Below are positions 1 through 64,000 of a stretch of DNA of 64,000 bases, in pieces (position 1 is the first letter of the stretch; every line of letters starts with the position of its first letter). The translations under genes and the position numbers were made by a program. The notes under the pieces were generated by a model, which had not been told where the DNA came from, searched no databases, and saw only the letters and a program-made list of their open reading frames with translations. Source of the stretch: Symbiodinium sp. CCMP2592 (taxonomy: Eukaryota; Sar; Dinophyceae; Suessiales; Symbiodiniaceae); assembly GCA_905221615.1 (NCBI GenBank), contig CAJNDT010000588.1, positions 25,246-89,245 of the forward strand, written 5' to 3'.

Positions 1-720
1 GTCAATTTCCTCAGCTGGTGTTCCAGTCGGATGCTCACGGGAGGCGCTTCTTGTCGCAGAATTGGTTGAGACAATTCTGAGACCACTGGAAGTCGATATT
101 CGATGGTGTCCCAGCAGTGTTGCTGACTGCGGCGCGGGCACTTACACCTATTGTTCTATTCGAAAACTTGCGGTTCTTTTAGCTTGGCGCAGGACTCCAT
201 TGTTTTACGCCGCGCTCAATGCACATCCGCATTCTCAGGGCGAGGTGACGAAAGCGCAAGGGACTTGGTGCCAACCAAAAGCTGCGGCATCATGAGCTCA
301 CATGTTATGTTCATTTTGGCACGTGGGCGGCCACAGTTGTGTTTCTCGGCTCCGAGACGTATCCGTGTCGTAGATAGCTCCTGGCGCGCCCACCACATAT
401 TGCCAGCAAGGTCGATAAGATGTCAGTTTCCCAGCCCGAGATATGTCTGCAAAATCTCGGTTGGAATTTGTCCGTTTGCCGCCATGGGCGCTGACATGCA
501 GTTTCCTTTCGCCCCGCGCTTTAGAAGGGTGCACTTGTGGGCAGCAGGTGTCGCTGCTGTCATATGTGGTGATTTTGTCGCTTGGCAACCTGCCTTCGGG
601 CAAGGCCGGGCAGGCGAAATGGTACCAAGTTATTTCGGGGAGATGTGTTTTCAATTATCGGGGTCGACACAAGCGCAGCCAATGGCAAAAGGCTTGGGAT
701 GAAACGTGCGTCGACCGGAG
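1..720. other. Unassigned leading region
   Basis: No gene is recognised here. The longest + strand open frame (about 151-702) has no domain, no repeat structure and no obvious coding bias, and overlapping frames on both strands are equally open. It may be intron or intergenic DNA upstream of the permease exons. Confidence 0.4.
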
Positions 721-2160
721 GGAGGGAAGGGGGACAAAGAGACTGTAAGAGAGAAGAGAGACCTGGGGATGCCAAAAAAAGAAAGCAGGAACCCCAGAAA
801 GACAAACCGAAAGAAATAAACCAACACGAAAACGGTAAACGGAAAACAACGAACGAAAGAAACAAATGATCGACATACATAGTATAGCAAGACAAATCTT
901 AACAATCAAAGAGCGCCAAAGAAGTATATGCTAAAGAAATATGCAATGAAACAAACAAAAAAATTAAGACACATAGTTAGAGAACCAAATAAAGTCATAA
1001 CGAAGCAGATCAGTGTAGAAACCAACACAGCAGGAATTAAGGAAGCAACGAACGAGCGTGGAACAATGAGACAAGGAGGGTCACGGAACTGCACTTGAAG
1101 CTGACGCAAGCTATGGCTGTTTCGCTTCGTCGCCAGAATCTCCACCTATCACCAGGGAATCCGCAAGTATTTCATTTAGATGCTTGAACTCGTGCCCATC
1201 GAATTCCAAGCCTACAGACCATTGTGTCTGAAGAGTCAGCTGACCAATGAAAGAACGTCATAAAGAAGGACAAGCGAAATCAATAAAGAAAGACATGTGC
1301 TGAAAATGAACACACTAAGAAATGACGAATTGAATCAAGAGAAAAAGAACACCACGAGAAAACGAACGAACGTACCAACGTTATACATGAGTAAGACGAA
1401 GAAAAGGAGACATGCAGAAACAGAAGAAGCCAAATAAAGCACGTACTAATAAAGAAAGACAGTTGGCAGAAAAGAAACAAGAACGACAGAAACGCAGAAA
1501 GACAGCGCTGGATAAATAAAGAAAGACAGCAACAAGAGCGACAGAAGCATAGCAAAAATATAGATAGAAGGAAACACAGCATGCAAGAACGATAAGCTGA
1601 AAGAACGAACGAACGACATAAAGACAACAGAGCAACATAACGAACTAAACGAGGAAATAAAGACAGAACGATCGAAAGAACGAACGAGCCAAAGAACGGA
1701 AAAGATAAATAACGAAGCAAGTGACGTAACTGAATAACGAAGGAACGAAGATGAGTGAAGAACGAACGGCCGAACCAGATGAAATGATAGCCAAAGCTAG
1801 TTAGCAAAAACCGTAAAGACGAGACAAGTATAAATCCATAAGTAAGCTGGTCAATAAGCACACACATGAACAGATGAACAAGTAAAGATAATGATTCACA
1901 TAGCAAGCAAAAGCAGACATGTCAGAAATAAGGAACCACAGAGAGAACTTACTCCGTGTTTACATAACGGAGTACAAATGGCAAACCGCACGAACACAGA
2001 ACGAATGACAGATAGACAGAAAGCAAGAACGAGAGACATAGATAAATAAAGAACGAACCAACTAACAAATTAACGAACGAGCGAGCGAGCGAACAAACGA
2101 ACAGAAGAATGGAAGCGCTGCACACACAGAATTACAGTAAGAACGACGGAAGGACGAACG
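720..2160. repeat. Long purine-rich (GA/AAC-rich) low-complexity tract
   Basis: For about 1.4 kb the + strand is dominated by A and G, with many short degenerate units such as GAAAGAAAG, GAACGAACGA and AATAAAGAAAGAC. No exact period holds for long. The tract makes spurious Phe/Ser/Leu-rich open frames on the - strand (for example 1280-1906). A similar but shorter tract lies at about 31140-31560. Strand-asymmetric purine tracts can form triplex or other non-B DNA; that is general knowledge, not something shown here. Confidence 0.8.
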
Positions 2161-2390
2161 AAACAATGATACAGACTACGCGATGTCAGTCATGAGAGCA
2201 TGTGTCGCGATGTGACCGCGCTTGCTCAACCTGTGCACAATCGCCTGAGCGCGCTTGTCCGGAGCTCGTTTGCTGTAGACAACTCTGAAGGACTGAAAGG
2301 TTACCGATCTTGACATGGCAGCCTGATGGTTTTGGAAAGGGCACTTAGAGCCCTATTTGCGGCTGAATTTGCTGCTTCCGACCGCCACAG

Positions 2391-4020
2391 GCATCGGGTG
2401 TGCACTGATCGGTTATTTCGTGGCTGCGCTGTTCTACATGCTATTGGTCAGCAGCCTCACGGAAGTGTCTCAGCCACAATCGCTCATGTGGCTGATGTTT
2501 TCCGCCGCCCATGCCCCACCTGTACGTCTTCGGGCTTGCTCATTTTGCCTTTGTTCACGACGCTGAGAAACGCTCAGGTGATGAGCCGGATGGGTGATGC
2601 AGAAGGCCCCAGTCAGGTCGCAGCTTGCATTGGGCCCAGGACAGGGGACAGGTCTCCGTTCTGGGTGGCGAGCGCTGGTGCGGTGCTGATGGCTTGCGCT
2701 TGTTGTGTGGTGGTGAAGGTGGTGCTGCTCGCTGCATCTTCCTGCTGGTGGTTGTGGCGATGGTGCTGGCGGTGGTGCTTGCGGCGGTGCTGGCGGCGGT
2801 GATGGTGCTTGTGGTGTTGCTGATGGCATGTGTTGGGTGACAGAGTTTCAGTGTGCTGTAGACAATGGGTGCGAGCCTTTGGTGTTGTGCCTATAAAGGG
2901 AAGAGCTGATGGTTGCGCTCGGAGTTATGAGTGCGTTCAGCATCTTACAGGACATCATTCCTGGCTGGGCTCATGGAGTGCTTGAAGTGCACTCTCATCA
3001 TTGCCGACATAGCTGCCGCGACTGGCGCTCTCATGGAGGACAGATGGACAGACCAAGTGGGCTTCGAAGGCCCATCACACAGTCGCATGCAAGGATCTAA
3101 CCGGATCCGCTTCAGATCTTCAGCCTTTGTGGTGGCTGCTTTTCTGCGGCCTCATCCTGCTGCTCAACACGAAGCTCATGTCGATGTCGGCGCAAACGCT
3201 GATGGCGATGACCTTGTCAAGCTTGGCTATTGTGGCCACATATTTCTTATGTTCGTGGCCAGGCTGCATGTGTGGATCGAGAACACAGCACAGACAAGCA
3301 AGACTGCATGGACATGTGTCAGGAGCGGACGAACATTTGACCTTGCGCAAGAGGCGATGGCAGGTGAGCATGGCCAGCTCAGTTTGGTATGTTGCAGGGG
3401 TGCTGCAGTAGTGTAGGCTTTGCAGAAGCACTGCGCAGCTGCCTTTTCCACATCTGCCTCCCTCTGTGAGGAGGAGACATCTTGAGTGATGTCTCGTTGC
3501 TCGCATTTTTCAAGTCACTTCCGGCTGGTATTTGGTGTTTCCTCGGGCTGGAAGAGATGCTCTGGTTTGGCAAGTTCGCGGTAGATCTGAGAACGAGACC
3601 CTTGGTGGCTTTAGATGCTTTTCGATTGGACATGTGATTCAGTCGATTGGCACGTGTGATTCTCGCTCCCTGAGATCTGCCACGTGCTCTGAGCTGGGCC
3701 TATGTTACGCTCTTTATCTTGGCAATGCTGACGTTGATTTGCAGTCTGGCGGCTTCCCCAGGACGGATGTTGACAAAAGCTGACGGTCCCGCAGTGCGTT
3801 TTGTAGTGTCATAAGACTCATAAGTTCAACGACGTCGCATCGAGCCGCTAAACGCATGTTGCCAGGCACGCACGTTACCACGCACCAAAAATTCCCACTG
3901 CTGGTTGCGTACTTCGATGTCTTCGGGGAGAGCAGTCTGACCCGCTACTTCGCATTGCTTCTGCTCTTCGGCATCCTGGCAACCTGGCTTGCCACAGTGG
4001 GTTTTGCGGTGTTTATCAGG
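2391..4020 (+). CDS. 5' exon group of a putative APC-superfamily amino-acid permease
   Basis: Four short candidate exons, each too small to stand out alone, read like successive parts of an APC-type (ethanolamine-permease-like) transporter. Exon about 2391-2521 follows a CCACAG acceptor, ends at CCT|GTACGT, and reads GIGCALIGYFVAALFYMLLV then SSLTEVSQP (TM2-like, family pattern SLAE). Exon about 3124-3250 follows CTTCAG and is a membrane stretch beginning LWWLLFCGLILLLNTK. Exon about 3505-3580 reads FFKSLPAGIWCFLGLEE, like the family's FPFAxWFFLxxEE, and ends at GCG|GTAGAT. Exon about 3880-4020 reads PLLVAYFDVFGESSLTRYF then ALLLLFGILATW. They occur in the order expected for the family. Segments between them (TM3, the PAGG loop, the part after TM7) are not found, so the gene may be decayed or have unseen exons. 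The 3' exons appear at 27.8-28.6 kb. Family assignment rests on remembered consensus, not a search. Confidence 0.5.
2690..2830. repeat. GTG/GCG-rich trinucleotide low-complexity stretch
   Basis: Imperfect GTGCTGGCGGTG-type trinucleotide runs give Val/Ala-rich or Pro-rich open frames in several phases. It lies between two permease-like exons and is probably intronic. Confidence 0.6.
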
Positions 4021-4449
4021 GTGTACTGATTGCTTTCTTGACCGGCGGATGCTTGGAAGCGTTTATCATTGCGGGCAAATAAGCACTTCCATACCGTAGA
4101 ATCCGAACGGACTGCATGTTGATGTTTGTGCTCAGGGCTTGTATTTTTTAGTTTTATGTCATCCACCTCCATGGCTGCATCCGCCTCCATGTCTCTGTTG
4201 CCTCTCTTTTTCTGTGTACGGTTTCTTTGCTGGAGGTTTATTGCTTTCCTGACATCTAACCGGACTTGTTTTCAGATTTATGCTGGCCCCCTTTGCTTTT
4301 CGTGCTCCATCGGCCGGGGCGGAAGGGCCTCGCTTAGCTGGGCGTGACTTTGTTCATGAAGAGGTTTATGCGAGCTTTTTGACTTCTTGATGCAGCCTCT
4401 GTCCTTCTCATGCTGAACGGGCATGGCCCGCCTTTTGCTTAGCTGGGAT

Positions 4450-4480
4450 GCTGAGCTGCTACCACTACTACTACTAGTAC

Positions 4481-4540
<60 letters not shown>

Positions 4541-4572
4541 TAGTAGTAGTAGTCGTAGTAGTAGTAGTAGTC

Positions 4573-4625
<53 letters not shown>

Positions 4626-4626
4626 T
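4450..4626. repeat. (TAG/GTA)n microsatellite at the 5' edge of LINE-A
   Basis: About 165 bp of nearly pure GTA repeats with rare GTG or GTC variants. It is preceded by a short run of the complementary phase (CTACTACTACTAGTACTAG), so the left end is a small palindrome. It abuts the 5' end of LINE-A, and the repeat complements the GCTACT/CTA tails that end both LINEs. It may be the insertion target or an old tail. Confidence 0.9.
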
Positions 4627-4856
4627 TTTTGCCTCCTGCATGGCTGAGTACACGAAGCAGGGAGTCAACACCAGGATGTATGTAGATCCTGGAAGAACAT
4701 GTGGTGCCTCAGCAGCTTGCCATTACTTCTGCCAGTCTTGCATCCCTTAGGGCTGTGAGACCTCTTGCAGACTGCTCGCAGGTAACTTCTCCTCAACTTC
4801 CTAACTCGACGGACCACCCTGTGCTAAAGTGCCCTACCTGTGCCTTTCGAGGGATC

Positions 4857-7800
4857 ATGGAGCCAGCCTCTGAGCATAGCTGGCCAAACTGGCAGGCAGC
4901 ACTTGTTCCGCTTACAGTCGGGACAGAAGTGGAGGTGACTGATGGCCACAGACAGCACCTTATAGGCCGCCGGGCGATTGTGCTCCCTACCTTGGAGTGC
5001 GATCGCAACACCACCCGGAATGTGCGGATGATACAAGGACCTCGAGCTGAACAACGACGTATCTATACGATCGACAGGGAACACCTCGTTCCCCGACTGG
5101 GGTCGGAGGCTACACAAGCTTCCATGTGTGATGGAATGGAGCCGAGTCTGAGGTGGAGATGTGCACCCCCACCATTAACCATCTTCAGCGCACGTTACCT
5201 TCTTGGCTACCAGGCCCTGGCGACCATGGTGCCCCCGGCGGCACCCAAACGGAGTCCAGCTGGCCACTATGTCCATCCCCCGCTGGAAGATGCTTCGCTT
5301 GAGGCACCCTGGGAAAAACACGCTGACCCAGCTAGCAATCGGCCCTTCTACTACCACCCGGGGACAAAGCAGGTGACTTGGCGAAAACCACGGCCGGCTC
5401 TGGTCCTTCCGAGGGAAGAGGAGATTGGGCCCACCAAGCCCAGGCGAGGCAGGTCTGAGATACCCCAGCCGCGCACTCCTAGCCCACCTCCTTCCAAGCG
5501 GGTGAGAATGCATCCCACCACTGATGCTCGGCAGAGAACTATGAGCTCTGAGGCCCAGTCGTCAAGCTCTACTGCAGCCAAAGGGATGCCAACCGCAGAG
5601 AGGAAGCCCGCTCCGGACTTTGATCCTCAATCTTCTGGTGGCGCTTCCGAGTGGAACTTGGCCGATCATGCTTTACCTGCCACCCCAGACCGGGTACTGC
5701 TCTGGGGAGCCAAAGCCAGGTCACAGCTACCACAACCGCCCAGTGCCCCTGCCTGCACTTTGGACGTGGAAAGATTTCTCAAGAGTTTCTTCAGGACACG
5801 GCAAGGCCCAGATGGCACATCCCTTGCAACCTTACTTGGCGACCCGGCCCCGCAACCTGATGGTTGGTGGCGTGTCCCGTGGACACCGCTGGGACCCTCG
5901 CACTGCGAGCTGCTGTGTCAGGGTGGTTGGCAACGTGGCTGGCACGGATGCAAGATGGAGGCACTATACTCCATCATTTACCATGGACAGCTTCTGCCGA
6001 GCATCGATGAGTCGAAGGGTGACAGGTTCCTGGCAGGCTGTCCAGGGGTGTACTTGCACCGAGACAGCCTGCAGCACAAGGTGGAGAACTACATGAGATG
6101 GATACCACTATGTGGAGACGGTCTCTTTTGGGCTGCCAAGTGGGAGGTGGTGTATGCTCCCTCGGGGAGCACTAAGCATGGCAAGCGAACTGATCAGGTT
6201 ATACAAAGTGCTGAATCGGTGGAGCTGGTAGCCCTCTGGCTCTCGGTGCGCTCCGAGAACATGCTGCCTGACGGGACTGCTGTGCAGGCCAAATGGACTC
6301 CTGAACGTGAGGCCAATCCACGCCTTACTCAGTCCAGGCGAAGAAGCAGTGCTCTGATACAGACCATGGACCTCACGGAACCGTCTGCCTCTTCCAGGCC
6401 TCTGCCCAGCTCCAGCCTGAGTTCTGACCCGGCGATCGACAACAAAGGCCGACTCAAGCCGACGCCTAAAACACGAGGTCGCTTGTCACACATCCCTTCT
6501 GAATTGGAGAAGGACCGGACGCCAGCACAAGCGAAGCTCACCATACAGTCGGGCAATCTGGTGCTGAAGTCGGCCACAGCAAATAGCTTGGAGGCTACGA
6601 CTGCTACGACAACCACTCCGGCTGCCACCTCGGAAGTCTCGCCCCAACAGCCCCCGTCAGATCTACCTCGCCGAGGACCCAAACGGGCTCGACCTGACAC
6701 TTCCCCTGCCACTCCGAAGCCACGGAAGATGCAGACAAGGCCCAAGCCGAGACGATCGATTTGGTTTGATGTCACAGACAATCCGGATGACCAACCACTC
6801 TCGTCCTCCATAGCTACAGCCAAAGGCCGAAGCACTGGTACGATCAAGGCCGCCAAGCTCCAAGATCGTGTCCGCAGAAGGATGGCCAGGAAGATGGAGG
6901 AAATCTTCCAGGCCAATAGAGCCGCTGGACTCAACACGGACTCAGCTGCCTCATCCAGTGCTGCATACAAGGATCCAGCTTACAGTTCATCATGTCAGCG
7001 TCTGCATCAGCTTGGTCAGTCTTGCAAGAGACAACACATGCCCCTTTCACTTAGACCTGCCATGCTCTTTGCCTTCGCCCCTCTAAGGTCCAGCCCACCA
7101 GTGGCTCCGACAGGCCAAGTTGACACAGGCGGGGATCGCTTTACTGAGCGCTTGGCGTTGCAGACCTCTGCACCTAGGTCCGGGCAGCCACCTAGGTGGG
7201 TTCCCTGCTTACAAACCTTTGTTGCTCCCTCCACTGGCTACTGCCTGCAACACTTGCGGCTATCAGGCTCGTGTCTGCCGACATGTCGGATGCCCGACGG
7301 CAAGCCCGGATCCTCGCAGGTCCCTTTGTTACCCTGCTGGGGCTTTGAAAGGCCACTGAGCCCTTTCACATGTGCCTATCCAGGCCTTGAACGACCAGTG
7401 TGCACATCTACCACCATGCCGGCCGGGCTCACATGGACCTACGGTGCCTCCCCACACCGTGATGATTATCGATGTGCTGTGACTCGAGGTATGCCAGCTG
7501 CACTGGCAACAGGTCCTTTTCTGTTGCACGCTCACTGCACAATTGCTGTTCAATCTAGTCACCACACCTGGCAGGGGTGGCCGGATGCTTTCCTGACTGA
7601 CCAACCTGAACACTGTCTGGTGTGCCTTCGACACACCAGACCATCTGCTGGTCCTGCTTCGGTACGATGCCCACCTCCACCACCAGGAGCTGGTTTACAA
7701 CCCGACGGGCTCTCAGTTCTTGCGACCGTCACTCCCAGGAGGACGATAGCTCCATCTAGCTGTTCTTCCAGCCTGCCTCCAGGTCTGTCTTCGCCACTGG

Positions 7801-8372
7801 GCGCAGGCCAGAGGGTCGAGCAGGCATCACTCTGGGACTCCTACTTGTCCAACTTGTGCAGGATATCCCGGGCACGTGGCTTGCCTATCGTCTGGCGGAC
7901 CCATGCTGTGAGTGGTGTCGGCTTGAGTACCGTAGATGTACACCATATGCCACCCGTATGCAACAAACCAGCACCTCGCAGGCTAACAAGATCAGATCCC
8001 GCGAGCCTGACTCTGAAGTGCAGTTGCAACACAAAGTCTCCCACACGGCACTGGACCTGCACACTATGGATTAGCTGTGTAGACAGTCTGCTGCACCGCA
8101 CTCCGATGCCGGTGCAAGCATTTTTGTCAACATGGACAACTAGCACTATAAGGTGCCCCTCTCATATTCTCAACACACCTGCTCTGAGCTACTCCGGTCC
8201 CAATCCCGGAGACCGACATTTTCGTACGGCTGACAACCTGTCATCTTTCAGACACCAGCTGGTTGTCCATCTAGCCTCCGAACAGTCGGTAGGGGCGAGG
8301 GTTGTGAGCGGCCACGAGACCGAAACTCACCTTCGTGGTGAGGGACGGGAAGCCGTGGCAGGAGCCCAATGA
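4857..8372 (+). CDS. LINE-A ORF1: WW-domain protein with ADP-ribosyltransferase-like segment
   Basis: About 1171 aa from the first in-frame ATG (4857); the frame is open further upstream to a GTG at 4701. (i) An N-terminal region of about 110 aa conserved in LINE-B (LTVGTEVEV, GHRQHLIGRRAIVLPT, YTIDRE). (ii) A WW domain at about residues 150-180 with both Trp, a DP turn and a Tyr-Tyr core (PFYYHPGTKQVTWRKP). (iii) Residues about 357-473, with GWHGCKMEALYSIIYHGQL, PGVYLH and a VENYMRW stretch, laid out like PARP/ART folds (HG..., GxYL...). This is a weak assignment, and the segment is absent from LINE-B. (iv) A basic segment, RRRMARKMEEIFQANRAAGL, near residues 675-695, conserved in LINE-B and probably nucleic-acid binding. 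The last 400 or so residues are poorly conserved in this frame. By analogy with other LINEs, ORF1 should bind element RNA; that is inference. Confidence 0.75.
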   Translation: MEPASEHSWPNWQAALVPLTVGTEVEVTDGHRQHLIGRRAIVLPTLECDRNTTRNVRMIQGPRAEQRRIYTIDREHLVPRLGSEATQASMCDGMEPSLRWRCAPPPLTIFSARYLLGYQALATMVPPAAPKRSPAGHYVHPPLEDASLEAPWEKHADPASNRPFYYHPGTKQVTWRKPRPALVLPREEEIGPTKPRRGRSEIPQPRTPSPPPSKRVRMHPTTDARQRTMSSEAQSSSSTAAKGMPTAERKPAPDFDPQSSGGASEWNLADHALPATPDRVLLWGAKARSQLPQPPSAPACTLDVERFLKSFFRTRQGPDGTSLATLLGDPAPQPDGWWRVPWTPLGPSHCELLCQGGWQRGWHGCKMEALYSIIYHGQLLPSIDESKGDRFLAGCPGVYLHRDSLQHKVENYMRWIPLCGDGLFWAAKWEVVYAPSGSTKHGKRTDQVIQSAESVELVALWLSVRSENMLPDGTAVQAKWTPEREANPRLTQSRRRSSALIQTMDLTEPSASSRPLPSSSLSSDPAIDNKGRLKPTPKTRGRLSHIPSELEKDRTPAQAKLTIQSGNLVLKSATANSLEATTATTTTPAATSEVSPQQPPSDLPRRGPKRARPDTSPATPKPRKMQTRPKPRRSIWFDVTDNPDDQPLSSSIATAKGRSTGTIKAAKLQDRVRRRMARKMEEIFQANRAAGLNTDSAASSSAAYKDPAYSSSCQRLHQLGQSCKRQHMPLSLRPAMLFAFAPLRSSPPVAPTGQVDTGGDRFTERLALQTSAPRSGQPPRWVPCLQTFVAPSTGYCLQHLRLSGSCLPTCRMPDGKPGSSQVPLLPCWGFERPLSPFTCAYPGLERPVCTSTTMPAGLTWTYGASPHRDDYRCAVTRGMPAALATGPFLLHAHCTIAVQSSHHTWQGWPDAFLTDQPEHCLVCLRHTRPSAGPASVRCPPPPPGAGLQPDGLSVLATVTPRRTIAPSSCSSSLPPGLSSPLGAGQRVEQASLWDSYLSNLCRISRARGLPIVWRTHAVSGVGLSTVDVHHMPPVCNKPAPRRLTRSDPASLTLKCSCNTKSPTRHWTCTLWISCVDSLLHRTPMPVQAFLSTWTTSTIRCPSHILNTPALSYSGPNPGDRHFRTADNLSSFRHQLVVHLASEQSVGARVVSGHETETHLRGEGREAVAGAQ
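7758..8074 (+). other. Alternate-frame conserved segment inside LINE-A ORF1
   Basis: In the frame -1 to ORF1, a stretch reads VQDIPGTWLAYRLADPCCEW then CRLEYRRCTPY. LINE-B (about 20537-20761) encodes QDIPGTRLAYRMADPRCAWC then RFHFRRSTPH in the same relative frame, while the ORF1 frame itself is not conserved there. The Cys spacing suggests a small metal-binding motif. Either the true ORF1 end shifts frame, or a separate small overlapping ORF exists. Confidence 0.45.
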
Positions 8373-8581
8373 ACTACACTCTGCTGTGAGGGCAGTCTTG
8401 CGGGACCCCCCACAAAACCACACTATTCGCTCTGACCCAGGAGTCACTCTAGGCATTGCCTGTTCCCCTAGCCTGACCTCCTCTCCGTTCTCAGCCATCT
8501 GTTCATCGTGGGCTGGTCCGAGCGACCAGACTGCAGGTCCCTGTGGCGTGCCAAATAGCATGGACAAGCTGCTGCCAGGAT

Positions 8582-11500
8582 ATGCTCCACCCCAGTCAAA
8601 GCCCCGGTATTTCTTCCTCTACAAACAGGGTCTACCTATTCGTCTTGTTGCCATCTGGGCTCCAGCACTTCTACACCTTACCTCTCCTGGCCTTCCTCGT
8701 TTTAGGAGGCCTCCCTCTGGAGTACAACCACCAACACCTGCAACCCGACCTATCCACACCGCTGACAGGTGTCGTCCTCCGTCGACCACTGATCGACCTA
8801 GTCAGGCCCCTGGCACGTCGACGCACCCTAAGCCCTCGTCCTATTTTGTTTCTCTCGACTCTGTTAGCCCTCCCAAGGTCGATCTGGGGAGTGCCTTCTG
8901 CACACCCCCTGCACTCTCCAGTAGCGAGTCACTCAGGCGAACTCAGGCCGGTTGCAGTCAACCCCACTGAGTACACATTTGCCAGGAAGCGATCTTACAA
9001 ACGTGCCTTACGTCGTGCTGCACAGGACCAGGCCCAGCATACGGTTTATCGAGGCCGTGTCTGTACCCTGCAACAGCTTTGCAAAGGCTATCGGGGCCAT
9101 CGACCCGCCCCCCAGGCTGAGCGTCGTATGCAGCAGGCCGCTCTGAAAGTCTCCCAGGGACGCTTGTTGTTCCTCTCCTGGAATGCTGGAGGATTGTCCC
9201 AGGCCCTGTGGCAGGAATTCTTGTTAACACTTGAGAATATGCCACCTGACGATCGACCCCAGATCGTGTGTGTTCAAGAAACTCACTGGACGGATAAGGT
9301 GGCACCCCAATTCCCCACTGCTACGTGGGATGTGTACACCTCCCCGACCACTGACAACAAATCTGCTGGGCTCCTGATTCTCCTCAACAAGCAGACTACC
9401 CGTAACTGCAGAATTGTCTACGCCGACCCTCAATCGGGTAGGGTGCAACACCTGAGGATACTCCATGACCAATGGGCAGTCGACCTGCTGCACATCTATC
9501 AAAAGCCGCGCAACTCTCATCCACTCGCCCTGCAATCCTCCAAAACCATTCGCTTAGCTGTTTGGGAGTGCATTGGTAAGATCCTGGCGGCTCTACCTGC
9601 CCGCAACACGGTGATCATGCTTGGAGATTTTAATACCCAGATCAAGCCATGTGCTGCAGCTGGCACCAGGATCTGTTCAGGCAACAGCTCGGGAACACAT
9701 CCACCTGATCAGGCACGGTTGCAGCATCTTGTCGAGGACTTCTCCCTCCTACATCTCAACTCATGGTGCAAGGCTGCTGGCCCCACGTACCATCACAACA
9801 AAGGTGCCAGCCTCATTGACCATATCATCATGCGTTCTTGCCAAGCGGATGACCGTGCTCGGCAGGCTAAACCTCTCCGCCTGGGACTAGCTGCATGGAG
9901 ACTTGGTGGCTACCATTTACCACTGAAGGCCAGTATTCCGCTTCAGCGCTTCCACACTCTCAACAAACCGGTGGCACCCAAACGGACATGGGATCATTGG
10001 GGCTTGATTCAGGTTTGCCGCTCTGCTTGGGATCCGCGAGTACACAGTCTACGTACTGCCGTCCAGGCATCCCTACCTGGGGTCATTGATCTTGGGCAAT
10101 TACATGCTACTCTGATTCACTGTGCATCCCAATTTTTCCCGCCGCCCACAGGTCAGCATCGGCTAGCACTGTGGCAGACACCACCAATGCAAGATGGTAT
10201 CCGATCCATGTGGCAGGCCTACCGAGCCTGGAAGACTGCCAAATCTCAAGATCGGCACAATCCGCTTTATGTATCCAGGTGCTATCATCACTTCAAGACG
10301 GCACACAAGGCCTTTCGTCAAGCCGGGAAAGAAGCTAAGAAGCACTGGTTCCATGGCAGGCTCCAGGAATTACAGGCTGCCGCCTGTTCGAGTGACTCCC
10401 GCAAACTTTATGCTGGCATCCGCACCCTAGCTCCTAAATCCTCCAAGCCGAAGGTTCAACTGCGCGATTCTGGTGGTCATCTGCAGGACCCTAAGATCCA
10501 GCTACAACAGCTGGAAACGCAGTATCGTAAACTATATGCTGCAGACGAGGATACCAGCATCCAGGGCCCCCAGCGGACACCCATTCACATCGAGGTCACG
10601 GAGGCCGAAATGACCCTGGCACTTTCGCAATTGTCGCCCCACAAAGCTACACCTCCGAATCTAGCCACAAACTCTCTATGGAGGCTGACCTCGGACATTG
10701 TCGCGCCTCTCTTGTGCCAATGGTGCCGGCAATGGCCTCATATACCAGAGCTTTGGCGGAATGCATGGTTGACTCTCGTTCCGAAGATTCCGCGACCACT
10801 CTCACCCAAGAATCTCAGACCAATAGGGTTAACTGAATCCAGCGGCCGCGCATATGCTTCCATACTTCAGGCGAAACTGCGCCCCTATGCAGAGAGGTTC
10901 CTTACGGACCAGGCACAATTTGCATATCTACCGGGTCGCAATGCTGCTCAAGCCATACATCGTGTTGCTGCTCACTGCAAGTATGTCCAGGATCGCTGCT
11001 CGATCTCAACACCCACGGTTGTGGATCGTCACGCACAACAACCGAAACCCTGCCCACATTTTGCAGGTGCACAACTCTCACTGGACTTGTCCAGCGCTTT
11101 CGACCTCATGGACTGGCGCTTGCTGGACAAGGCATTACTTGCATCTGCAGTCCCGGCTGAGTTAAGACACCAAATCATGTCCTGGCACTCCGAGATTTCC
11201 TATGTCCTTACCCACCTTGGGCACACTGCCAAAGTGGAGGCCCAAAGAGGACTTAGACAAGGGTGTAAACTGGCTCCGTTGCTCTGGACACTTGCCCTGG
11301 CACAGATATATCGTGAGCTCCTTGCAGAGGGGGACTCGCTCCTCACAGCCCCTTGGCTAGAGCAAAGCTCCACGATTTATGCAGATGATATACATCTTAA
11401 AGATACCGTGCAGAACACTCGTGAGCTGGACGACATGGTGTATCGCTTTAGTAAGATCCTCGATGCTCTTGCTGCCCATGGTATGGTCATCAACCCGGCC

Positions 11501-14500
11501 AAATCAGCACTGTTGCTGAGACACAAGGGAAGTTTCATCAAAGGCTGGCTGCGACGACATCTCATACACAAACCCGAGGGAGATCTACTACGCTTTCGTA
11601 GCCCCCTGGGAAAGGTGTATGAAATTCCGTTGCGTGACCATCACACGTACTTAGGCATTCGCATCTCATATCATTCCCAGGCCAAACAAGCAGTCACCTA
11701 TCGGCTACAGGCTGCGAACCAGGCATGGCAAAGACTTCGTGGTGTACTGTGCTCTACCAGGCACCTTGCTCAGACACATCGTCTCAGTCTATGGAAATCC
11801 ACAGTGCTTCCCACGCTGCTCTACGGCATAGCGGCATCCAACCCAGGTGCCAAGGATATCCAGCGTATGCAGCACATGATGACCAAGCAGGTTCGAGCCA
11901 TCACCCGATCTTTTGCACATCTTCAGAAAGAATCCACACACGACCTCCTGCACAGATGCTCTCTGTTTACCATCTTGGAGCATCTCCAGAGGGAAGCCGC
12001 CGCCTTGCATCGCAGCTTGACTGGCCTGAGTACCCAAACGAGCTTCGTGACCCAAGCCCAGGTGGAAACAGCTCGAGACACAGCTGCTACGCTCCACCTA
12101 CAGGTGCAACGCCAATGGCAGGTACCTCTCGGTGACAAAGAAGGCATCACTGACCCTGCAGTACACCAGTGCCAGGAATGTCATCGGGTCTTCACCTCCT
12201 TTCGGCTACTCCGCTCTCACGAGGCTAAGTGGCATGGACTCAAGACACCTGCTGCTGTCCCGGTGCCTTTTGATAGGTATGCACATGGAACAGAAGGACT
12301 TCCAACGTGCAGACATTGTGCCCATCCCTTCCGACAATGGGACGGACTTGTCAAACACATCAAACGCAATCGGTGCCAGGTACTCCGTAGACTTGCCACA
12401 CAACCTCCTGCTGATGCCCAACCCTTGGCTCCGAGATGCAATGAATCCGATCCTTTACCAGTCCTTGCATCGGTCACCCTGCCACCTCAGGACTCCTCTC
12501 AGGAGACGCACATCCTACAAGAAGCTCAGGCTGCTACGCCTACTCCTATTCTTGTCGTTATACCTGAACCCCCTGTCACAGACGCTCCACTGCAGGACAG
12601 CTCCACTACACCGAGCCATGAGGCTGTTCCCCTTCATCAGCATTCTCATGTTCTCGCAACGCTACGTGCACGCAGGTGGACTGACCTCCTTGAGAAGCCG
12701 GAGATTCAATCGTATCTCCAGCACCACTGCCCGCTGTGTTACCAGTGGCTAGCCACTCCTACCAGCATCAAGTATCATCTCACCATGCAACATCCAGAGT
12801 GGAAAGACTGCCAACCTGCGACTCTCAAGCTCCTTACTGGTTTCCGCCGACATACTGTAGTTCCATGTCGCTACTGTCATCAGCGAAACATCAACAAAGA
12901 TCGACATTGGAAACAGTGTCATGTCCTGCATATCTGTGCATTTCTAGCAGCGCATCATGACGCTCACCGCGGATCCCATGGAGCTGGACGAACAGGAGAG
13001 GCAATTTTGGGCCCAGGCTGGTCCGGTCAAACGGGAACAGGAACCGAGAAGAGATATGCTGCAACAAGCCGAGCAATCCAAGAGGCAGCGTCTGGCACCG
13101 CAGGACCGGAACAAGGGCAAGGGCAAGGGTACCAAGGGCAAAGGCAAGGGAAAGCAGGGCCTACCAAGTCCACCCAGTGCACACCCGACCATGGGTTACA
13201 CAAATGGTTTCGGAAGCCATCCACCCAATCCATGGACACAGACACAGGACCTGCAGCCACTGGGAAGTCAGGATCCAGAATGGATGGAGTACAGGATGAA
13301 TCGACTATCTCAGCTGGTCCTTCGTCAGGAGCAAATCATCTCAGCCATCCGTCAGGATCTGGTCCTCTACCTCTTTGTACGATCAGGACCAGAAGGGATG
13401 GTGCCAGTTCTATGCGAAGCAGCGGAGAAGTGGAGGAAGATGAAAGAGGAAGAACCCGAGAAGATCACTTACTCCCTCAAACTCATGCTATTCAAGCAAC
13501 TGCTCATCACCCTACACCAGAGGTTGACCAACATGATCGGGGACGAGGATGCTCGCGCCAAAGCCAAGAACCTGAACTGGATCGACGATCAGAAACATTG
13601 GAAACATCTCACATGGAATCCTTCCAAACAATGTCTGGAAGTCGACAACTCAGTGAGGCCAATACCGGCGGAGGATCTGTTGGCCCAACTGGTTCAGATG
13701 AGGAAGGCTGTTACGGAGGAGACCCTGGTGAGGTTCAAGTCCATGCGGAAGCTCACCACGGAGGTGACCTCCGACTGGATCCAATTCCAGATCTGCTTGT
13801 CACTTCGCCCAGAGGGAGGAGCCATGTGGAGTACGCTGAACCAGTGGATCGGTCAAGCATCGTGGCACACACTGGGATGCAGGCTCCGTCGCGATCGACC
13901 GAACTACGACACCCTGGTCCAGGAAGTGTGGCAACATCAGATGCCATACTGAGTGTGCGCCCTAGTCTCAAGGCCGTCCTTCGATTGATCTTCCACAATC
14001 CATCGAATTTGTGCTACCTACACTCTACCATCTATGCCCTTCTGTGGACAATCCTTCAGGCTAGTCTACACGATGCCTACATCTCGCCTCCACCGCAGGC
14101 TCTTACTATGCTGTGTCCACCAATCACTGATTCGCCTAATTGTCCCATTCAGGTGCTCCATTCGGTACCGTGGCTTATGCTGCTGCAAGCTTGGCCTTCT
14201 GTACATCGTCAGCATGATGCAGCTGAGTTGATACAATACCTCTTACCCAGGTTTTCGCATAGTGGGTTCAATGGTGGCTGGGAGGCCAGAAACTTTGCAC
14301 CTGGAGGTATTGTCACTCTTGATACGGGGCCTACCCAAGCTCCAATTACGATTGTGCTACCGGCAGGTCCAAGCTTGGAGCTTCAGGCAGCCATTGATGG
14401 GTGGAGTGCTCAGGTCACAGCCCGTTATGCACTGCTGACCCCGTCTCCCATGCTCTGCATACAACTTCAGCGCTTCGCGAATGCCGAGGGAGTCATGCGC

Positions 14501-14794
14501 AGGGACACCAGACCACTGGCTGTGGCCTCGACTACAGTTCGTATGCCACTCTTTACAGGACTGCACACTATGCAAGTTCGCTATGTTCACTACCAGGTCG
14601 TCGCAGTACAGCTTCACTACGGGGCCACTCCTGATATGGGGCATTACAGAACTATCCTACGAGGACAGCCGCTGTTTGGTGCAGAAAAATGGTGGATCAC
14701 TGACGACTCCTGCACAGCAAAGTCAGTTGGCACAGAACACGATGGCAACATATACACTGTGTGGCTACGTCAGGTACTTCCTCCTGGTGCCTGA
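8582..14794 (+). CDS. LINE-A ORF2: APE endonuclease - reverse transcriptase - C2H2 zinc fingers - USP-like protease
   Basis: About 2070 aa from the first in-frame ATG; the frame is open to a GTG at 8543. The EEP/APE endonuclease shows WNAGG (N201), QETHW (E233), LGDFN (D349), SLIDH (D413/H414) and a late GGYHLPL. The reverse transcriptase shows motif A SLDLSSAFD (D835, D841), motif B RGLRQGCKLAPLLW and motif C YADD (Y933-D936). Residues about 1195-1450 hold four C2H2/C2HC fingers (CQECHRVF...H, CRHCAHPF...H, CPLCYQW...H, CRYC...H...C), a common LINE feature for target or RNA binding. About 330 codons of low-complexity sequence follow, where ORF3 overlaps in another frame. The end (residues about 1800-2065) is USP-like: NPSNLCYLHS (Cys1811), QHDAAELIQYLLPR, MGHYRTIL (His2021) and WWITDDS (Asp2041/2042). 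EN and RT are certain. The USP call is strong by motif order. Whether the protein is made as one chain is unknown. Confidence 0.9.
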   Translation: MLHPSQSPGISSSTNRVYLFVLLPSGLQHFYTLPLLAFLVLGGLPLEYNHQHLQPDLSTPLTGVVLRRPLIDLVRPLARRRTLSPRPILFLSTLLALPRSIWGVPSAHPLHSPVASHSGELRPVAVNPTEYTFARKRSYKRALRRAAQDQAQHTVYRGRVCTLQQLCKGYRGHRPAPQAERRMQQAALKVSQGRLLFLSWNAGGLSQALWQEFLLTLENMPPDDRPQIVCVQETHWTDKVAPQFPTATWDVYTSPTTDNKSAGLLILLNKQTTRNCRIVYADPQSGRVQHLRILHDQWAVDLLHIYQKPRNSHPLALQSSKTIRLAVWECIGKILAALPARNTVIMLGDFNTQIKPCAAAGTRICSGNSSGTHPPDQARLQHLVEDFSLLHLNSWCKAAGPTYHHNKGASLIDHIIMRSCQADDRARQAKPLRLGLAAWRLGGYHLPLKASIPLQRFHTLNKPVAPKRTWDHWGLIQVCRSAWDPRVHSLRTAVQASLPGVIDLGQLHATLIHCASQFFPPPTGQHRLALWQTPPMQDGIRSMWQAYRAWKTAKSQDRHNPLYVSRCYHHFKTAHKAFRQAGKEAKKHWFHGRLQELQAAACSSDSRKLYAGIRTLAPKSSKPKVQLRDSGGHLQDPKIQLQQLETQYRKLYAADEDTSIQGPQRTPIHIEVTEAEMTLALSQLSPHKATPPNLATNSLWRLTSDIVAPLLCQWCRQWPHIPELWRNAWLTLVPKIPRPLSPKNLRPIGLTESSGRAYASILQAKLRPYAERFLTDQAQFAYLPGRNAAQAIHRVAAHCKYVQDRCSISTPTVVDRHAQQPKPCPHFAGAQLSLDLSSAFDLMDWRLLDKALLASAVPAELRHQIMSWHSEISYVLTHLGHTAKVEAQRGLRQGCKLAPLLWTLALAQIYRELLAEGDSLLTAPWLEQSSTIYADDIHLKDTVQNTRELDDMVYRFSKILDALAAHGMVINPAKSALLLRHKGSFIKGWLRRHLIHKPEGDLLRFRSPLGKVYEIPLRDHHTYLGIRISYHSQAKQAVTYRLQAANQAWQRLRGVLCSTRHLAQTHRLSLWKSTVLPTLLYGIAASNPGAKDIQRMQHMMTKQVRAITRSFAHLQKESTHDLLHRCSLFTILEHLQREAAALHRSLTGLSTQTSFVTQAQVETARDTAATLHLQVQRQWQVPLGDKEGITDPAVHQCQECHRVFTSFRLLRSHEAKWHGLKTPAAVPVPFDRYAHGTEGLPTCRHCAHPFRQWDGLVKHIKRNRCQVLRRLATQPPADAQPLAPRCNESDPLPVLASVTLPPQDSSQETHILQEAQAATPTPILVVIPEPPVTDAPLQDSSTTPSHEAVPLHQHSHVLATLRARRWTDLLEKPEIQSYLQHHCPLCYQWLATPTSIKYHLTMQHPEWKDCQPATLKLLTGFRRHTVVPCRYCHQRNINKDRHWKQCHVLHICAFLAAHHDAHRGSHGAGRTGEAILGPGWSGQTGTGTEKRYAATSRAIQEAASGTAGPEQGQGQGYQGQRQGKAGPTKSTQCTPDHGLHKWFRKPSTQSMDTDTGPAATGKSGSRMDGVQDESTISAGPSSGANHLSHPSGSGPLPLCTIRTRRDGASSMRSSGEVEEDERGRTREDHLLPQTHAIQATAHHPTPEVDQHDRGRGCSRQSQEPELDRRSETLETSHMESFQTMSGSRQLSEANTGGGSVGPTGSDEEGCYGGDPGEVQVHAEAHHGGDLRLDPIPDLLVTSPRGRSHVEYAEPVDRSSIVAHTGMQAPSRSTELRHPGPGSVATSDAILSVRPSLKAVLRLIFHNPSNLCYLHSTIYALLWTILQASLHDAYISPPPQALTMLCPPITDSPNCPIQVLHSVPWLMLLQAWPSVHRQHDAAELIQYLLPRFSHSGFNGGWEARNFAPGGIVTLDTGPTQAPITIVLPAGPSLELQAAIDGWSAQVTARYALLTPSPMLCIQLQRFANAEGVMRRDTRPLAVASTTVRMPLFTGLHTMQVRYVHYQVVAVQLHYGATPDMGHYRTILRGQPLFGAEKWWITDDSCTAKSVGTEHDGNIYTVWLRQVLPPGA
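12957..13952 (+). CDS. LINE-A ORF3: basic coiled-coil protein overlapping ORF2 in the +1 frame
   Basis: 331 aa from an ATG that overlaps the end of the zinc-finger part of ORF2. The N-terminal third holds a Lys/Gly run (KGKGKGTKGKGKGKQG) and probably binds nucleic acid. A Leu/Gln-rich helical region follows (MNRLSQLVLRQEQIISAIRQD) with LYLFVRSGPEG, then a conserved second half (LNWIDD, WKHLTWNPS, AEDLLAQLVQMRKAV, DWIQFQICLSLRP, WSTLNQWIGQASWH). LINE-B has the same protein starting at the equivalent ATG (25503), also +1 to its ORF2. Conservation between the two elements tracks this frame, not the ORF2 frame, so ORF3 is the real coding frame here. It ends in TGA at 13950. The USP-like region starts about 45 bp later in the -1 frame relative to ORF3. 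No known family recognised. Confidence 0.8.
   Translation: MTLTADPMELDEQERQFWAQAGPVKREQEPRRDMLQQAEQSKRQRLAPQDRNKGKGKGTKGKGKGKQGLPSPPSAHPTMGYTNGFGSHPPNPWTQTQDLQPLGSQDPEWMEYRMNRLSQLVLRQEQIISAIRQDLVLYLFVRSGPEGMVPVLCEAAEKWRKMKEEEPEKITYSLKLMLFKQLLITLHQRLTNMIGDEDARAKAKNLNWIDDQKHWKHLTWNPSKQCLEVDNSVRPIPAEDLLAQLVQMRKAVTEETLVRFKSMRKLTTEVTSDWIQFQICLSLRPEGGAMWSTLNQWIGQASWHTLGCRLRRDRPNYDTLVQEVWQHQMPY
13970..14794 (+). other. USP (C19)-like deubiquitinase domain at the end of LINE-A ORF2
   Basis: Domain entry for the part of ORF2 coding the protease. Cys box: FHNPSNLCYLHSTIYALLW, Cys codon at 14012-14014. QQD/E-box analogue: HRQHDAAELIQYLLPRF near 14206. His box: LHYGATPDMGHYRTIL, His codon 14642-14644. 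Acidic residues: WWITDDS at about 14690-14710. This follows the canonical USP order (NxGNxCYxNS; QQDAxEF; GHYxAY; WxxFDD). All four are kept in LINE-B (HNPHNHCYMHT, QQHDICEFLGYLLPR, EGHYRAVL, WHTDDG), although that element is otherwise decaying. The Zn-binding CxxC pairs of many USPs are not seen, and at about 260 aa the domain is small for the family. Confidence 0.7.
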
Positions 14795-14943
14795 CGCTGA
14801 GCAAGTGTAGTCTTAGTAGATGGAGCTGGCACTGCCCTCCAGAACCCAACAGAGGTTCCGATACCCCGAATACCGGGTTATCGTCAGCTCGCTAGGCGAA
14901 CCCGGACACTTCACTGCGTGGTGAATGAATGCTACTGCTACTA
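14795..14943 (+). other. LINE-A 3' UTR and (GCTACT)n tail
   Basis: About 135 bp of non-coding sequence ends GTGGTGAATGAATGCTACTG and then CTACTA. The last 60 bp are similar to the 3' end of LINE-B, so this is probably the region recognised by the RT during target-primed reverse transcription. The tail here is only about 13 bp of GCTACT units. Confidence 0.7.
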
Positions 14944-15243
14944 AGCTCCTTGGCTCCGCCAGGTAGAGAAAGAGATGATTGAAACTCTGGGCCCCTGCCA
15001 CCCTAACGGTAGCAGCTCCTCTAGAAGCCTCCGGTCCACCAATCCTAACAAGGCTGTAGGCTGCATGATGGTTCACGCTCTCCGCCTTGTTGGGCTCATC
15101 ACAGCCATCGTCGGTCCCACCCCTGGCCGAGCCTCCTGGCCAGGTGTCTCCTCCCCCAGCTGGTCCGGCCCTAAGACGGTTAGCAGCACCTACTTGTGTG
15201 CACCAGTCACCCATGCATGCGCACCTGCTGCAGACTGCTTGGT

Positions 15244-15885
15244 ATGTCGCCCAAGGAGGACAGGTCAACGACCCGACGAAGCGGAGCCACCAGGACCACT
15301 ACTAGATCCAGGAGCACTCGGGCCAAAGCCAAGGCGATCGCGAAGTCGTCCAGCAGCTCCCCAACAACTCCGCCGTCTCCAGACAGTGATTCAGGCGACG
15401 CTGCTGCAGCAAGTGCCCTTGCCAAGTCCACGGCAGTGCCAGCAGGACCTCCACGACCTCTACCGGTCAATCATCCAAGCCGTCGTGCATCAGGGCATCT
15501 GCCACCTGCAGGCCCACCGCCGGCGGTACCTGCCTCCTCCCTTCTGGGAGCACCGGCAACGGCAGCAATGGCACCTCCGCCTACACCTGCGGACCTATCT
15601 GGCCCTGGATCAATGGCAACTGCGCCGACGATTGGTCCCACCATGGCCGGCGTGGTTGGTGCTATGCCCGCCTCGTGTCCAACTACTCCTGCGCAGGCCT
15701 TTGCGGCAATGGCCCCTGGAGGAGTACCGGCACATGTTCCTCCTACGGCTACTCTACCCGCCATGCCGCCTGCGCTGCCCTCTACCGGTGTGCCCAAGGC
15801 CAAAGCAGCAACGACAGTGGCAGCCAAAGCGTCGGGCCAAATCCCCGGCTGGTCCATCACGATCAACATCAGGCCCTTGCTCTGA
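15244..15885 (+). CDS. LINE-B leader ORF, basic then Ala/Pro-rich
   Basis: An open frame from ATG (MSPKEDRSTTRRSG...) gives about 213 aa. It begins with a Ser/Thr/Arg-rich basic segment, then Ser/Pro (SSSSSPTTPPSPDSDSGD), then a long Ala/Pro-rich tail ending SITINIRPLL. No homologous region is seen in LINE-A's leader. It could be an ORF0 or just GC-rich open sequence; no function can be given. Confidence 0.3.
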   Translation: MSPKEDRSTTRRSGATRTTTRSRSTRAKAKAIAKSSSSSPTTPPSPDSDSGDAAAASALAKSTAVPAGPPRPLPVNHPSRRASGHLPPAGPPPAVPASSLLGAPATAAMAPPPTPADLSGPGSMATAPTIGPTMAGVVGAMPASCPTTPAQAFAAMAPGGVPAHVPPTATLPAMPPALPSTGVPKAKAATTVAAKASGQIPGWSITINIRPLL

Positions 15886-16212
15886 GCCGAGAGGCGGGTT
15901 AGGTCTTGAACAGCTTTTCTGCAGAACTGGCACCAAGACGGATGTATGTGACCACAGCCAGCCCTCTGCTGTCTCTTCCTGCATGCTGACCTGTCTGAGC
16001 CTGCGATCTGTACCTCGCAACCTTTCGGACGGCACCAACAAGTGCCGTGCTGCGCCTGTCAGTGAACTAGAGCTGCCACACCCCTGGCTCATGACACTGC
16101 CGCTGCAGAAGACAGTCGCGCGTGTCACTTGCATTGCTCAGGTTGCTCCCATGGCGAGTTATGGTGCCACCGAGAAGGCTCCAGGTCGGAGCTATGCACC
16201 GCCTGCTGCCAG

Positions 16213-17733
16213 GCTCCCTCTGCCTTGTGTGTCTCGCCTCAGGCTCCGAGACCTTCACAGTGCCCTCCTCGCCCGACATCTTGCCACAGTCTGGGCCTCA
16301 GCTTCGCTACTTGAGCTCGCCGTCAGCCAACTTGCACCTTTACAGTGTCCATGCACGAGCTCCACTGCCCTGCACCATGGTAGCCATGTGCACCTGCAGC
16401 CCTTTCGCTCCAGAGCACCACCAGGGCTTCTTTGGGACTCCGTGGCACATCATTTGCCGACCAATGCAGTTGCCTGGCCCCGGGATACGTGTCCTCTTGC
16501 AAACAGCATACAAGAGACTTCCTATGGCTGCTCCTCACACCTGATTGGCCGCCTGGCACTACACCACCCCTCCTGTGCTTCTTCTTCTGCCATGGCCTCG
16601 ACCCCCACTGCCAGCACACCTCGTTCACAGCGATCACAGGGCAGTACCGCTGAGCTCTATGAGAAGGACGGGCTCACTGCAGAGGTCCAGGAAGAGGAGC
16701 CAGCCTCCGGGCACAACTGGCACAACTGGCAGGCTGCCATGACTCCTTTAACGGTCGGAACAGAAGTGGAGGTGGTTGGCGGCCACAGACAACATCTCAT
16801 AGGCCGCCGTGCGATCGTGCTCCCTACCACTGGGTGCGATCAAAGCACAACAAGGAATTTGAGGATGTTACAAGGGCCGAGATCCGAGCAGACCCGCGTC
16901 TACACGATTGATCGGGAAAATCTTATTCCCCGCCTGCGGCCGGAAGCCACTCGGGCTTCAATGGACGACGGCATGCTGCCGAGCATGCGCTGGAGGTATG
17001 CTCCTCCTCCACTGACAAGGTTCTCGGCCCGCTTTCTTCTGGGCTGGTCTCCAATGAAGTTCCTTGTCCCCCCGCCCGCGGGACCGGACTGGAGCGTGGG
17101 CACATTCTCCTCTGGCGATCTCGCTTCCGCGGCCTTGGACAGCACATTTGGACCCCGAGACAAAGGGCATCGCGTATTACAATGAGCTGACAAAAGAGGT
17201 CACGTGGCGGAAGCCGACCGAGCCACTCCGGCTTCCTAAGGAGACAGAGCTGGAGGTTCCTGCAGACTCGGGTGTGCCAGCCCCGGTTACTCCACCGACT
17301 GCCGGGCCGGATGTGGATGATCGTGGCAGACTTCGTCCTAAGCCGAAGACCAGGACAGCAGCTGCCATTGATCGACCCAGCTTCGATGAGAGACTTCGGA
17401 AAAGGCCTCGCTCGCCAGATCGGCCCACCAAGCTGACGACGGCACCGGGGCCAGCTCATATCCCTTCCGAGATAGAGCGGGATCAGACGCCAGTGGAAGC
17501 CAAGCTTACGATTCAATCTGGCAACTTTCTGAGGTCAGCATCGGCCAATGACAAGGATGCGGAGGCCGCACTTCCGATGGATCCGAGCCAGAACGACCAG
17601 GAGGCACACCCAGCGGAGCCGAATGCAGACAAACCGCCGGGCCTCGCTGGCACTGTCACGGCGGCTGTATCCCAGGACAAGCCGGCTTCTTCTCGGCTCA
17701 CCACCCAGCGGGCCAAGAGGGTGAAGGCCACAG
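16213..17733 (+). repeat. 1521-bp tandem duplication, first unit (LINE-B ORF1)
   Basis: This segment repeats directly at 17734-19254 with a constant offset of 1521 bp and only a handful of differences (for example cttcAcag/cttcGcag and GGGG/GGTG in a CCGGxGCC context). The junction lies at a CAGGCTC shared by both ends, which suggests microhomology-mediated duplication. The unit holds the N-terminal ORF1 region, a frameshift near 17060-17150 and the WW domain, so the frameshift predates the duplication. Confidence 0.9.
16592..17185 (+). pseudogene. LINE-B ORF1 N-terminal region, first duplicate, frameshifted
   Basis: From ATG (MASTPTASTPRSQ) the frame encodes the N-terminal region shared with LINE-A ORF1 (LTVGTEVEVVGGHRQHLIGR, YTIDRENLIPRL, FSARFLLGW). 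It then runs out of frame at about 17060-17150. The WW domain (AYYNELTKEVTWRKP) follows in another frame (17064-17733), which runs into the start of the second duplicate unit. Confidence 0.7.
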
Positions 17734-19254
17734 GCTCGCTCTGCCTTGTGTGTCTCGCCTCAGGCTCCGAGACCTTCGCAGTGCCCTCCTCGCCCGACAT
17801 CTTGCCACAGTCTGGGCCTCAGCTTCGCTACTTGAGCTCGCCGTCAGCCAACTTGCACCTTTACAGTGTCCATGCACGAGCTCCACTGCCCTGCACCATG
17901 GTAGCCATGTGCACCTGCAGCCCTTTCGCTCCAGAGCACCACCAGGGCTTCTTTGGGACTCCGTGGCACATCATTTGCCGACCAATGCAGTTGCCTGGCC
18001 CCGGGATACGTGTCCTCTTGCAAACAGCATACAAGAGACTTCCTATGGCTGCTCCTCACACCTGATTGGCCGCCTGGCACTACACCACCCCTCCTGTGCT
18101 TCTTCTTCTGCCATGGCCTCGACCCCCACTGCCAGCACACCTCGTTCACAGCGATCACAGGGCAGTACCGCTGAGCTCTATGAGAAGGACGGGCTCACTG
18201 CAGAGGTCCAGGAAGAGGAGCCAGCCTCCGGGCACAACTGGCACAACTGGCAGGCTGCCATGACTCCTTTAACGGTCGGAACAGAAGTGGAGGTGGTTGG
18301 CGGCCACAGACAACATCTCATAGGCCGCCGTGCGATCGTGCTCCCTACCACTGGGTGCGATCAAAGCACAACAAGGAATTTGAGGATGTTACAAGGGCCG
18401 AGATCCGAGCAGACCCGCGTCTACACGATTGATCGGGAAAATCTTATTCCCCGCCTGCGGCCGGAAGCCACTCGGGCTTCAATGGACGACGGCATGCTGC
18501 CGAGCATGCGCTGGAGGTATGCTCCTCCTCCACTGACAAGGTTCTCGGCCCGCTTTCTTCTGGGCTGGTCTCCAATGAAGTTCCTTGTCCCCCCGCCCGC
18601 GGGACCGGACTGGAGCGTGGGCACATTCTCCTCTGGCGATCTCGCTTCCGCGGCCTTGGACAGCACATTTGGACCCCGAGACAAAGGGCATCGCGTATTA
18701 CAATGAGCTGACAAAAGAGGTCACGTGGCGGAAGCCGACCGAGCCACTCCGGCTTCCTAAGGAGACAGAGCTGGAGGTTCCTGCAGACTCGGGTGTGCCA
18801 GCCCCGGTTACTCCACCGACTGCCGGGCCGGATGTGGATGATCGTGGCAGACTTCGTCCTAAGCCGAAGACCAGGACAGCAGCTGCCATTGATCGACCCA
18901 GCTTCGATGAGAGACTTCGGAAAAGGCCTCGCTCGCCAGATCGGCCCACCAAGCTGACGACGGCACCGGTGCCAGCTCATATCCCTTCCGAGATAGAGCG
19001 GGATCAGACGCCAGTGGAAGCCAAGCTTACGATTCAATCTGGCAACTTTCTGAGGTCAGCATCGGCCAATGACAAGGATGCGGAGGCCGCACTTCCGATG
19101 GATCCGAGCCAGAACGACCAGGAGGCACACCCAGCGGAGCCGAATGCAGACAAACCGCCGGGCCTCGCTGGCACTGTCACGGCGGCTGTATCCCAGGACA
19201 AGCCGGCTTCTTCTCGGCTCACTACCAAGCGGGCCAAGAGGGTGAAGGCCACAG
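17734..19254 (+). repeat. 1521-bp tandem duplication, second unit (LINE-B ORF1)
   Basis: Near-identical to 16213-17733. The 3' end continues without a break into the rest of ORF1 (GSRKTRSPQRP...), so this unit is joined to the original downstream sequence. Confidence 0.9.
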
Positions 19255-20780
19255 GCTCGCGGAAGACTCGCTCCCCGCAGCGTCCTCGGACCACTTCGAT
19301 TTGGTTCAACATTGAAGAGGACCAGGATGACAAGCTGCCTCCGCCCTCTTCTTCTTCCTCCACCAAGGGTCGGAAAAATGCCGCGACCAAGGATGCCAAG
19401 CTCAACGACCGCATTCGAAGAAGGATGGCCAGGAAGATGGAGGAAATTTTTCAGGCCAATCGAGCCGCAGGACTCAGCAAGGACTCTGTCGCTCCATCCA
19501 GTGCTGCATACGAGGACCGAGAGTGCAGTCTGCCCTGCAAGAGAGTGCATCTGCCTCCCGACAGGCACCTTCCCAGAGGATACCCCTTCTCTCTGCTCAG
19601 GTTCGACCTCAACCCAGCTGACAGCTCCTCAGGCCTGAGAGTACAGCTGAGTGATTGTCTAGCTTGTTGGCAGTCCTCCTGCAGGGGACTCCGCATGCGC
19701 CTGGCTCACGCCCACACCCAGGCTGACATACCACATGGCTCAAGTATGAACTGTCACCTGCCACAGAGCCAAGGGACCCAGCCGATGCTGCTTTGTCCTC
19801 AGCTGCCTGGAGGCGTGCCCGCCAGAGTACTGCCTTCGGGATCGAACCTGTCATGTACTCTCGCCTATGCCGCCTCAGCTGACAATGTGGGAGCCACCTC
19901 TCCCGAGTACTCATCCTTCAGGCGTATTACTGACCGACATGCGGCCTCTACCGGTGGCAAAGGCCTTGGCTACCCCGTCTGGGGTCACTCTGCATGCCGT
20001 CTGCCGTCTTGTCTCTCCTATGGCAGGTCCGCCTGTGTCCTCCGAGTCTGTGCTGGCGTCCCAGCTCAGTTGCACCACTTGCAAGGTCCATCAACCTGCC
20101 CTGGGCCAGGAACATGGGTCAGAATGCCACCGATGCGAAGCAAGAGGCCAGTATCTTGGCAGGCCCTCCTCGACACCTTATACGTTCTTGAGTGTTCTGG
20201 CTTCTTGTTATGGGACCTGTCAACAGGGCTGATCGCACCGCCTCGCACGTCGTCCTCCATACCGGTTTGCCTGCTACACTGGCAACAGGGCTGGCCGGAT
20301 GCCTATCAAGTCGGACCCTCTGAAATTTGTGCGGTGTGCTCGCGTCTGCCGCGGCCTGGCATCAACTCGGCCTTCGCGGCCAGCCTGCCTCATGATCCCA
20401 GTTCTGGACTTCAGGCCGTCGGCTCCCCAGACATCTGGATAGATTGCCAGCCGCACTTCTGTTATCCATATGGTCTCGGCTTAGGTCTGTCAAACCCACT
20501 GGGCCCAGGCGAGAGAGCAACAGTCCATGCCAGTAACATGAGCTCTGGAAATGCATGGTCCGCCCCCAGGACATCCCTGGCACCCGTTTGGCTTACAGAA
20601 TGGCTGACCCTCGGTGTGCTTGGTGCAGATTTCACTTTCGACGAAGTACCCCGCACCAGCTCCCCTTCCAACGTAGACCCAGATCTGTCACCAATAAGAT
20701 GGGGCTCGACCAGATTGGAAGCAAACTGCACCTGGGCCGAACTGTCCGAGTCTCTTTTTGACCTGGAAGCGATGGACTAG
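18117..20780 (+). pseudogene. LINE-B ORF1 (second duplicate and C-terminal part)
   Basis: An N-terminal part in one frame (about 18117-18706) and, after the shared frameshift, a long frame to 20780. It contains the WW domain (HLDPETKGIAYYNELTKEV then TWRKP), a DRGRLRPKPKTR/HIPSEIERDQTP/KLTIQSGN region and the basic RRRMARKMEEIFQANRAAGL segment, all matching LINE-A. The ART-like segment of LINE-A is missing: WW is followed within about 30 residues by the DRGRLRPKP part. The C-terminal 400 residues show only islands of similarity (GWPDAY...E.C.VC; GLSNPLG.GER). An alternate-frame conserved segment lies at about 20537-20761. Confidence 0.7.
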
Positions 20781-21631
20781 ATGCTGCCTCTCTGAACACC
20801 AGCCAGCAAAGCTCGACAATTATCTTGCAATCAGCTTGAAACCGACTTTCAACATCATCTCTCTTACAGCGAGCCAGCTCGGTCCCAATTCCGAGCATTC
20901 TCCCGCATTCTTGACGACGTCAATTGCGCGAAGCTGCCATCCGTATTCACTTAGACAATGGCAGATCCAAGGGAGAATAGGAGCGAGGGTTAGCAACAGT
21001 AGCCGTCTGTTGCTGGGACCACGGTCGCGCTCTCCTGAGCGCCTCTGTGGGAAGCCACGGCAAGAGCTGGAAAACATGTCACTCTGCAGAGCGCTATCCC
21101 GCGGGATCGCTCAATTGATGCACAGCCTGAGCGTAGGCATCTTTCTGCTCAACTGCTCAGTCCCAAGCCCTTGACTGTAGAGATTCCATCAGATCTACTT
21201 CTCTCTACGACCTTTGCATCTTCTATCTCTTGCGAGTACAGCCAGACCCCGCATCCCTGGCATCTCCCTACTCGTTATTCAGCACATCTTTATTGCTGCC
21301 TATCCCGGTTGGATCCCTTCGGAGCGCTTCCTGCCGCTCCCTCGATCTGTTCAACGGCCTTGGACTCAGGGTCCTCACCACAGACCCCAGCCTCTTTTGT
21401 CGGGACGTTCTCGCCCGCCGACGCAGGTCCTTTCTTCTTCGACTGTGCCCTCGGACCACCGAAGAGCAGGCGGACTGCCCGTACCAGGCATCCGACGTGC
21501 CCTCCTGACGCTTCTTTTGCTTCTGCAAGGACACCCTGCTCTGGGGGCGGAGCAAGGCAACTACTTCCTGACAGAGGCCCAGCCTACTGCCCCTCCTCCG
21601 CTTTTGCAACCTCCACACTTCTCTCAGGTCC

Positions 21632-24600
21632 GGAAACGATCTTATAAGCGTGCTGTGGCCAGAGCCGCAGGTCATCCGGAGCAGCGCACCCAGTATCGGG
21701 GGCGGCCCTGCACCCTGCGACAGCTGCATCACCAATATGTCGGTACACAGACGGCTAGCAGGGCCCTGCCGCGGCCACGACAAGCAGTCATGATGAGGAG
21801 ACCGGATCGATTGCTTATTTGGAGCAGACCTCTGGCAGGAGCTTCTGCTTACTCTTGAACTGCTGCCTGTGGTGCAGAGACCCGAAGTCGTCCTCCTCCA
21901 GGAGTCTCACTGGACTGAGGCCATCACCCCCAACTTCACCACCGCCTCCTGGACGGTCCTTTCGTCTCCGACGACGGATTGCAAAGCTGCAGGTCTTGTC
22001 ATCCTCCTCGACAAGCAACTCTGTGCCCGGGGCACACTCACCTACGCAGATCCTCTTCCAGGCAGGGTGCAACATGCCAGGATAGAGACCGCACAGTGGA
22101 CAGTGGACCTGTTGAACCTACATCAAAAGCCTCTTCTAACCCAAAAAGATCAAGCCAAACCTGCCCGGGACCTTCGTCGCAAGGTCTGGCACACGCTTCG
22201 TCAGCAGATTGCTCGAATCCCGACCAGGCACACCCTCATCATCGGAGGCGATCACAATTGTAATCTTCTCCCCTCTGCCTGTGCGGGGCCGAGAGCCCAT
22301 TGCTCCACCAGCAAGACCATGCCGGATCAGCATCTTCTACAAAAACTCCTAGAAGACCATAGCTTGATCCAGGTCAACTCCTGGACGCGGAAGGCGGGCC
22401 CCACCTACACTCATCCCACCGGCAGAAGTCTTATTGATCATCTGCTAGTCAGACGAGGAGAGGCGGACAGTCTAGCGCGACGAGCCCACCCCCTATCCAT
22501 CGAATTGGCAGCATGGAGGCAGGGAGGCAGACATAGTCCTATCGTCGGTACAGCCCGACTCTGTCGCTTCCACTCACTCAATCGCCCTGCGCCATCCCCG
22601 CGCACCTGGGACCACTGGTCCCTGGTTCAGAAATGCAGGGAGTGGTGGGACCCTCAGATCTCTCACCTGCGCAGTCTGGTCCATGACCAGATCTCCTCTG
22701 TGACACAGGTCGAGGACCTTGACCGCATGCTGGTGCAACAGGCCCAACTAGCTTTCCCACCCACCCAGAAGCCCCATCGCCTTGCACTCTGGCAGACCCC
22801 GATCATGGAAGGTGGTCTCCGGGCCATGTGGCAGGCATACCGTGCGTGGAAGCAACCACGCGGCGTAGGTCTTCGCTCCATCCTCAATGCGTGGAGGCAC
22901 TACCAGCTCTTTCAGCAGAAGCAAAGAGCCTTTCGTAAGGCAGGCAAGGAAGCCAAAAAGCACTGGTTCTACGCTCGCCTTCATGATCTGCAGCGGGCTG
23001 CTCAGTCCAAAGACACGCGTCAGCTCTATGCGGAAATACGCACCCTGGCCCCTAAGTCCAAACGCTTTGCTGTGCAACTACGGGACTCCCATGGCAATCT
23101 ACAGGCTGCCTCTGTTCAGGCCGATCAACTGGAAAGTCACTACAGAAAGCTGTACACTGCCTCCAGCTCTGAGGAACCACCTTCTCCACCCGCGACCATC
23201 CAGATGCAGGTCACAGACCAGGAGGTGCAACACGCCTTGCAACTTTTGCCAGTACACAAGGCTACTCAACTCCCCCGAGCAAGGCCACAACATCTTTGTG
23301 GCACTGCTGTGCGGATCTGCTTGCCCCGACCTTAGCTGAACTAACTCGCAACATGACTTGCGTACCCCAACAATGGCGCGATGCTTGGTTGACGTTAGTC
23401 CCGAAAATTCCACGACCACTGGAATCTGGAACCTCGCAATTTACGCCCCATAGGGCTCACCGAAGCAGGGGGCCGCGCGATTGCTCGCATAGTGCAGGGA
23501 AGACTACGACCTCACGTCACTCAATACCTTCTCTCCCTTCCCCAATATGCATACTTAGCTCAACGCAGCACTAGTCATGCCATCCACCGCGTGCAGTCTC
23601 ACTGCAGGCAAGTCCAGGAAGCTTGCTCCATCCCGGCCAGAACCGTTATGGATGCCTACGAGGCCAAGCCCAAATGTCAGGGCAACCAAGGCGGTATACC
23701 GATATCCTTGGACTTGACATCAGCTTTTGATGTCCTATCTTGGGATCTGATCTCCAGGTCGAGGGAAGCGGCAGCCCTTCCTTCGGAGCTTCAGGATTGG
23801 GTGTCTAGTTGGTACAGCGAGGTTCGATACTTTGTGCGGCATCTAGGTTGGGAGAAATGTATAACTGCCTCTAGAGGAGTTCGTCAAGGATGTCTCTTGG
23901 CTCCACTCCTGTGGAGTCTCTGCACAGGGTATCTTTTAACTCTCCTTCAGCAGGATCTTACACCCAGCTGGGTAGCCCATTGCATTACCTGCTACGCGGA
24001 CGACTTCCGTGCATCTGACCGTGTCGACTCGTATCGTGACCGAGCTGTGACTCGTATCGGTGCACTGCTTGATCTGCTTGCTGACGCACATATGTGCATC
24101 AATCAGAAAAAGTCGGCCATGCTTCTCCGGGTTCGAGGCGGGTTTGCTAAGAAGTGGCTACAGCAGCGCAAGATCATATGTGACTCTGAGCCGCATCTTC
24201 GGCTCCGAACGCCCAAAGGCCGCATCTACACCTTCCCCCTCAAGGAACATCACATTTATTTGGGAGTCACTATTTCGTATCACTCCTCTGCCAAGCATAC
24301 GATTGCTCATCGCCTCAAAGCAGCAAATCAAACCTGGCAAAGACTTCGGAAAATCTTGTGCTCTAAATGTAGCCTTGATGTTTGGAAGAGGGTGGAAATC
24401 TGGAAGACCACTGTGCTACCCACAATGCTGTACGGAATTGCACCATCGGCCCCCAGTCTACGGGATCTCCAGAGACTACAACATCAGCTCACGCGACAGC
24501 TGCGCCCTATAACCCACCTATTCGCTCATCTCAGCAAGGTTTCTACCCAGGATCTCTATGCCCGATTTCAGGTTCGAAGTGTCCTGGATATTCTACATAA

Positions 24601-25502
24601 GGAAGCCCACACCCTACATGGACAGCTTTTCTCCAATACTGCCTTTGGAGACACCGTTGCTCTACAGCATGTGGAGAGTGCACAGCAAATAGCAGCTCAG
24701 CTCCAACTTTGACAGGCGCAACAGTGGGTCTCTTCGTCTTCTGGAGATGGCGAGGAGGACCCGGCTGCTCCTTACCAGTGCTCGCGCTGTGATCGGGCCT
24801 TTCGCAGCTACCGCTTACTGAGGGTTCATGAGTCGGCTGAGCACTCACAGAAAGCTCCTAAACAAAATGAAACAGTGTTCTGCAAAAGTCAACACAGTAT
24901 CAATGGAGTGCCCACCTGTCGTCTTTGCCAACATTCCTTCAGACAATGGGCCAATCTCAAGCAACACATCTGCAAGAGGCGCTGCCCGGTACTCAGAGGT
25001 TACAGCGGCAAGATTCCTCCTGCTACTGCAGACACCACTTCTTCTTCTGCACTCGTGCAAGGCCTGCCAGTGTCTGCTGTGAGCGAGGCTCTGCCGAACA
25101 ATCCACAGGATATCACCCCTGCTGCTGACCCTGCCTCGGTCCATGCCATAGCACCTATTCAGGCTCCCGACACACCCCTCATCCATCGACCTGAGGTCTT
25201 ACAGCTGCTGAGTGGAGGATCCTGGGTCAAACTGGCTAGTGATCTGCCTGTGCAGCAGTCTCTGCAGCACCACTGCCCCGTCTGCTTTCAATGGTGTGCA
25301 GATACGACTGGACTCAAACACCACCTGGCTCACGCGCACGCCTCATGGCTCGAGCACAAGGCAGCTGCACAGCAACTGCTCAAGGCCTTTCGTCGCACAA
25401 TCGTGCTTCCATGCAGGTACTGTCAACAGATCAGAGTGAACAAGGATAGACATTATTACCAATGTCCTGTATTGAGCATTTGTGCCTTTCTTCAAGTGTG
25501 GT
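21632..25502 (+). pseudogene. LINE-B ORF2: degenerate EN-RT-zinc finger
   Basis: Pieces in shifting frames. KRSYKRAVARAAG to about 21820 is followed by a deletion that removes the WNAGG endonuclease motif. EN resumes at about 21860 with LLQESHW, GGDHNCN (instead of GDFN), SLIDHLL and RHSPI. The frame is lost near 23270 and 23420. RT continues about 23420-24712 with SLDLTSAFD, RGVRQGCLLAPLLW and CYADDF, so the catalytic Asp residues survive. A TGA follows at 24710. The zinc fingers then continue in the same frame (CSRCDRAF...H, CRLCQHSFRQW, CPVCFQW...H, CRYCQQ...H...C). Homology to LINE-A ORF2 is clear throughout; the lesions make it a pseudogene. Confidence 0.85.
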
Positions 25503-26454
25503 ATGACTCCGTTCACCCTCGATCAGATGGACCTGGACACGGACGAGGCCAAATTTTTCGGGCAACCAGATCTGGGGACTCTGCCGCCCACCAAGCGGCA
25601 GCGCCCGAAGGGGGGCTTTTCGACACATCCGATGATCAAGGGAAAAGGCAAAGGGAAGAAAGGGAAAGGAAAGGGCAAAGCGCCGACTCCTCCGCCGACC
25701 TGGGACTACACAAATGGTTCCGACCAGTGGGACAACCCGTGGCCCACCCAGGTCGCAACGCCGGCCAATCATCACTACATCGGAGAGACCGAGTACTACT
25801 ACCAGCAGCACCTGCAGAATCTCACTCGACTCGTGCTGCAACAGGAACAGACCATTGCCTCCCTGAGACAGGATATCACCCTTTACCTCTTTGTCAAGAC
25901 CGGCCAGGGCAGCATAGTGTCTCTGCTCCACCAAACGGCAGAGAAGTGGCGAGCCGAGAAGGAGAAAACGCCGTGCACCCTGACGCACTCTCTGAAGATC
26001 GCGATGTTCAAACAGCTGATGATAGAGATGCATGGTCGCTTGGCTGCAGTGGCCAAAAATCCATCCGAGACCGAAAAAGCCAAGAAGCTCAACTGGCTGG
26101 ACGATCGCGGAAATTGGAGAATCCTCAAATGGGACCCAGTAAAATGGAGCTGCAAGTGGACGAGAGCCAGCCGGCAGCGAGCACGGACGACCTCCTCAAG
26201 CAGACCGTGGAGATGCGGAAGAGCGTGTGCGAGGAGGCATTGCATCGCTGAGATAGAAGAGGATGACGGACCAACCCACGTCCGAATGGATCCAGTTCCG
26301 CATGGAGATCTCATTGAGGCCACTGGGCGACCCTGTATGGTCCACCCTCCAGAAGTGGATCGGTCAATCGGCGTGGCATCTGCTAGGATGCAGATTGCGG
26401 AAGGAGCGCCCGCAATTCAATACCCTGGTGGACCAAGTACGCCAGGGACTTTGA
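25503..26454 (+). pseudogene. LINE-B ORF3 (basic coiled-coil protein), frameshifted near its end
   Basis: It starts at ATG 25503 (MTPFTLDQMDLDTDEAKFF), aligned with LINE-A's ORF3 start, and carries KGKGKGKKGKGKGKAP, LVLQQEQTIASLRQDITLYL, FVKTGQGS and LNWLDDRGNWRILKWDP. Frame changes occur near 26150 and 26250; the remaining parts (DDLLKQTVEMRKSVCEEAL, then EWIQFRMEISLRP and WSTLQKWIGQSAWH) are in the other frames, ending QVRQGL-stop at 26454. The conserved start and body show that ORF3 is a normal part of this LINE family. Confidence 0.8.
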
Positions 26455-27323
26455 TCCAGGGCCGCGACCTCAGTCTTAGCCAGGTTCTGCGCATGCAATT
26501 CCACAACCCTCACAACCACTGCTACATGCACACCTCCATATATACCCTCCTTTGGACGATTCTGCAACTGCGCAGACACGGCAACCACAGTCCAGCACTC
26601 CACAAGTGCTTTGATACCCTTGTCTCAGACTCCATGCGGACTGCCTCCTCCATTCAGGTAGCTCGCCTTCTGCCTTGGCGGATGCTGCTTGGGCAGTGGC
26701 CACAGATCAATCAGCAGCATGACATATGCGAATTCCTCGGCTATCTTCTACCCAGGTGCCTTAGCTGGCCTGTTGACCATGAGGCTCCAAGCTGGGAGGC
26801 CCGACGCTTCCGGAATAGCCAACTCAGTGTGTTAGATCGGGGACCTGCCTGCCTTCCCATCCCCATTCCTCTTTGCACAGGTGATACATGTCATCTGCAG
26901 TGGTGCGTGGATGCATAGCACAGGCAATCCTGCATTCACGCCCTTACCGCCCCTGCACCCTTCCTGTGTCTGCAGCTACTGCGATTTCACAATGAGGAGG
27001 GGAGGATGCAACGCGACCTACGGCCTCTGAAAGGCCACATGTCCACAGTGCATATGCCTGTCTTCCATGCCGACAATGCCGAGCTTCGCAATGAACTGAT
27101 ATGCACCCATGCACCGTACCAGGTCGTGGCTTTGCATTTTGGGGACGCACCAACTGAGGGGCACTACCGAGCTGTGCTGAATGGCCAGCCTTTCTATGGA
27201 GCTGACAAAAGCTGGCACACTGACGATGGCAGAGTTGCGCGCAGTTGCACATCAGATGATCACGACATGCACCGCACTGCAGCTTATGTGATTTGGCTTC
27301 GTGACGAGCCAGGATTGTGCTGA
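26455..27323 (+). pseudogene. LINE-B USP-like domain with one in-frame stop
   Basis: It reads QFHNPHNHCYMHTSIYTLLW (Cys codon at 26520), INQQHDICEFLGYLLPR, then a TAG at 26916-26918. It continues in the same frame with PFLCLQLLRFHNEEGRM, YQVVALHFGDAPTEGHYRAV and KSWHTDDG. The frame relation to ORF3 is -1, as in LINE-A. The protease-type residues are all kept despite the stop, which supports past selection on this domain. Confidence 0.75.
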
Positions 27324-27472
27324 AACCGAAGAAGATGCTTCTGAGTGAATGGTATGGTAGTGTGATGCCGGTCACCCTGACCCATCACAGATCCCACCTG
27401 AGGATCCATCACGTTAAAGGCGTGATGCTAGCTCGCTAAGCAGACTCGGATGTCATGCAGCGTGGGGAATGA

Positions 27473-27620
27473 ATGCTACTGCTACTGCTACTGCTACTGC
27501 TACTGCTACTGCTACTACTACTACGACGACAACTACTACTCCTACTTCTACTATTGCTACGACGACGTACACTACTGCCACGTCTACACATGCATACTAC
27601 CGCGACGACTACCACTACCA
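27473..27620. repeat. (GCTACT)n / CTA-ACT-rich tail of LINE-B
   Basis: About 45 bp of perfect GCTACT units after GAATGAAT are followed by about 100 bp of degenerate CTA/CGA/ACT triplets. It is the 3' tail of LINE-B or the microsatellite it inserted into. Confidence 0.85.
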
Positions 27621-27810
27621 CTGCAGCTTTGGGAGCTGAGGCCTCGCTGCATGTCTTTACCTTCGTAGCCGCGCAACTGGTTACGCAAATGGCAGAAGAT
27701 TCATTGCTTCCGGCATGCTTGGCACAGCGGGATGGACAGACAGGAGATGTTGGCAGCCTTGCTGTGGTAAAGTTGCCAGCCCGAGGCCTGAAGCGTAAAT
27801 GGATTGACAC

Positions 27811-28615
27811 TTGAGTCTGTGGGTGCGAGGAGCTCCGACATACTCCTCGGCCGTGGTTGTCGTGGTGGCGCTCCTCTTTTTGGAAGTTGTTTTCCAAGCG
27901 CTAGATCACCAGTACGAGCCCGCCATGCACTTGAGTTCTTTTCCAGAGTTGTTAGATTCGTCACTAAGCAGTGTGGTGGCCTGGGTGCCTCCCGTCGACA
28001 GGCTGTGAACAGCCGGACAGCTGAGCGTGTGTGAAGTTTTCCATACGTCGGGGCTTTTTGATCGTTGAGAAAATGAAAGCAGCACAGTCGAGGAAGAGAT
28101 CAGAGCCACCTTCACCAGTGGTGCTTCGATTTGTGCCCTTGGTGGCTACATGATTCAGCTGTGCTGCTTCATCTTGATCAGATACCGGAACCAACAAGAG
28201 GCAAGGCATTGCTTGCCCATGTATCGTCCTGTGTGCTTTTGGAGTCCACTGCCAAGATGTTGCGTTGCAGGACTCCATGTTCCTATCTCCCTTTGGAATG
28301 CTGGGCGCTGGTACAGCTTTGGTGCTCACGATTGTCTTCATGGCCAGCGTGCTGTCGTCACCTTTGTTCCATCCCTTGAACTTCTGCACCCCAAAAGCAC
28401 TTGAATGTCATGGCAATGTGCACTTTTCCGGTGCATGATGCAGTGCGAGTTCACTTGTTTTGCAGACCCGTGTCCAATAAGGCGGAGTCGCGGTTTCGCT
28501 CGCCTTGCTTCTGCTCGCCGTCTGTCTTCATGAGTCGTACAGACGTCAACAGAAGCGAAGGGCCGCACGAAGTGGCAGCACCTTGCCCAAACGGGTGCAA
28601 GCTGGCAGTGCTTGA
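27811..28615 (+). CDS. 3' exon group of the putative APC-superfamily permease
   Basis: Candidate exons continue the permease begun at 2.4-4.0 kb. About 27822-27920 reads GAPTYSSAVVVVVALLFLEV then VFQAL, a membrane helix. About 28119-28199 follows CACCAG and reads GASICALGGYMIQLCCFILI then RYRN, like the family's late helix ending in an Arg. About 28271-28380 follows GTTGCAG and reads SMFLSPFGMLGAGTALVLTI then VFMASVL, close to the family's RPFxSPLGxxGAxxALVxA segment. About 28481-28615 follows ATAAG and reads GGVAVSLALLLLAVCLHESY, then a basic tail ending QAGSA-stop, as expected for a last helix and cytosolic tail. Order and topology fit one gene interrupted by the two LINEs. Splice sites are guesses. 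Confidence 0.5.
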
Positions 28616-28619
28616 AGAT

Positions 28620-29690
28620 CAACCTACAGTTGGTTAGTCGTTGATCCCACGCAATGCACAAGCTGCCAAGCTTCACAACTCCCTGCAGCCCAGGCACGAT
28701 CTTGCAGAACATGGAAACCCGCACACCGCAGCCTGAAACAAGGGCATGAGCTGAGCTCTGCGACACTAAGCGGTGCTCAGGAATTCGCTCACGCGGAACC
28801 GCATAGGCCCATAGGGCATGAGCAAGCACAAGCAAGATGAAGGCACAAGACCTCTCTATCGAATTCTGACCGCATGCCAGTAACCCTCGGCAAAAGCTCA
28901 GAAATTTTCAGCTGGGTCTGGGCCTTCTGCAACATGTCTTGATGAAAGGTTGCTGCAACTTGCGGCGGATATCAACCAGCGCGACTCCTTCGGGCGTGCC
29001 GGACACCCCTGCATCCAGAGCCTCGGCATATCTCGACGACAATGCACAGAGGTTGCTCTTCACCATGCCGCAGAAGAAGGCGCCTGTCTACCTTCTTTCG
29101 AAGATGTTTGAAACAGTGATTATGTAATGTGATTTAGCTGACAGCAGGTCAGCTGCTGTCAGTCCGTCTCTTGTTGAAGCACAAGGCAGATCCGGGTGCC
29201 CAGGCGGGCAGCTCCCGCTACAGAGCAAAGGCTTGTAGCCGGGCTTTTGCCCAAGCCAGACAGCCAGAGCAAGAAGACAAAGATCGAAGGACCGGGAGAA
29301 AGAAACACCTTTGCGGCTGGCATCCAGCGATGCGGCCGGGAACCTGTAAGCAAACTGTCGAAGTTACTTTCATGACTAATGATGAATGATGTCATGCCAT
29401 TGCTCGCCTTCGTTCTTCAGCTTTTGCGGCTCGAGCTCCCCTTCTTTCATGATGTTAGGCTTCATGTGAGGGCGCGTGCCCGCTTGAAGTTCAAGTTGAG
29501 AGATTGAACCGTCAAAGGCCTGGTCATGTACTTGTGCCAGTGCAGAAGGACTTGCAGTGCTTCTAATTTTATTTCAGGCATGGCTGAAGCCGAGCCGACG
29601 AAGTGTCCTGGCTTCCAGAGACTTGAGACGTGCACTCCAAAAGTGACTGTTTCAAGACCGTCTTCGTTTCTGCACGAGCTGAGGAGCTTT
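28620..29690. other. Unassigned spacer between permease and HSP70 fragment
   Basis: About 1 kb without a recognisable gene. Short frames in both directions show no domain or repeat structure. Confidence 0.4.
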
Positions 29691-29693
29691 TCC

Positions 29694-30433
29694 ATGGGCA
29701 TAGACTTGGGGACTACGTACTCGTGCGTGGGAATCTTCAAGGATGGAGAGGCGGGACGCAGAATGCCGGTCGGTTTCCAGACAAGATGGGACACGGTGTT
29801 GGCAGCAGGTGCAGATCATTGCCAATGACCAAGGCAACCGAACGAACCTTGGCTGGTTGTACCGCGACGTTGAATCCCATTGAACGGATTGTCTTCTTAC
29901 ACTTCATGTGAGACTTTATTCTCCACAAACAGTAGACATGCAAGCAGACAGAGTTGCACTGTGTTTCTGCAGGACGCCATCTTATGTTGCATGGACGGAG
30001 AACGAGAGACTTCTTGGTGATGCTGCCAAGAATCAGGCGCTATGCTGATACACACGTGTGCACGTGGAGTTTTGTAGCAAATGGCAGATCAAAAGTCCGT
30101 TCTGGAAGGTTGCAAGCAATCCTACTAACACGGTTTTCGATGCTAAGCGCCTCATCGGACGCAAGTTCCAGGACCCTGAAGATCGATTCTACCAAGTTCC
30201 CGCGGTCTACATGATAATCCGCCATAGCGGGAAATGGAACCTAGAGCTCTGTGTGCAGCTGATGTCGCTAGTGCGATGTCGCGATGTGGCAGTACGCACA
30301 TCCCGTGTAATTTGAGACCGAAAAGCGTGCACAACTCTGCAAGTAAACGGCAAAGGGAGGCTCCAGCGTGTTCTGGTTCTCTCTTCAGGACCCGGTCGTG
30401 CAAGCCGACCTGAAGCTGTGGCCATTCAAGGTC
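29694..30433 (+). pseudogene. hsp70: HSP70 5' gene fragment (five exons, truncated)
   Basis: Five short exons spell the N-terminus of the cytosolic HSP70 ATPase domain. 29694-29750 MGIDLGTTYSCVGIFKDGE; 29806-29843 QVQIIANDQGNR plus two bases; 29973-30036 TPSYVAWTENERLLGDAAKN plus Q, after a shared Thr; 30109-30171 VASNPTNTVFDAKRLIGRKF plus Q; 30389-30433 DPVVQADLKLWPFKV. Joined this way the protein follows the family without a gap through about residue 100, including the phosphate-1 loop DLGTTYS. The four introns then have donors GC, GA, GC and GA, all with AG acceptors, as known for dinoflagellates. Nothing after WPFK is found in the following 5 kb, so the remaining five sixths of the protein is missing. 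It is probably a truncated duplicate, unless a very long intron follows. Confidence 0.8.
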
Positions 30434-30867
30434 GGAGTTTTTGAACTTGCGCCTTCCACCACTACGCTTTGCAGTGGTGTCGGATCTATGGTCTTCCCGC
30501 ATCTTCGAACAGGGATCCCTATGAATTTCTGAATTATTAACTTTGTCATCCCACGTCCTGAACTACAGTGCATTTGCTGGAGAAGACATGCCAGCTCCCT
30601 TTGGCACCCTTAATTTCTGGACTTGCTTTTACCTTCAGATTTCCACATATCCCAGCTCCGAAGCGTTGGGTATCCTCCATTTCTTGCTCAAGTCTCAGCC
30701 GGGGCTCGAGTCCGTTAAAGCCTAGGCACTGAGCCACAGGCTGTTTTCCATTAGGCTAGCTAGACACCGCTGGGACAGTGTTCATTACAACTTTAATGTT
30801 TAGATACTTAGCCACACACACACACTGAAACAGCGTTGAGGGCGCGGAAACCGTCAAAATTAGACGA

Positions 30868-31112
30868 GTAGCCCCCTGCATTTCTCATTTTGGCTTCCGC
30901 CTTGTGCCCAAGGCTCAGGGCCCGAAGCACACCAAAAGTAAGAAATGCAGCCCCCTACATTTCTTACGCTAGCTTCTGGCCTGTGCCTCAGGCTTGGGAC
31001 TTGCAAACCAAGAAAATAAGAAACGTATCCCCCTACATTTCTTATTTTGCCTCTGCCTTGTGCCCGAGGAGGAAAGCACCGAAAATGAGAAACGGGGTAC
31101 CGTATTTTTTTT
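30868..31112. repeat. About 80-bp tandem repeat, three units, with inverted TAAGAAATG/CATTTCTTA ends
   Basis: CCCCCTxCATTTCT(C/T)A recurs at about 30872, 30952 and 31031, each followed by a CTTGTGCCC/CTGTGCCTC-type segment. At the unit borders AAGTAAGAAATGCAG faces CTACATTTCTTA, making a short palindrome. No coding content is supported. Confidence 0.75.
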
Positions 31113-31139
31113 GTCATTTTTTCTGTTTTTTTTCTGTCT

Positions 31140-31565
31140 ATTTTTCTGGTTTTAGGTTGAACGCAAACGAAAGAAAGAAGGAGAGAAACGGAAGCCGGAA
31201 AGAAAGAAAGGAGCAAAGAAACAAACAAAGAAAGCAAAAAAGGAAGACACCAGGAAGAGGAGAAAGAAAGAAAGGACGAAGGACAGAAAGACAGGAAGGA
31301 AGGAATGAAGGACGACAGAAAGAAAGAAAGAACGAAGACGGGAACAAAGGAAGAAAGCAAGAAAGCAACACACCAGAATGGGGAGAAAGAAAGAAAGGAA
31401 GGAAGGACAGAAGGACAGACAGAAGCAAGGAAATAAGAACGCAGGAAAGACAGAGAGACAGAACAGAAGAAATGAATATCGAAAGACAGAAAGCCAGCAA
31501 GGACGACCAGAAGGAGTGTTAGAAAGAACGGAGCAAAGAAAGAACCCAAGAACGAAAGCAGGATA
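31140..31565. repeat. Purine-rich GAAAG/GGAAG low-complexity tract
   Basis: About 420 bp of GAAAGAAAGGA-like units on the + strand. The Lys/Glu/Arg-rich + frame and Phe/Ser/Leu-rich - frames here are by-products of composition. Confidence 0.8.
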
Positions 31566-31945
31566 ATTAGACAGCAAGAAGCAAAGACCAGAGACCCCGC
31601 TGTTTTGAGCTGTGTGCAAGCTTGCTTGACAGCATAGACGTCGTTTTTGAAACCCACCCTGCATAAAATATAAGGCTTTTTGAAACAATGCCATTACCAT
31701 GCAAAGAGTGTCTTTGCAAATGGAAAGCCTGCCACGGGCGTGCGAGAGTGCCGAGCTTGCTTGACAGCATATATGTGTTTTGTTGAAAACCCCACCATGC
31801 GAGCATCCTCATGAGCTGCCCCCCTTAAACCGCCCCGCCGCATAGATTTTCTTGGTGGCCGTTTCGGGGATTTTTAATTTTTTGGTGTTTTGTGGGGTTC
31901 ATTGCATACAACCAACTGCAGCCTTCAGGCTCGAGGGGTCAGACC

Positions 31946-32190
31946 AGGCATCAATCCAACCAGGTGTTTCCAGTGGAAACACCTGGTTGGAGTTGATGCC
32001 TGTCGGGGGATGCACGGACATCCCTCACCCCTGCAAGATGTCTGTGGTCCCACCACCGACATCTTGCAGGGGTGAAGGATGTGCGTGCATGAACCCCGAC
32101 CGAGGCCCCAGCGTGCATGGATAGAGACATCCATCACCCCCGCAAGATGTCTGTGGTCCCACCACTGACATCTTGCGGGGGTGAGGGATG
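31946..32190. repeat. Three consecutive long hairpins
   Basis: Hairpin 1 (31946-32002): arms beginning CAGGCATCAA and ending TTGATGCCTG around a short loop. Hairpins 2 (32018-32082) and 3 (32127-32190): arms of about 25 bp, ACATCC...GCAAGATGTC pairing with GACATCTTGC...GGATGT, with a shared loop (TGTGGTCCCACCAC). Units 2 and 3 differ at a paired position: CCTGCAAG/CTTGCAGG versus CCCGCAAG/CTTGCGGG. Both are followed by a CCGACCGAGGCCCCAGCGTG segment. They may be non-autonomous inverted-repeat elements. Confidence 0.75.
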
Positions 32191-32211
32191 CCCGTGCATC
32201 CCCGACCGAGG

Positions 32212-32525
32212 CCCCAGCGTGCATGCACAGACCCAGAACAATGCACCAGGCTCGGTCAGACCCCAGCATGCATGCACAGACCAATGCACGAGGCTCGGTC
32301 AGACCCAGAACAATGCACCAGGCTGGGTCAGACCCCAGCATGCATGCACAGACCCAGAACAATGCACCAGGCTCGGTCAGACCCCAGCATGCATGCACAG
32401 ACCAATGCACGAGGCTCGGTCAGACCCAGAACAATGCACCAGGCTGGGTCAGACCCCAGCATGCATGCACAGACCCAGAACAATGCACCAGGCTCGGTCA
32501 GACCCCAGCATGCAGGTCCAGGCTC
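32212..32525. repeat. Tandem array with 49+72 (121-bp) higher-order unit
   Basis: CAGACCCAGAACAATGCACC recurs at about 32229, 32301, 32350, 32422 and 32471, alternating spacings of 72 and 49 bp. The long spacing carries an extra CAGACCAATGCACGAGGCTC segment, and each unit ends CCCCAGCATGCATGCA. All three + frames are open through the array, so the open frames mean little. Confidence 0.9.
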
Positions 32526-32754
32526 AGTCAGTCAGACTACAGTAGGTGGTGGCTCCAAGGCTCCCAGGCTGCCAGGCTCAAGGCCCACCCCTAACCCGTG
32601 CCGCCATGTCTTCATGGACTTCGTCGTGATCACTCTTCGGCTGTGGCCGCAGCCGCAGCCGCAGCCTCAGGGGGGGGGGGGGCAGGACGAGAGCAAAAAT
32701 CATGTTATAGCATGACATGCAATGACAGTCAGCTGCTTTGACTTGCGATTCCTG

Positions 32755-35700
32755 TCACGGCGGCTCCCAGGCACTTTAGGCTCCCAGGCACTTTAGGCTC
32801 CCAGGTTTCAGTCAGTTCCACTGAGGTTTTGAACGCCTGCCGACGGCCGCCGCGGCTCTGCGAAGACAAGCCGCCAGTTTTGCATTTACCCATGGAGTGT
32901 TGCATGCATGCCTTGAGTGTTTGCCGTGCACCACATGCAATCAGAGTCAGCTGCTTTGACTTGCGAGTGTTGCCACTGGAGTGTTTGCCGAGCACCACAT
33001 GCAATGACAGTCAGCTGCTTTCAGTTTAGGCTCCCAGGCACTTTAGGCTCCCAGGTTTCAGTCAGTTCCACTGAGGTTTGAACACCTGCCGACGGCCGCC
33101 GCGGCTCTTCGAAGACAAGCCGCTCTCTCTCTCTCACACGGACTCGGGGGAGAGAGAGAGAGCGGCTTGTCTTCGAAGAATGTTTGCCGTGCACCACATG
33201 CAATCACAGTCAGCTGCTTTGACTTGCGAGTGTTGCCACTGGAGTGTTTGCCGAGCACCACATGCAATGACAGTCAGCTGCTTTCACTTTCACTTTAGGC
33301 TCCCAGGCACTTTAGGCTCCCAGGTTTCAGTCAGTTCCACTGAGGTTTTGAACACCTGCCGACGGCCGCCGCGGCTCTTCGAAGTTTGAAGACGAGCCGC
33401 CAGTTTTGCATGCACCCGTGGAGTGTTGCATGCATGCCTAGAGTGTTTGCCGTGCACCACATGCAATCACAGTCAGCTGCTTTGACTTGCGAGTGTTGCC
33501 ACTGGAGTGTTTGCCGAGCACCACATGCAATGACAGTCAGCTGCTTTCACTTTAGGCTCCCAGGCACTTTAGGCTCCCAGGCACTTTAGGCTCCCAGGTT
33601 TCACTCAGTTCCACCGAGGTTTCCTGCCGAAGGCCGCCGCGGCTCTTCGAAGACAAGCCGCCAGTTTTGCATTTACCCGTGGAGTGTTGCATGCATGCCT
33701 AGAGTGTTTGCCGTGCACCACATGCAATCACAGTCAGCTGCTTTGACTTGCGAGTGTTGCCACTGGAGTGTTTGCCGAGCACCACATGCAATGACAGTCA
33801 GCTGCTTTCACTTTAGGCTCCCAGGCACTTTAGGCTCCCAGGTTTCAGTCAGTTCCACTGAGGTTTGAACACCTGCCGACGGCCGCCGCGGCTCTTCGAA
33901 GACAAGCCGCTAGTTTTGCATTTACCCGTGGAGTGTTGCATGCATGCCTAGAGTGTTTGCCGTGCACCACATGCAATCACAGTCAGCTGCTTTGACTTGC
34001 GAGTGTTGCCACTGGAGTGTTTGTCGAGCACCACATGCAATGACAGTCAGCTGCTTTCACTTTAGGCTCCCAGGCACTTTAGGCTCCCAGGTTTCAGTCA
34101 GCCCCACTGAGGTTTTGAACACCTGCCGACGGCCGCCGCGGCTCTTCGAAGTTTGAAGACAAGCCGCCAGTTTTGCATGCACCCGTGGAGTGTTGCATGC
34201 ATGCCTAGAGTGTTTGCCGTGCACCACATGCAATCACAGTCAGCTGCTTTGACTTGCGAGTGTTGCCACTGGAGCGTTTGTCGAGCACCACATGCAATGA
34301 CAGTCAGCTGCTTTCACTTTTCACTTTAGGCTCCCAGGCACTTTAGGCTCCCAGGTTTCACTCAGTTCCACTGAGGTTTCCTCCGACGGCCGCCGCGGCT
34401 CTTCGAAGACAAGCCGCCAGTTTTGCATTTACCCGTGGAGTGTTGCATGCATGCCTAGAGTGTTTGCCGTGCACCACATGCAATCACAGTCAGCTGCTTT
34501 GACTTGCGAGTGTTGCCACTGGAGTGTTTGCCGAGCACCACATGCAATGACAGTCAGCTGCTTTCACTTTAGGCTCCCAGGCACTTTAGGCTCTCCCAGG
34601 TTTCAGTCAGTTCCACTGAGGTTTTGAACACCTGCCGACGGCCGCCGCGGCTCTTCGAAGACAAGCCACCAGTTTTGCATGCACCCGTGGAGTGTTGCCC
34701 CTGGAGTGTTTGCCCAGCACCACATGCAATGACAGTCAGCTGCTTTGACTTGCGAGTGTTGCCGCTGGAGTGTTTGCCGAGCACCACATGCAATGACAGT
34801 CAGCTGCTTTGACTTGCGATTCCTGTCACGGTGACTCCCAGGCACTTTAGGCTCCCAGGCACTTTAGGCTCCCAGGTTTCAGTCAGTTCCACTGAGGTTT
34901 TGAACGCCTGCCGACGGCCGCCGCGGCTCTGCGAAGACAAGCCGCCAGTTTTGCATTTACCCATGGAGTGTTGCATGCATGCCCAGAGTGTTTGCCGTGC
35001 ACCACATGCAATCACAGTCAGCTGCTTTGACTTGCGAGTGTTGCCGCTGGAGTGTTTGCCGAGCACCACATGCAATGACAGTCAGCAGCTTTCACTTTAA
35101 AGGCTCCCAGGCACTTTAGGCTCCCAGGTTTCAGTCAGTTCCACTGAGGTTTTGAACACCTGCCGACGGCCGCCGCGGCTCTTCGAAGACAAGCCGCTAG
35201 TTTTGCATTTACCCGTGGAGTGTTGCATGCATGCCTAGAGTGTTTGCCGCGCACCACATGCAATCACAGTCAGCTGCTTTGACTTGCGAGTGTTGCCGCT
35301 GGAGTGTTTTCCGAGCACCACATGCAATGACAGTCAGCAGCTTTCACTTTAAAGGCTCCCAGGCACTTTAGGCTCCCAGGTTTCAGTCAGTTCCACTGAG
35401 GTTTGAACACCTGCCGACGGCCCGCCGCGGCTCTGCAAAGGCAATCCGCGAGTTTTGCACGCACCCGTGGAGTGTTGCCAATGGAGTGTTTGCCGAGCAC
35501 CACATGCAATCACAGTCAGTTGCTTTGACTTGCGAGTGTTGCCGCTGGAGTGTTTGCCGAGCACCACATGCAATGACAGTCAGCTGCTTTGACTTGAAAT
35601 TCCTGTCACGGTGGCTCCCAGGCACTTTAGGCTCCCAGGCACTTTAGGCTCCCAGATTTCAGTCAGTTCCACTGAGGTTTTGAACACCTGCCGACGGCCG

Positions 35701-35870
35701 CCGCGGCTCTTCGTGAAGGCAAGCCGCCAGTTTTGCATGCACCTGCGGAGTGTTGCATGCATGCCTGGAGTGTTTGCCGTGCACCACATGCAATCACAGT
35801 CAGCTGCTTTCACTTGCGTTTCCTGTCACGGTGGCTCCCAGGCTCTTTCAGGCTCCCAGGTTTCAGGCTC
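32755..35870. repeat. Satellite array: 12 units of about 250-278 bp
   Basis: The marker GACGGCCGCCGCGGCTCT (with minor variants) occurs at about 32841, 33090, 33360, 33628, 33877, 34127, 34384, 34636, 34912, 35164, 35414 and 35692. Each unit has: GGCTCCCAGGCACTTTAGG doublets, CAGTTCCACTGAGG, the GC-rich marker, GAAGACAAGCCGCC, TTTTGCAT...CCCGTGGAGTG, and two related half-units built on GTGTTTGCCG(T/A)GCACCACATG and CAGTCAGCTGCTTT. Small length changes come from gain or loss of the CTCCCAGG doublets. No protein is supported. Confidence 0.95.
33107..33178. repeat. Perfect 29-bp-arm hairpin inside the satellite
   Basis: Arms 33107-33135 (CTTCGAAGACAAGCCG then CTCTCTCTCTCTC) and 33150-33178 are exact reverse complements around a 14-nt loop (ACACGGACTCGGGG). 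It replaces the normal continuation of one satellite unit and must have arisen by a fold-back copy of the GAAGACAAGCCG segment. Confidence 0.9.
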
Positions 35871-35906
35871 CTGAAGCAGGAGTCAGACCAGTTCCTGGGT
35901 TAGCAT

Positions 35907-37981
35907 ATGTCAAGCAGCGCGGACAGTGACATCATGGCTGCATTGAAGCTCCGAGCGAAGGCGGTCGAGTCCACGGACACCGCCGCAGCTGCGGCTGCAC
36001 AGCCGTCCGAGACGGTGGATTCGGAGGGCTTCACAGTGGTCTCAGATCCCGCCAAAAAGGAGGACCAGGAGGAGCAGCAGCAGCCTGGCTCGGGATCGAC
36101 TTCGTTGGCAAGGGCCAGTGACGATGCCACTTCGTCGGATGTCGGCGAGAACATCCCACAAGTCCTTCAGTCCATGATCAAACCGGCGATGCTGCGCTAC
36201 AAGGCTACGGATCTCCAGTCCCACTATATGCACATTGGCTTAAACGACTGGGAGTTCAAGTTAGATGTTACATTAATTATTTGGTTTATTGCTTTGAACT
36301 TATAATTAATCAGTTTTTTATTTTAATAATTATTATTATTATAGATCCTCCAGGCACCTGAAGCAAGCGCCGGACCTGCTGAGAGACCGTTACGACACGA
36401 GTGAGCAGTTCACGTGGGCACTGGCAGGGTTCAATGCGTATCGCAGCTCATTCTACCCAGACGGCAGTTTTTCCGACAATTGTGGCATCATAGCATGTAC
36501 CTCGGCAGAATAACATTAAAATTTAATTTAATAATATAATAATTAAATAATTAATTTAATTTAGTAATCATAATAATTAATCATATTATTATAGTAGGTT
36601 GTAGTTTAGTTTTTCATTTGAATTGTTCTGAAGATCGTGTCAACTCAGATTTCCCGTGGGAAGACATGGAGGTTATGCCCAAGTTGCAGAGCATCGCGAC
36701 GTCCATGCCGCCGCAGAATGCAACGCCGCAGGTGTACTCTGTTGTACCTGAGCCTGATGAAGTTATTAATTAACTTAAATCTGTGAATGAATGTAATTAT
36801 TATTAATTGCACTGAGGTGGCGTGCTGCATCCGGGAGCTTCTGGATCAGTTTCTCTATGCGCCTGACGAAAAGGTGGTCCGCATCCTCTTGTTCCCATAC
36901 ATAGCAAACGGGGCTGCGCGAGGATGTATGTTGAATCGCTTCGAACCCTGGCTAGGCTAGATCGAAGTTGGAGTAACAGATTGTTTGCATCGTTTGACTT
37001 ATTATATATGACTCATTCGACTGAGTCCAGACTTAACCAAGGACCAGGATCCCCAGTGGGCAGGATGGTCACTGCCGATCATGACGGATGGCTTGCTCTT
37101 GTCGGTGTCATCGTACGCCCAGGATGTCTTGGCCTTTGCCTCCATGTTCTTGAACAAATGCGGGTTCCTGTCAGCGGTACCAAGATCTGCTCCGATAGGC
37201 ATTGCTGCGCAGACCTTCGCATCCGTGGAGGAGAGGAACGAGATGATGCTCCAAAACAGTTTCCTCCGCGAGCGCTTCACCGAGGAGTATGAAAACAAGC
37301 TGTACAAGTGCGGCGTGCGGCTTGCTGTCTTCAACCAAGCCCTGCGGCAACTTGGCTCAGTATTTTGTGCCGTTCCGTTATGATTAAATTATTTATTAAT
37401 TAGATAAAAATCCAAGGCGGTCGGAGCTGACCAACACTGCCCGGATGGATGCCGGGTTTGGGCACTTCATTACGCCACTCCCTGCCGACGGCCTTGAGAT
37501 GGCGGCGCTGTACGGATCCAAGTCTTTGTGGGCGACCGATCAAGGCTATTTCTACTCCATCGGCCTGATCCCAGCGACGGTTTGCGCTTCGAAGAAGTTC
37601 GTCACTGAGACGAAGATGCCGTTCTGTGAGGTGATCAAGGGCGATCTGGACGAGACCATGGAGGACTTCCGCTTCTCGAAGAAGAGGGAGGTGACCTTCG
37701 CCTACCTGGGCGATGGGGACGACTTCGGGCTCTTCTTGGATGGCTACACTCTGGCGCCTGGGCGATTTTAAATAAAATAGTTTAGTATTAACTTGACTGA
37801 TAACCTTCCATCCCAGGAACGCGTGATCCTGTGGAAGCGGGTGCCCTTGGTGATGAAGTTTCAGCGGCACCTGGATGCCATTGGCAGGCCGTACACGGTC
37901 ACCCTCTGCCGGTGCGGTAAATGGGGGCGACAGGTCGACTTGGCCATGAAATACTCAGGCACCAGGAACCCTGATCAGTGA
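35907..37981 (+). CDS. ORF-A: multi-exon gene of unknown function
   Basis: ATG at 35907 (MSSSADSDIMAALK). Exons by eye: 35907-36259 (ends DWEF plus split Lys, donor GTTAGA), 36345-36496, 36649-36761 (FPWEDMEVMPKLQSIATS then PQVYSVVPEPDE), 36817-36925 (VACCIRELLDQFLYAPDEKV then RILLFPYIANGAARG), 37031-37359 (WSLPIMTDGLLLSVSSYAQD ... QALRQLG), about 37417-37770 (GFGHFITPLPADGLEMAALY ... FLDGYTLAPGR), and about 37799-37981 (ILWKRVPLVMKFQRHLDAIG ... NPDQ, stop TGA). Introns are 55-150 bp and AT-rich; most are GT-AG, but the last donor is not a clear GT. The N-terminus is acidic and Ala/Ser-rich; the body is globular with no domain I can name. It is the first of a co-oriented block with the methyltransferase, ORF-B, ORF-C, ORF-D and HMG-kinase. 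Confidence 0.7.
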
Positions 37982-38029
37982 AGCCTGCTGACTGTTTCAT
38001 TGCTGGCTGGCTTTGTTTTGCACAGGCGA

Positions 38030-38540
38030 TCCCCAGGCCCCTAGGCTCCTAGGTTCTAAGGCTGGGATGTCTTGAGGAGCCATGATTTATATTAATGACA
38101 ATAATACAAAAGTGATATGATTCATGTGTAAATGTATTATAGCTTTGTTTCACTCAAGTTCAAGGTTCCAAGGCTCCCAGGCTCCCAAGGCTCCTAGGCT
38201 TAGGATCTTGGCCGAACGCACAGGGGGACAAGCAGCTTGTGCCAATTCAAAGATTTCAAGCCAGCCAGCCACGACGGAATCCTGGCATTGTCCAGCTGGC
38301 CAGAATCCTGGCATGTGCAGAGCAACGTCAAGTCTAGTCGATGTTGCCTGCACCCTCCAGCCGTGCGGCCGACAGCGAGCGCACATGCAAAAACAATGCT
38401 TTCTTCAATCAGCTTGTCAAGTAAAACCCCCCAGCCCGATAAACCGCAGAACCCCCCCCCCCGCGGCAGGCGATCTTCATCCCGGCCCGGCTTGCCTGCT
38501 CAGGCCAGCGGGAATTCAGGCTTTTTTGAAGGGTATCCAT
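38030..38540. other. Spacer with GGCTCC motifs
   Basis: About 500 bp between ORF-A and the telomeric repeats. It holds two clusters of CCTAGGCTCC/CAGGCTCCCAAGGCTCC (about 38030-38060 and 38160-38205). The 141-aa open frame has no recognisable domain. Confidence 0.4.
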
Positions 38541-39770
38541 AAATCCTAAACCCTAAACCCGTGGAGCCTTGCCTGCCTGTGCGAGTGTGAGCGTCGAAAA
38601 CCCTAAACCCTAAACCCTAAACCTTACTCGCCGAGGCTCGGCAGCGGAATCCGCGCTGGAGCCGGAGGCGGGTTCGGGTTTGTAAGGACTTAGGCTTAGG
38701 GTTTAGGGTTTGTAAGGATTTAGTTAGGGTTTGTAAGGACTTAGGGTTTAGGGTTTAAGTAAGGATTTAGGGTTCAGGGTTTGCAAGGAGTTAGGGTGAA
38801 GGGTTTGTAAGGACTTAGGCTTAGGGTTTAGGGCTTGTAAGGAATTTAGGGTTTAGGGACTCGCGGAAGGTTCCATTAAGTTAATTCCAAAACCCTTAAA
38901 GCCCAAACCCTAGACCCTAAGTCCTTACAAACCCTAAACCCTAAGGCCTTACAAACCCTAAACCCTAAGCCTAAGTCCTTACAAACCCTTAACCCTAAGT
39001 CCTTGCAAACCCTGAACCCTAAATCCTTAAACCCTAAACCCTAAGTCCTTACAAACCCTTAACCCTAAGTCCTTGCAAGCCCTGAACCCTAAATCCTTAC
39101 TTAAACCCTAAACCCTAAGTCCTTACAAACCCTAAACCCTAATTCCTTACAAACCCTAAACCCTAAGCCTACGTCCTTACAAACCCTTAACCCTAAGTCC
39201 TTGCAAACCCTGAACCCTAAATCCTTACTTAAACCCGTAACCCTAAGTCCTTACAAACCCTAAACCCTAAATCCTTACAAACCCTAAACCCTAAACCCTA
39301 AGTCCTTACAAACCCTAAACCCTAAATCCGATAAACCCTAAACCCTAAGTCCTTACAAACCCTAAACCCTAAATCCTTGCAAACCCTGAACCCTAAATCC
39401 TTACAAACCCTAAACCCTTACAAACCCTAAACCCTAAATCCTTACAAACCCTTAACCCTGTTGCTTCGGAGTTACCCTGCAATGCGGGCTTCGTCCTTGC
39501 TAGGTAGCCTTAAACCCTTAGCCCCGAAACCCTAAACCCCAATCCCCTAAACCCTAAACCCCTCTGCCATCGCATCAAAAAAACCCTAAACCCCTGTAAA
39601 CCCTAAACCCTAAACCCCTAAACCCCTAAACCCTAAACCCCTAAACCCCTAAAACCCTACCCTAGACCCCTAGACCCCTAAACCCCTAAACCCCTAAACC
39701 CCGAAAACCCTAAAACCCTAAACCCCTAAATCCCTAAACCCTTAAATCCCTAAATCCTAAACCGGAGTTC
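38540..39770. repeat. Interstitial telomere-type repeats (CCCTAAA/TTTAGGG), both orientations
   Basis: CCCTAAA at 38545-38625, then the opposite strand (TTTAGGG) at about 38690-38860, then CCCTAAA again from about 38885 to 39770. Most repeats are built into a larger unit: AAACCCTAAACCCTAA then GTCCTTAC (or ATCCTTAC). From about 39530 the unit becomes CCCCTAAA/CCCTAAA. TTTAGGG is the plant- and dinoflagellate-type telomere repeat. The inversions suggest fusion or fold-back rather than a true chromosome end. Confidence 0.9.
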
Positions 39771-39774
39771 ACAC

Positions 39775-40245
39775 AAAGGCATGTCCCGTATCGGGCATCG
39801 CCGCGGGGCTCAGCCCTATGAACACGCTGCTCGAATTGGGACGAGCTAAGCGTGGTATGGCAACAACTCCACGGGGCAATCCTGGAGGCCATACGGCGAG
39901 TACAATTGCCTGCCGGTCGCGGCAAACTGGGGCTGCACATGGCAGCACGGCAACGCCACAGCCATGCGGTACTGGAAGTTTCAGACCACAAACGCATGGA
40001 GACTGCGCAGCGGCTGTGAGCCGGCGCACCGGTCCACGGACCCTCAGAGAAGCGCGTACATGCGCGTATAGCGTGACAGAAACACATTGTCACGCACGCG
40101 TCACGCGTCCGCGAGGGCCCCTAGGCTCCAAGGCTCCAAGGCTCCGAAGGATTTTGTTTGGCAAACCCCTCACAAAAATGATTAAAGAGGTAGTGGCGGG
40201 GTTTAGCAACGTTTTTGTTGAAAGTAGGCCATAAATCGTCTAAAC
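39775..40245 (+). other. GC-rich unique segment, possible exon
   Basis: Unique sequence between telomeric repeats. One + frame (about 39842-40018) reads WQQLHGAILEAIRRVQLPAG then RGKLGLHMAARQ, which is protein-like, but it has no recognisable domain and no clear start. It ends with CCTAGGCTCCAAGGCTCC. Confidence 0.25.
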
Positions 40246-40574
40246 CCTAAACCCTGGACCCTATTAAATTCCAGACCCTAAACCCTTAAGATTATCACCA
40301 TCTTACGGTACTCGGCTGCAGTCGATTCATTAAAATCCCTTTGAACGCCTATGACCCCGCCGTAAGCCTAACACCCTGCCCATAGCCCGCTCCCTAAAGC
40401 CTGGTACCCCTAAAATGCCCACTCCAGTAAAGGCTTCAACCCCTAACAGCCCCCATGAGGGTTTAGGGTTTAGGGTTAAAGTTTAATTTCAAAATTATTT
40501 TAAATTAAGTAACATTTAATTAAATAATAAGTTAAAATGAAAGTAAACCCTAAACCCCGTTCTTGATCGTCGAT

Positions 40575-40862
40575 AATTGCTGAAACCCAGGTTACACTCG
40601 AAACCCTGGACACCAAACTACCTAAATCCTAAAGCCCCCTGTACCCCCTGTATTCCTTAAGCAAAGCACACACCAAAACTTGACAGGACCCTTCAATGCA
40701 CCCGGATGACCCTTGGATGCAACGATCAGGCCAGGCACTGCATCTAAGGGTGTTTTGTGTGCATCCAAGGGTCATTGAGGGGTACTGGTCTGGTGGGATC
40801 ATCGCCTTTGCTTCTGTCCCAGTGCCAGTCACTCGTCGCGAAGTTTGAAGTTGTCAGCAAGT
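40575..40862. repeat. Repeat R, copy 1 (with 16-bp inverted repeat)
   Basis: It begins TGCTGAAACCCAGGTTACAC and includes CAAAGCACACACCAAAACTT, ATGACCCTTGGATGCA (40706-40721) with its exact inverse TGCATCCAAGGGTCAT (40760-40775), then GGTACTGGTCTGGTGGGATC and CACTCGTCGCGAAGTTTGAA. The same succession recurs at 41497-41700 (truncated) and 41701-41990, the latter just upstream of the methyltransferase ATG. Confidence 0.9.
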
Positions 40863-41159
40863 GATGCATTCAACTTAAACGTTGCATTCAAGGCTCCAGG
40901 CACCAAGGCACCCAGGCTCTCAGGCTCCAAGGCCTAGTAGAGTGTGCATTTTGACCCTACCCACACAGTGTACGCTGCCGTTACGTCACTGTGGGCACCG
41001 TTGGCCGGGTGTCGGGCCGCAGGAACTCAGCCTTGAGGCCAACCTGCCAAGGCAGTGGCAGATGACAGCTGGGCCAATGGGCTAATGCGCCAGCTGGGGC
41101 AAAAATCTGGGCCAGGGATCCTGTTGTCCCGCCAGATTGTTCCTGCAATGAGGGGGAGG

Positions 41160-41460
41160 CTTTACTGCTGGGATCATCGGCTTTGCTTCTGTCCCAGTGC
41201 CAGTCACTCGTCGCGAAGTCTGAAGTTGTGCAAGTGCAGAATTCAAACTTTGCATTCAAGGCTCCAGGCCCCCAGGCCCCCAGGCGCCCAGGCTCTCAGG
41301 CTCTCAGGCTCCAAGCCCCTGAGGCTGCATGTCTACCAGCCCTCCGTGCGTCTCCAGGCACTTTGAGGCAGTGGCTGGATGGCTGGGGTTCGGGCTTTCA
41401 GAGTGCCACCGATGCCAGCACGTTTTGGTCTCGGGGCGACCAAGCTTCCACAAAGATTGA
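41160..41460 (+). pseudogene. Truncated duplicate of the methyltransferase 5' end
   Basis: The GGGATCATCG/CACTCGTCGCGAAG upstream segment is followed by GGCTCC-rich DNA and, at 41353-41460, a copy of the first exon: PGTLRQWLDGWGSGFQSAT matches the methyltransferase N-terminus exactly. The copy then has a short internal deletion (the IGATHAR part) that shifts the frame, and it stops before the first catalytic motif. Confidence 0.85.
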
Positions 41461-41496
41461 TACAAGTCTTCAAACTCGTCATTGTTGTTCGTCGAT

Positions 41497-41990
41497 GATA
41501 GTTGAAACCCAGGTTACACTCGAAACCCTCGTTACCAAACCACCTAAATCCTTAAAGCCCCCCTGTACACCCTGTAAATTCCTTAAGCAAAGCACACACC
41601 AAAACTTGACAGGACCCTTCAATGCACCCGGATGACCCTTGGATGCAACGATCAGGCCAGGCACTGCATCTAAGGGTGTTTTGTGTGCATCCAAGGGTCA
41701 ATTGCTGAAACCCAGGTTACACTCGAAACCCTCGACACCAAGCCACCTTTATCCTAAACCCCACCCTGTACCACCTGTATTCCTTCAGCAAAGCACACAC
41801 CAAAACTTGAAAGGACCCTTCAATGCACCCGGATGACCCTTGGATGCAACGATCAGGCCAGGCACTGCATCTAAGGGTGTTTTGTGTGCATCCAAGGGTC
41901 ATTGAGGGGTACTGGTCTGGTGGGATCATCGCCGTTGCTTCTGTCCCAGTTCCAGTCACTCGTCGCGAAGTTTGAAGTTGTCAGCAAGTG
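41497..41990. repeat. Repeat R, copies 2 and 3 in tandem
   Basis: Two consecutive units (about 41497-41700 and 41701-41990), each beginning GAAACCCAGGTTACACTCGA and containing CAATGCACCCGGATGACCCT and GCATCTAAGGGTGTTTTGTG. The second continues into the region directly upstream of the methyltransferase start, so it may contain its promoter. Confidence 0.9.
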
Positions 41991-42090
41991 CAGCAATTTA
42001 AACGTTACCGTTGCATTCAAGGCTCCAGGCACCCAGGCACCCAGGCACCCAGGCTCTCAGGCTCCAAGGCCCAGTAGAGTCGCTGCCGCC

Positions 42091-43701
42091 ATGATTCCAG
42101 GCACTTTGAGGCAGTGGCTGGACGGCTGGGGGTCCGGCTTTCAGAGTGCCACCGAGGCCAGCATCGGTGCCACTCATGCCCGTTTTGGTCTCGGGGCGGC
42201 CAAACTTCCACAAAGATTGTTGGTGGGAACTGATTGCAGTGGCATTGATGCACCGATCCATGGCCTTAGGGAGCTCGGCATCACGCACCAGCATTTGTTT
42301 GGGAGTGAGGTGGCTGCTGGTCCTCGGTCGGTTATCGAGGCTAATACCAAGCCCTCGGTACTGTTCCACAGTGTCCTGGATGCTGACAAGGCACCGTTCG
42401 TTCACCTGTACATTGCCGGCTTCAGCTGCAAGCCGTTCAGCCTGCTCCACAATAAGTCAAGGCTCCTCAAGGAAAAACAGGCTCAAATATTCTATGGGGT
42501 CGTTGCACGCATCCAACTTGTGCGGCCCTCGTGCTTCGTGCTGGAGAATGTGTCAGGCATCAAGCGTGTTTCTGCAAAGGTTCTGGCGGCACTCAGGTCC
42601 ACAGGCTATCATGTCGAAATGATTTTGATGAACCCTGCCGAGCTACAGGAGCCCATCCAGAGGCCTAGGTACTACTTCATCGGGGTCCGGCAAGATGTGA
42701 GCCTCATCTCGCCAAAGGACATGTCGTGCTGGCTTCGTGAGGCTTGGGCGGAAGTCCTGGATGCAGTTGCTTCCGGAGACGCAGTCGATCTTTTGGATAG
42801 ACTGCTACCGGCGAGCCACCCTGCTGTGGCACAGTACCAGGAAAGCCGCAAACGGAAGTGGTCGCAAGCTTCCAACCGTGGGTTCCCAGGCTCCCAGGCT
42901 CCAGGCTCCCATGCTCCAAAGTGGAAAGAATTGCACAAGATGTGCAAAGCTTCAATGCAGCAGGGCAGCCGGTTGAAGAGTGAGAGTCGGAGGCCTTGCA
43001 CTGAGAGCGGAGTCGCCTGCTGCGCAGACACGTTGTTCCTGCATTTGCCGCGTGAGCGTGATGCCTGGGACATCATTTGCACAAAGCATGCAGGCAGTAA
43101 GGAGCTTGTCGCGGATGTATCCCAGAATGTGAACCGAGCCCGGGTGCGGACCGATGGCTCCCTGCCTACTGTTACACCTGGGGCCGTACTGGTATCCGCA
43201 CGAGCTGGAAGGATCATTAGCCCGCTTGAAAAAGTCATGCTGCACGGTTTTCCAATTCACCGTATGGTTTTTCCCAGCAAAGTGACCGACAAGGAGCTCG
43301 CCAGCATGGGCGGCAACACGATGCATGTGCAGATTGTAGCCGTGGCAATGAAGTTTGCGCTTGCGTTGGTAAACTGGAGCCTGCCCAAAGCTTCCCGGCC
43401 GACAGCCTTGTGCAGCACCGTTGCTGCGCCAAGCATAACTGCTTCAGTTGTGCTCGGCGCAGCAGCGAAATGCCGCAAGCGCCATGGCAAGCCACGGAAG
43501 GCTCCCAAGGCGCGAAAGGCTGCATCGGCGCAGAAGCCTCCAAAGGCACCAAAGGCTCCAAAGGCTCAGAAGGCTGAAGGCATGTCAGCTTTGGCAAAGC
43601 GTTGGCAGAAAGTCTTGAGACCGCAGGCAGCAAAGAAGTGCTCGAGGAAGGGTGCCACGGCCACATTGGCGTCCCGTCTTGCCCATCGCTGGGCAAAGTA
43701 G
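42091..43701 (+). CDS. C5-cytosine DNA methyltransferase
   Basis: Single open frame of 536 aa from ATG 42091 (context GCCGCCATGA). Family motifs in order: I-like GTDCSGIDAP (AdoMet); IV GFSCKPFS with catalytic Cys113, where most enzymes have PCQ or PCN; VI FVLENVSG (Glu152); VIII QRPRYYFIG (Arg191/193); and late IX/X region GRIISPLEKVMLHGFPIH and MGGNTMHVQIV (Asn409). It should transfer a methyl group from AdoMet to cytosine in DNA. No PWWP, BAH, chromo or helicase domain is visible. At about residues 268-278 a PGSQAPGSHAP stretch, encoded by the GGCTCC motif, interrupts the protein. The C-terminus is Lys/Ala/Pro-rich (KAPKARKAASAQKPP), from the same motif in another frame, and ends in a basic tail. 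The gene is intronless, unlike its neighbours. Methyltransferases carried by retroelements have been described in dinoflagellates (from memory). Confidence 0.9.
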   Translation: MIPGTLRQWLDGWGSGFQSATEASIGATHARFGLGAAKLPQRLLVGTDCSGIDAPIHGLRELGITHQHLFGSEVAAGPRSVIEANTKPSVLFHSVLDADKAPFVHLYIAGFSCKPFSLLHNKSRLLKEKQAQIFYGVVARIQLVRPSCFVLENVSGIKRVSAKVLAALRSTGYHVEMILMNPAELQEPIQRPRYYFIGVRQDVSLISPKDMSCWLREAWAEVLDAVASGDAVDLLDRLLPASHPAVAQYQESRKRKWSQASNRGFPGSQAPGSHAPKWKELHKMCKASMQQGSRLKSESRRPCTESGVACCADTLFLHLPRERDAWDIICTKHAGSKELVADVSQNVNRARVRTDGSLPTVTPGAVLVSARAGRIISPLEKVMLHGFPIHRMVFPSKVTDKELASMGGNTMHVQIVAVAMKFALALVNWSLPKASRPTALCSTVAAPSITASVVLGAAAKCRKRHGKPRKAPKARKAASAQKPPKAPKAPKAQKAEGMSALAKRWQKVLRPQAAKKCSRKGATATLASRLAHRWAK

Positions 43702-44155
43702 TAGTCATTAATTCGTCATATTATGACGGAGAATGGCATGCGTTTTCTAATTTGGCCACTCGGAGTTGGCATCATAGACTGACTTAGGTGAGGCCGGGTG
43801 CAAAATTCGGGAAAGCCTGCTCCGAGCAGTACAGATTATTTGGACTGGGTCACCCTGCCGACTCCCAGTGAAACAAACCGCCGCAGTGTGCATAGGAGTT
43901 CGCAGTGTTGTGCCATTCGGGCTGCTTGACTCGGGGTAATACCCTCACGTCTGCCAGGCAGCTGCTCGCTGTCGGATCGAACGGGAAGCTGGAGGCGCGG
44001 TTCTCGGGTTAGTCGGAGTCGGTTGGACCAGTTGCAGAGTCTGATTCAGTTCCAGTCTTAGCACGGTTGCCACGGTTGCGTTTGCTTGTCATCGTAAGTG
44101 CTGCGCGGTCGCTTCAGGCTCCCAGGCTCAAGGCTCCAAGGCCCCCAGGATTTCA
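43702..44155. other. Spacer downstream of the methyltransferase
   Basis: About 450 bp with no gene recognised. It ends with a CAGGCTCCCAGGCTCAAGG cluster (44115-44150) just before the ORF-B start. Confidence 0.4.
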
Positions 44156-44432
44156 ATGCCAGTGGGTAGCCGCACCCTGCGTGGTCTTGCCGCTCGGTTC
44201 GGACTACGCTCCCGGAAGCAGGACCGGACGCCGACAAAAAAAAGACGAGGTCCACAAGGATCCGTGCCTGCGGCCCCGAAGAAGCTTCGGCTCGAGTCCG
44301 GCGAAGGCCTGGCTCAGGAGGGCGACGACGACACCGGAAAGGGATGTGGCGATGTTGGTCTCGCGACTGAGAGCGATGCAGAGCATTTGGCTCGCCATCG
44401 TGGTGGCGACGAGAAATGCAGCCGATGCAAGC

Positions 44433-44560
44433 TGCCCGGTTCAGAAACCCTAATTTTAATTTAAATTATTAAATTATTTAATTAATTATTTAATTTTAAT
44501 ATTTAAAGAAATTTAAATCATAAATGGTCTTATTATTTAATAGGGTTTCTGAACCGGGCA
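44433..44560. mobile_element. Short AT-rich element with 20-bp terminal inverted repeats
   Basis: Left arm TGCCCGGTTCAGAAACCCTA (44433-44452) and right arm TAGGGTTTCTGAACCGGGCA (44541-44560) are exact reverse complements around 88 bp of almost pure A/T. Total length is 128 bp. It sits exactly at the end of the proposed first exon of ORF-B, so it may be an introner-like element or MITE that made or colonised the intron. No clear target-site duplication. Confidence 0.8.
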
Positions 44561-44667
44561 ACTAGACATACTACATACATACATACTTACATGCCTGCCA
44601 TGCATGCATACACATTACATGTCAATCTATTTTTTCATTTTGGTTCTTTATCATCTTGCTGTCGTGT

Positions 44668-44693
44668 TTCTCTCTCTCTCTCTCTCTCTCTCT

Positions 44694-44766
<73 letters not shown>

Positions 44767-44813
44767 TCTCTTTCTCTCGTTCTCTCTCTATCTCTCTCGC
44801 CCTCTCTCTCTCA

Positions 44814-44845
<32 letters not shown>

Positions 44846-44877
44846 TGCTCTCCGTCTCTCTCTCTCTCTCTCTTTCT

Positions 44878-44926
<49 letters not shown>

Positions 44927-44938
44927 TCTCTCTGTTGG
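44668..44938. repeat. (TC)n microsatellite
   Basis: About 270 bp of CT dinucleotide repeat with rare interruptions, in the first intron of ORF-B copy 1. The Ser/Leu-rich open frames here are artefacts. Confidence 0.95.
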
Positions 44939-46694
44939 ATCGTTATTGTTTGTGGCAGACTTGCTACTTGACTATGTTGCAGTTGCTGGTTGGTTCTTGC
45001 TTCCGGCATTCTCGACTTGATCTCGTCCGTTTGCATACAATCCCAACATGTCAGTCAGGTTCCTTCGCTTCCAGGAAGTTTGGAGCAAAGCCGGAAGCCT
45101 CACCCACACGTCTTGGGGCAAGCAGCAGCGGACAGTTTGGCTGGGCCAGAGACCAGCTCGCCGAGGAGGCGATTGGGGCATCGGCTGTCACTTTTGTGCA
45201 CACTTGATGAATGTTTTGGCACAGAACCCAGCAGAGCGGAAGAGGTTGCAGTCCGGCCGAATTGTGCAGTGTAGTGCGAGCGGATAGCCCCTTTGTGATC
45301 AAATTAAGGCTGACCGTGACCAGCCCAACTTTCGCAGCCCTAAATGCCTAAGGCTGGGCAGTCGCCTCTCTACCAAGTGGGGTGCCTATGAGGTCCGATC
45401 AAGGACCGCATCATGTTGTCGTTGTCAGCTGTGATTTAAGGCATCAGTCGCAGACTTTGGCAGGAGTGCGATGCAGGCATGCTGCATACACGCTCACAGC
45501 AAGACCTTCGTTCACCAGGTGGCCACGAAGGTTTACCTAGCTCCTGACACGCCGATCTCACAGTGCTTGCCTTACAGCATCAAGCATCAGCACCTCTTCT
45601 CCGGCAACGTTCCTCAGCCGGCAGATTGGCTGCGAGCGTGGCGGGCGTGCCGGACAGCATCTTCTTTCAAAGGTGCCGTGAAATTCTATTCCACGGAAGA
45701 CTTCGCTGCTGGCAGGAACACGAAGCTTGACAGTGTGAGCCAGGATGCAGCACTTTAAAAGGCCTAAGGTTTCAGATTGTTGACATTTTATTTTGGCACA
45801 TTTAAATTTAAAATTTGACAAATAATTTAATTAATCATCTGAGGTCTCAAGAACATGATTCTTGTTATGCACTGGGCTGTCAAGAGTGTTCGCAAGCAGC
45901 GTCTCGAACAAGCCACCAGCATCAGCTTGTCCGTGGACGACCGCAAGGAGTATCGTTTGGGGAGGTACCGTTGCGATGTTCCACCGCGCACTGCCAAGCA
46001 GTCAGCGGCTCCAGGCTCCCAAGGTCCCCAAGGCTCCCAAGGCTCCCAAGGCTCGGAGGATGGCCCGCTTGTCGCCGATGGCTTGCTTGGGGTCTACAAG
46101 ACAGGTGCCAGTGTTCCTGAAAACACATTGGAGGAGCACGATGCGGACAAGAGTCAGGTGATGGCAGACAGCATAGGCATAGTCATTGACAGGGCCTGTC
46201 AGGATCCGGAAGGCAAAACTGACGAGGAGTCCTGCAGCCGCTTGAAGCTGCACGTGCGGCACTTTGCAGCCGATCAGTGCACATCTGCCCGGAAGTGTGG
46301 AAGGTTGTTGGTCACTGGCGGCCAGTATCCTAACCTGGTCTGGGTAAGCCATGATCCTGCGCACCAGGTTCGTATTGCCTACCAGGACCCTCTTCACGCC
46401 ATGCCCGAGTTCCAAGACCAGTGGGAGCGTTTGTTTGCTCCCGGCAAGGGCAAGCATGCGCTTATCCCGGACATCCAGAACTCAGAAGTCTGGAAGGCCA
46501 GGCTCATGGCGGCCCAGCAAGAGGTTCTCAGGCTCCATGGCTCCCAGGCTGGTGTGGAGAAGGTGATCCGAGCGTTGTCGTTCTCCCAACCTCGGTTTGA
46601 CTCGTCGGCCACACCAATGCTGAAGTACTTGTGCATGATTCGTGCGATGGCGGTCTTATGTGCTATGCAGGCTGCTGACGAGTCTTGTCCTTAT

Positions 46695-46962
46695 GTCAAA
46701 CAAATTTTAAAATTATTAAATTTAATAATTATTATTTATTTTAATTTAATTATTGTGTATTAAATCTTAGTCTTAGTATGGATTGTATTAATGCATGTAT
46801 GTGCGGATGTATGTATGTACGTAATTATTATTTTAATAATTTAATAATAATAATAATTTAAATTAATAAATGACAATGATTAATAACTATTTAATTAATT
46901 TTATAATATATTAACTTTTATTCAATAATAACTAAGTATGTAGTCTTAGTATTATGTATATG

Positions 46963-46993
<31 letters not shown>

Positions 46994-47864
46994 TGTATGT
47001 ATTAATGCATGGTAATTCACTTTCAATGTGTAGTATCTAAATTGAATTGTATGTATGTATGTATGTATGGCATGTACGTATGTATGTATGTATGTATGTA
47101 TGTAAGTATTATGTATGAGTATGTATGTATGCATGTATGTATGTAGTATGTATTATGTAAGTAAAGCATGGATGTAAGTATTTATGTATGTACGTATGTA
47201 TGTAGGTATGTATGTATGTATGTAGTATGTATGTATGTATGTGTAGCGTTAAGAAATTTAAAGTATGTATGTGTGTATGTATTATGTATGTATGTATGTA
47301 TGTATGTATGTATGTATGATACGTATGTATGTATGTATGTATTGTATTGGCATTGTATGTATGTATGTATGTATGCATGTAGGTATTATTAGACATATTA
47401 TTATTAACATAATACATGTATGTATGTATGTATGTATAGTATGTATGTATGTATGTATGTATGTATGATGTATGTATGTATGTATGTATGTATATTATAG
47501 TATGTATGTATGTATGTGTGTATGTATGTATGTATGTATGTATGTATGGCATGTATGTATGTATGTATGTATGTATGTATTGTATGACTGAGTATGAACT
47601 AATTTAATATTCAATAAATTAAATTATTTTAAACATTGAATGTTTGTATGTATGTGTGTATGTATCGTAGTATGTTATGTATGTATAGTATGTATGTTTG
47701 TATGTTTGTATGTTTGTATGTTTGTATGTATGTATGTATGTAATTTAATGTATGTAAGTATTATGTATGTAGTATGTATGCATGTATGTATGTAATGTAA
47801 TAGTATGTATGTACTCTACGCATGTATGTCATGTATGTTGAAATGTCCGTTGTATGACACACAG
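46695..47864 (+). repeat. Intron filled with AT-rich DNA and (TATG)n microsatellite
   Basis: GT donor after TCTTGTCCTTAT, AG acceptor GACACACAG|GAGAG. About 200 bp of AAT/ATTA-rich DNA precedes about 900 bp of TATG/GTAT repeats with short interruptions. Tyr/His/Thr- and Met/Tyr/Val-rich frames in it are spurious. Confidence 0.85.
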
Positions 47865-48217
47865 GAGAGAAACACGGTCGAGATTCGCTCCCGAGCAGAG
47901 CGCGCCTTGCAAAACATGAATGCAGCAGCCCTCATGCGCTGTGGACTCACTTGCGACTACAAATCTGAGTGCCTGGGTTTCTTGCGCAGGAACTTTGACA
48001 TTGAGGATCCAGATGTATCCTGCACCCCCAGAGTGCTGGAAGAGTTCACCAAGCGCCAGCGGTTCTTATTTGTGGATGGATACATCCTCTCCGACAGCTC
48101 GCAGGTTCCCAGTTCCGTGGACGGCTCCGAGGCTCCAGGCTCCCAGGCTCCCAGGAGGTGTGCAACCCAGTTAGTTTACGAGGAGATCCAGACACCAGAG
48201 CCGCAACTACCCTGCAA

Positions 48218-48248
48218 GTTTGTCGTCGTCATAGCGGTTGTGTTCCAG
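48218..48248 (+). other. Possible 31-nt intron in ORF-B copy 1
   Basis: GTTTGTCGTC...TGTTCCAG begins GT and ends AG. Removing it joins PEPQLPC with RLRWYARRGKPRIF through a split Asn codon and keeps the frame open. The same sequence occurs in copy 2 (54391-54421). If it is not an intron, both copies share a frameshift. Confidence 0.5.
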
Positions 48249-49314
48249 TAGGCTTCGCTGGTATGCCCGCCGTGGCAAACCTAGGATCTTCTATGGCAAC
48301 AGAGTCCACTACCTGTGCACGAAGGCCGTCATTTCTGATGTAAGGCAGATCATGGGAACTATGGCGCACGTGGTCGAGGCGATGCTGGAGCGTTTGCGAG
48401 TAGATCTGACGGAGGATGAGATCGCCGTGGATCTGCAGGTATTCAACCTTCGGCTGTGGCAGGAGACGAACCGACAACAGGAGCTAGTGGACTCTACACG
48501 CAAGCTCTGTGATATGCTCAAGCTTTCGCACGGTACAGCCGTGCTGTTTGGACGATTTGCTCGCAAATTGCATCCTCTTCTAGCAGCAGCTAAGTCAAAG
48601 GACCCAGGCTTCGGGAACAAACATGCGTGGTCTTGGTTGCTTCGGCCAGCGTGGCGTGCACGGCATGCACACAAACTTCCATGGACAGAGGATTGTCATG
48701 CGCTCATTGCTTTCTTCTTGTCCTTGAAGATCAACACGACCACGCTGGAAAGGGATTTGGGACACTTGCTCACACAGCTGGAGGCGCATTCCGGACCCCT
48801 AACTCCAAATGGCTCAACCATTGCCTCCATCCTCGAGGTGGCAGTTGAAGGTCCCCAGCGAGAGGAAGAATTTTTCCGGAAGCCGGAGAGCGAAGGTGCC
48901 GTGCTGACCCCAACTGACTTCGGGGTTCTTTGTGGTGAACTGTGGATTCGTCACTTTGGGCGTCGGTTCCGCATGACCTACAACAAAGAACGAAAGCAGG
49001 GGCCCAGCAAGCCACGCCAGGCACGTTCTGGAACTCTGGCTGCAATTGTCAGAGGCCGTGAAGCAGCCGCCGCCGAGGCAGCGAAGAGAGCAGAGGCAGC
49101 TGCTTCGAAAGGCAGGTCGTGGAAGCCGGCCTCTTTCGTTCCGGGCTTGAGCCTGCCTTTGCCGGCAGCGTCTGCCTCTGCCCAGAACAGCGTTGCTGGC
49201 ACACGTTGGGCTTTCGCCCGCCCCACACCAGATGCCCTCAAGCATTTGGAGAATTTCCGTGCACGCACACAGCAGAAATATGACGGTGACTCAGCAGCAC
49301 AACGGTTGCTTTCC

Positions 49315-50340
49315 CAAAGGCTCCAAGTGTGTGCTTGGACAATACTTGGTTTGTTTTGTCCAGGAGAGCACCTCTGTCTATTCACTCACTTGGGTTTTTG
49401 CTGATCTACCTAAGAAACCTAGCAAAAAAGGCTGCATAAAGCAAAGCGGTCGCTGTGAAAAAACGGTTTGTCAAGATAATATCAGCTCCAGGATCCTGAT
49501 CAGAGCTCGCAATCGAAAGAATCTCCGAAGTTTGAGCGGGTTCGTCAGAGAGAAGATGGAAACAATCGAGGGTTTCTATCCAATTGCCGCCGCCGATCAG
49601 CAAAATATGGAAAGTCAAAACACCAGTGTTTTATGATTTCGCTGCTGAGCTTTCGGTACATATAACCGAAACTTCGGCAGCGAAACATAATATTAATATG
49701 CATATATATATATATATAAGATTCCTGTATATATGTACTGTGTGTATGTATCTAGGTGTGTACACAGCCCCAAATAACTTCAAAGCTTCGATTTCTGATC
49801 AGGCTTCGACTGCTGAGTGGTGCTTTCGCATGAGTGGGTGCGATGCTGGTTGCCGCTGCAACTTGTGATCAGGGGCAGATGTTGCAAATCGAGTTTCATG
49901 TTCAGCCCGTACGGTTGGCTTGACTTTGCAAACACGATGTTTACTATCATTCAAAGCTGCTCGTACTATCGTGTGACATTCAATATGTTCGGAATTCATC
50001 AGCAGAGTTCGTCTAGCAAATAAATAATCTGCCCGCACAATTAGCTGCATGTTTTTCTCATGAGCCATGCCTGGCCTATTGGGTATCATCCACCAAGTGA
50101 AGTTCAAGAAGAAGCAAGGTGCCTCCCACCCTAGCCTGCTGCTGTCAGTTGTGCTGGAATTGTGTACATGCGAATACAAGTGTGTCTGCTGCTGTGCTCG
50201 AACAAAGGTTCTCCGAACGAGTGTTCAGGACAGCACGGTAGGTCTAGAGACTAATTCTAATTAGGCTTCGTGAGCCAGTGTTCTGGACTGTATTCCTCGA
50301 GCTGCATGCAAAGGTCAGGGTTTTGCCGAACATGTCTGTA
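49315..50340. other. Unique segment after the duplication, nothing recognised
   Basis: About 1 kb with no gene I can support. It contains a short (AT)n run near 49700. No similarity to the corresponding downstream region of copy 2. Confidence 0.4.
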
Positions 50341-50367
50341 TAAAGTTTGCAGCCTGTAGTTAGCGAC

Positions 50368-51200
50368 ATGTCGAAGACCGACCGCGAAGTGTCGGCGGAG
50401 AATGGCAAGCCGGCAAAGTTCCGGGCAATTGCCTCGGAACGGATGTGGAATGGGGTCAAGGAGTCCGGTGTGCAGGTTTTGCAGCCAATACGGTTTTTTG
50501 TGACGGATCCTTTGCTGAATTGCTATTTCCGTGCTTTCATGTGCGGTGAGGTGTAGCTTGCGCAATTTCGCTGTTAAATGTGCATCAAGGATACTGCTAT
50601 GAAGATCGTGGAAGTGCTGCGGCCGGAAATCGAGAAGCGGTTGGATGCACTCCGAGAAAACGATGAGTCTTAGCTCGTATAGAGTATTCGTACTGCTGGT
50701 GCGGCTGCCAAATGCTCTCAGGACCATCCGCTGCTGACTGTGTTCGAGGTGAAACTTGCGGAATGCGACCTGGTTGACCCGTGCAATTACGAAATCATGA
50801 AACGCTACGTCGTTTACCTGATGAAGGGCATTACGCTTCCTCACCCGGACTTGATATCGTGTAAAGAGCACAGGGCCGGGGCCTCACATCATGAGCAGTT
50901 CATTTCAATTAGTCGCACTGTTTCCTCGCATGTGTCTACTTAGGCTGCATGCCTTTATGCTGCCTGTGCTTACGGAATGTGGACCAGTGGGTTTATGAAG
51001 ACCCGAGCCAGCCGGCGAAAACTCAAGGTTGGGGGGCAATTGCATGCAGTACATGTATCGTACTAGATGCAAGATTCATGCAGGAATGGGCCGAAGTCCA
51101 TGGGACACGGCTGAAATGGCTAGCGGCATATCTCTGTGCCATTATACATCGAACTCCTTTTGCGAGGACCGTGTGCCCACCGCACATGTACAAAAAGTAA
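50368..51200 (+). CDS. Possible exons of an unknown + strand gene
   Basis: Three protein-like stretches. 50368-50556 reads MSKTDREVSAENGKPAKFRA then IASERMWNGVKESGVQV. About 50740-50860 reads FEVKLAECDLVDPCNYEIMK then RYVVYLMKGITLPHPDL. 50949-51200 reads MPLCCLCLRNVDQWVYEDPS then GWGAIACSTC...W..VHGTRLKWLAAYLCAII, with CxxC pairs that could bind zinc. Codon usage resembles the neighbouring genes, but order, splicing and function are unknown. The right end runs into the scaffold gap. Confidence 0.35.
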
Positions 51201-51400
51201 TGCATGTTCTCTGCTGCAGGACCGCTGAGATCGCGGTGCTGAAAACCATGTACTTCCGTGTGAACGGACAATGTGTTCCGGCCCGGCGAGGGAGTTCGAG
51301 CTCGATTGGTAGCTGTTCTGAGGCATGACACCGTCTATGATGCGATAGGGCGGGGCTTGAGGTTTCATTCCGTAGTGGAGCTGACTTGCAGCAGGCTTCA

Positions 51401-51500
51401 NNNNNNNNNNNNNNNNNNNNNNNNNNNNNNNNNNNNNNNNNNNNNNNNNNNNNNNNNNNNNNNNNNNNNNNNNNNNNNNNNNNNNNNNNNNNNNNNNNNN
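51401..51500. other. Scaffold gap (100 N)
   Basis: Exactly 100 N, the conventional size for a gap of unknown length. Homology of the right contig to 45374 onward starts at its very first base, so order and distance across the gap are uncertain. Confidence 1.
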
Positions 51501-53224
51501 CAAGTGGGGTGCCTATGAGGTCCGATCAAGGACCGCATCATGTTGTCGTTGTCAGCCGTGATTTAAGGCATCAGTCGCAGACTTTGGCAGGAGTGCGATG
51601 CAGGCATGCTGCATACACGCTCACAGCAAGACCTTCGTTCACCAGGTGGCCACGAAGGTTTACCTAGCTCCTGACACGCCGATCTCACAGTGCTTGCCTT
51701 ACAGCATCAAGCATCAGCACCCCTTCTCCGGCAACGTTCCTCAGCCGGCAGATTGGCTGCGAGCGTGGCGGGCGTGCCGGACAGCATCTTGTTTCAAAGG
51801 TGCCGTGAAATTCTATTCCACGGAAGACTTCGCTGCTGGCAGGAACACGAAGCTTGACAGTGTGAGCCAGGATGCAGCACTTTAAAAGGCCTAAGGTTTC
51901 AGATTGTTGACATTTTATTTTGGCACATTTAAATTTAAAATTTGACAAATAATTTAATTAATCATCTGAGGTCTCAAGAACATGATTCTTGTTATGCACT
52001 GGGCTGTCAAGAGTGTTCGCAAGCAGCGTCTCGAACAAGCCACCAGCATCAGCTTGTCCGTGGACGACCGCAAGGAGTATCGTCTGGTGAGGTACCGTTG
52101 CGATGTTCCACCGCGCACTGCCAAGCAGTCAGCGGCTCCAGGCTCCCAAGGTCCCCCAGGCTCCCAAGGCTCCCAAGGCTCGGAGGATGGCCCGCTTGTC
52201 GCCGATGGCTTGCTTGGGGTCTACAAGACAGGTGCCAGTGTTCCTGAAAACACATTGGAGGAGCACGATGCGGACAAGAGTCAGGTGATGGCAGACAGCA
52301 TAAGCATAGTCATTGCCAGGGCCTGTCAGGATCCGGAAGGCAAAACTGACGAGGAGTCCTGCAGCCGCTTGAAGCTGCACGTGCGGCACTTTGCAGCCGA
52401 TCAGTGCACATCTGCCCGGGAGTGTGGAAGGTTGTTGGTCACTGGCGGCCAGTATCCTAACCTGGTCTGGGTAAGCCATGATCCTGCGCACCAGGTTCGT
52501 ATTGCCTACCAGGACCCTCTTCAAGCCATGCCCGAGTTCCAAGACCAGTGGGAGCGTTTGTTTGCTCCCGGCAAGGGCAAGCATGCGCTTATCCCGGACA
52601 TCCAGAACTCAGAAGTCTGGAAGGCCAGGCTCATGGCGGCCCAGCAAGAGGTTCTCAGGCTCCATGGCTCCCAGGCTGGTGTGGAGAAGGTGATCCGAGC
52701 GTTGTCGTTCTCCCAACCTCGGTTTCACTCGTCGGCCACACCAATGCTGAAGTACTTGTGCATGATTCGTGCGATGGCGGTCTTATGTGCTATGCAGGCT
52801 GCTGACGAGTCTTGTCCTTATGTCAAACAAATTTTAAAATTATTAAATTCAATAATTATTATTTATTTTAATTTAATTAATTGTGTATTAAATCTTAGTC
52901 TTAGTATGGATTGTATTAATGCATGTATGTGCGGATGTATGTATGTACGTAATTTTTATTTTAATAATTTAATAATAATAAAATTTAAATTAATAAATGA
53001 CAATGATTAATAACTATTTAATTAATTTTATAATATATTAACTTTTATTCAATAATAACTAAGTATGTAGTCTTAGTATTATGTATATGATATGTAGTAT
53101 GTATGTATGTATGTATGTATGTATGTATGTATGTATGTATGTGTTAATGCATGGTAATTCACTTTCAATGTGTAGTATCTAAATTGAATTGTATGTATGT
53201 ATGTATGTATGTATGGCATGTACG

Positions 53225-53255
<31 letters not shown>

Positions 53256-55487
53256 GTATTATGTATGCATGTATGTATGTAGTATGTATTATGTAAGTAA
53301 AGCATGGATGTAAGTATGTATGCATGTACGTATGTATGTAGGTATGTATGTATGTATGTATGTATGTAGTATGTATGTATGTATGTGTAGCGTTAAGAAA
53401 TTTAAAGTATGTATGTGTGTATGTATTATGTATGTATGTATGTATGTTTGTATGTATGTATGTATGTATGTATGATACGTATGTATGTATGTATGTATGT
53501 ATTGTATTGGCATTGTATGTATGTATGTATGTATGCATGTAGAAATTATTAGACATATTATTATTAACATAATACAATGTATGTATGTATGTATGTATAG
53601 TATGTATGTATGTATGTATGTATGTATGATGTATGTATGTATGTATGTATGTATATTATAGTATGTATGTATGTATGTGTGTATGTATGTATGTATGTAT
53701 GTATGTATGGCATGTATGTATGTATGTATGTATGTATGTATGTATGTATTGTATGACTGAGTATGAACTAATTTAATATTAATAAATTAAATTATTTTAA
53801 ACATTGAATGTTTGTATGTATGTGTGTATGTATCGTAGTATGTTATGTATGTATAGTATGTATGTTTGTATGTTTGTATGTTTGTATGTTTGTATGTATG
53901 TATGTATGTATGTAATTTAATGTATGTAAGTATTATGTATGTAGTATGTATGCATGTATGTATGTAAATGTAATAGTATGTATGTACTCTACGCATGTAT
54001 GTCATGTATGTTGAAATGTCCGTTGTATGACACACAGGAGAGAAACACGGTCGAGATTCGCTCCCGAGCAGAGCGCGCCTAGCAAAACATGAATGCAGCA
54101 GCCCTCATGCGCTGTGGACTCACTTGCGACTACACATCTGAGTGCCTGGGTTTCTTGCGCAGGAACTTTGACATTGAGGATCCAGATGTATCCTGCACCC
54201 CCAGAGTGCTGGAAGAGTTCACCAAGCGCCAGCGGTTCTTATTTGTGGATGGATACATCCTCTCCGACAGCTCGCAGGTTCCCAGTTCCGTGGACGGCTC
54301 CGAGGCTCCAGGCTCCCAGGCTCCCCGGAGGTGTGCAACCCAGTTAGTTTACGAGGAGATCCAGACACCAGAGCCGCAACTACCCTGCAAGTTTGTCGTC
54401 GTCATAGCGGTTGTGTTCCAGTAGGCTTCGCTGGTATGCCCGCCGTGGCCAACCTAGGATCTTCTATGGCAACAGAGTCCACTACCTGTGCACGAAGGCC
54501 GGCATTTCTGATGTAAGGCAGATCATGGGAACTATGGCGCACGTGGTCGAGGCGATGCTGGAGCGTTTGCGAGTAGATCTGACGGAGGATGAGATCGCCG
54601 TGGCTCTGCAGGTATTCAACCTTCGGCTGTGGCAGGAGACGAACCGACAACAGGAGCTAGTGGACTCTACACGCAAGCTCTGTGATATGCTCAAGCTTTC
54701 GCCCGGTACAGCCGTGCTGTTTGGACGATTTGCTCGCAAATTGCATCCTCTTCTAGAAGCAGCTAAGTCAAAGGACCCAGGCTTCGGGAACAAACATGCG
54801 TGGTCTTGGTTGCTTCGGCCAGCGTGGCGTGCACGGCATGCACACAAACTTCCATGGACAGAGGATTGTCATGCCCTCACTGCTTTCTTCTTGTCCTTGA
54901 AGATCAACACGACCACGCTGGAAAGGGATTTGGGACACTTGCTCACACAGCTGGAGGCGCATTCCGGACCCCTCACTCCAAATGGCTCAACCATTGCCTC
55001 CATCCTCGAGGTGGCAGTTGACGGTCCCCAGCGAGAGGAAGAATTTTTCCGGAAGCCGGAGAGCGAAGGTGCCGTGCTGACCCCAACTGACTTCGGGGTT
55101 CTTTGTGGTGAACTGTGGATTCGTCACTTTGGGCGTCGGTTCCGCATGACCTACAACAAAGAACGAAAGCAGGTGCCCAGCAAGCCACGCCAGGCACGTT
55201 CTGGAACTCTGGCTGCAATTGTCAGAGGCCGTGAAGCAGCCGCCGCCGAGGCAGCGAAGAGAGCAGAGGCAGCTGCTTCGAAAGGCAGGTCGTGGAAGCC
55301 GGCCTCTTTCGTGCCGGGCTTGAGCCTGCCTTTGCCGGCAGCGTCTGCCTCTGCCCAGAACAGCGTTGCTGGCACACGTTGGGCTTTCGCCCGCCCCACA
55401 CCAGATGCCCTCAAGCATTTGGAGAATTTCCGTGCACGCACACAGCAGAAATATGACGGTGACTCAGCAGCACAACGGTTGCTTTCC
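51501..55487 (+). repeat. Segmental duplication, copy 2
   Basis: Partner of 45374-49314; see there. After 55487 the sequence diverges from copy 1 and continues with the real 3' exons of ORF-B. Confidence 0.9.
52822..54037 (+). repeat. Intron with (TATG)n microsatellite, copy 2
   Basis: Same intron as in copy 1, with different repeat-tract lengths and a few indels, consistent with slippage since duplication or with two alleles. Confidence 0.85.
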
Positions 55488-56479
55488 GTGCTAAGTCATT
55501 TGAAGTGTCATACACATTGTCATTGTCATCCAGCAAAGGTCACCAAGAGGAAGCGCGGAGACGATCCTCTGGCAAGATTGCTTACACAACCACGGCGGCA
55601 CGGCTTGGCGGTTTGCGCATGGTGCAGCACGGCCACGAGAAGGATCGGTCATCCGTCTTGCAAAGCATCCTCCGCAAACGAGCTCTGAAGCTATGTCCGG
55701 TCTATCGTCGCTACACGGACAGCAAGTCGCTGCAAGGCAACAAGCGTTTCCAGATTCTTGGACCGTACGAGTATGAATCCGCCGATATCCTGGTCCTCGA
55801 ACAACTGTCCGATGTGGAGACGGTCCGCAGCGACCGACTGGTCCCAAGCTTTTCATTAAAATGTTTAAAAGTCGGATGATGCCAGGCTTAGATCGTCACT
55901 GCTGGTACACGTTGACGTGTTTCATCCCAGGTTCCTGCCTTGATCATTGCGTACGGCTGTGGCGAAGTGCTTGCCTCCAGGGAGGCGATTCTGGCATACT
56001 TGGACAATCCGACAATTGATGCTGAGAAGTCGTTCTTGTCCTTCAACACAGCTGCAACTTCGAGGCTGGTCGGCCTTGAGATCGCCAAGAGCTGTCAACT
56101 GTTTCTCGGTGGCACAGACACTGAGGTTCAAGGGTTTCGGGTTGAAGGGTTTATTGTCTAGGGTTGGGTTTGGGTTCATTTAAGTTCAATCAGTCAGGAC
56201 CCGTGCCATCGTCGAGGCCCTGCGATTCTGTGAGAAGTTGCCCCAGTCGAAGTGGCGTGTTGCTATCGGCACACCACTGCCCACCCAATTTGCTACCAAG
56301 AGGCGCACCACCTACAAGATCAATGGAGAGGCCGATATCTGGAATTTCCTCCGCACCGTCCGCGGGTTGTCCCAGAAGCGGACATTGTCCTGTGCTGGTG
56401 TACAGATGAGGCATTTGCCCCCCAAGAAACCCAAGAAAGTTCGTGCGTCATAGTCCTGTACTGCAGCAGTTAATGACAG

Positions 56480-57300
56480 TGCTCTTTGGCTCCTTGGCTC
56501 CTTGGCTCCCAGGTTCGCAGGCAGGAATTTTCCTGGGGGCGAATCATTTTAAGTCTAGTCGTTCGCACAGGAATGTACAGGGGGCCTGTGTCGCAAGGCA
56601 GGGTTAACCTTGTCTGGGGCAGCAGGTGCCTGCAACAGAGCCTGTTGCAAGCCCCTGCTCAATACACTGCAGATTGGTGCCAATCCGGGGCGTATTGGCA
56701 GGACAAAACGGCCTTGCAATTCACTTCCCCTGCAGTTGTTTAATTGCAGGACAATGGTAGGATGCAATACACCATGGATTGGTGCCAATCCCTGGTGTAT
56801 TGACGTTCCACTTGTCCCTTGCAATAGCCTTCCTCTTTCATTTCAATACAGGCAGGATTCGCGCCAATCGCCGCGGCGCTACATCCAAGGGTGTTTTGGA
56901 TGCATCCAAGGGTCCCGGCAGCTCTTGTTCCATGCATCCAAGGGTGTTTTGAGTGCATCCAAGGGTCACGTTAGCAGTGCCTTAATGATGAAAGAAGCAC
57001 CTGTCACCCTTCAATGCACACGAATGACCCTTCAATGCACGCAAATGACCCTTCAATGCACATGTCACTTGTCACTGCATTGTCTGAGGCTGTTGTCGTC
57101 GACAAGCTGGACGTCGAGGGGCAGGCCCAAAGTCGTTTCATTTCAGTCATGGTTGGCTGTGTGGCTGAGTTGTCAGAACATGACAGTTGCATGCGACAGT
57201 GTGTTGTGTCAGTCTTGCCATGTCACTATCAGCATCTGATACGAGGCTTCTGCGGCAACAGGCTCCAAGGCTCCCTGGCTCACATAGGCTACTAGGTCCC
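56480..57300. repeat. Spacer with short hairpins and repeat-R relatives
   Basis: 56662-56695 and 56767-56800 each form a hairpin on the core GATTGGTGCCAATC flanked by ATAC.../...GTAT; the second has 15 of 16 stem pairs. At 56880-57065, CATCCAAGGGTGTTTTG (twice), TGCATCCAAGGGTC (twice) and GACCCTTCAATGCAC-type (three times) belong to the same family as repeat R at 40.6-41.9 kb. GGCTCC clusters occur at 56487-56520 and 57265-57290. Confidence 0.7.
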
Positions 57301-57301
57301 A

Positions 57302-58630
57302 ATGCCGCCTGCGAAAATGGCCGCAGCCGATCCTAAAGCAGCCGCCGCAGATATGGCACCCACCATCATCGCCGAGCCGGAGGAGAACCCAGTGATAGAG
57401 ACTCAGTCTCAGAGATCTTGGTCGCGTCTCGGCTACTGTGCGCTGAGGGCAAGTGACTACGAGAAGAGTGTGGAGGCGGCTTCCGAGTTTGAGAAGGATT
57501 CCTATTACGAGTCACCGGAGATCGGCTTCCGTGCCTTGTTTCTGGCGACGAAACTGGACGCCATCACATGGCAGCGCAAGGAAGCCATGCGCAAGTTGGG
57601 GGCGGCCCCGTCTGCTGCAGACAAGCCTGTGAAGGCGAAGCTGCGCTCATCGCGCCGCCAGCTGACAGAAGCCATTGGGGAGACCCAGTTCGTGGTTCTC
57701 ACACTGTTCACCAAGAAAAATCTGGCCGAAGCGTGCTCTGCAAGAGACATTGTGGTGGAGGATGGCGGCTACTATGTTCCGCTGTTCTCGGATCCTTGCC
57801 AGGAGCTGCCTTTCCACGACGAGGCGAACTGGAGCCTTGAATTCGAGTACATCGGACGCCAGGAAGTCTTTTCATTTATTGTTATTTAATTTTATATTAA
57901 TTATAGGCTCAGGGGTTCAGAGGTTCAGGGGTTCAAGGGTTCAGGGGTTTAGGGGTTTAGGGGTCCAGGGTATTGCGTCCGATCAAGGCACGTCATGGTG
58001 CAGGCCACGACCAGCCGCGCCTGGCAGACCCTTGCACCCGGGCCCGACCTTGGCGGGGGTTTGGGCTTCATGTGCTACACGGCGGTCAAGTCGGAGGAAG
58101 GCGGCGGCGGCGGCGGCTTCGACATTAGCAAGGAGGACACATCTGCCCTCGTGAACTTCTTGGCCCGGAACCACGTGTTCGCTGCGCAGGGGGATCCGTT
58201 CCTTCCGGATCCCGGTGCATCCCTGTTCCCGGTTTCTTCGTCCACGCACGCAGCGGCCACGTTGGGTTTTTTTGCCCTCAAGCAGCTCGACATGGACATG
58301 CTCGAGTTCAGCTGCGAGGGCGTCATCAACCAGTCACCGCCGGTTCTCCATCCGATGGGGTACTTCTGGATGCTCAAGGGCAATGACCTGGCAGAGCGGA
58401 TCCGCACCGGCAACTTGAAGGTACGCAGGTCCGGGATCGAGATGGTCATCGTGAGCATGAGCAACCCCAGGAAGCACTCAGACATTCTCCTTGAGGCTCA
58501 GCGCTCCAAGCTGGTGGAGCACAAACGGCGCTTGAAGGAACAGGTGGACGTCTCCAACAAGCAGCTCCGCCGCGACCAGGATGCCCTCGCTGCCGTTGAT
58601 GCCCAGCTGAGGCGTCTCCCAGGCTCCTAG
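57302..58630 (+). CDS. ORF-C: two-exon gene of unknown function with C-terminal coiled coil
   Basis: ATG 57302 (MPPAKMAAADPKAAAADMAP). Exon 1 to about 57865 reads RLGYCALRASDYEKSVEAAS, IGFRALFLATKLDAITWQRK, GETQFVVLTLFTKKNLAEAC and WSLEFEYIGRQE. The intron ends in telomere-like GGGGTTTAGGGGTTTAGG. Exon 2 (about 57970-58630) reads DISKEDTSALVNFLARNHVF, GDPFLPDPGASLFPVSSSTH, AAATLGFFALKQLDM and RKHSDILLEAQRSKLVEHKR, then a heptad-rich coiled coil ending in LPGS-stop, encoded by the GGCTCC motif. No domain recognised. From memory, comparable unnamed proteins recur in Symbiodiniaceae, which would fit a mobile or multicopy gene. Confidence 0.7.
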
Positions 58631-58734
58631 GCTCCCAGGCTCCAAGGTCCATGTGGCGCCGGCTTGGTGTCGTCATGTTTAGATGACTCATCAGCAGCAT
58701 AGTAGGATTTTGATGCTTCCTTACTTTGCTGCCA

Positions 58735-61700
58735 ACTTGATTTAAATGGACATGTAAAGCTCAAGCCGCTCGTCGACAAACTGTGGCAGGGCCCACGACT
58801 ACAAAGGACCGCTGTCGACGTCAGTTTGTGTTTGTTTGCAGCATGTCCTGCACTGCAGCAGTCTTATTGCCTTGCGCTGCACCGCAAGACTCCAAACGGT
58901 TCCGTGGAAGGCTACTCGGCTCCCAGGTTCCCAGGCTTCTGTACTCGCGCTCAATGGCAAAAGTGCCGGATTTGCCCACCGACCCAACCGTTCTGAGCTC
59001 AGCATTTTCGGAGCAGTATGACGTGTGTGATGATGATGTGTGGCACGCCATGTGAAGCAGGCCAGTGCTCAAGAAGCCCTGGCAAACATCGTGCCATGGG
59101 CCCTTCGCTGAGTTCTTGATACCGTGTCCCGTCTCGCGGCTAACAGTGCTGCATGCCGTGCCTGCCCGAGGTCCGCAGCCAGCTCCCTCTGAAGTTTCCG
59201 CAGGCCAAGCAGATGTTCAAGACACCGCCGCTTGCCATCAACGCAGAAGCCAAGATGGGGGATTTGACCGGATACAAGGCGGGCGCATGTCGATCAATGT
59301 CATTTATTGTTTGACCGTTGTCGTTTGTCAGGCTGTGTGGAGCAAAGATGACTGCCAAGCGTCCCTGACATCATCTGGACTTTACGAAGCCAGTGGCCTC
59401 GCGCTGTGGCTGGCCACCGAAGCTTTTGCCAGTGCGTCTGAGGATGTGTGCTGGCAGGATCTCCAAACTTTCGAAGACGCTTTCTTCTCCAAGAAAGTTG
59501 CTTTCAGCACAGTTGTATCGCGTGAAGCTGCCAAGAAGAAACAAAAAACGTCACGAAACCGGCTGACGTGGCCTTGTGAGATGATTGTCCTCACGGAGTC
59601 AGCATCTGACGTGATTCACGAAGAGTTCAACAGCTCGTTGCATCTTGCTAGCGGCGTGTTTGTGTTGTGGGCTTGGTACTTGGCCGTCTTCAAAGCCCTA
59701 GTCTCCCAGGACAGTTGCTGCTTGTGTTCACATGACATGACATGTTATTGATTCATCTGACTGATGTGTGCTTGCACTTGGCAGGACAAAGCAGTTTTGG
59801 AGATTTTGTGGGAGTGTGGCTGCACTGTCACGATACAGGTTCGCTTGTGTTCCAGCGCAGGGGAGATTGCGAAGAGTCGCAATCTTGCTTCAGAGAAAGT
59901 CAAGGCACTCGGGCACCCTGGCCTGTCCGACACCTTTTGGACATTTGCAAAGACTGTCCAGCTGCTCAAGGTCGAAAAAGTCCAGGATGGTGAGGAACAG
60001 AACTTGAGGTACAACAACACCTTGTACAACAAGGCCTTACACCAGGCTGCCACAGCAGCTGTTGCAGTGCTGCGGGGTCCATCCGGTCCCGTGGAGAAGG
60101 CTGCCCGGAGATTGGAGCTGGAATTTGGGCGGGGCATCTTGAGCAGTCAGTACTCGAAGTTGAGCAAGCTGTTATCGCTGACCAACAAGCTCGCATCTGC
60201 TACCAGAAACGCTGTAGACCTGACGGCCTGGATGATCGACTCCTTGACGCTGGCCCTGCGCATGAACATGGTCACGCCAGCTAAATGCACCGAGAAGTTT
60301 CTGGATCGAGACCGGAAGACAGGCGATGCTGGCTTTTGGTTGTCGCGCATGCTGGTGGTGCAGGCATTGTAACTATTCTGACTAGCGTGTGTATTTTTTT
60401 TTTTGCGGAGTGTTGCAAGTCATCGGCAGCTTGAACACTGACAGAGGTCTTCGATTATGCAGCAAAGCTGGCGAACAAGTTGCCTGAGCCGGACAAGGTT
60501 AAGCTGACAGGGATTTTGGCTGAACTCCGTTGCCCTTCCACATGTTGGGAGAAATATCTCTGCCATGCTGATGCTGATCAAGGGGCTGCTGGAGAGGACG
60601 ACATGGACGGCGAGGACCCAGAGGACGTGGAGCGCCCTGTTCCGCAGTCCAAGATTGGAGCTGTTAAAGAGGGTTTCAACAAAGCCATTGGCATGCTTTT
60701 GGATTTGCTGCTGGAGCTGATGTCGGGGAAGTACTACAAGGATTGCTGCATGCTGGCTTCGAGTGAAGATGGCCTTGCAAAGGCATTGACAGCTGCACAG
60801 CTTGGAAGCTCGGATGACACGGAGCACGAGGAGCCATGTGCGCTTATCACTCAGATGAAGATCATTGTCGACAAGTTCGACAACAGCACGAAGTCCGTTG
60901 GTGCCACATCTGCGGCTCCTGCTCCGAGTTTGCTCCAAAGCCTGGCCAAGGCTTCTGAAGCTGACACACCCGAGGAATGTGTCGAGCGTGAGCGGCAGTG
61001 GAAGGCGGTGCAAACGGAACGCCGCAAGTTCGTGTCGTTCTCGGTACCGAACAAGATCTCGAAGGACTGCCTAGTCAATGCGTTCAGAGGTTGCGGCAAG
61101 GTCTTCACGCACAAGGGCACCTTAAACTCTTCGCACCGCCTGATCGTTGCCAGTGCGGATCTCTTGGCAGAGGCTGGTACCGACCCGTGGCTCAAGGGCA
61201 CTCCGCCAAGCGAGGAATGGAAAGAGATCTGTGCCTTTGCCAAAGACATTTCTGGGCCCGAGGATTTCGTTGTACTCTTCGACGGCAGAATGCGGGAAAT
61301 TCGCCGCGTGTCCGAGTCTTGGCGGGGTGATGTGACAAGGCTCCCAGGCTCCAAGGCTCAAAGGCTGCACCTGGTTCTTTAAGGAAGACCTCCTGCTGAA
61401 CCAGCAGCACACCGAGGAGTGCACCATCGTGTACTCAGGTGGGTGCCCGCCGAGAACTGGTCGCACTCGCCGCGTTCCGCTGGCTGCAAAGAAGGTGGAG
61501 ACAGGAGCGGTTAAGTTCCCGGTCGCACGCACCAAGATTCAGACGACGAAGAAAGGCTCCTTCACAGTCTGCGGCGAGGCTTCTACGTACCAAGGCACTT
61601 ACTCAGGCGTGGAGTACCGTGCGGTTTCTGAAATGCCCCTCGTGTCTGCAGACACCAAGAAGAAGATCATTGCTCCGGCAACAACCGGCGACCTCCCGAC

Positions 61701-62168
61701 ACCGCCAGAGGACTGGCAGGATCGCCACGGCTCCGACGTACCCTTGTTCTGGAACGAGTCGAAGCCGATAGCATATTGGAATGCCATCATTGAGGAGTTT
61801 TGCGCGGAGGCAGTGTTTGACCTCACGGCTGGCACCGGTGCTCTGATGGAGGCTTCTTTGACTGCCGGCATCGCATACCACGGGCTTTGCAGCACCCTTA
61901 CTTGTCCAGTAGATTCGTCAGATCATTGTCATTTGATTTTATTTAAATTATCCGAGGCCTCAACAAGGAGCACATGTCGTGGGTCCAGGCGGTTGCTGAT
62001 CGCGCAGCTTGCGGAATGATGGCTTTGGAGGGATCCACTCTTTACTCGGACGAGAATGCCAAGGCGGTGAAGAAGCATTTCCCGCACGTTCTGGAGAGCT
62101 TGTCCAACCAAGACGACCATGACGAGGCACCTGCTGAGCCAGATAGCCCCCGCGATCAACCGCAGTGA
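58735..62168 (+). CDS. ORF-D: large multi-exon gene with methyltransferase-like C-terminal part
   Basis: Approximate exons: a possible 5' exon at 58960-59055 (KVPDLPTDPTVLSSAFSEQY); 59150-59285 (LPEVRSQLPLKFPQAKQMFK); 59331-59705 (VWSKDDCQASLTSSGLYEAS ... VFKALVSQ); 59785-60285 (DKAVLEILWECGCTVTIQ ... WMIDSLTLALRMN); 60455-61370 (PEPDKVKLTGILAELRCPST, acidic GEDDMDGEDPEDVE, FSVPNKISKDCLVNAFRGCG, DFVVLFDGRMREIRR); 61395-61900 (FPVARTKIQTTKKGSFTVCG, WNESKPIAYWNAIIEEFCAE, VFDLTAGTGALMEASLTAGI); 61960-62168 (KEHMSWVQAVADRAACGMMA ... DQPQ-stop). VFDLTAGTGAL resembles the AdoMet-binding DxxxGxG loop of Rossmann methyltransferases, but no catalytic motif follows, so it may be inactive or have another role. 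The rest is unknown and mostly helical. Confidence 0.6.
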
Positions 62169-62331
62169 TGATGTTTCACTTCGACCGAATCCGCCAGCTC
62201 AGGCACCTAGGCTCCCAGGTTCTCAGGCTCTTGACCTTTTGCCGGGCTCAGTTTTGTCAGTAGTGTGTAGCAGTGACTACTGTCGCCTGAAAAAGCCGAA
62301 ATGCTCTTATTGTGGCATGACATTGAAATAG
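62119..62331 (+). CDS. Short Cys-rich frame, possible exon
   Basis: The end of the frame reads VVCSSDYCRLKKPKCSYCGM, a possible zinc-binding CxxxxC...CxxC motif. The upstream part is the GGCTCC-motif peptide QAPRLPGSQAL. It may be a first exon between ORF-D and the kinase; there is no further support. Confidence 0.25.
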   Translation: MTRHLLSQIAPAINRSDDVSLRPNPPAQAPRLPGSQALDLLPGSVLSVVCSSDYCRLKKPKCSYCGMTLK

Positions 62332-62429
62332 GACTCGCCGAGGATGTTGTTGTAGTCGCCTGAATGCATTAAAGCGAGCCGTTATGGCCCCAGGTTCCCA
62401 GGCTCTGAGGTTCCCTGCTTGGGTTCGAC

Positions 62430-63740
62430 ATGGGCTGCCGATGGAGGCCTACCAGACGCCTCTGGGGCAAAACCAGTCTCAAGACGGCTTCTCGTCGGAT
62501 GCCCCGGGGGTGCCAGCATGGTGGCAGCAAATCGCAGAGCTTGCGGAAGCAGGCTGTGAAAGACGGCTTGGTCCCCAAGGCTCGAAGGGCCTTCGTCATC
62601 TGGTTCCAGGAAAACTCCGAAGTCAAGAAAGGCGCTCCCAAGCACGAGTTTCTCAATGAGATGAAGCATCTTGGCGCAGTCTGGCAGGGCATGACCGACA
62701 AGCAGAAGGCACCATTCATGGCGAGGAGCAAAGATGAGTTCATGGCTCAGCGAAGTGCACTGGCCGTTCTTGGCATCAGGATGCGGGGCTCCACGACCAG
62801 TGCGGGCGGCCCCGACGAGGCGAAGGACCCCCCTGCCGCTGACGAATCTGGCGGTCGCGTTGGCCCATTTGAGCTTAATGGTGCAAGGGCTCCAATTGGA
62901 GGCGGAGCCTATGGCAGTGTCTACAGTTGCCAGCATCCGCAAAGCGGCCTTAACGTGGCGGTGAAGGTTTATCGTGGCTCCGATGGCCCCGCGGATTGCA
63001 GGCACGAAGTGGAGCAGATGAAGCTTCTAATGAAGGCCGTTCCGCAGCAGAAGATGATGTGGTTCCCGCTTCTTGTCAGCTCGGGTGTCACGGGCAGACC
63101 TTGGCCATGGATGGCTACTAGCCTATGTGGGCCCAGCCTGGCAACCGCACTTCGAAATCCTGCGGCGCATGGCAAGCCGAGGACGTGGTCTGTGGCAGCT
63201 CAGCTGAGAAGTGCACTGCAGACCTTGCATGACGCAGGCATCCTACACTTGGATGTGAAACCTGGCAATGTTCTTTGGTGCCCTTGCACAGATCAGGTGC
63301 AGGTGTGCGACTTCGGCATGAGTGAGAACATGGCACGGCTCCAGAAGGCTTCTCAGGCTCCCAGGTTCCTGCAGTATGTCACGGCTGCCTATCGACCTCC
63401 GGAGCTGTGGCCCGCTCGTGTGAATGGCGATGGAGACTGCGGTGTCAGAAAGCAGCTGCTGACTGCAGCTGTGGATATGTGGGCCTATGCTTGCGTGGTG
63501 TTTGAGGTGGAGACCGGGAATCCCTTCATGCCCAAGGGGGAGGCCGGACTGAGAGCGTGGTGCAAGCAGTGGCCCGAGCTGTGGAAAACACGCAGCGACT
63601 TAGCCAATTGCCCCGCTGCAAGTCACACGTGCTGCACAAAGGTGCTTCGAGCCGGTAAATGGGGGCTGTTTGTGTTGGTCGGCTGTGCTCCAGACCCCGG
63701 AAAGCGGCGGTGGCCGGAGCTCTGTCTGAATCAGAAATGA
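62430..63740 (+). CDS. HMG-box / serine-threonine protein kinase fusion
   Basis: 436 aa from ATG 62430, one exon. Residues about 50-110 form an HMG box (PKARRAFVIWFQENSEVKKG, GAVWQGMTDKQKAPFMARSK), which normally binds DNA. Residues about 152-430 are a protein kinase: Gly loop IGGGAYGSVYSC, VAVKVY (Lys179), catalytic loop HLDVKPGN (Asp275, Lys277, Asn280, with Leu in place of Arg of HRD), DFG Asp294 in CDFGMSE, YRPPEL instead of APE, DMWAYACVVFE, and a late PDPGKRRW. All catalytic residues are present, so it should be active. A KASQAPRFLQ stretch in the activation segment comes from the GGCTCC motif. It is the last gene of the block. HMG plus kinase in one chain is unusual; its target could be chromatin or an element-encoded complex (inference). 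Confidence 0.85.
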   Translation: MGCRWRPTRRLWGKTSLKTASRRMPRGCQHGGSKSQSLRKQAVKDGLVPKARRAFVIWFQENSEVKKGAPKHEFLNEMKHLGAVWQGMTDKQKAPFMARSKDEFMAQRSALAVLGIRMRGSTTSAGGPDEAKDPPAADESGGRVGPFELNGARAPIGGGAYGSVYSCQHPQSGLNVAVKVYRGSDGPADCRHEVEQMKLLMKAVPQQKMMWFPLLVSSGVTGRPWPWMATSLCGPSLATALRNPAAHGKPRTWSVAAQLRSALQTLHDAGILHLDVKPGNVLWCPCTDQVQVCDFGMSENMARLQKASQAPRFLQYVTAAYRPPELWPARVNGDGDCGVRKQLLTAAVDMWAYACVVFEVETGNPFMPKGEAGLRAWCKQWPELWKTRSDLANCPAASHTCCTKVLRAGKWGLFVLVGCAPDPGKRRWPELCLNQK

Positions 63741-64000
63741 CTCGACTGAGCCTCCATTTTTATTTGATGATGGCTCGTATGGTTTAACGTGTGTTTAGAG
63801 TCGGTTAAAGGGTTTCAGGGTTAGTTAGTAGGGTGTGACTTTCATAGCCTTCGTGTGTTCAGTTATCAGCATATCCGAGCATGGGGGCAAGATTGCATGC
63901 AATGTGAGATGCAGTGAGTTTCCTCGTTGTAACCGATTCCGCACAGTGCCGTGCGTTGCATCTTTCCGAAGTGGTGAAGTGCGTCGTGACAAGCTGTTTG
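63741..64000. other. Trailing 260 bp, nothing recognised
   Basis: No gene is supported. One telomere-like stretch (GGGTTTCAGGGTTAG) occurs near 63810. Confidence 0.4.

Follow-up and report, generated by a model that had tools for sequence, protein, structure and literature searches.

Cysteine proteases of more than one family are known from mobile elements. An OTU protease is present in Dualen LINEs, and a paper on Helentrons is said to report an OTU-type protease in mobile elements; OTU and USP (ubiquitin-specific protease, C19) are different protease families, and the role of Ulp1 lies with SUMO. The non-LTR retrotransposons NeSL and Utopia-1_TSP of nematodes carry a Ulp1-like protease, and Dualen/RandI elements possess both apurinic-like (APE) and restriction-like (RLE) endonucleases (PMC4640811). 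A Symbiodinium LINE with a DNMT in its ORF1, SymbioLINE-Dnmt, was also described, and the words ubiquitin and protease are absent from the main text of that paper (PMC5890265). With regard to host control, TRIM41 ubiquitinates the ORF2 protein (ORF2p) of human L1 and promotes its degradation (PMC10716122), and UBR2 and TEX19.1 were linked to ubiquitination of L1 ORF1p (PMC5570191).

The locus analyzed here lies in a stretch of 64,000 nucleotides (hereafter the window) from the dinoflagellate Symbiodinium sp. CCMP2592, in which an earlier note had proposed a LINE with a USP-like domain encoded behind its reverse transcriptase and zinc fingers. The C-terminal segment of ORF2 of this element, LINE-A, is a USP (C19) homologue with the complete catalytic set.

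Organization of LINE-A and LINE-B

According to our own reading of the window, LINE-A spans approximately 4.6–14.95 kb and is followed by the damaged LINE-B at approximately 15–27.55 kb (Table 1); no further copies were found in the window by tblastn with five USP and two RT queries. Since the endonuclease (EN) and the reverse transcriptase (RT) with its YxDD motif are located within a single ORF, LINE-A is an APE-type non-LTR retrotransposon, and among Pfam matches at E ≤ 1 it displayed APE and no RLE. The order of modules in its ORF2 is EN, RT, four C2H2-like fingers, linker and USP. The Pfam C2H2 matches in the finger region were below cut-off, and the motif scan revealed an identical finger order in P0012 and P0015, two of the 16 distinct proteins (P0002 to P0017) recovered by three protein searches. 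ORF1 of LINE-A (4701-8369) contains a WW domain at residues 200-230 (31.6 bits, cut-off 26.9), which is its sole Pfam match at E ≤ 1, with no DNMT match. A WW domain was also observed in ORF1 of LINE-B (18585-20780), at 25.9 bits slightly below the cut-off of 26.9.

LINE-B differs from LINE-A by frame-breaking indels and by an in-frame TAG at 26916-26918. Near position 14930, LINE-A ends, as read from the sequence, in a short tail similar to the TGCTAC repeats of LINE-B, and a TAG microsatellite is located on the 5' side of LINE-A (4475-4625). Considering this microsatellite together with the TGCTAC array at the LINE-B tail, the elements may prefer trinucleotide repeats. The 5' part of LINE-B holds a 300-nt direct repeat (16210-16509 / 17731-18030, 99%, spacing 1521).

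Farther along the window, an ORF at 41884-43701 includes a domain of C5 cytosine methyltransferases (PF00145, E 4.9e-18) and may be one of the DNMTs that retrotransposons of Symbiodinium are known to carry. Two pairs of 99% direct repeats at similar spacing (45374-45673 / 51501-51800, spacing 6127, and 47794-48093 / 53967-54266, spacing 6173), along with paired near-identical ORFs, point to a recent tandem duplication in the 45-54 kb region. The ORF at 62430-63740 combines a protein kinase domain (E 4.4e-24) with an HMG-box match below cut-off.

Table 1. Positions in the window of the features of LINE-A and LINE-B.
Feature	Position	Strand	Basis
LINE-A ORF1, 1223 codons from first listed start	4701..8372	+	ORF list
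LINE-A ORF2, 2083 codons from first listed start (GTG)	8543..14794	+	ORF list, Pfam, motif scan
Apurinic-like endonuclease domain, PF03372	9173..9838	+	28.4 bits, cut-off 24.5
Reverse transcriptase domain, PF00078, YADD at residue 946	10787..11533	+	E 6.7e-20
Four C2H2/C2HC-like finger motifs	12170..12937	+	Own motif scan
Linker in ORF2 frame, low amino-acid conservation, stop-free	12938..13969	+	Stop count, pN/pS comparison
ORF-M, nested 331-codon ORF, second frame, between fingers and USP	12957..13952	+	ORF list, gene-model comparison, back-translation
USP-like (C19) domain, ORF2 residues 1810-2083	13970..14791	+	Pfam, predicted structure, structure and profile searches
Presumed oxyanion-hole Asn, domain residue 10, Cys minus 5	13997..13999	+	Aligned with Asn of USP36/USP46
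Catalytic Cys, domain residue 15	14012..14014	+	PDB profile alignment, 15-row alignment
Gln of QHD box, domain residue 81	14210..14212	+	PDB profile alignment, 15-row alignment
Catalytic His, domain residue 225 (GHY)	14642..14644	+	PDB profile alignment, 15-row alignment
Presumed third catalytic residue Asp245 (Asp/Asn in relatives) and invariant Asp246	14702..14707	+	15-row alignment
LINE-B relic of ORF-M, ATG to first frame-breaking indel	25503..26150	+	ORF list, indel comparison
LINE-B copy of USP domain, 41% identical to LINE-A, in-frame stop 26916-26918	26484..27305	+	ORF list, tblastn
LINE-B 3' tail, TGCTAC repeats	27474..27552	+	Repeat scan

The C-terminal USP-like domain

In the ORF2 frame of LINE-A the boxes NPSNLCYLHSTIYALLW, QHDAAELIQYLLPR, GHYRTIL and WITDD follow one another, and LINE-B displays NPHNHCYMHTSIYTLLW, QHDICEFLGYLLPR, GHYRAVL and WHTDD. 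The Cys, Q/E, His and Asp boxes claimed by the earlier note are present in its order in both copies alike; the last one, given there as WxxTDD, does exist but was misspaced, the common motif being WxTDD. The Cys, His and Asp/Asn boxes in this order, with an Asn at Cys minus 5, correspond to the C19 family. Of the two profiles proposed for checking, Pfam UCH (PF00443) matched the USP segment alone with 31.1 bits (E 2.4e-7, cut-off 23.9), which chance does not explain, and PF13423 gave no match at E ≤ 1. In the whole 2083-aa ORF2 the UCH score was 23.3 bits, slightly below the cut-off. The matching stretch in LINE-A comprises domain residues 78-252, with the Cys box outside, and in P0006 and P0012 it begins upstream of the Cys box; all members of alignment A2 (9/9, P0015 and P0016 included) were matched by UCH at E ≤ 1.

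The search of PDB with the LINE-A domain alone was weak (best E 0.025, USP46), and a profile of seven domains retrieved 91 distinct sequences at E ≤ 1 (best E 2.8e-8), the best 60 of the 91 all being named ubiquitin carboxyl-terminal hydrolases and the best scores belonging to USP36, USP46 and USP12. In the profile alignments Asn10 and Cys15 pair with Asn and Cys residues in both USP36 and USP46, QHD pairs with the QED/QQD box of these two enzymes, GHY with GHY, and Asp246 with an Asp in USP36. On its own, the stretch around the Cys box did not reach significance in this search (i-E 0.17 to 4.3 across the four alignments listed).

In USPs the third catalytic residue is Asp or Asn, and a conserved Asp follows it. 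We take Asn10 to be the oxyanion-hole residue and, assigning the roles from known USPs, Asp245 to be the third catalytic residue and Asp246 the conserved Asp after it. Asn10, Cys15 and Gln81 occur in 14/14 covering rows of the 15-row alignment (the P0009 model skips these boxes, and its letters there, including G at position 10, were disregarded), as does His225 (14/14, P0013 ending early), and position 245 is occupied by Asp in 9/13 and Asn in 4/13 rows, Asp246 following in 13/13. The partial gene models P0004, P0007, P0010 and the first USP fragment of P0008 were excluded from this count. Across the twelve full-domain rows 24/274 positions are invariant; if positions are exchangeable, the chance that 10, 15 and 225 are all invariant is 6.0e-4, and for 10, 15, 81, 225 and 246 it is 3.4e-6 (Asp245 was excluded from the estimate, as it varies to Asn). 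All key residues survive in LINE-B despite its lesions, as had been claimed.

The domain is predicted to have the USP fold: the earlier note was prepared to abandon its proposal if the predicted structure lacked a papain-like fold, and the model shows the fold of USPs in structure searches. The model was built with a 10-row alignment; residues 1-9 and 36-66 have pLDDT under 50, and parts of the first 80 residues are poor. The structure alignments listed display 12-21% identity between the 274-aa domain and known USPs. Among the matches are the chromatin/repair enzymes SAGA Ubp8 and USP1, and the 50 VIA-align rows include a tri-snRNP chain, 6qw6_U, presumably the inactive Sad1/USP39.

The earlier note had also staked its proposal on purifying selection at the Cys, His and Asp positions, and these are conserved across divergent copies. 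The dN/dS it had asked for on this segment was about 0.26 between LINE-A and LINE-B (pN 0.404, pS 0.710), a value to be taken as indicative only, because dS is near saturation and the bootstrap upper limits are open. In two wrong frames the same DNA gave 0.90 and 1.37. For RT and EN, pN was 0.371 and 0.383, respectively, with pS saturated in both. Since LINE-B is a decayed copy, constraint is harder to see in this comparison.

Relatives of LINE-A and co-inheritance of RT and USP

The nearest public proteins, from Symbiodinium sp. CCMP2592, show 96% and 94% identity across the entire USP. RT and USP, from the Cys box to the His box, are joined in one chain in seven proteins (P0002, P0003, P0005, P0006, P0012, P0015 and P0016), and the gene model of P0009 contains RT together with the His box, the Cys box being absent. 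The relatives were grouped by identity, P0005 representing 25, P0014 7 and P0017 32 member sequences; where a host is named, it is Symbiodinium sp. CCMP2592 or CCMP2456. In public records both Pfam domains are already annotated on proteins named Pol, and P0015 and P0016 are without the precomputed UCH label.

In the 15-row alignment comparison, RT identity to LINE-A drops together with USP identity, the RT/USP values (%) being 98/96 in P0002, 97/94 in P0003, 77/50 in P0005, 58/43 in P0006, 56/44 in P0012, 47/41 in LINE-B and 33/28 in both P0015 and P0016. RT and USP have been inherited together over a long time. As RT identity to P0015 and P0016 is only 33%, the same C-terminal USP domain is, judged by these identities, common to deeply separated LINE groups. 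No relatives were found among 59 pattern matches in viral contigs (scan with alignment A1) or among 24 in prokaryote genome contigs (single-protein scan).

P0008, a Symbiodinium sp. CCMP2592 gene model which holds a fragment of LINE-A-type USP, has at its end (residues ~1226-1433) another USP-like domain, which is incomplete, distinct from the first and nearest to P0016 and P0015 with 32% identity. Owing to this second USP, more than one USP-bearing lineage may exist in the genome of this organism.

The overprinted linker

The linker is overprinted by ORF-M, which is present in 5/5 gene models compared, with 53-98% identity. Between LINE-A and LINE-B its frame gave a dN/dS of 0.27, and identical DNA read in the ORF2 frame gave 1.63 with 26% amino-acid identity; by this measure ORF-M, not the linker peptide, is the constrained protein in the overlap. 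In the ORF2 frame, the LINE-A linker contains 0 stops vs 11.1 expected from codon permutation within ORF-M (0/20,000), and the LINE-B linker 0 vs 5.5 expected over the 200 codons before the first indel (10/20,000); a codon-usage simulation predicted 17.1 and 10.7 stops, respectively (0/5,000 each). Stops were also below the permutation expectation in the equivalent relative frame of other coding stretches of the window, at ratios of 0.67-0.89 (observed vs expected: 45 vs 58.6, 13 vs 17.3, 10 vs 11.3, 49 vs 57.6, 15 vs 18.2 and 11 vs 16.5), and because of this general deficit a fairer expectation for the LINE-A linker is approximately 7-10 stops. Permutation likewise led to rejection in two frames for which no claim is made, namely the third one of ORF-M (11 vs 16.6, 102/20,000) and one USP off-frame (3 vs 8.2, 11/3,000); both of these keep stops, the ORF2 frame alone being stop-free. 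In the reverse test the ORF-M frame had 0 stops vs 4.2 expected (55/20,000).

The linkers of P0005, P0006, P0011, P0012 and P0013 back-translate in the right frame to an ORF-M-like protein, with scores of 371-501 against LINE-A ORF-M as the reference and eight shuffles each reaching at most 43. For P0005, P0006 and P0012, 200 shuffles did not exceed 59, and the other shift scored 27-40, inside its shuffles. The result was weaker for P0014 (66 and 56, reached by 0 and 1 of 200 shuffles) and P0017 (48 and 63, reached by 2 and 0 of 200); P0016 scored 55/42 in the right frame (0 and 14 of 200 shuffles) and 45/38 in the wrong one (9 and 18).

With the ORF2 frame free of stops across the conserved overprinting ORF-M, the RT-USP fusion looks selected, as if selection kept RT joined to USP within a single chain across the overprinted gene. 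A linker of this kind would amount to an extended, conserved segment of a LINE that codes in two frames, and it would allow sequence data by themselves to test whether RT and USP must be physically linked. As to ORF-M itself, it had no Pfam match above cut-off, its best E in PDB was 0.54, its AlphaFold model is poor (pLDDT 43.0, pTM 0.38), and its sequence includes a basic Gly-Lys-rich stretch.

Possible role of the domain

A role can be proposed from the homology, the predicted fold, the key residues, the lengthy joint inheritance with RT and the open linker. The putative deubiquitinase activity of the LINE-A USP is, in our opinion, quite probable; that it would act mainly on the RNP of the element itself is a matter of roughly even balance. 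With about as much doubt as conviction, we favor the reading that this dinoflagellate LINE ORF2 ends in a USP which, in one chain with EN and RT, acts in cis as a deubiquitinase. The USP would be made in the same chain as the endonuclease and the reverse transcriptase, which is most likely because the joining stretch is held stop-free despite the second ORF overprinting it. The host, presumably via a ligase of its own, would put ubiquitin on the ORF2 protein or RNP, the USP would remove it in cis, and the de-ubiquitinated RNP would survive long enough for insertion of a copy. This suggests that the element could undo a cellular destruction mark, most likely countering, by analogy, ubiquitination like that of human L1 ORF2p, and we know of no ubiquitin-based control of LINEs in dinoflagellates. 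Against the cis role, host proteins are just as conceivable as targets of the USP, and LINE-B demonstrates that copies decay.

An active deubiquitinase might instead work in trans on host factors at the insertion site, such as chromatin ubiquitin marks, repair or a restriction pathway. Located C-terminally to RT and the fingers, the USP could be delivered to target chromatin, and the presence of SAGA Ubp8 and USP1 in the structure-search lists agrees with this; however, the data point to no substrate, and the fusion with RT suits action in cis at least equally, so that we regard action in trans as rather unlikely.

Improbable, in turn, is a polyprotein-processing protease cutting ORF2 between its modules. 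In its favor, ORF2 is very long, some RNA viruses have papain-like proteases that perform both polyprotein processing and deubiquitination, and LRGG, the sequence with which ubiquitin ends, is found a single time in each of P0015 and P0016 (residue 925) and P0017 (residue 14). These sites, however, are within or beside the stretch aligning with the LINE-A RT region, not between modules, LRGG is lacking in LINE-A, P0005, P0006, P0012 and P0013, and the GG pairs of the linkers are scattered with no evident common place in nine sequences, seven of them ORF2-type; besides, USPs act specifically on folded ubiquitin. Polyprotein cleavage at GG sites was discarded as a candidate, the GG and LRGG lists holding no common site between modules.

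The USP could also be a separate protein produced by frameshift, splicing or an internal start, the fused frame being incidental. The protein sequences of P0002, P0003 and P0004 exit the ORF2 frame, cross part of ORF-M and re-enter the USP, a pattern that introns set by gene prediction would produce, and a second ORF does overlap the linker. The joining frame, however, has 0 stops vs 11 (approximately 7-10 corrected) in LINE-A and 0 vs 5.5 in 200 codons of LINE-B, and a continuous linker of 359-363 aa is present in P0005, P0006, P0011, P0012 and P0013, an argument weaker than the DNA test, as a predicted protein cannot show a stop. Hence a separate USP has little probability in our view. A pseudo-USP binding ubiquitin without cutting it is highly improbable, for although inactive proteins with the USP fold exist and 6qw6_U is among the 50 VIA-align rows, every covering row retains Cys, His, Asp/Asn and the oxyanion Asn, residues with which a pseudo-enzyme could dispense.

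Returning to the deubiquitinase acting in cis, an RT-fused enzyme of this kind would offer a direct handle on whether non-mammalian hosts, too, control LINEs by way of ubiquitin and on the manner in which a transposon responds. More tentatively, and with somewhat greater doubt than belief, the elements may be an old dinoflagellate LINE set with its own deubiquitinase as counter-defence and a nested overprinted linker gene, a separate protein and the RT-USP tether being obtained from one DNA. If true, ubiquitin-dependent restriction of LINE proteins would be an ancient selective force outside animals.

Comparison with known systems

The LINE-A domain has in common with eukaryotic USP deubiquitinases (C19, PF00443) the predicted fold, box order, Cys-His-Asp/Asn, the oxyanion Asn and the QHD box, and differs from them in being compact (274 aa) and in its location at the C-terminus of a LINE ORF2. 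As far as the published description goes, SymbioLINE-Dnmt is likewise a Symbiodinium LINE with an added enzyme domain, but there it is a DNMT in ORF1, whereas LINE-A ORF1 has WW and no DNMT match. With OTU-bearing mobile elements LINE-A shares a deubiquitinase-type protease in a mobile element. As described, NeSL and Utopia-1_TSP resemble it in having a cysteine protease of the modifier-removing type within a LINE ORF; their protease, however, is Ulp1-like, N-terminal and accompanied by a restriction-like endonuclease, whereas that of LINE-A is a USP, C-terminal and accompanied by an apurinic-like endonuclease. LINE-A had no Ulp1 match at E ≤ 1 in Pfam and is thus outside the NeSL/Utopia type. 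The literature search, which covered titles and abstract openings of the best-ranked matches and lay outside Repbase, found no USP in a LINE. Within that coverage it is the USP type of protease in a LINE that appears new, LINEs with other cysteine protease families being already known, and in view of the Ulp1-like (NeSL/Utopia) and OTU (Dualen) precedents the LINE-A USP is an addition to the protease-carrying LINEs.
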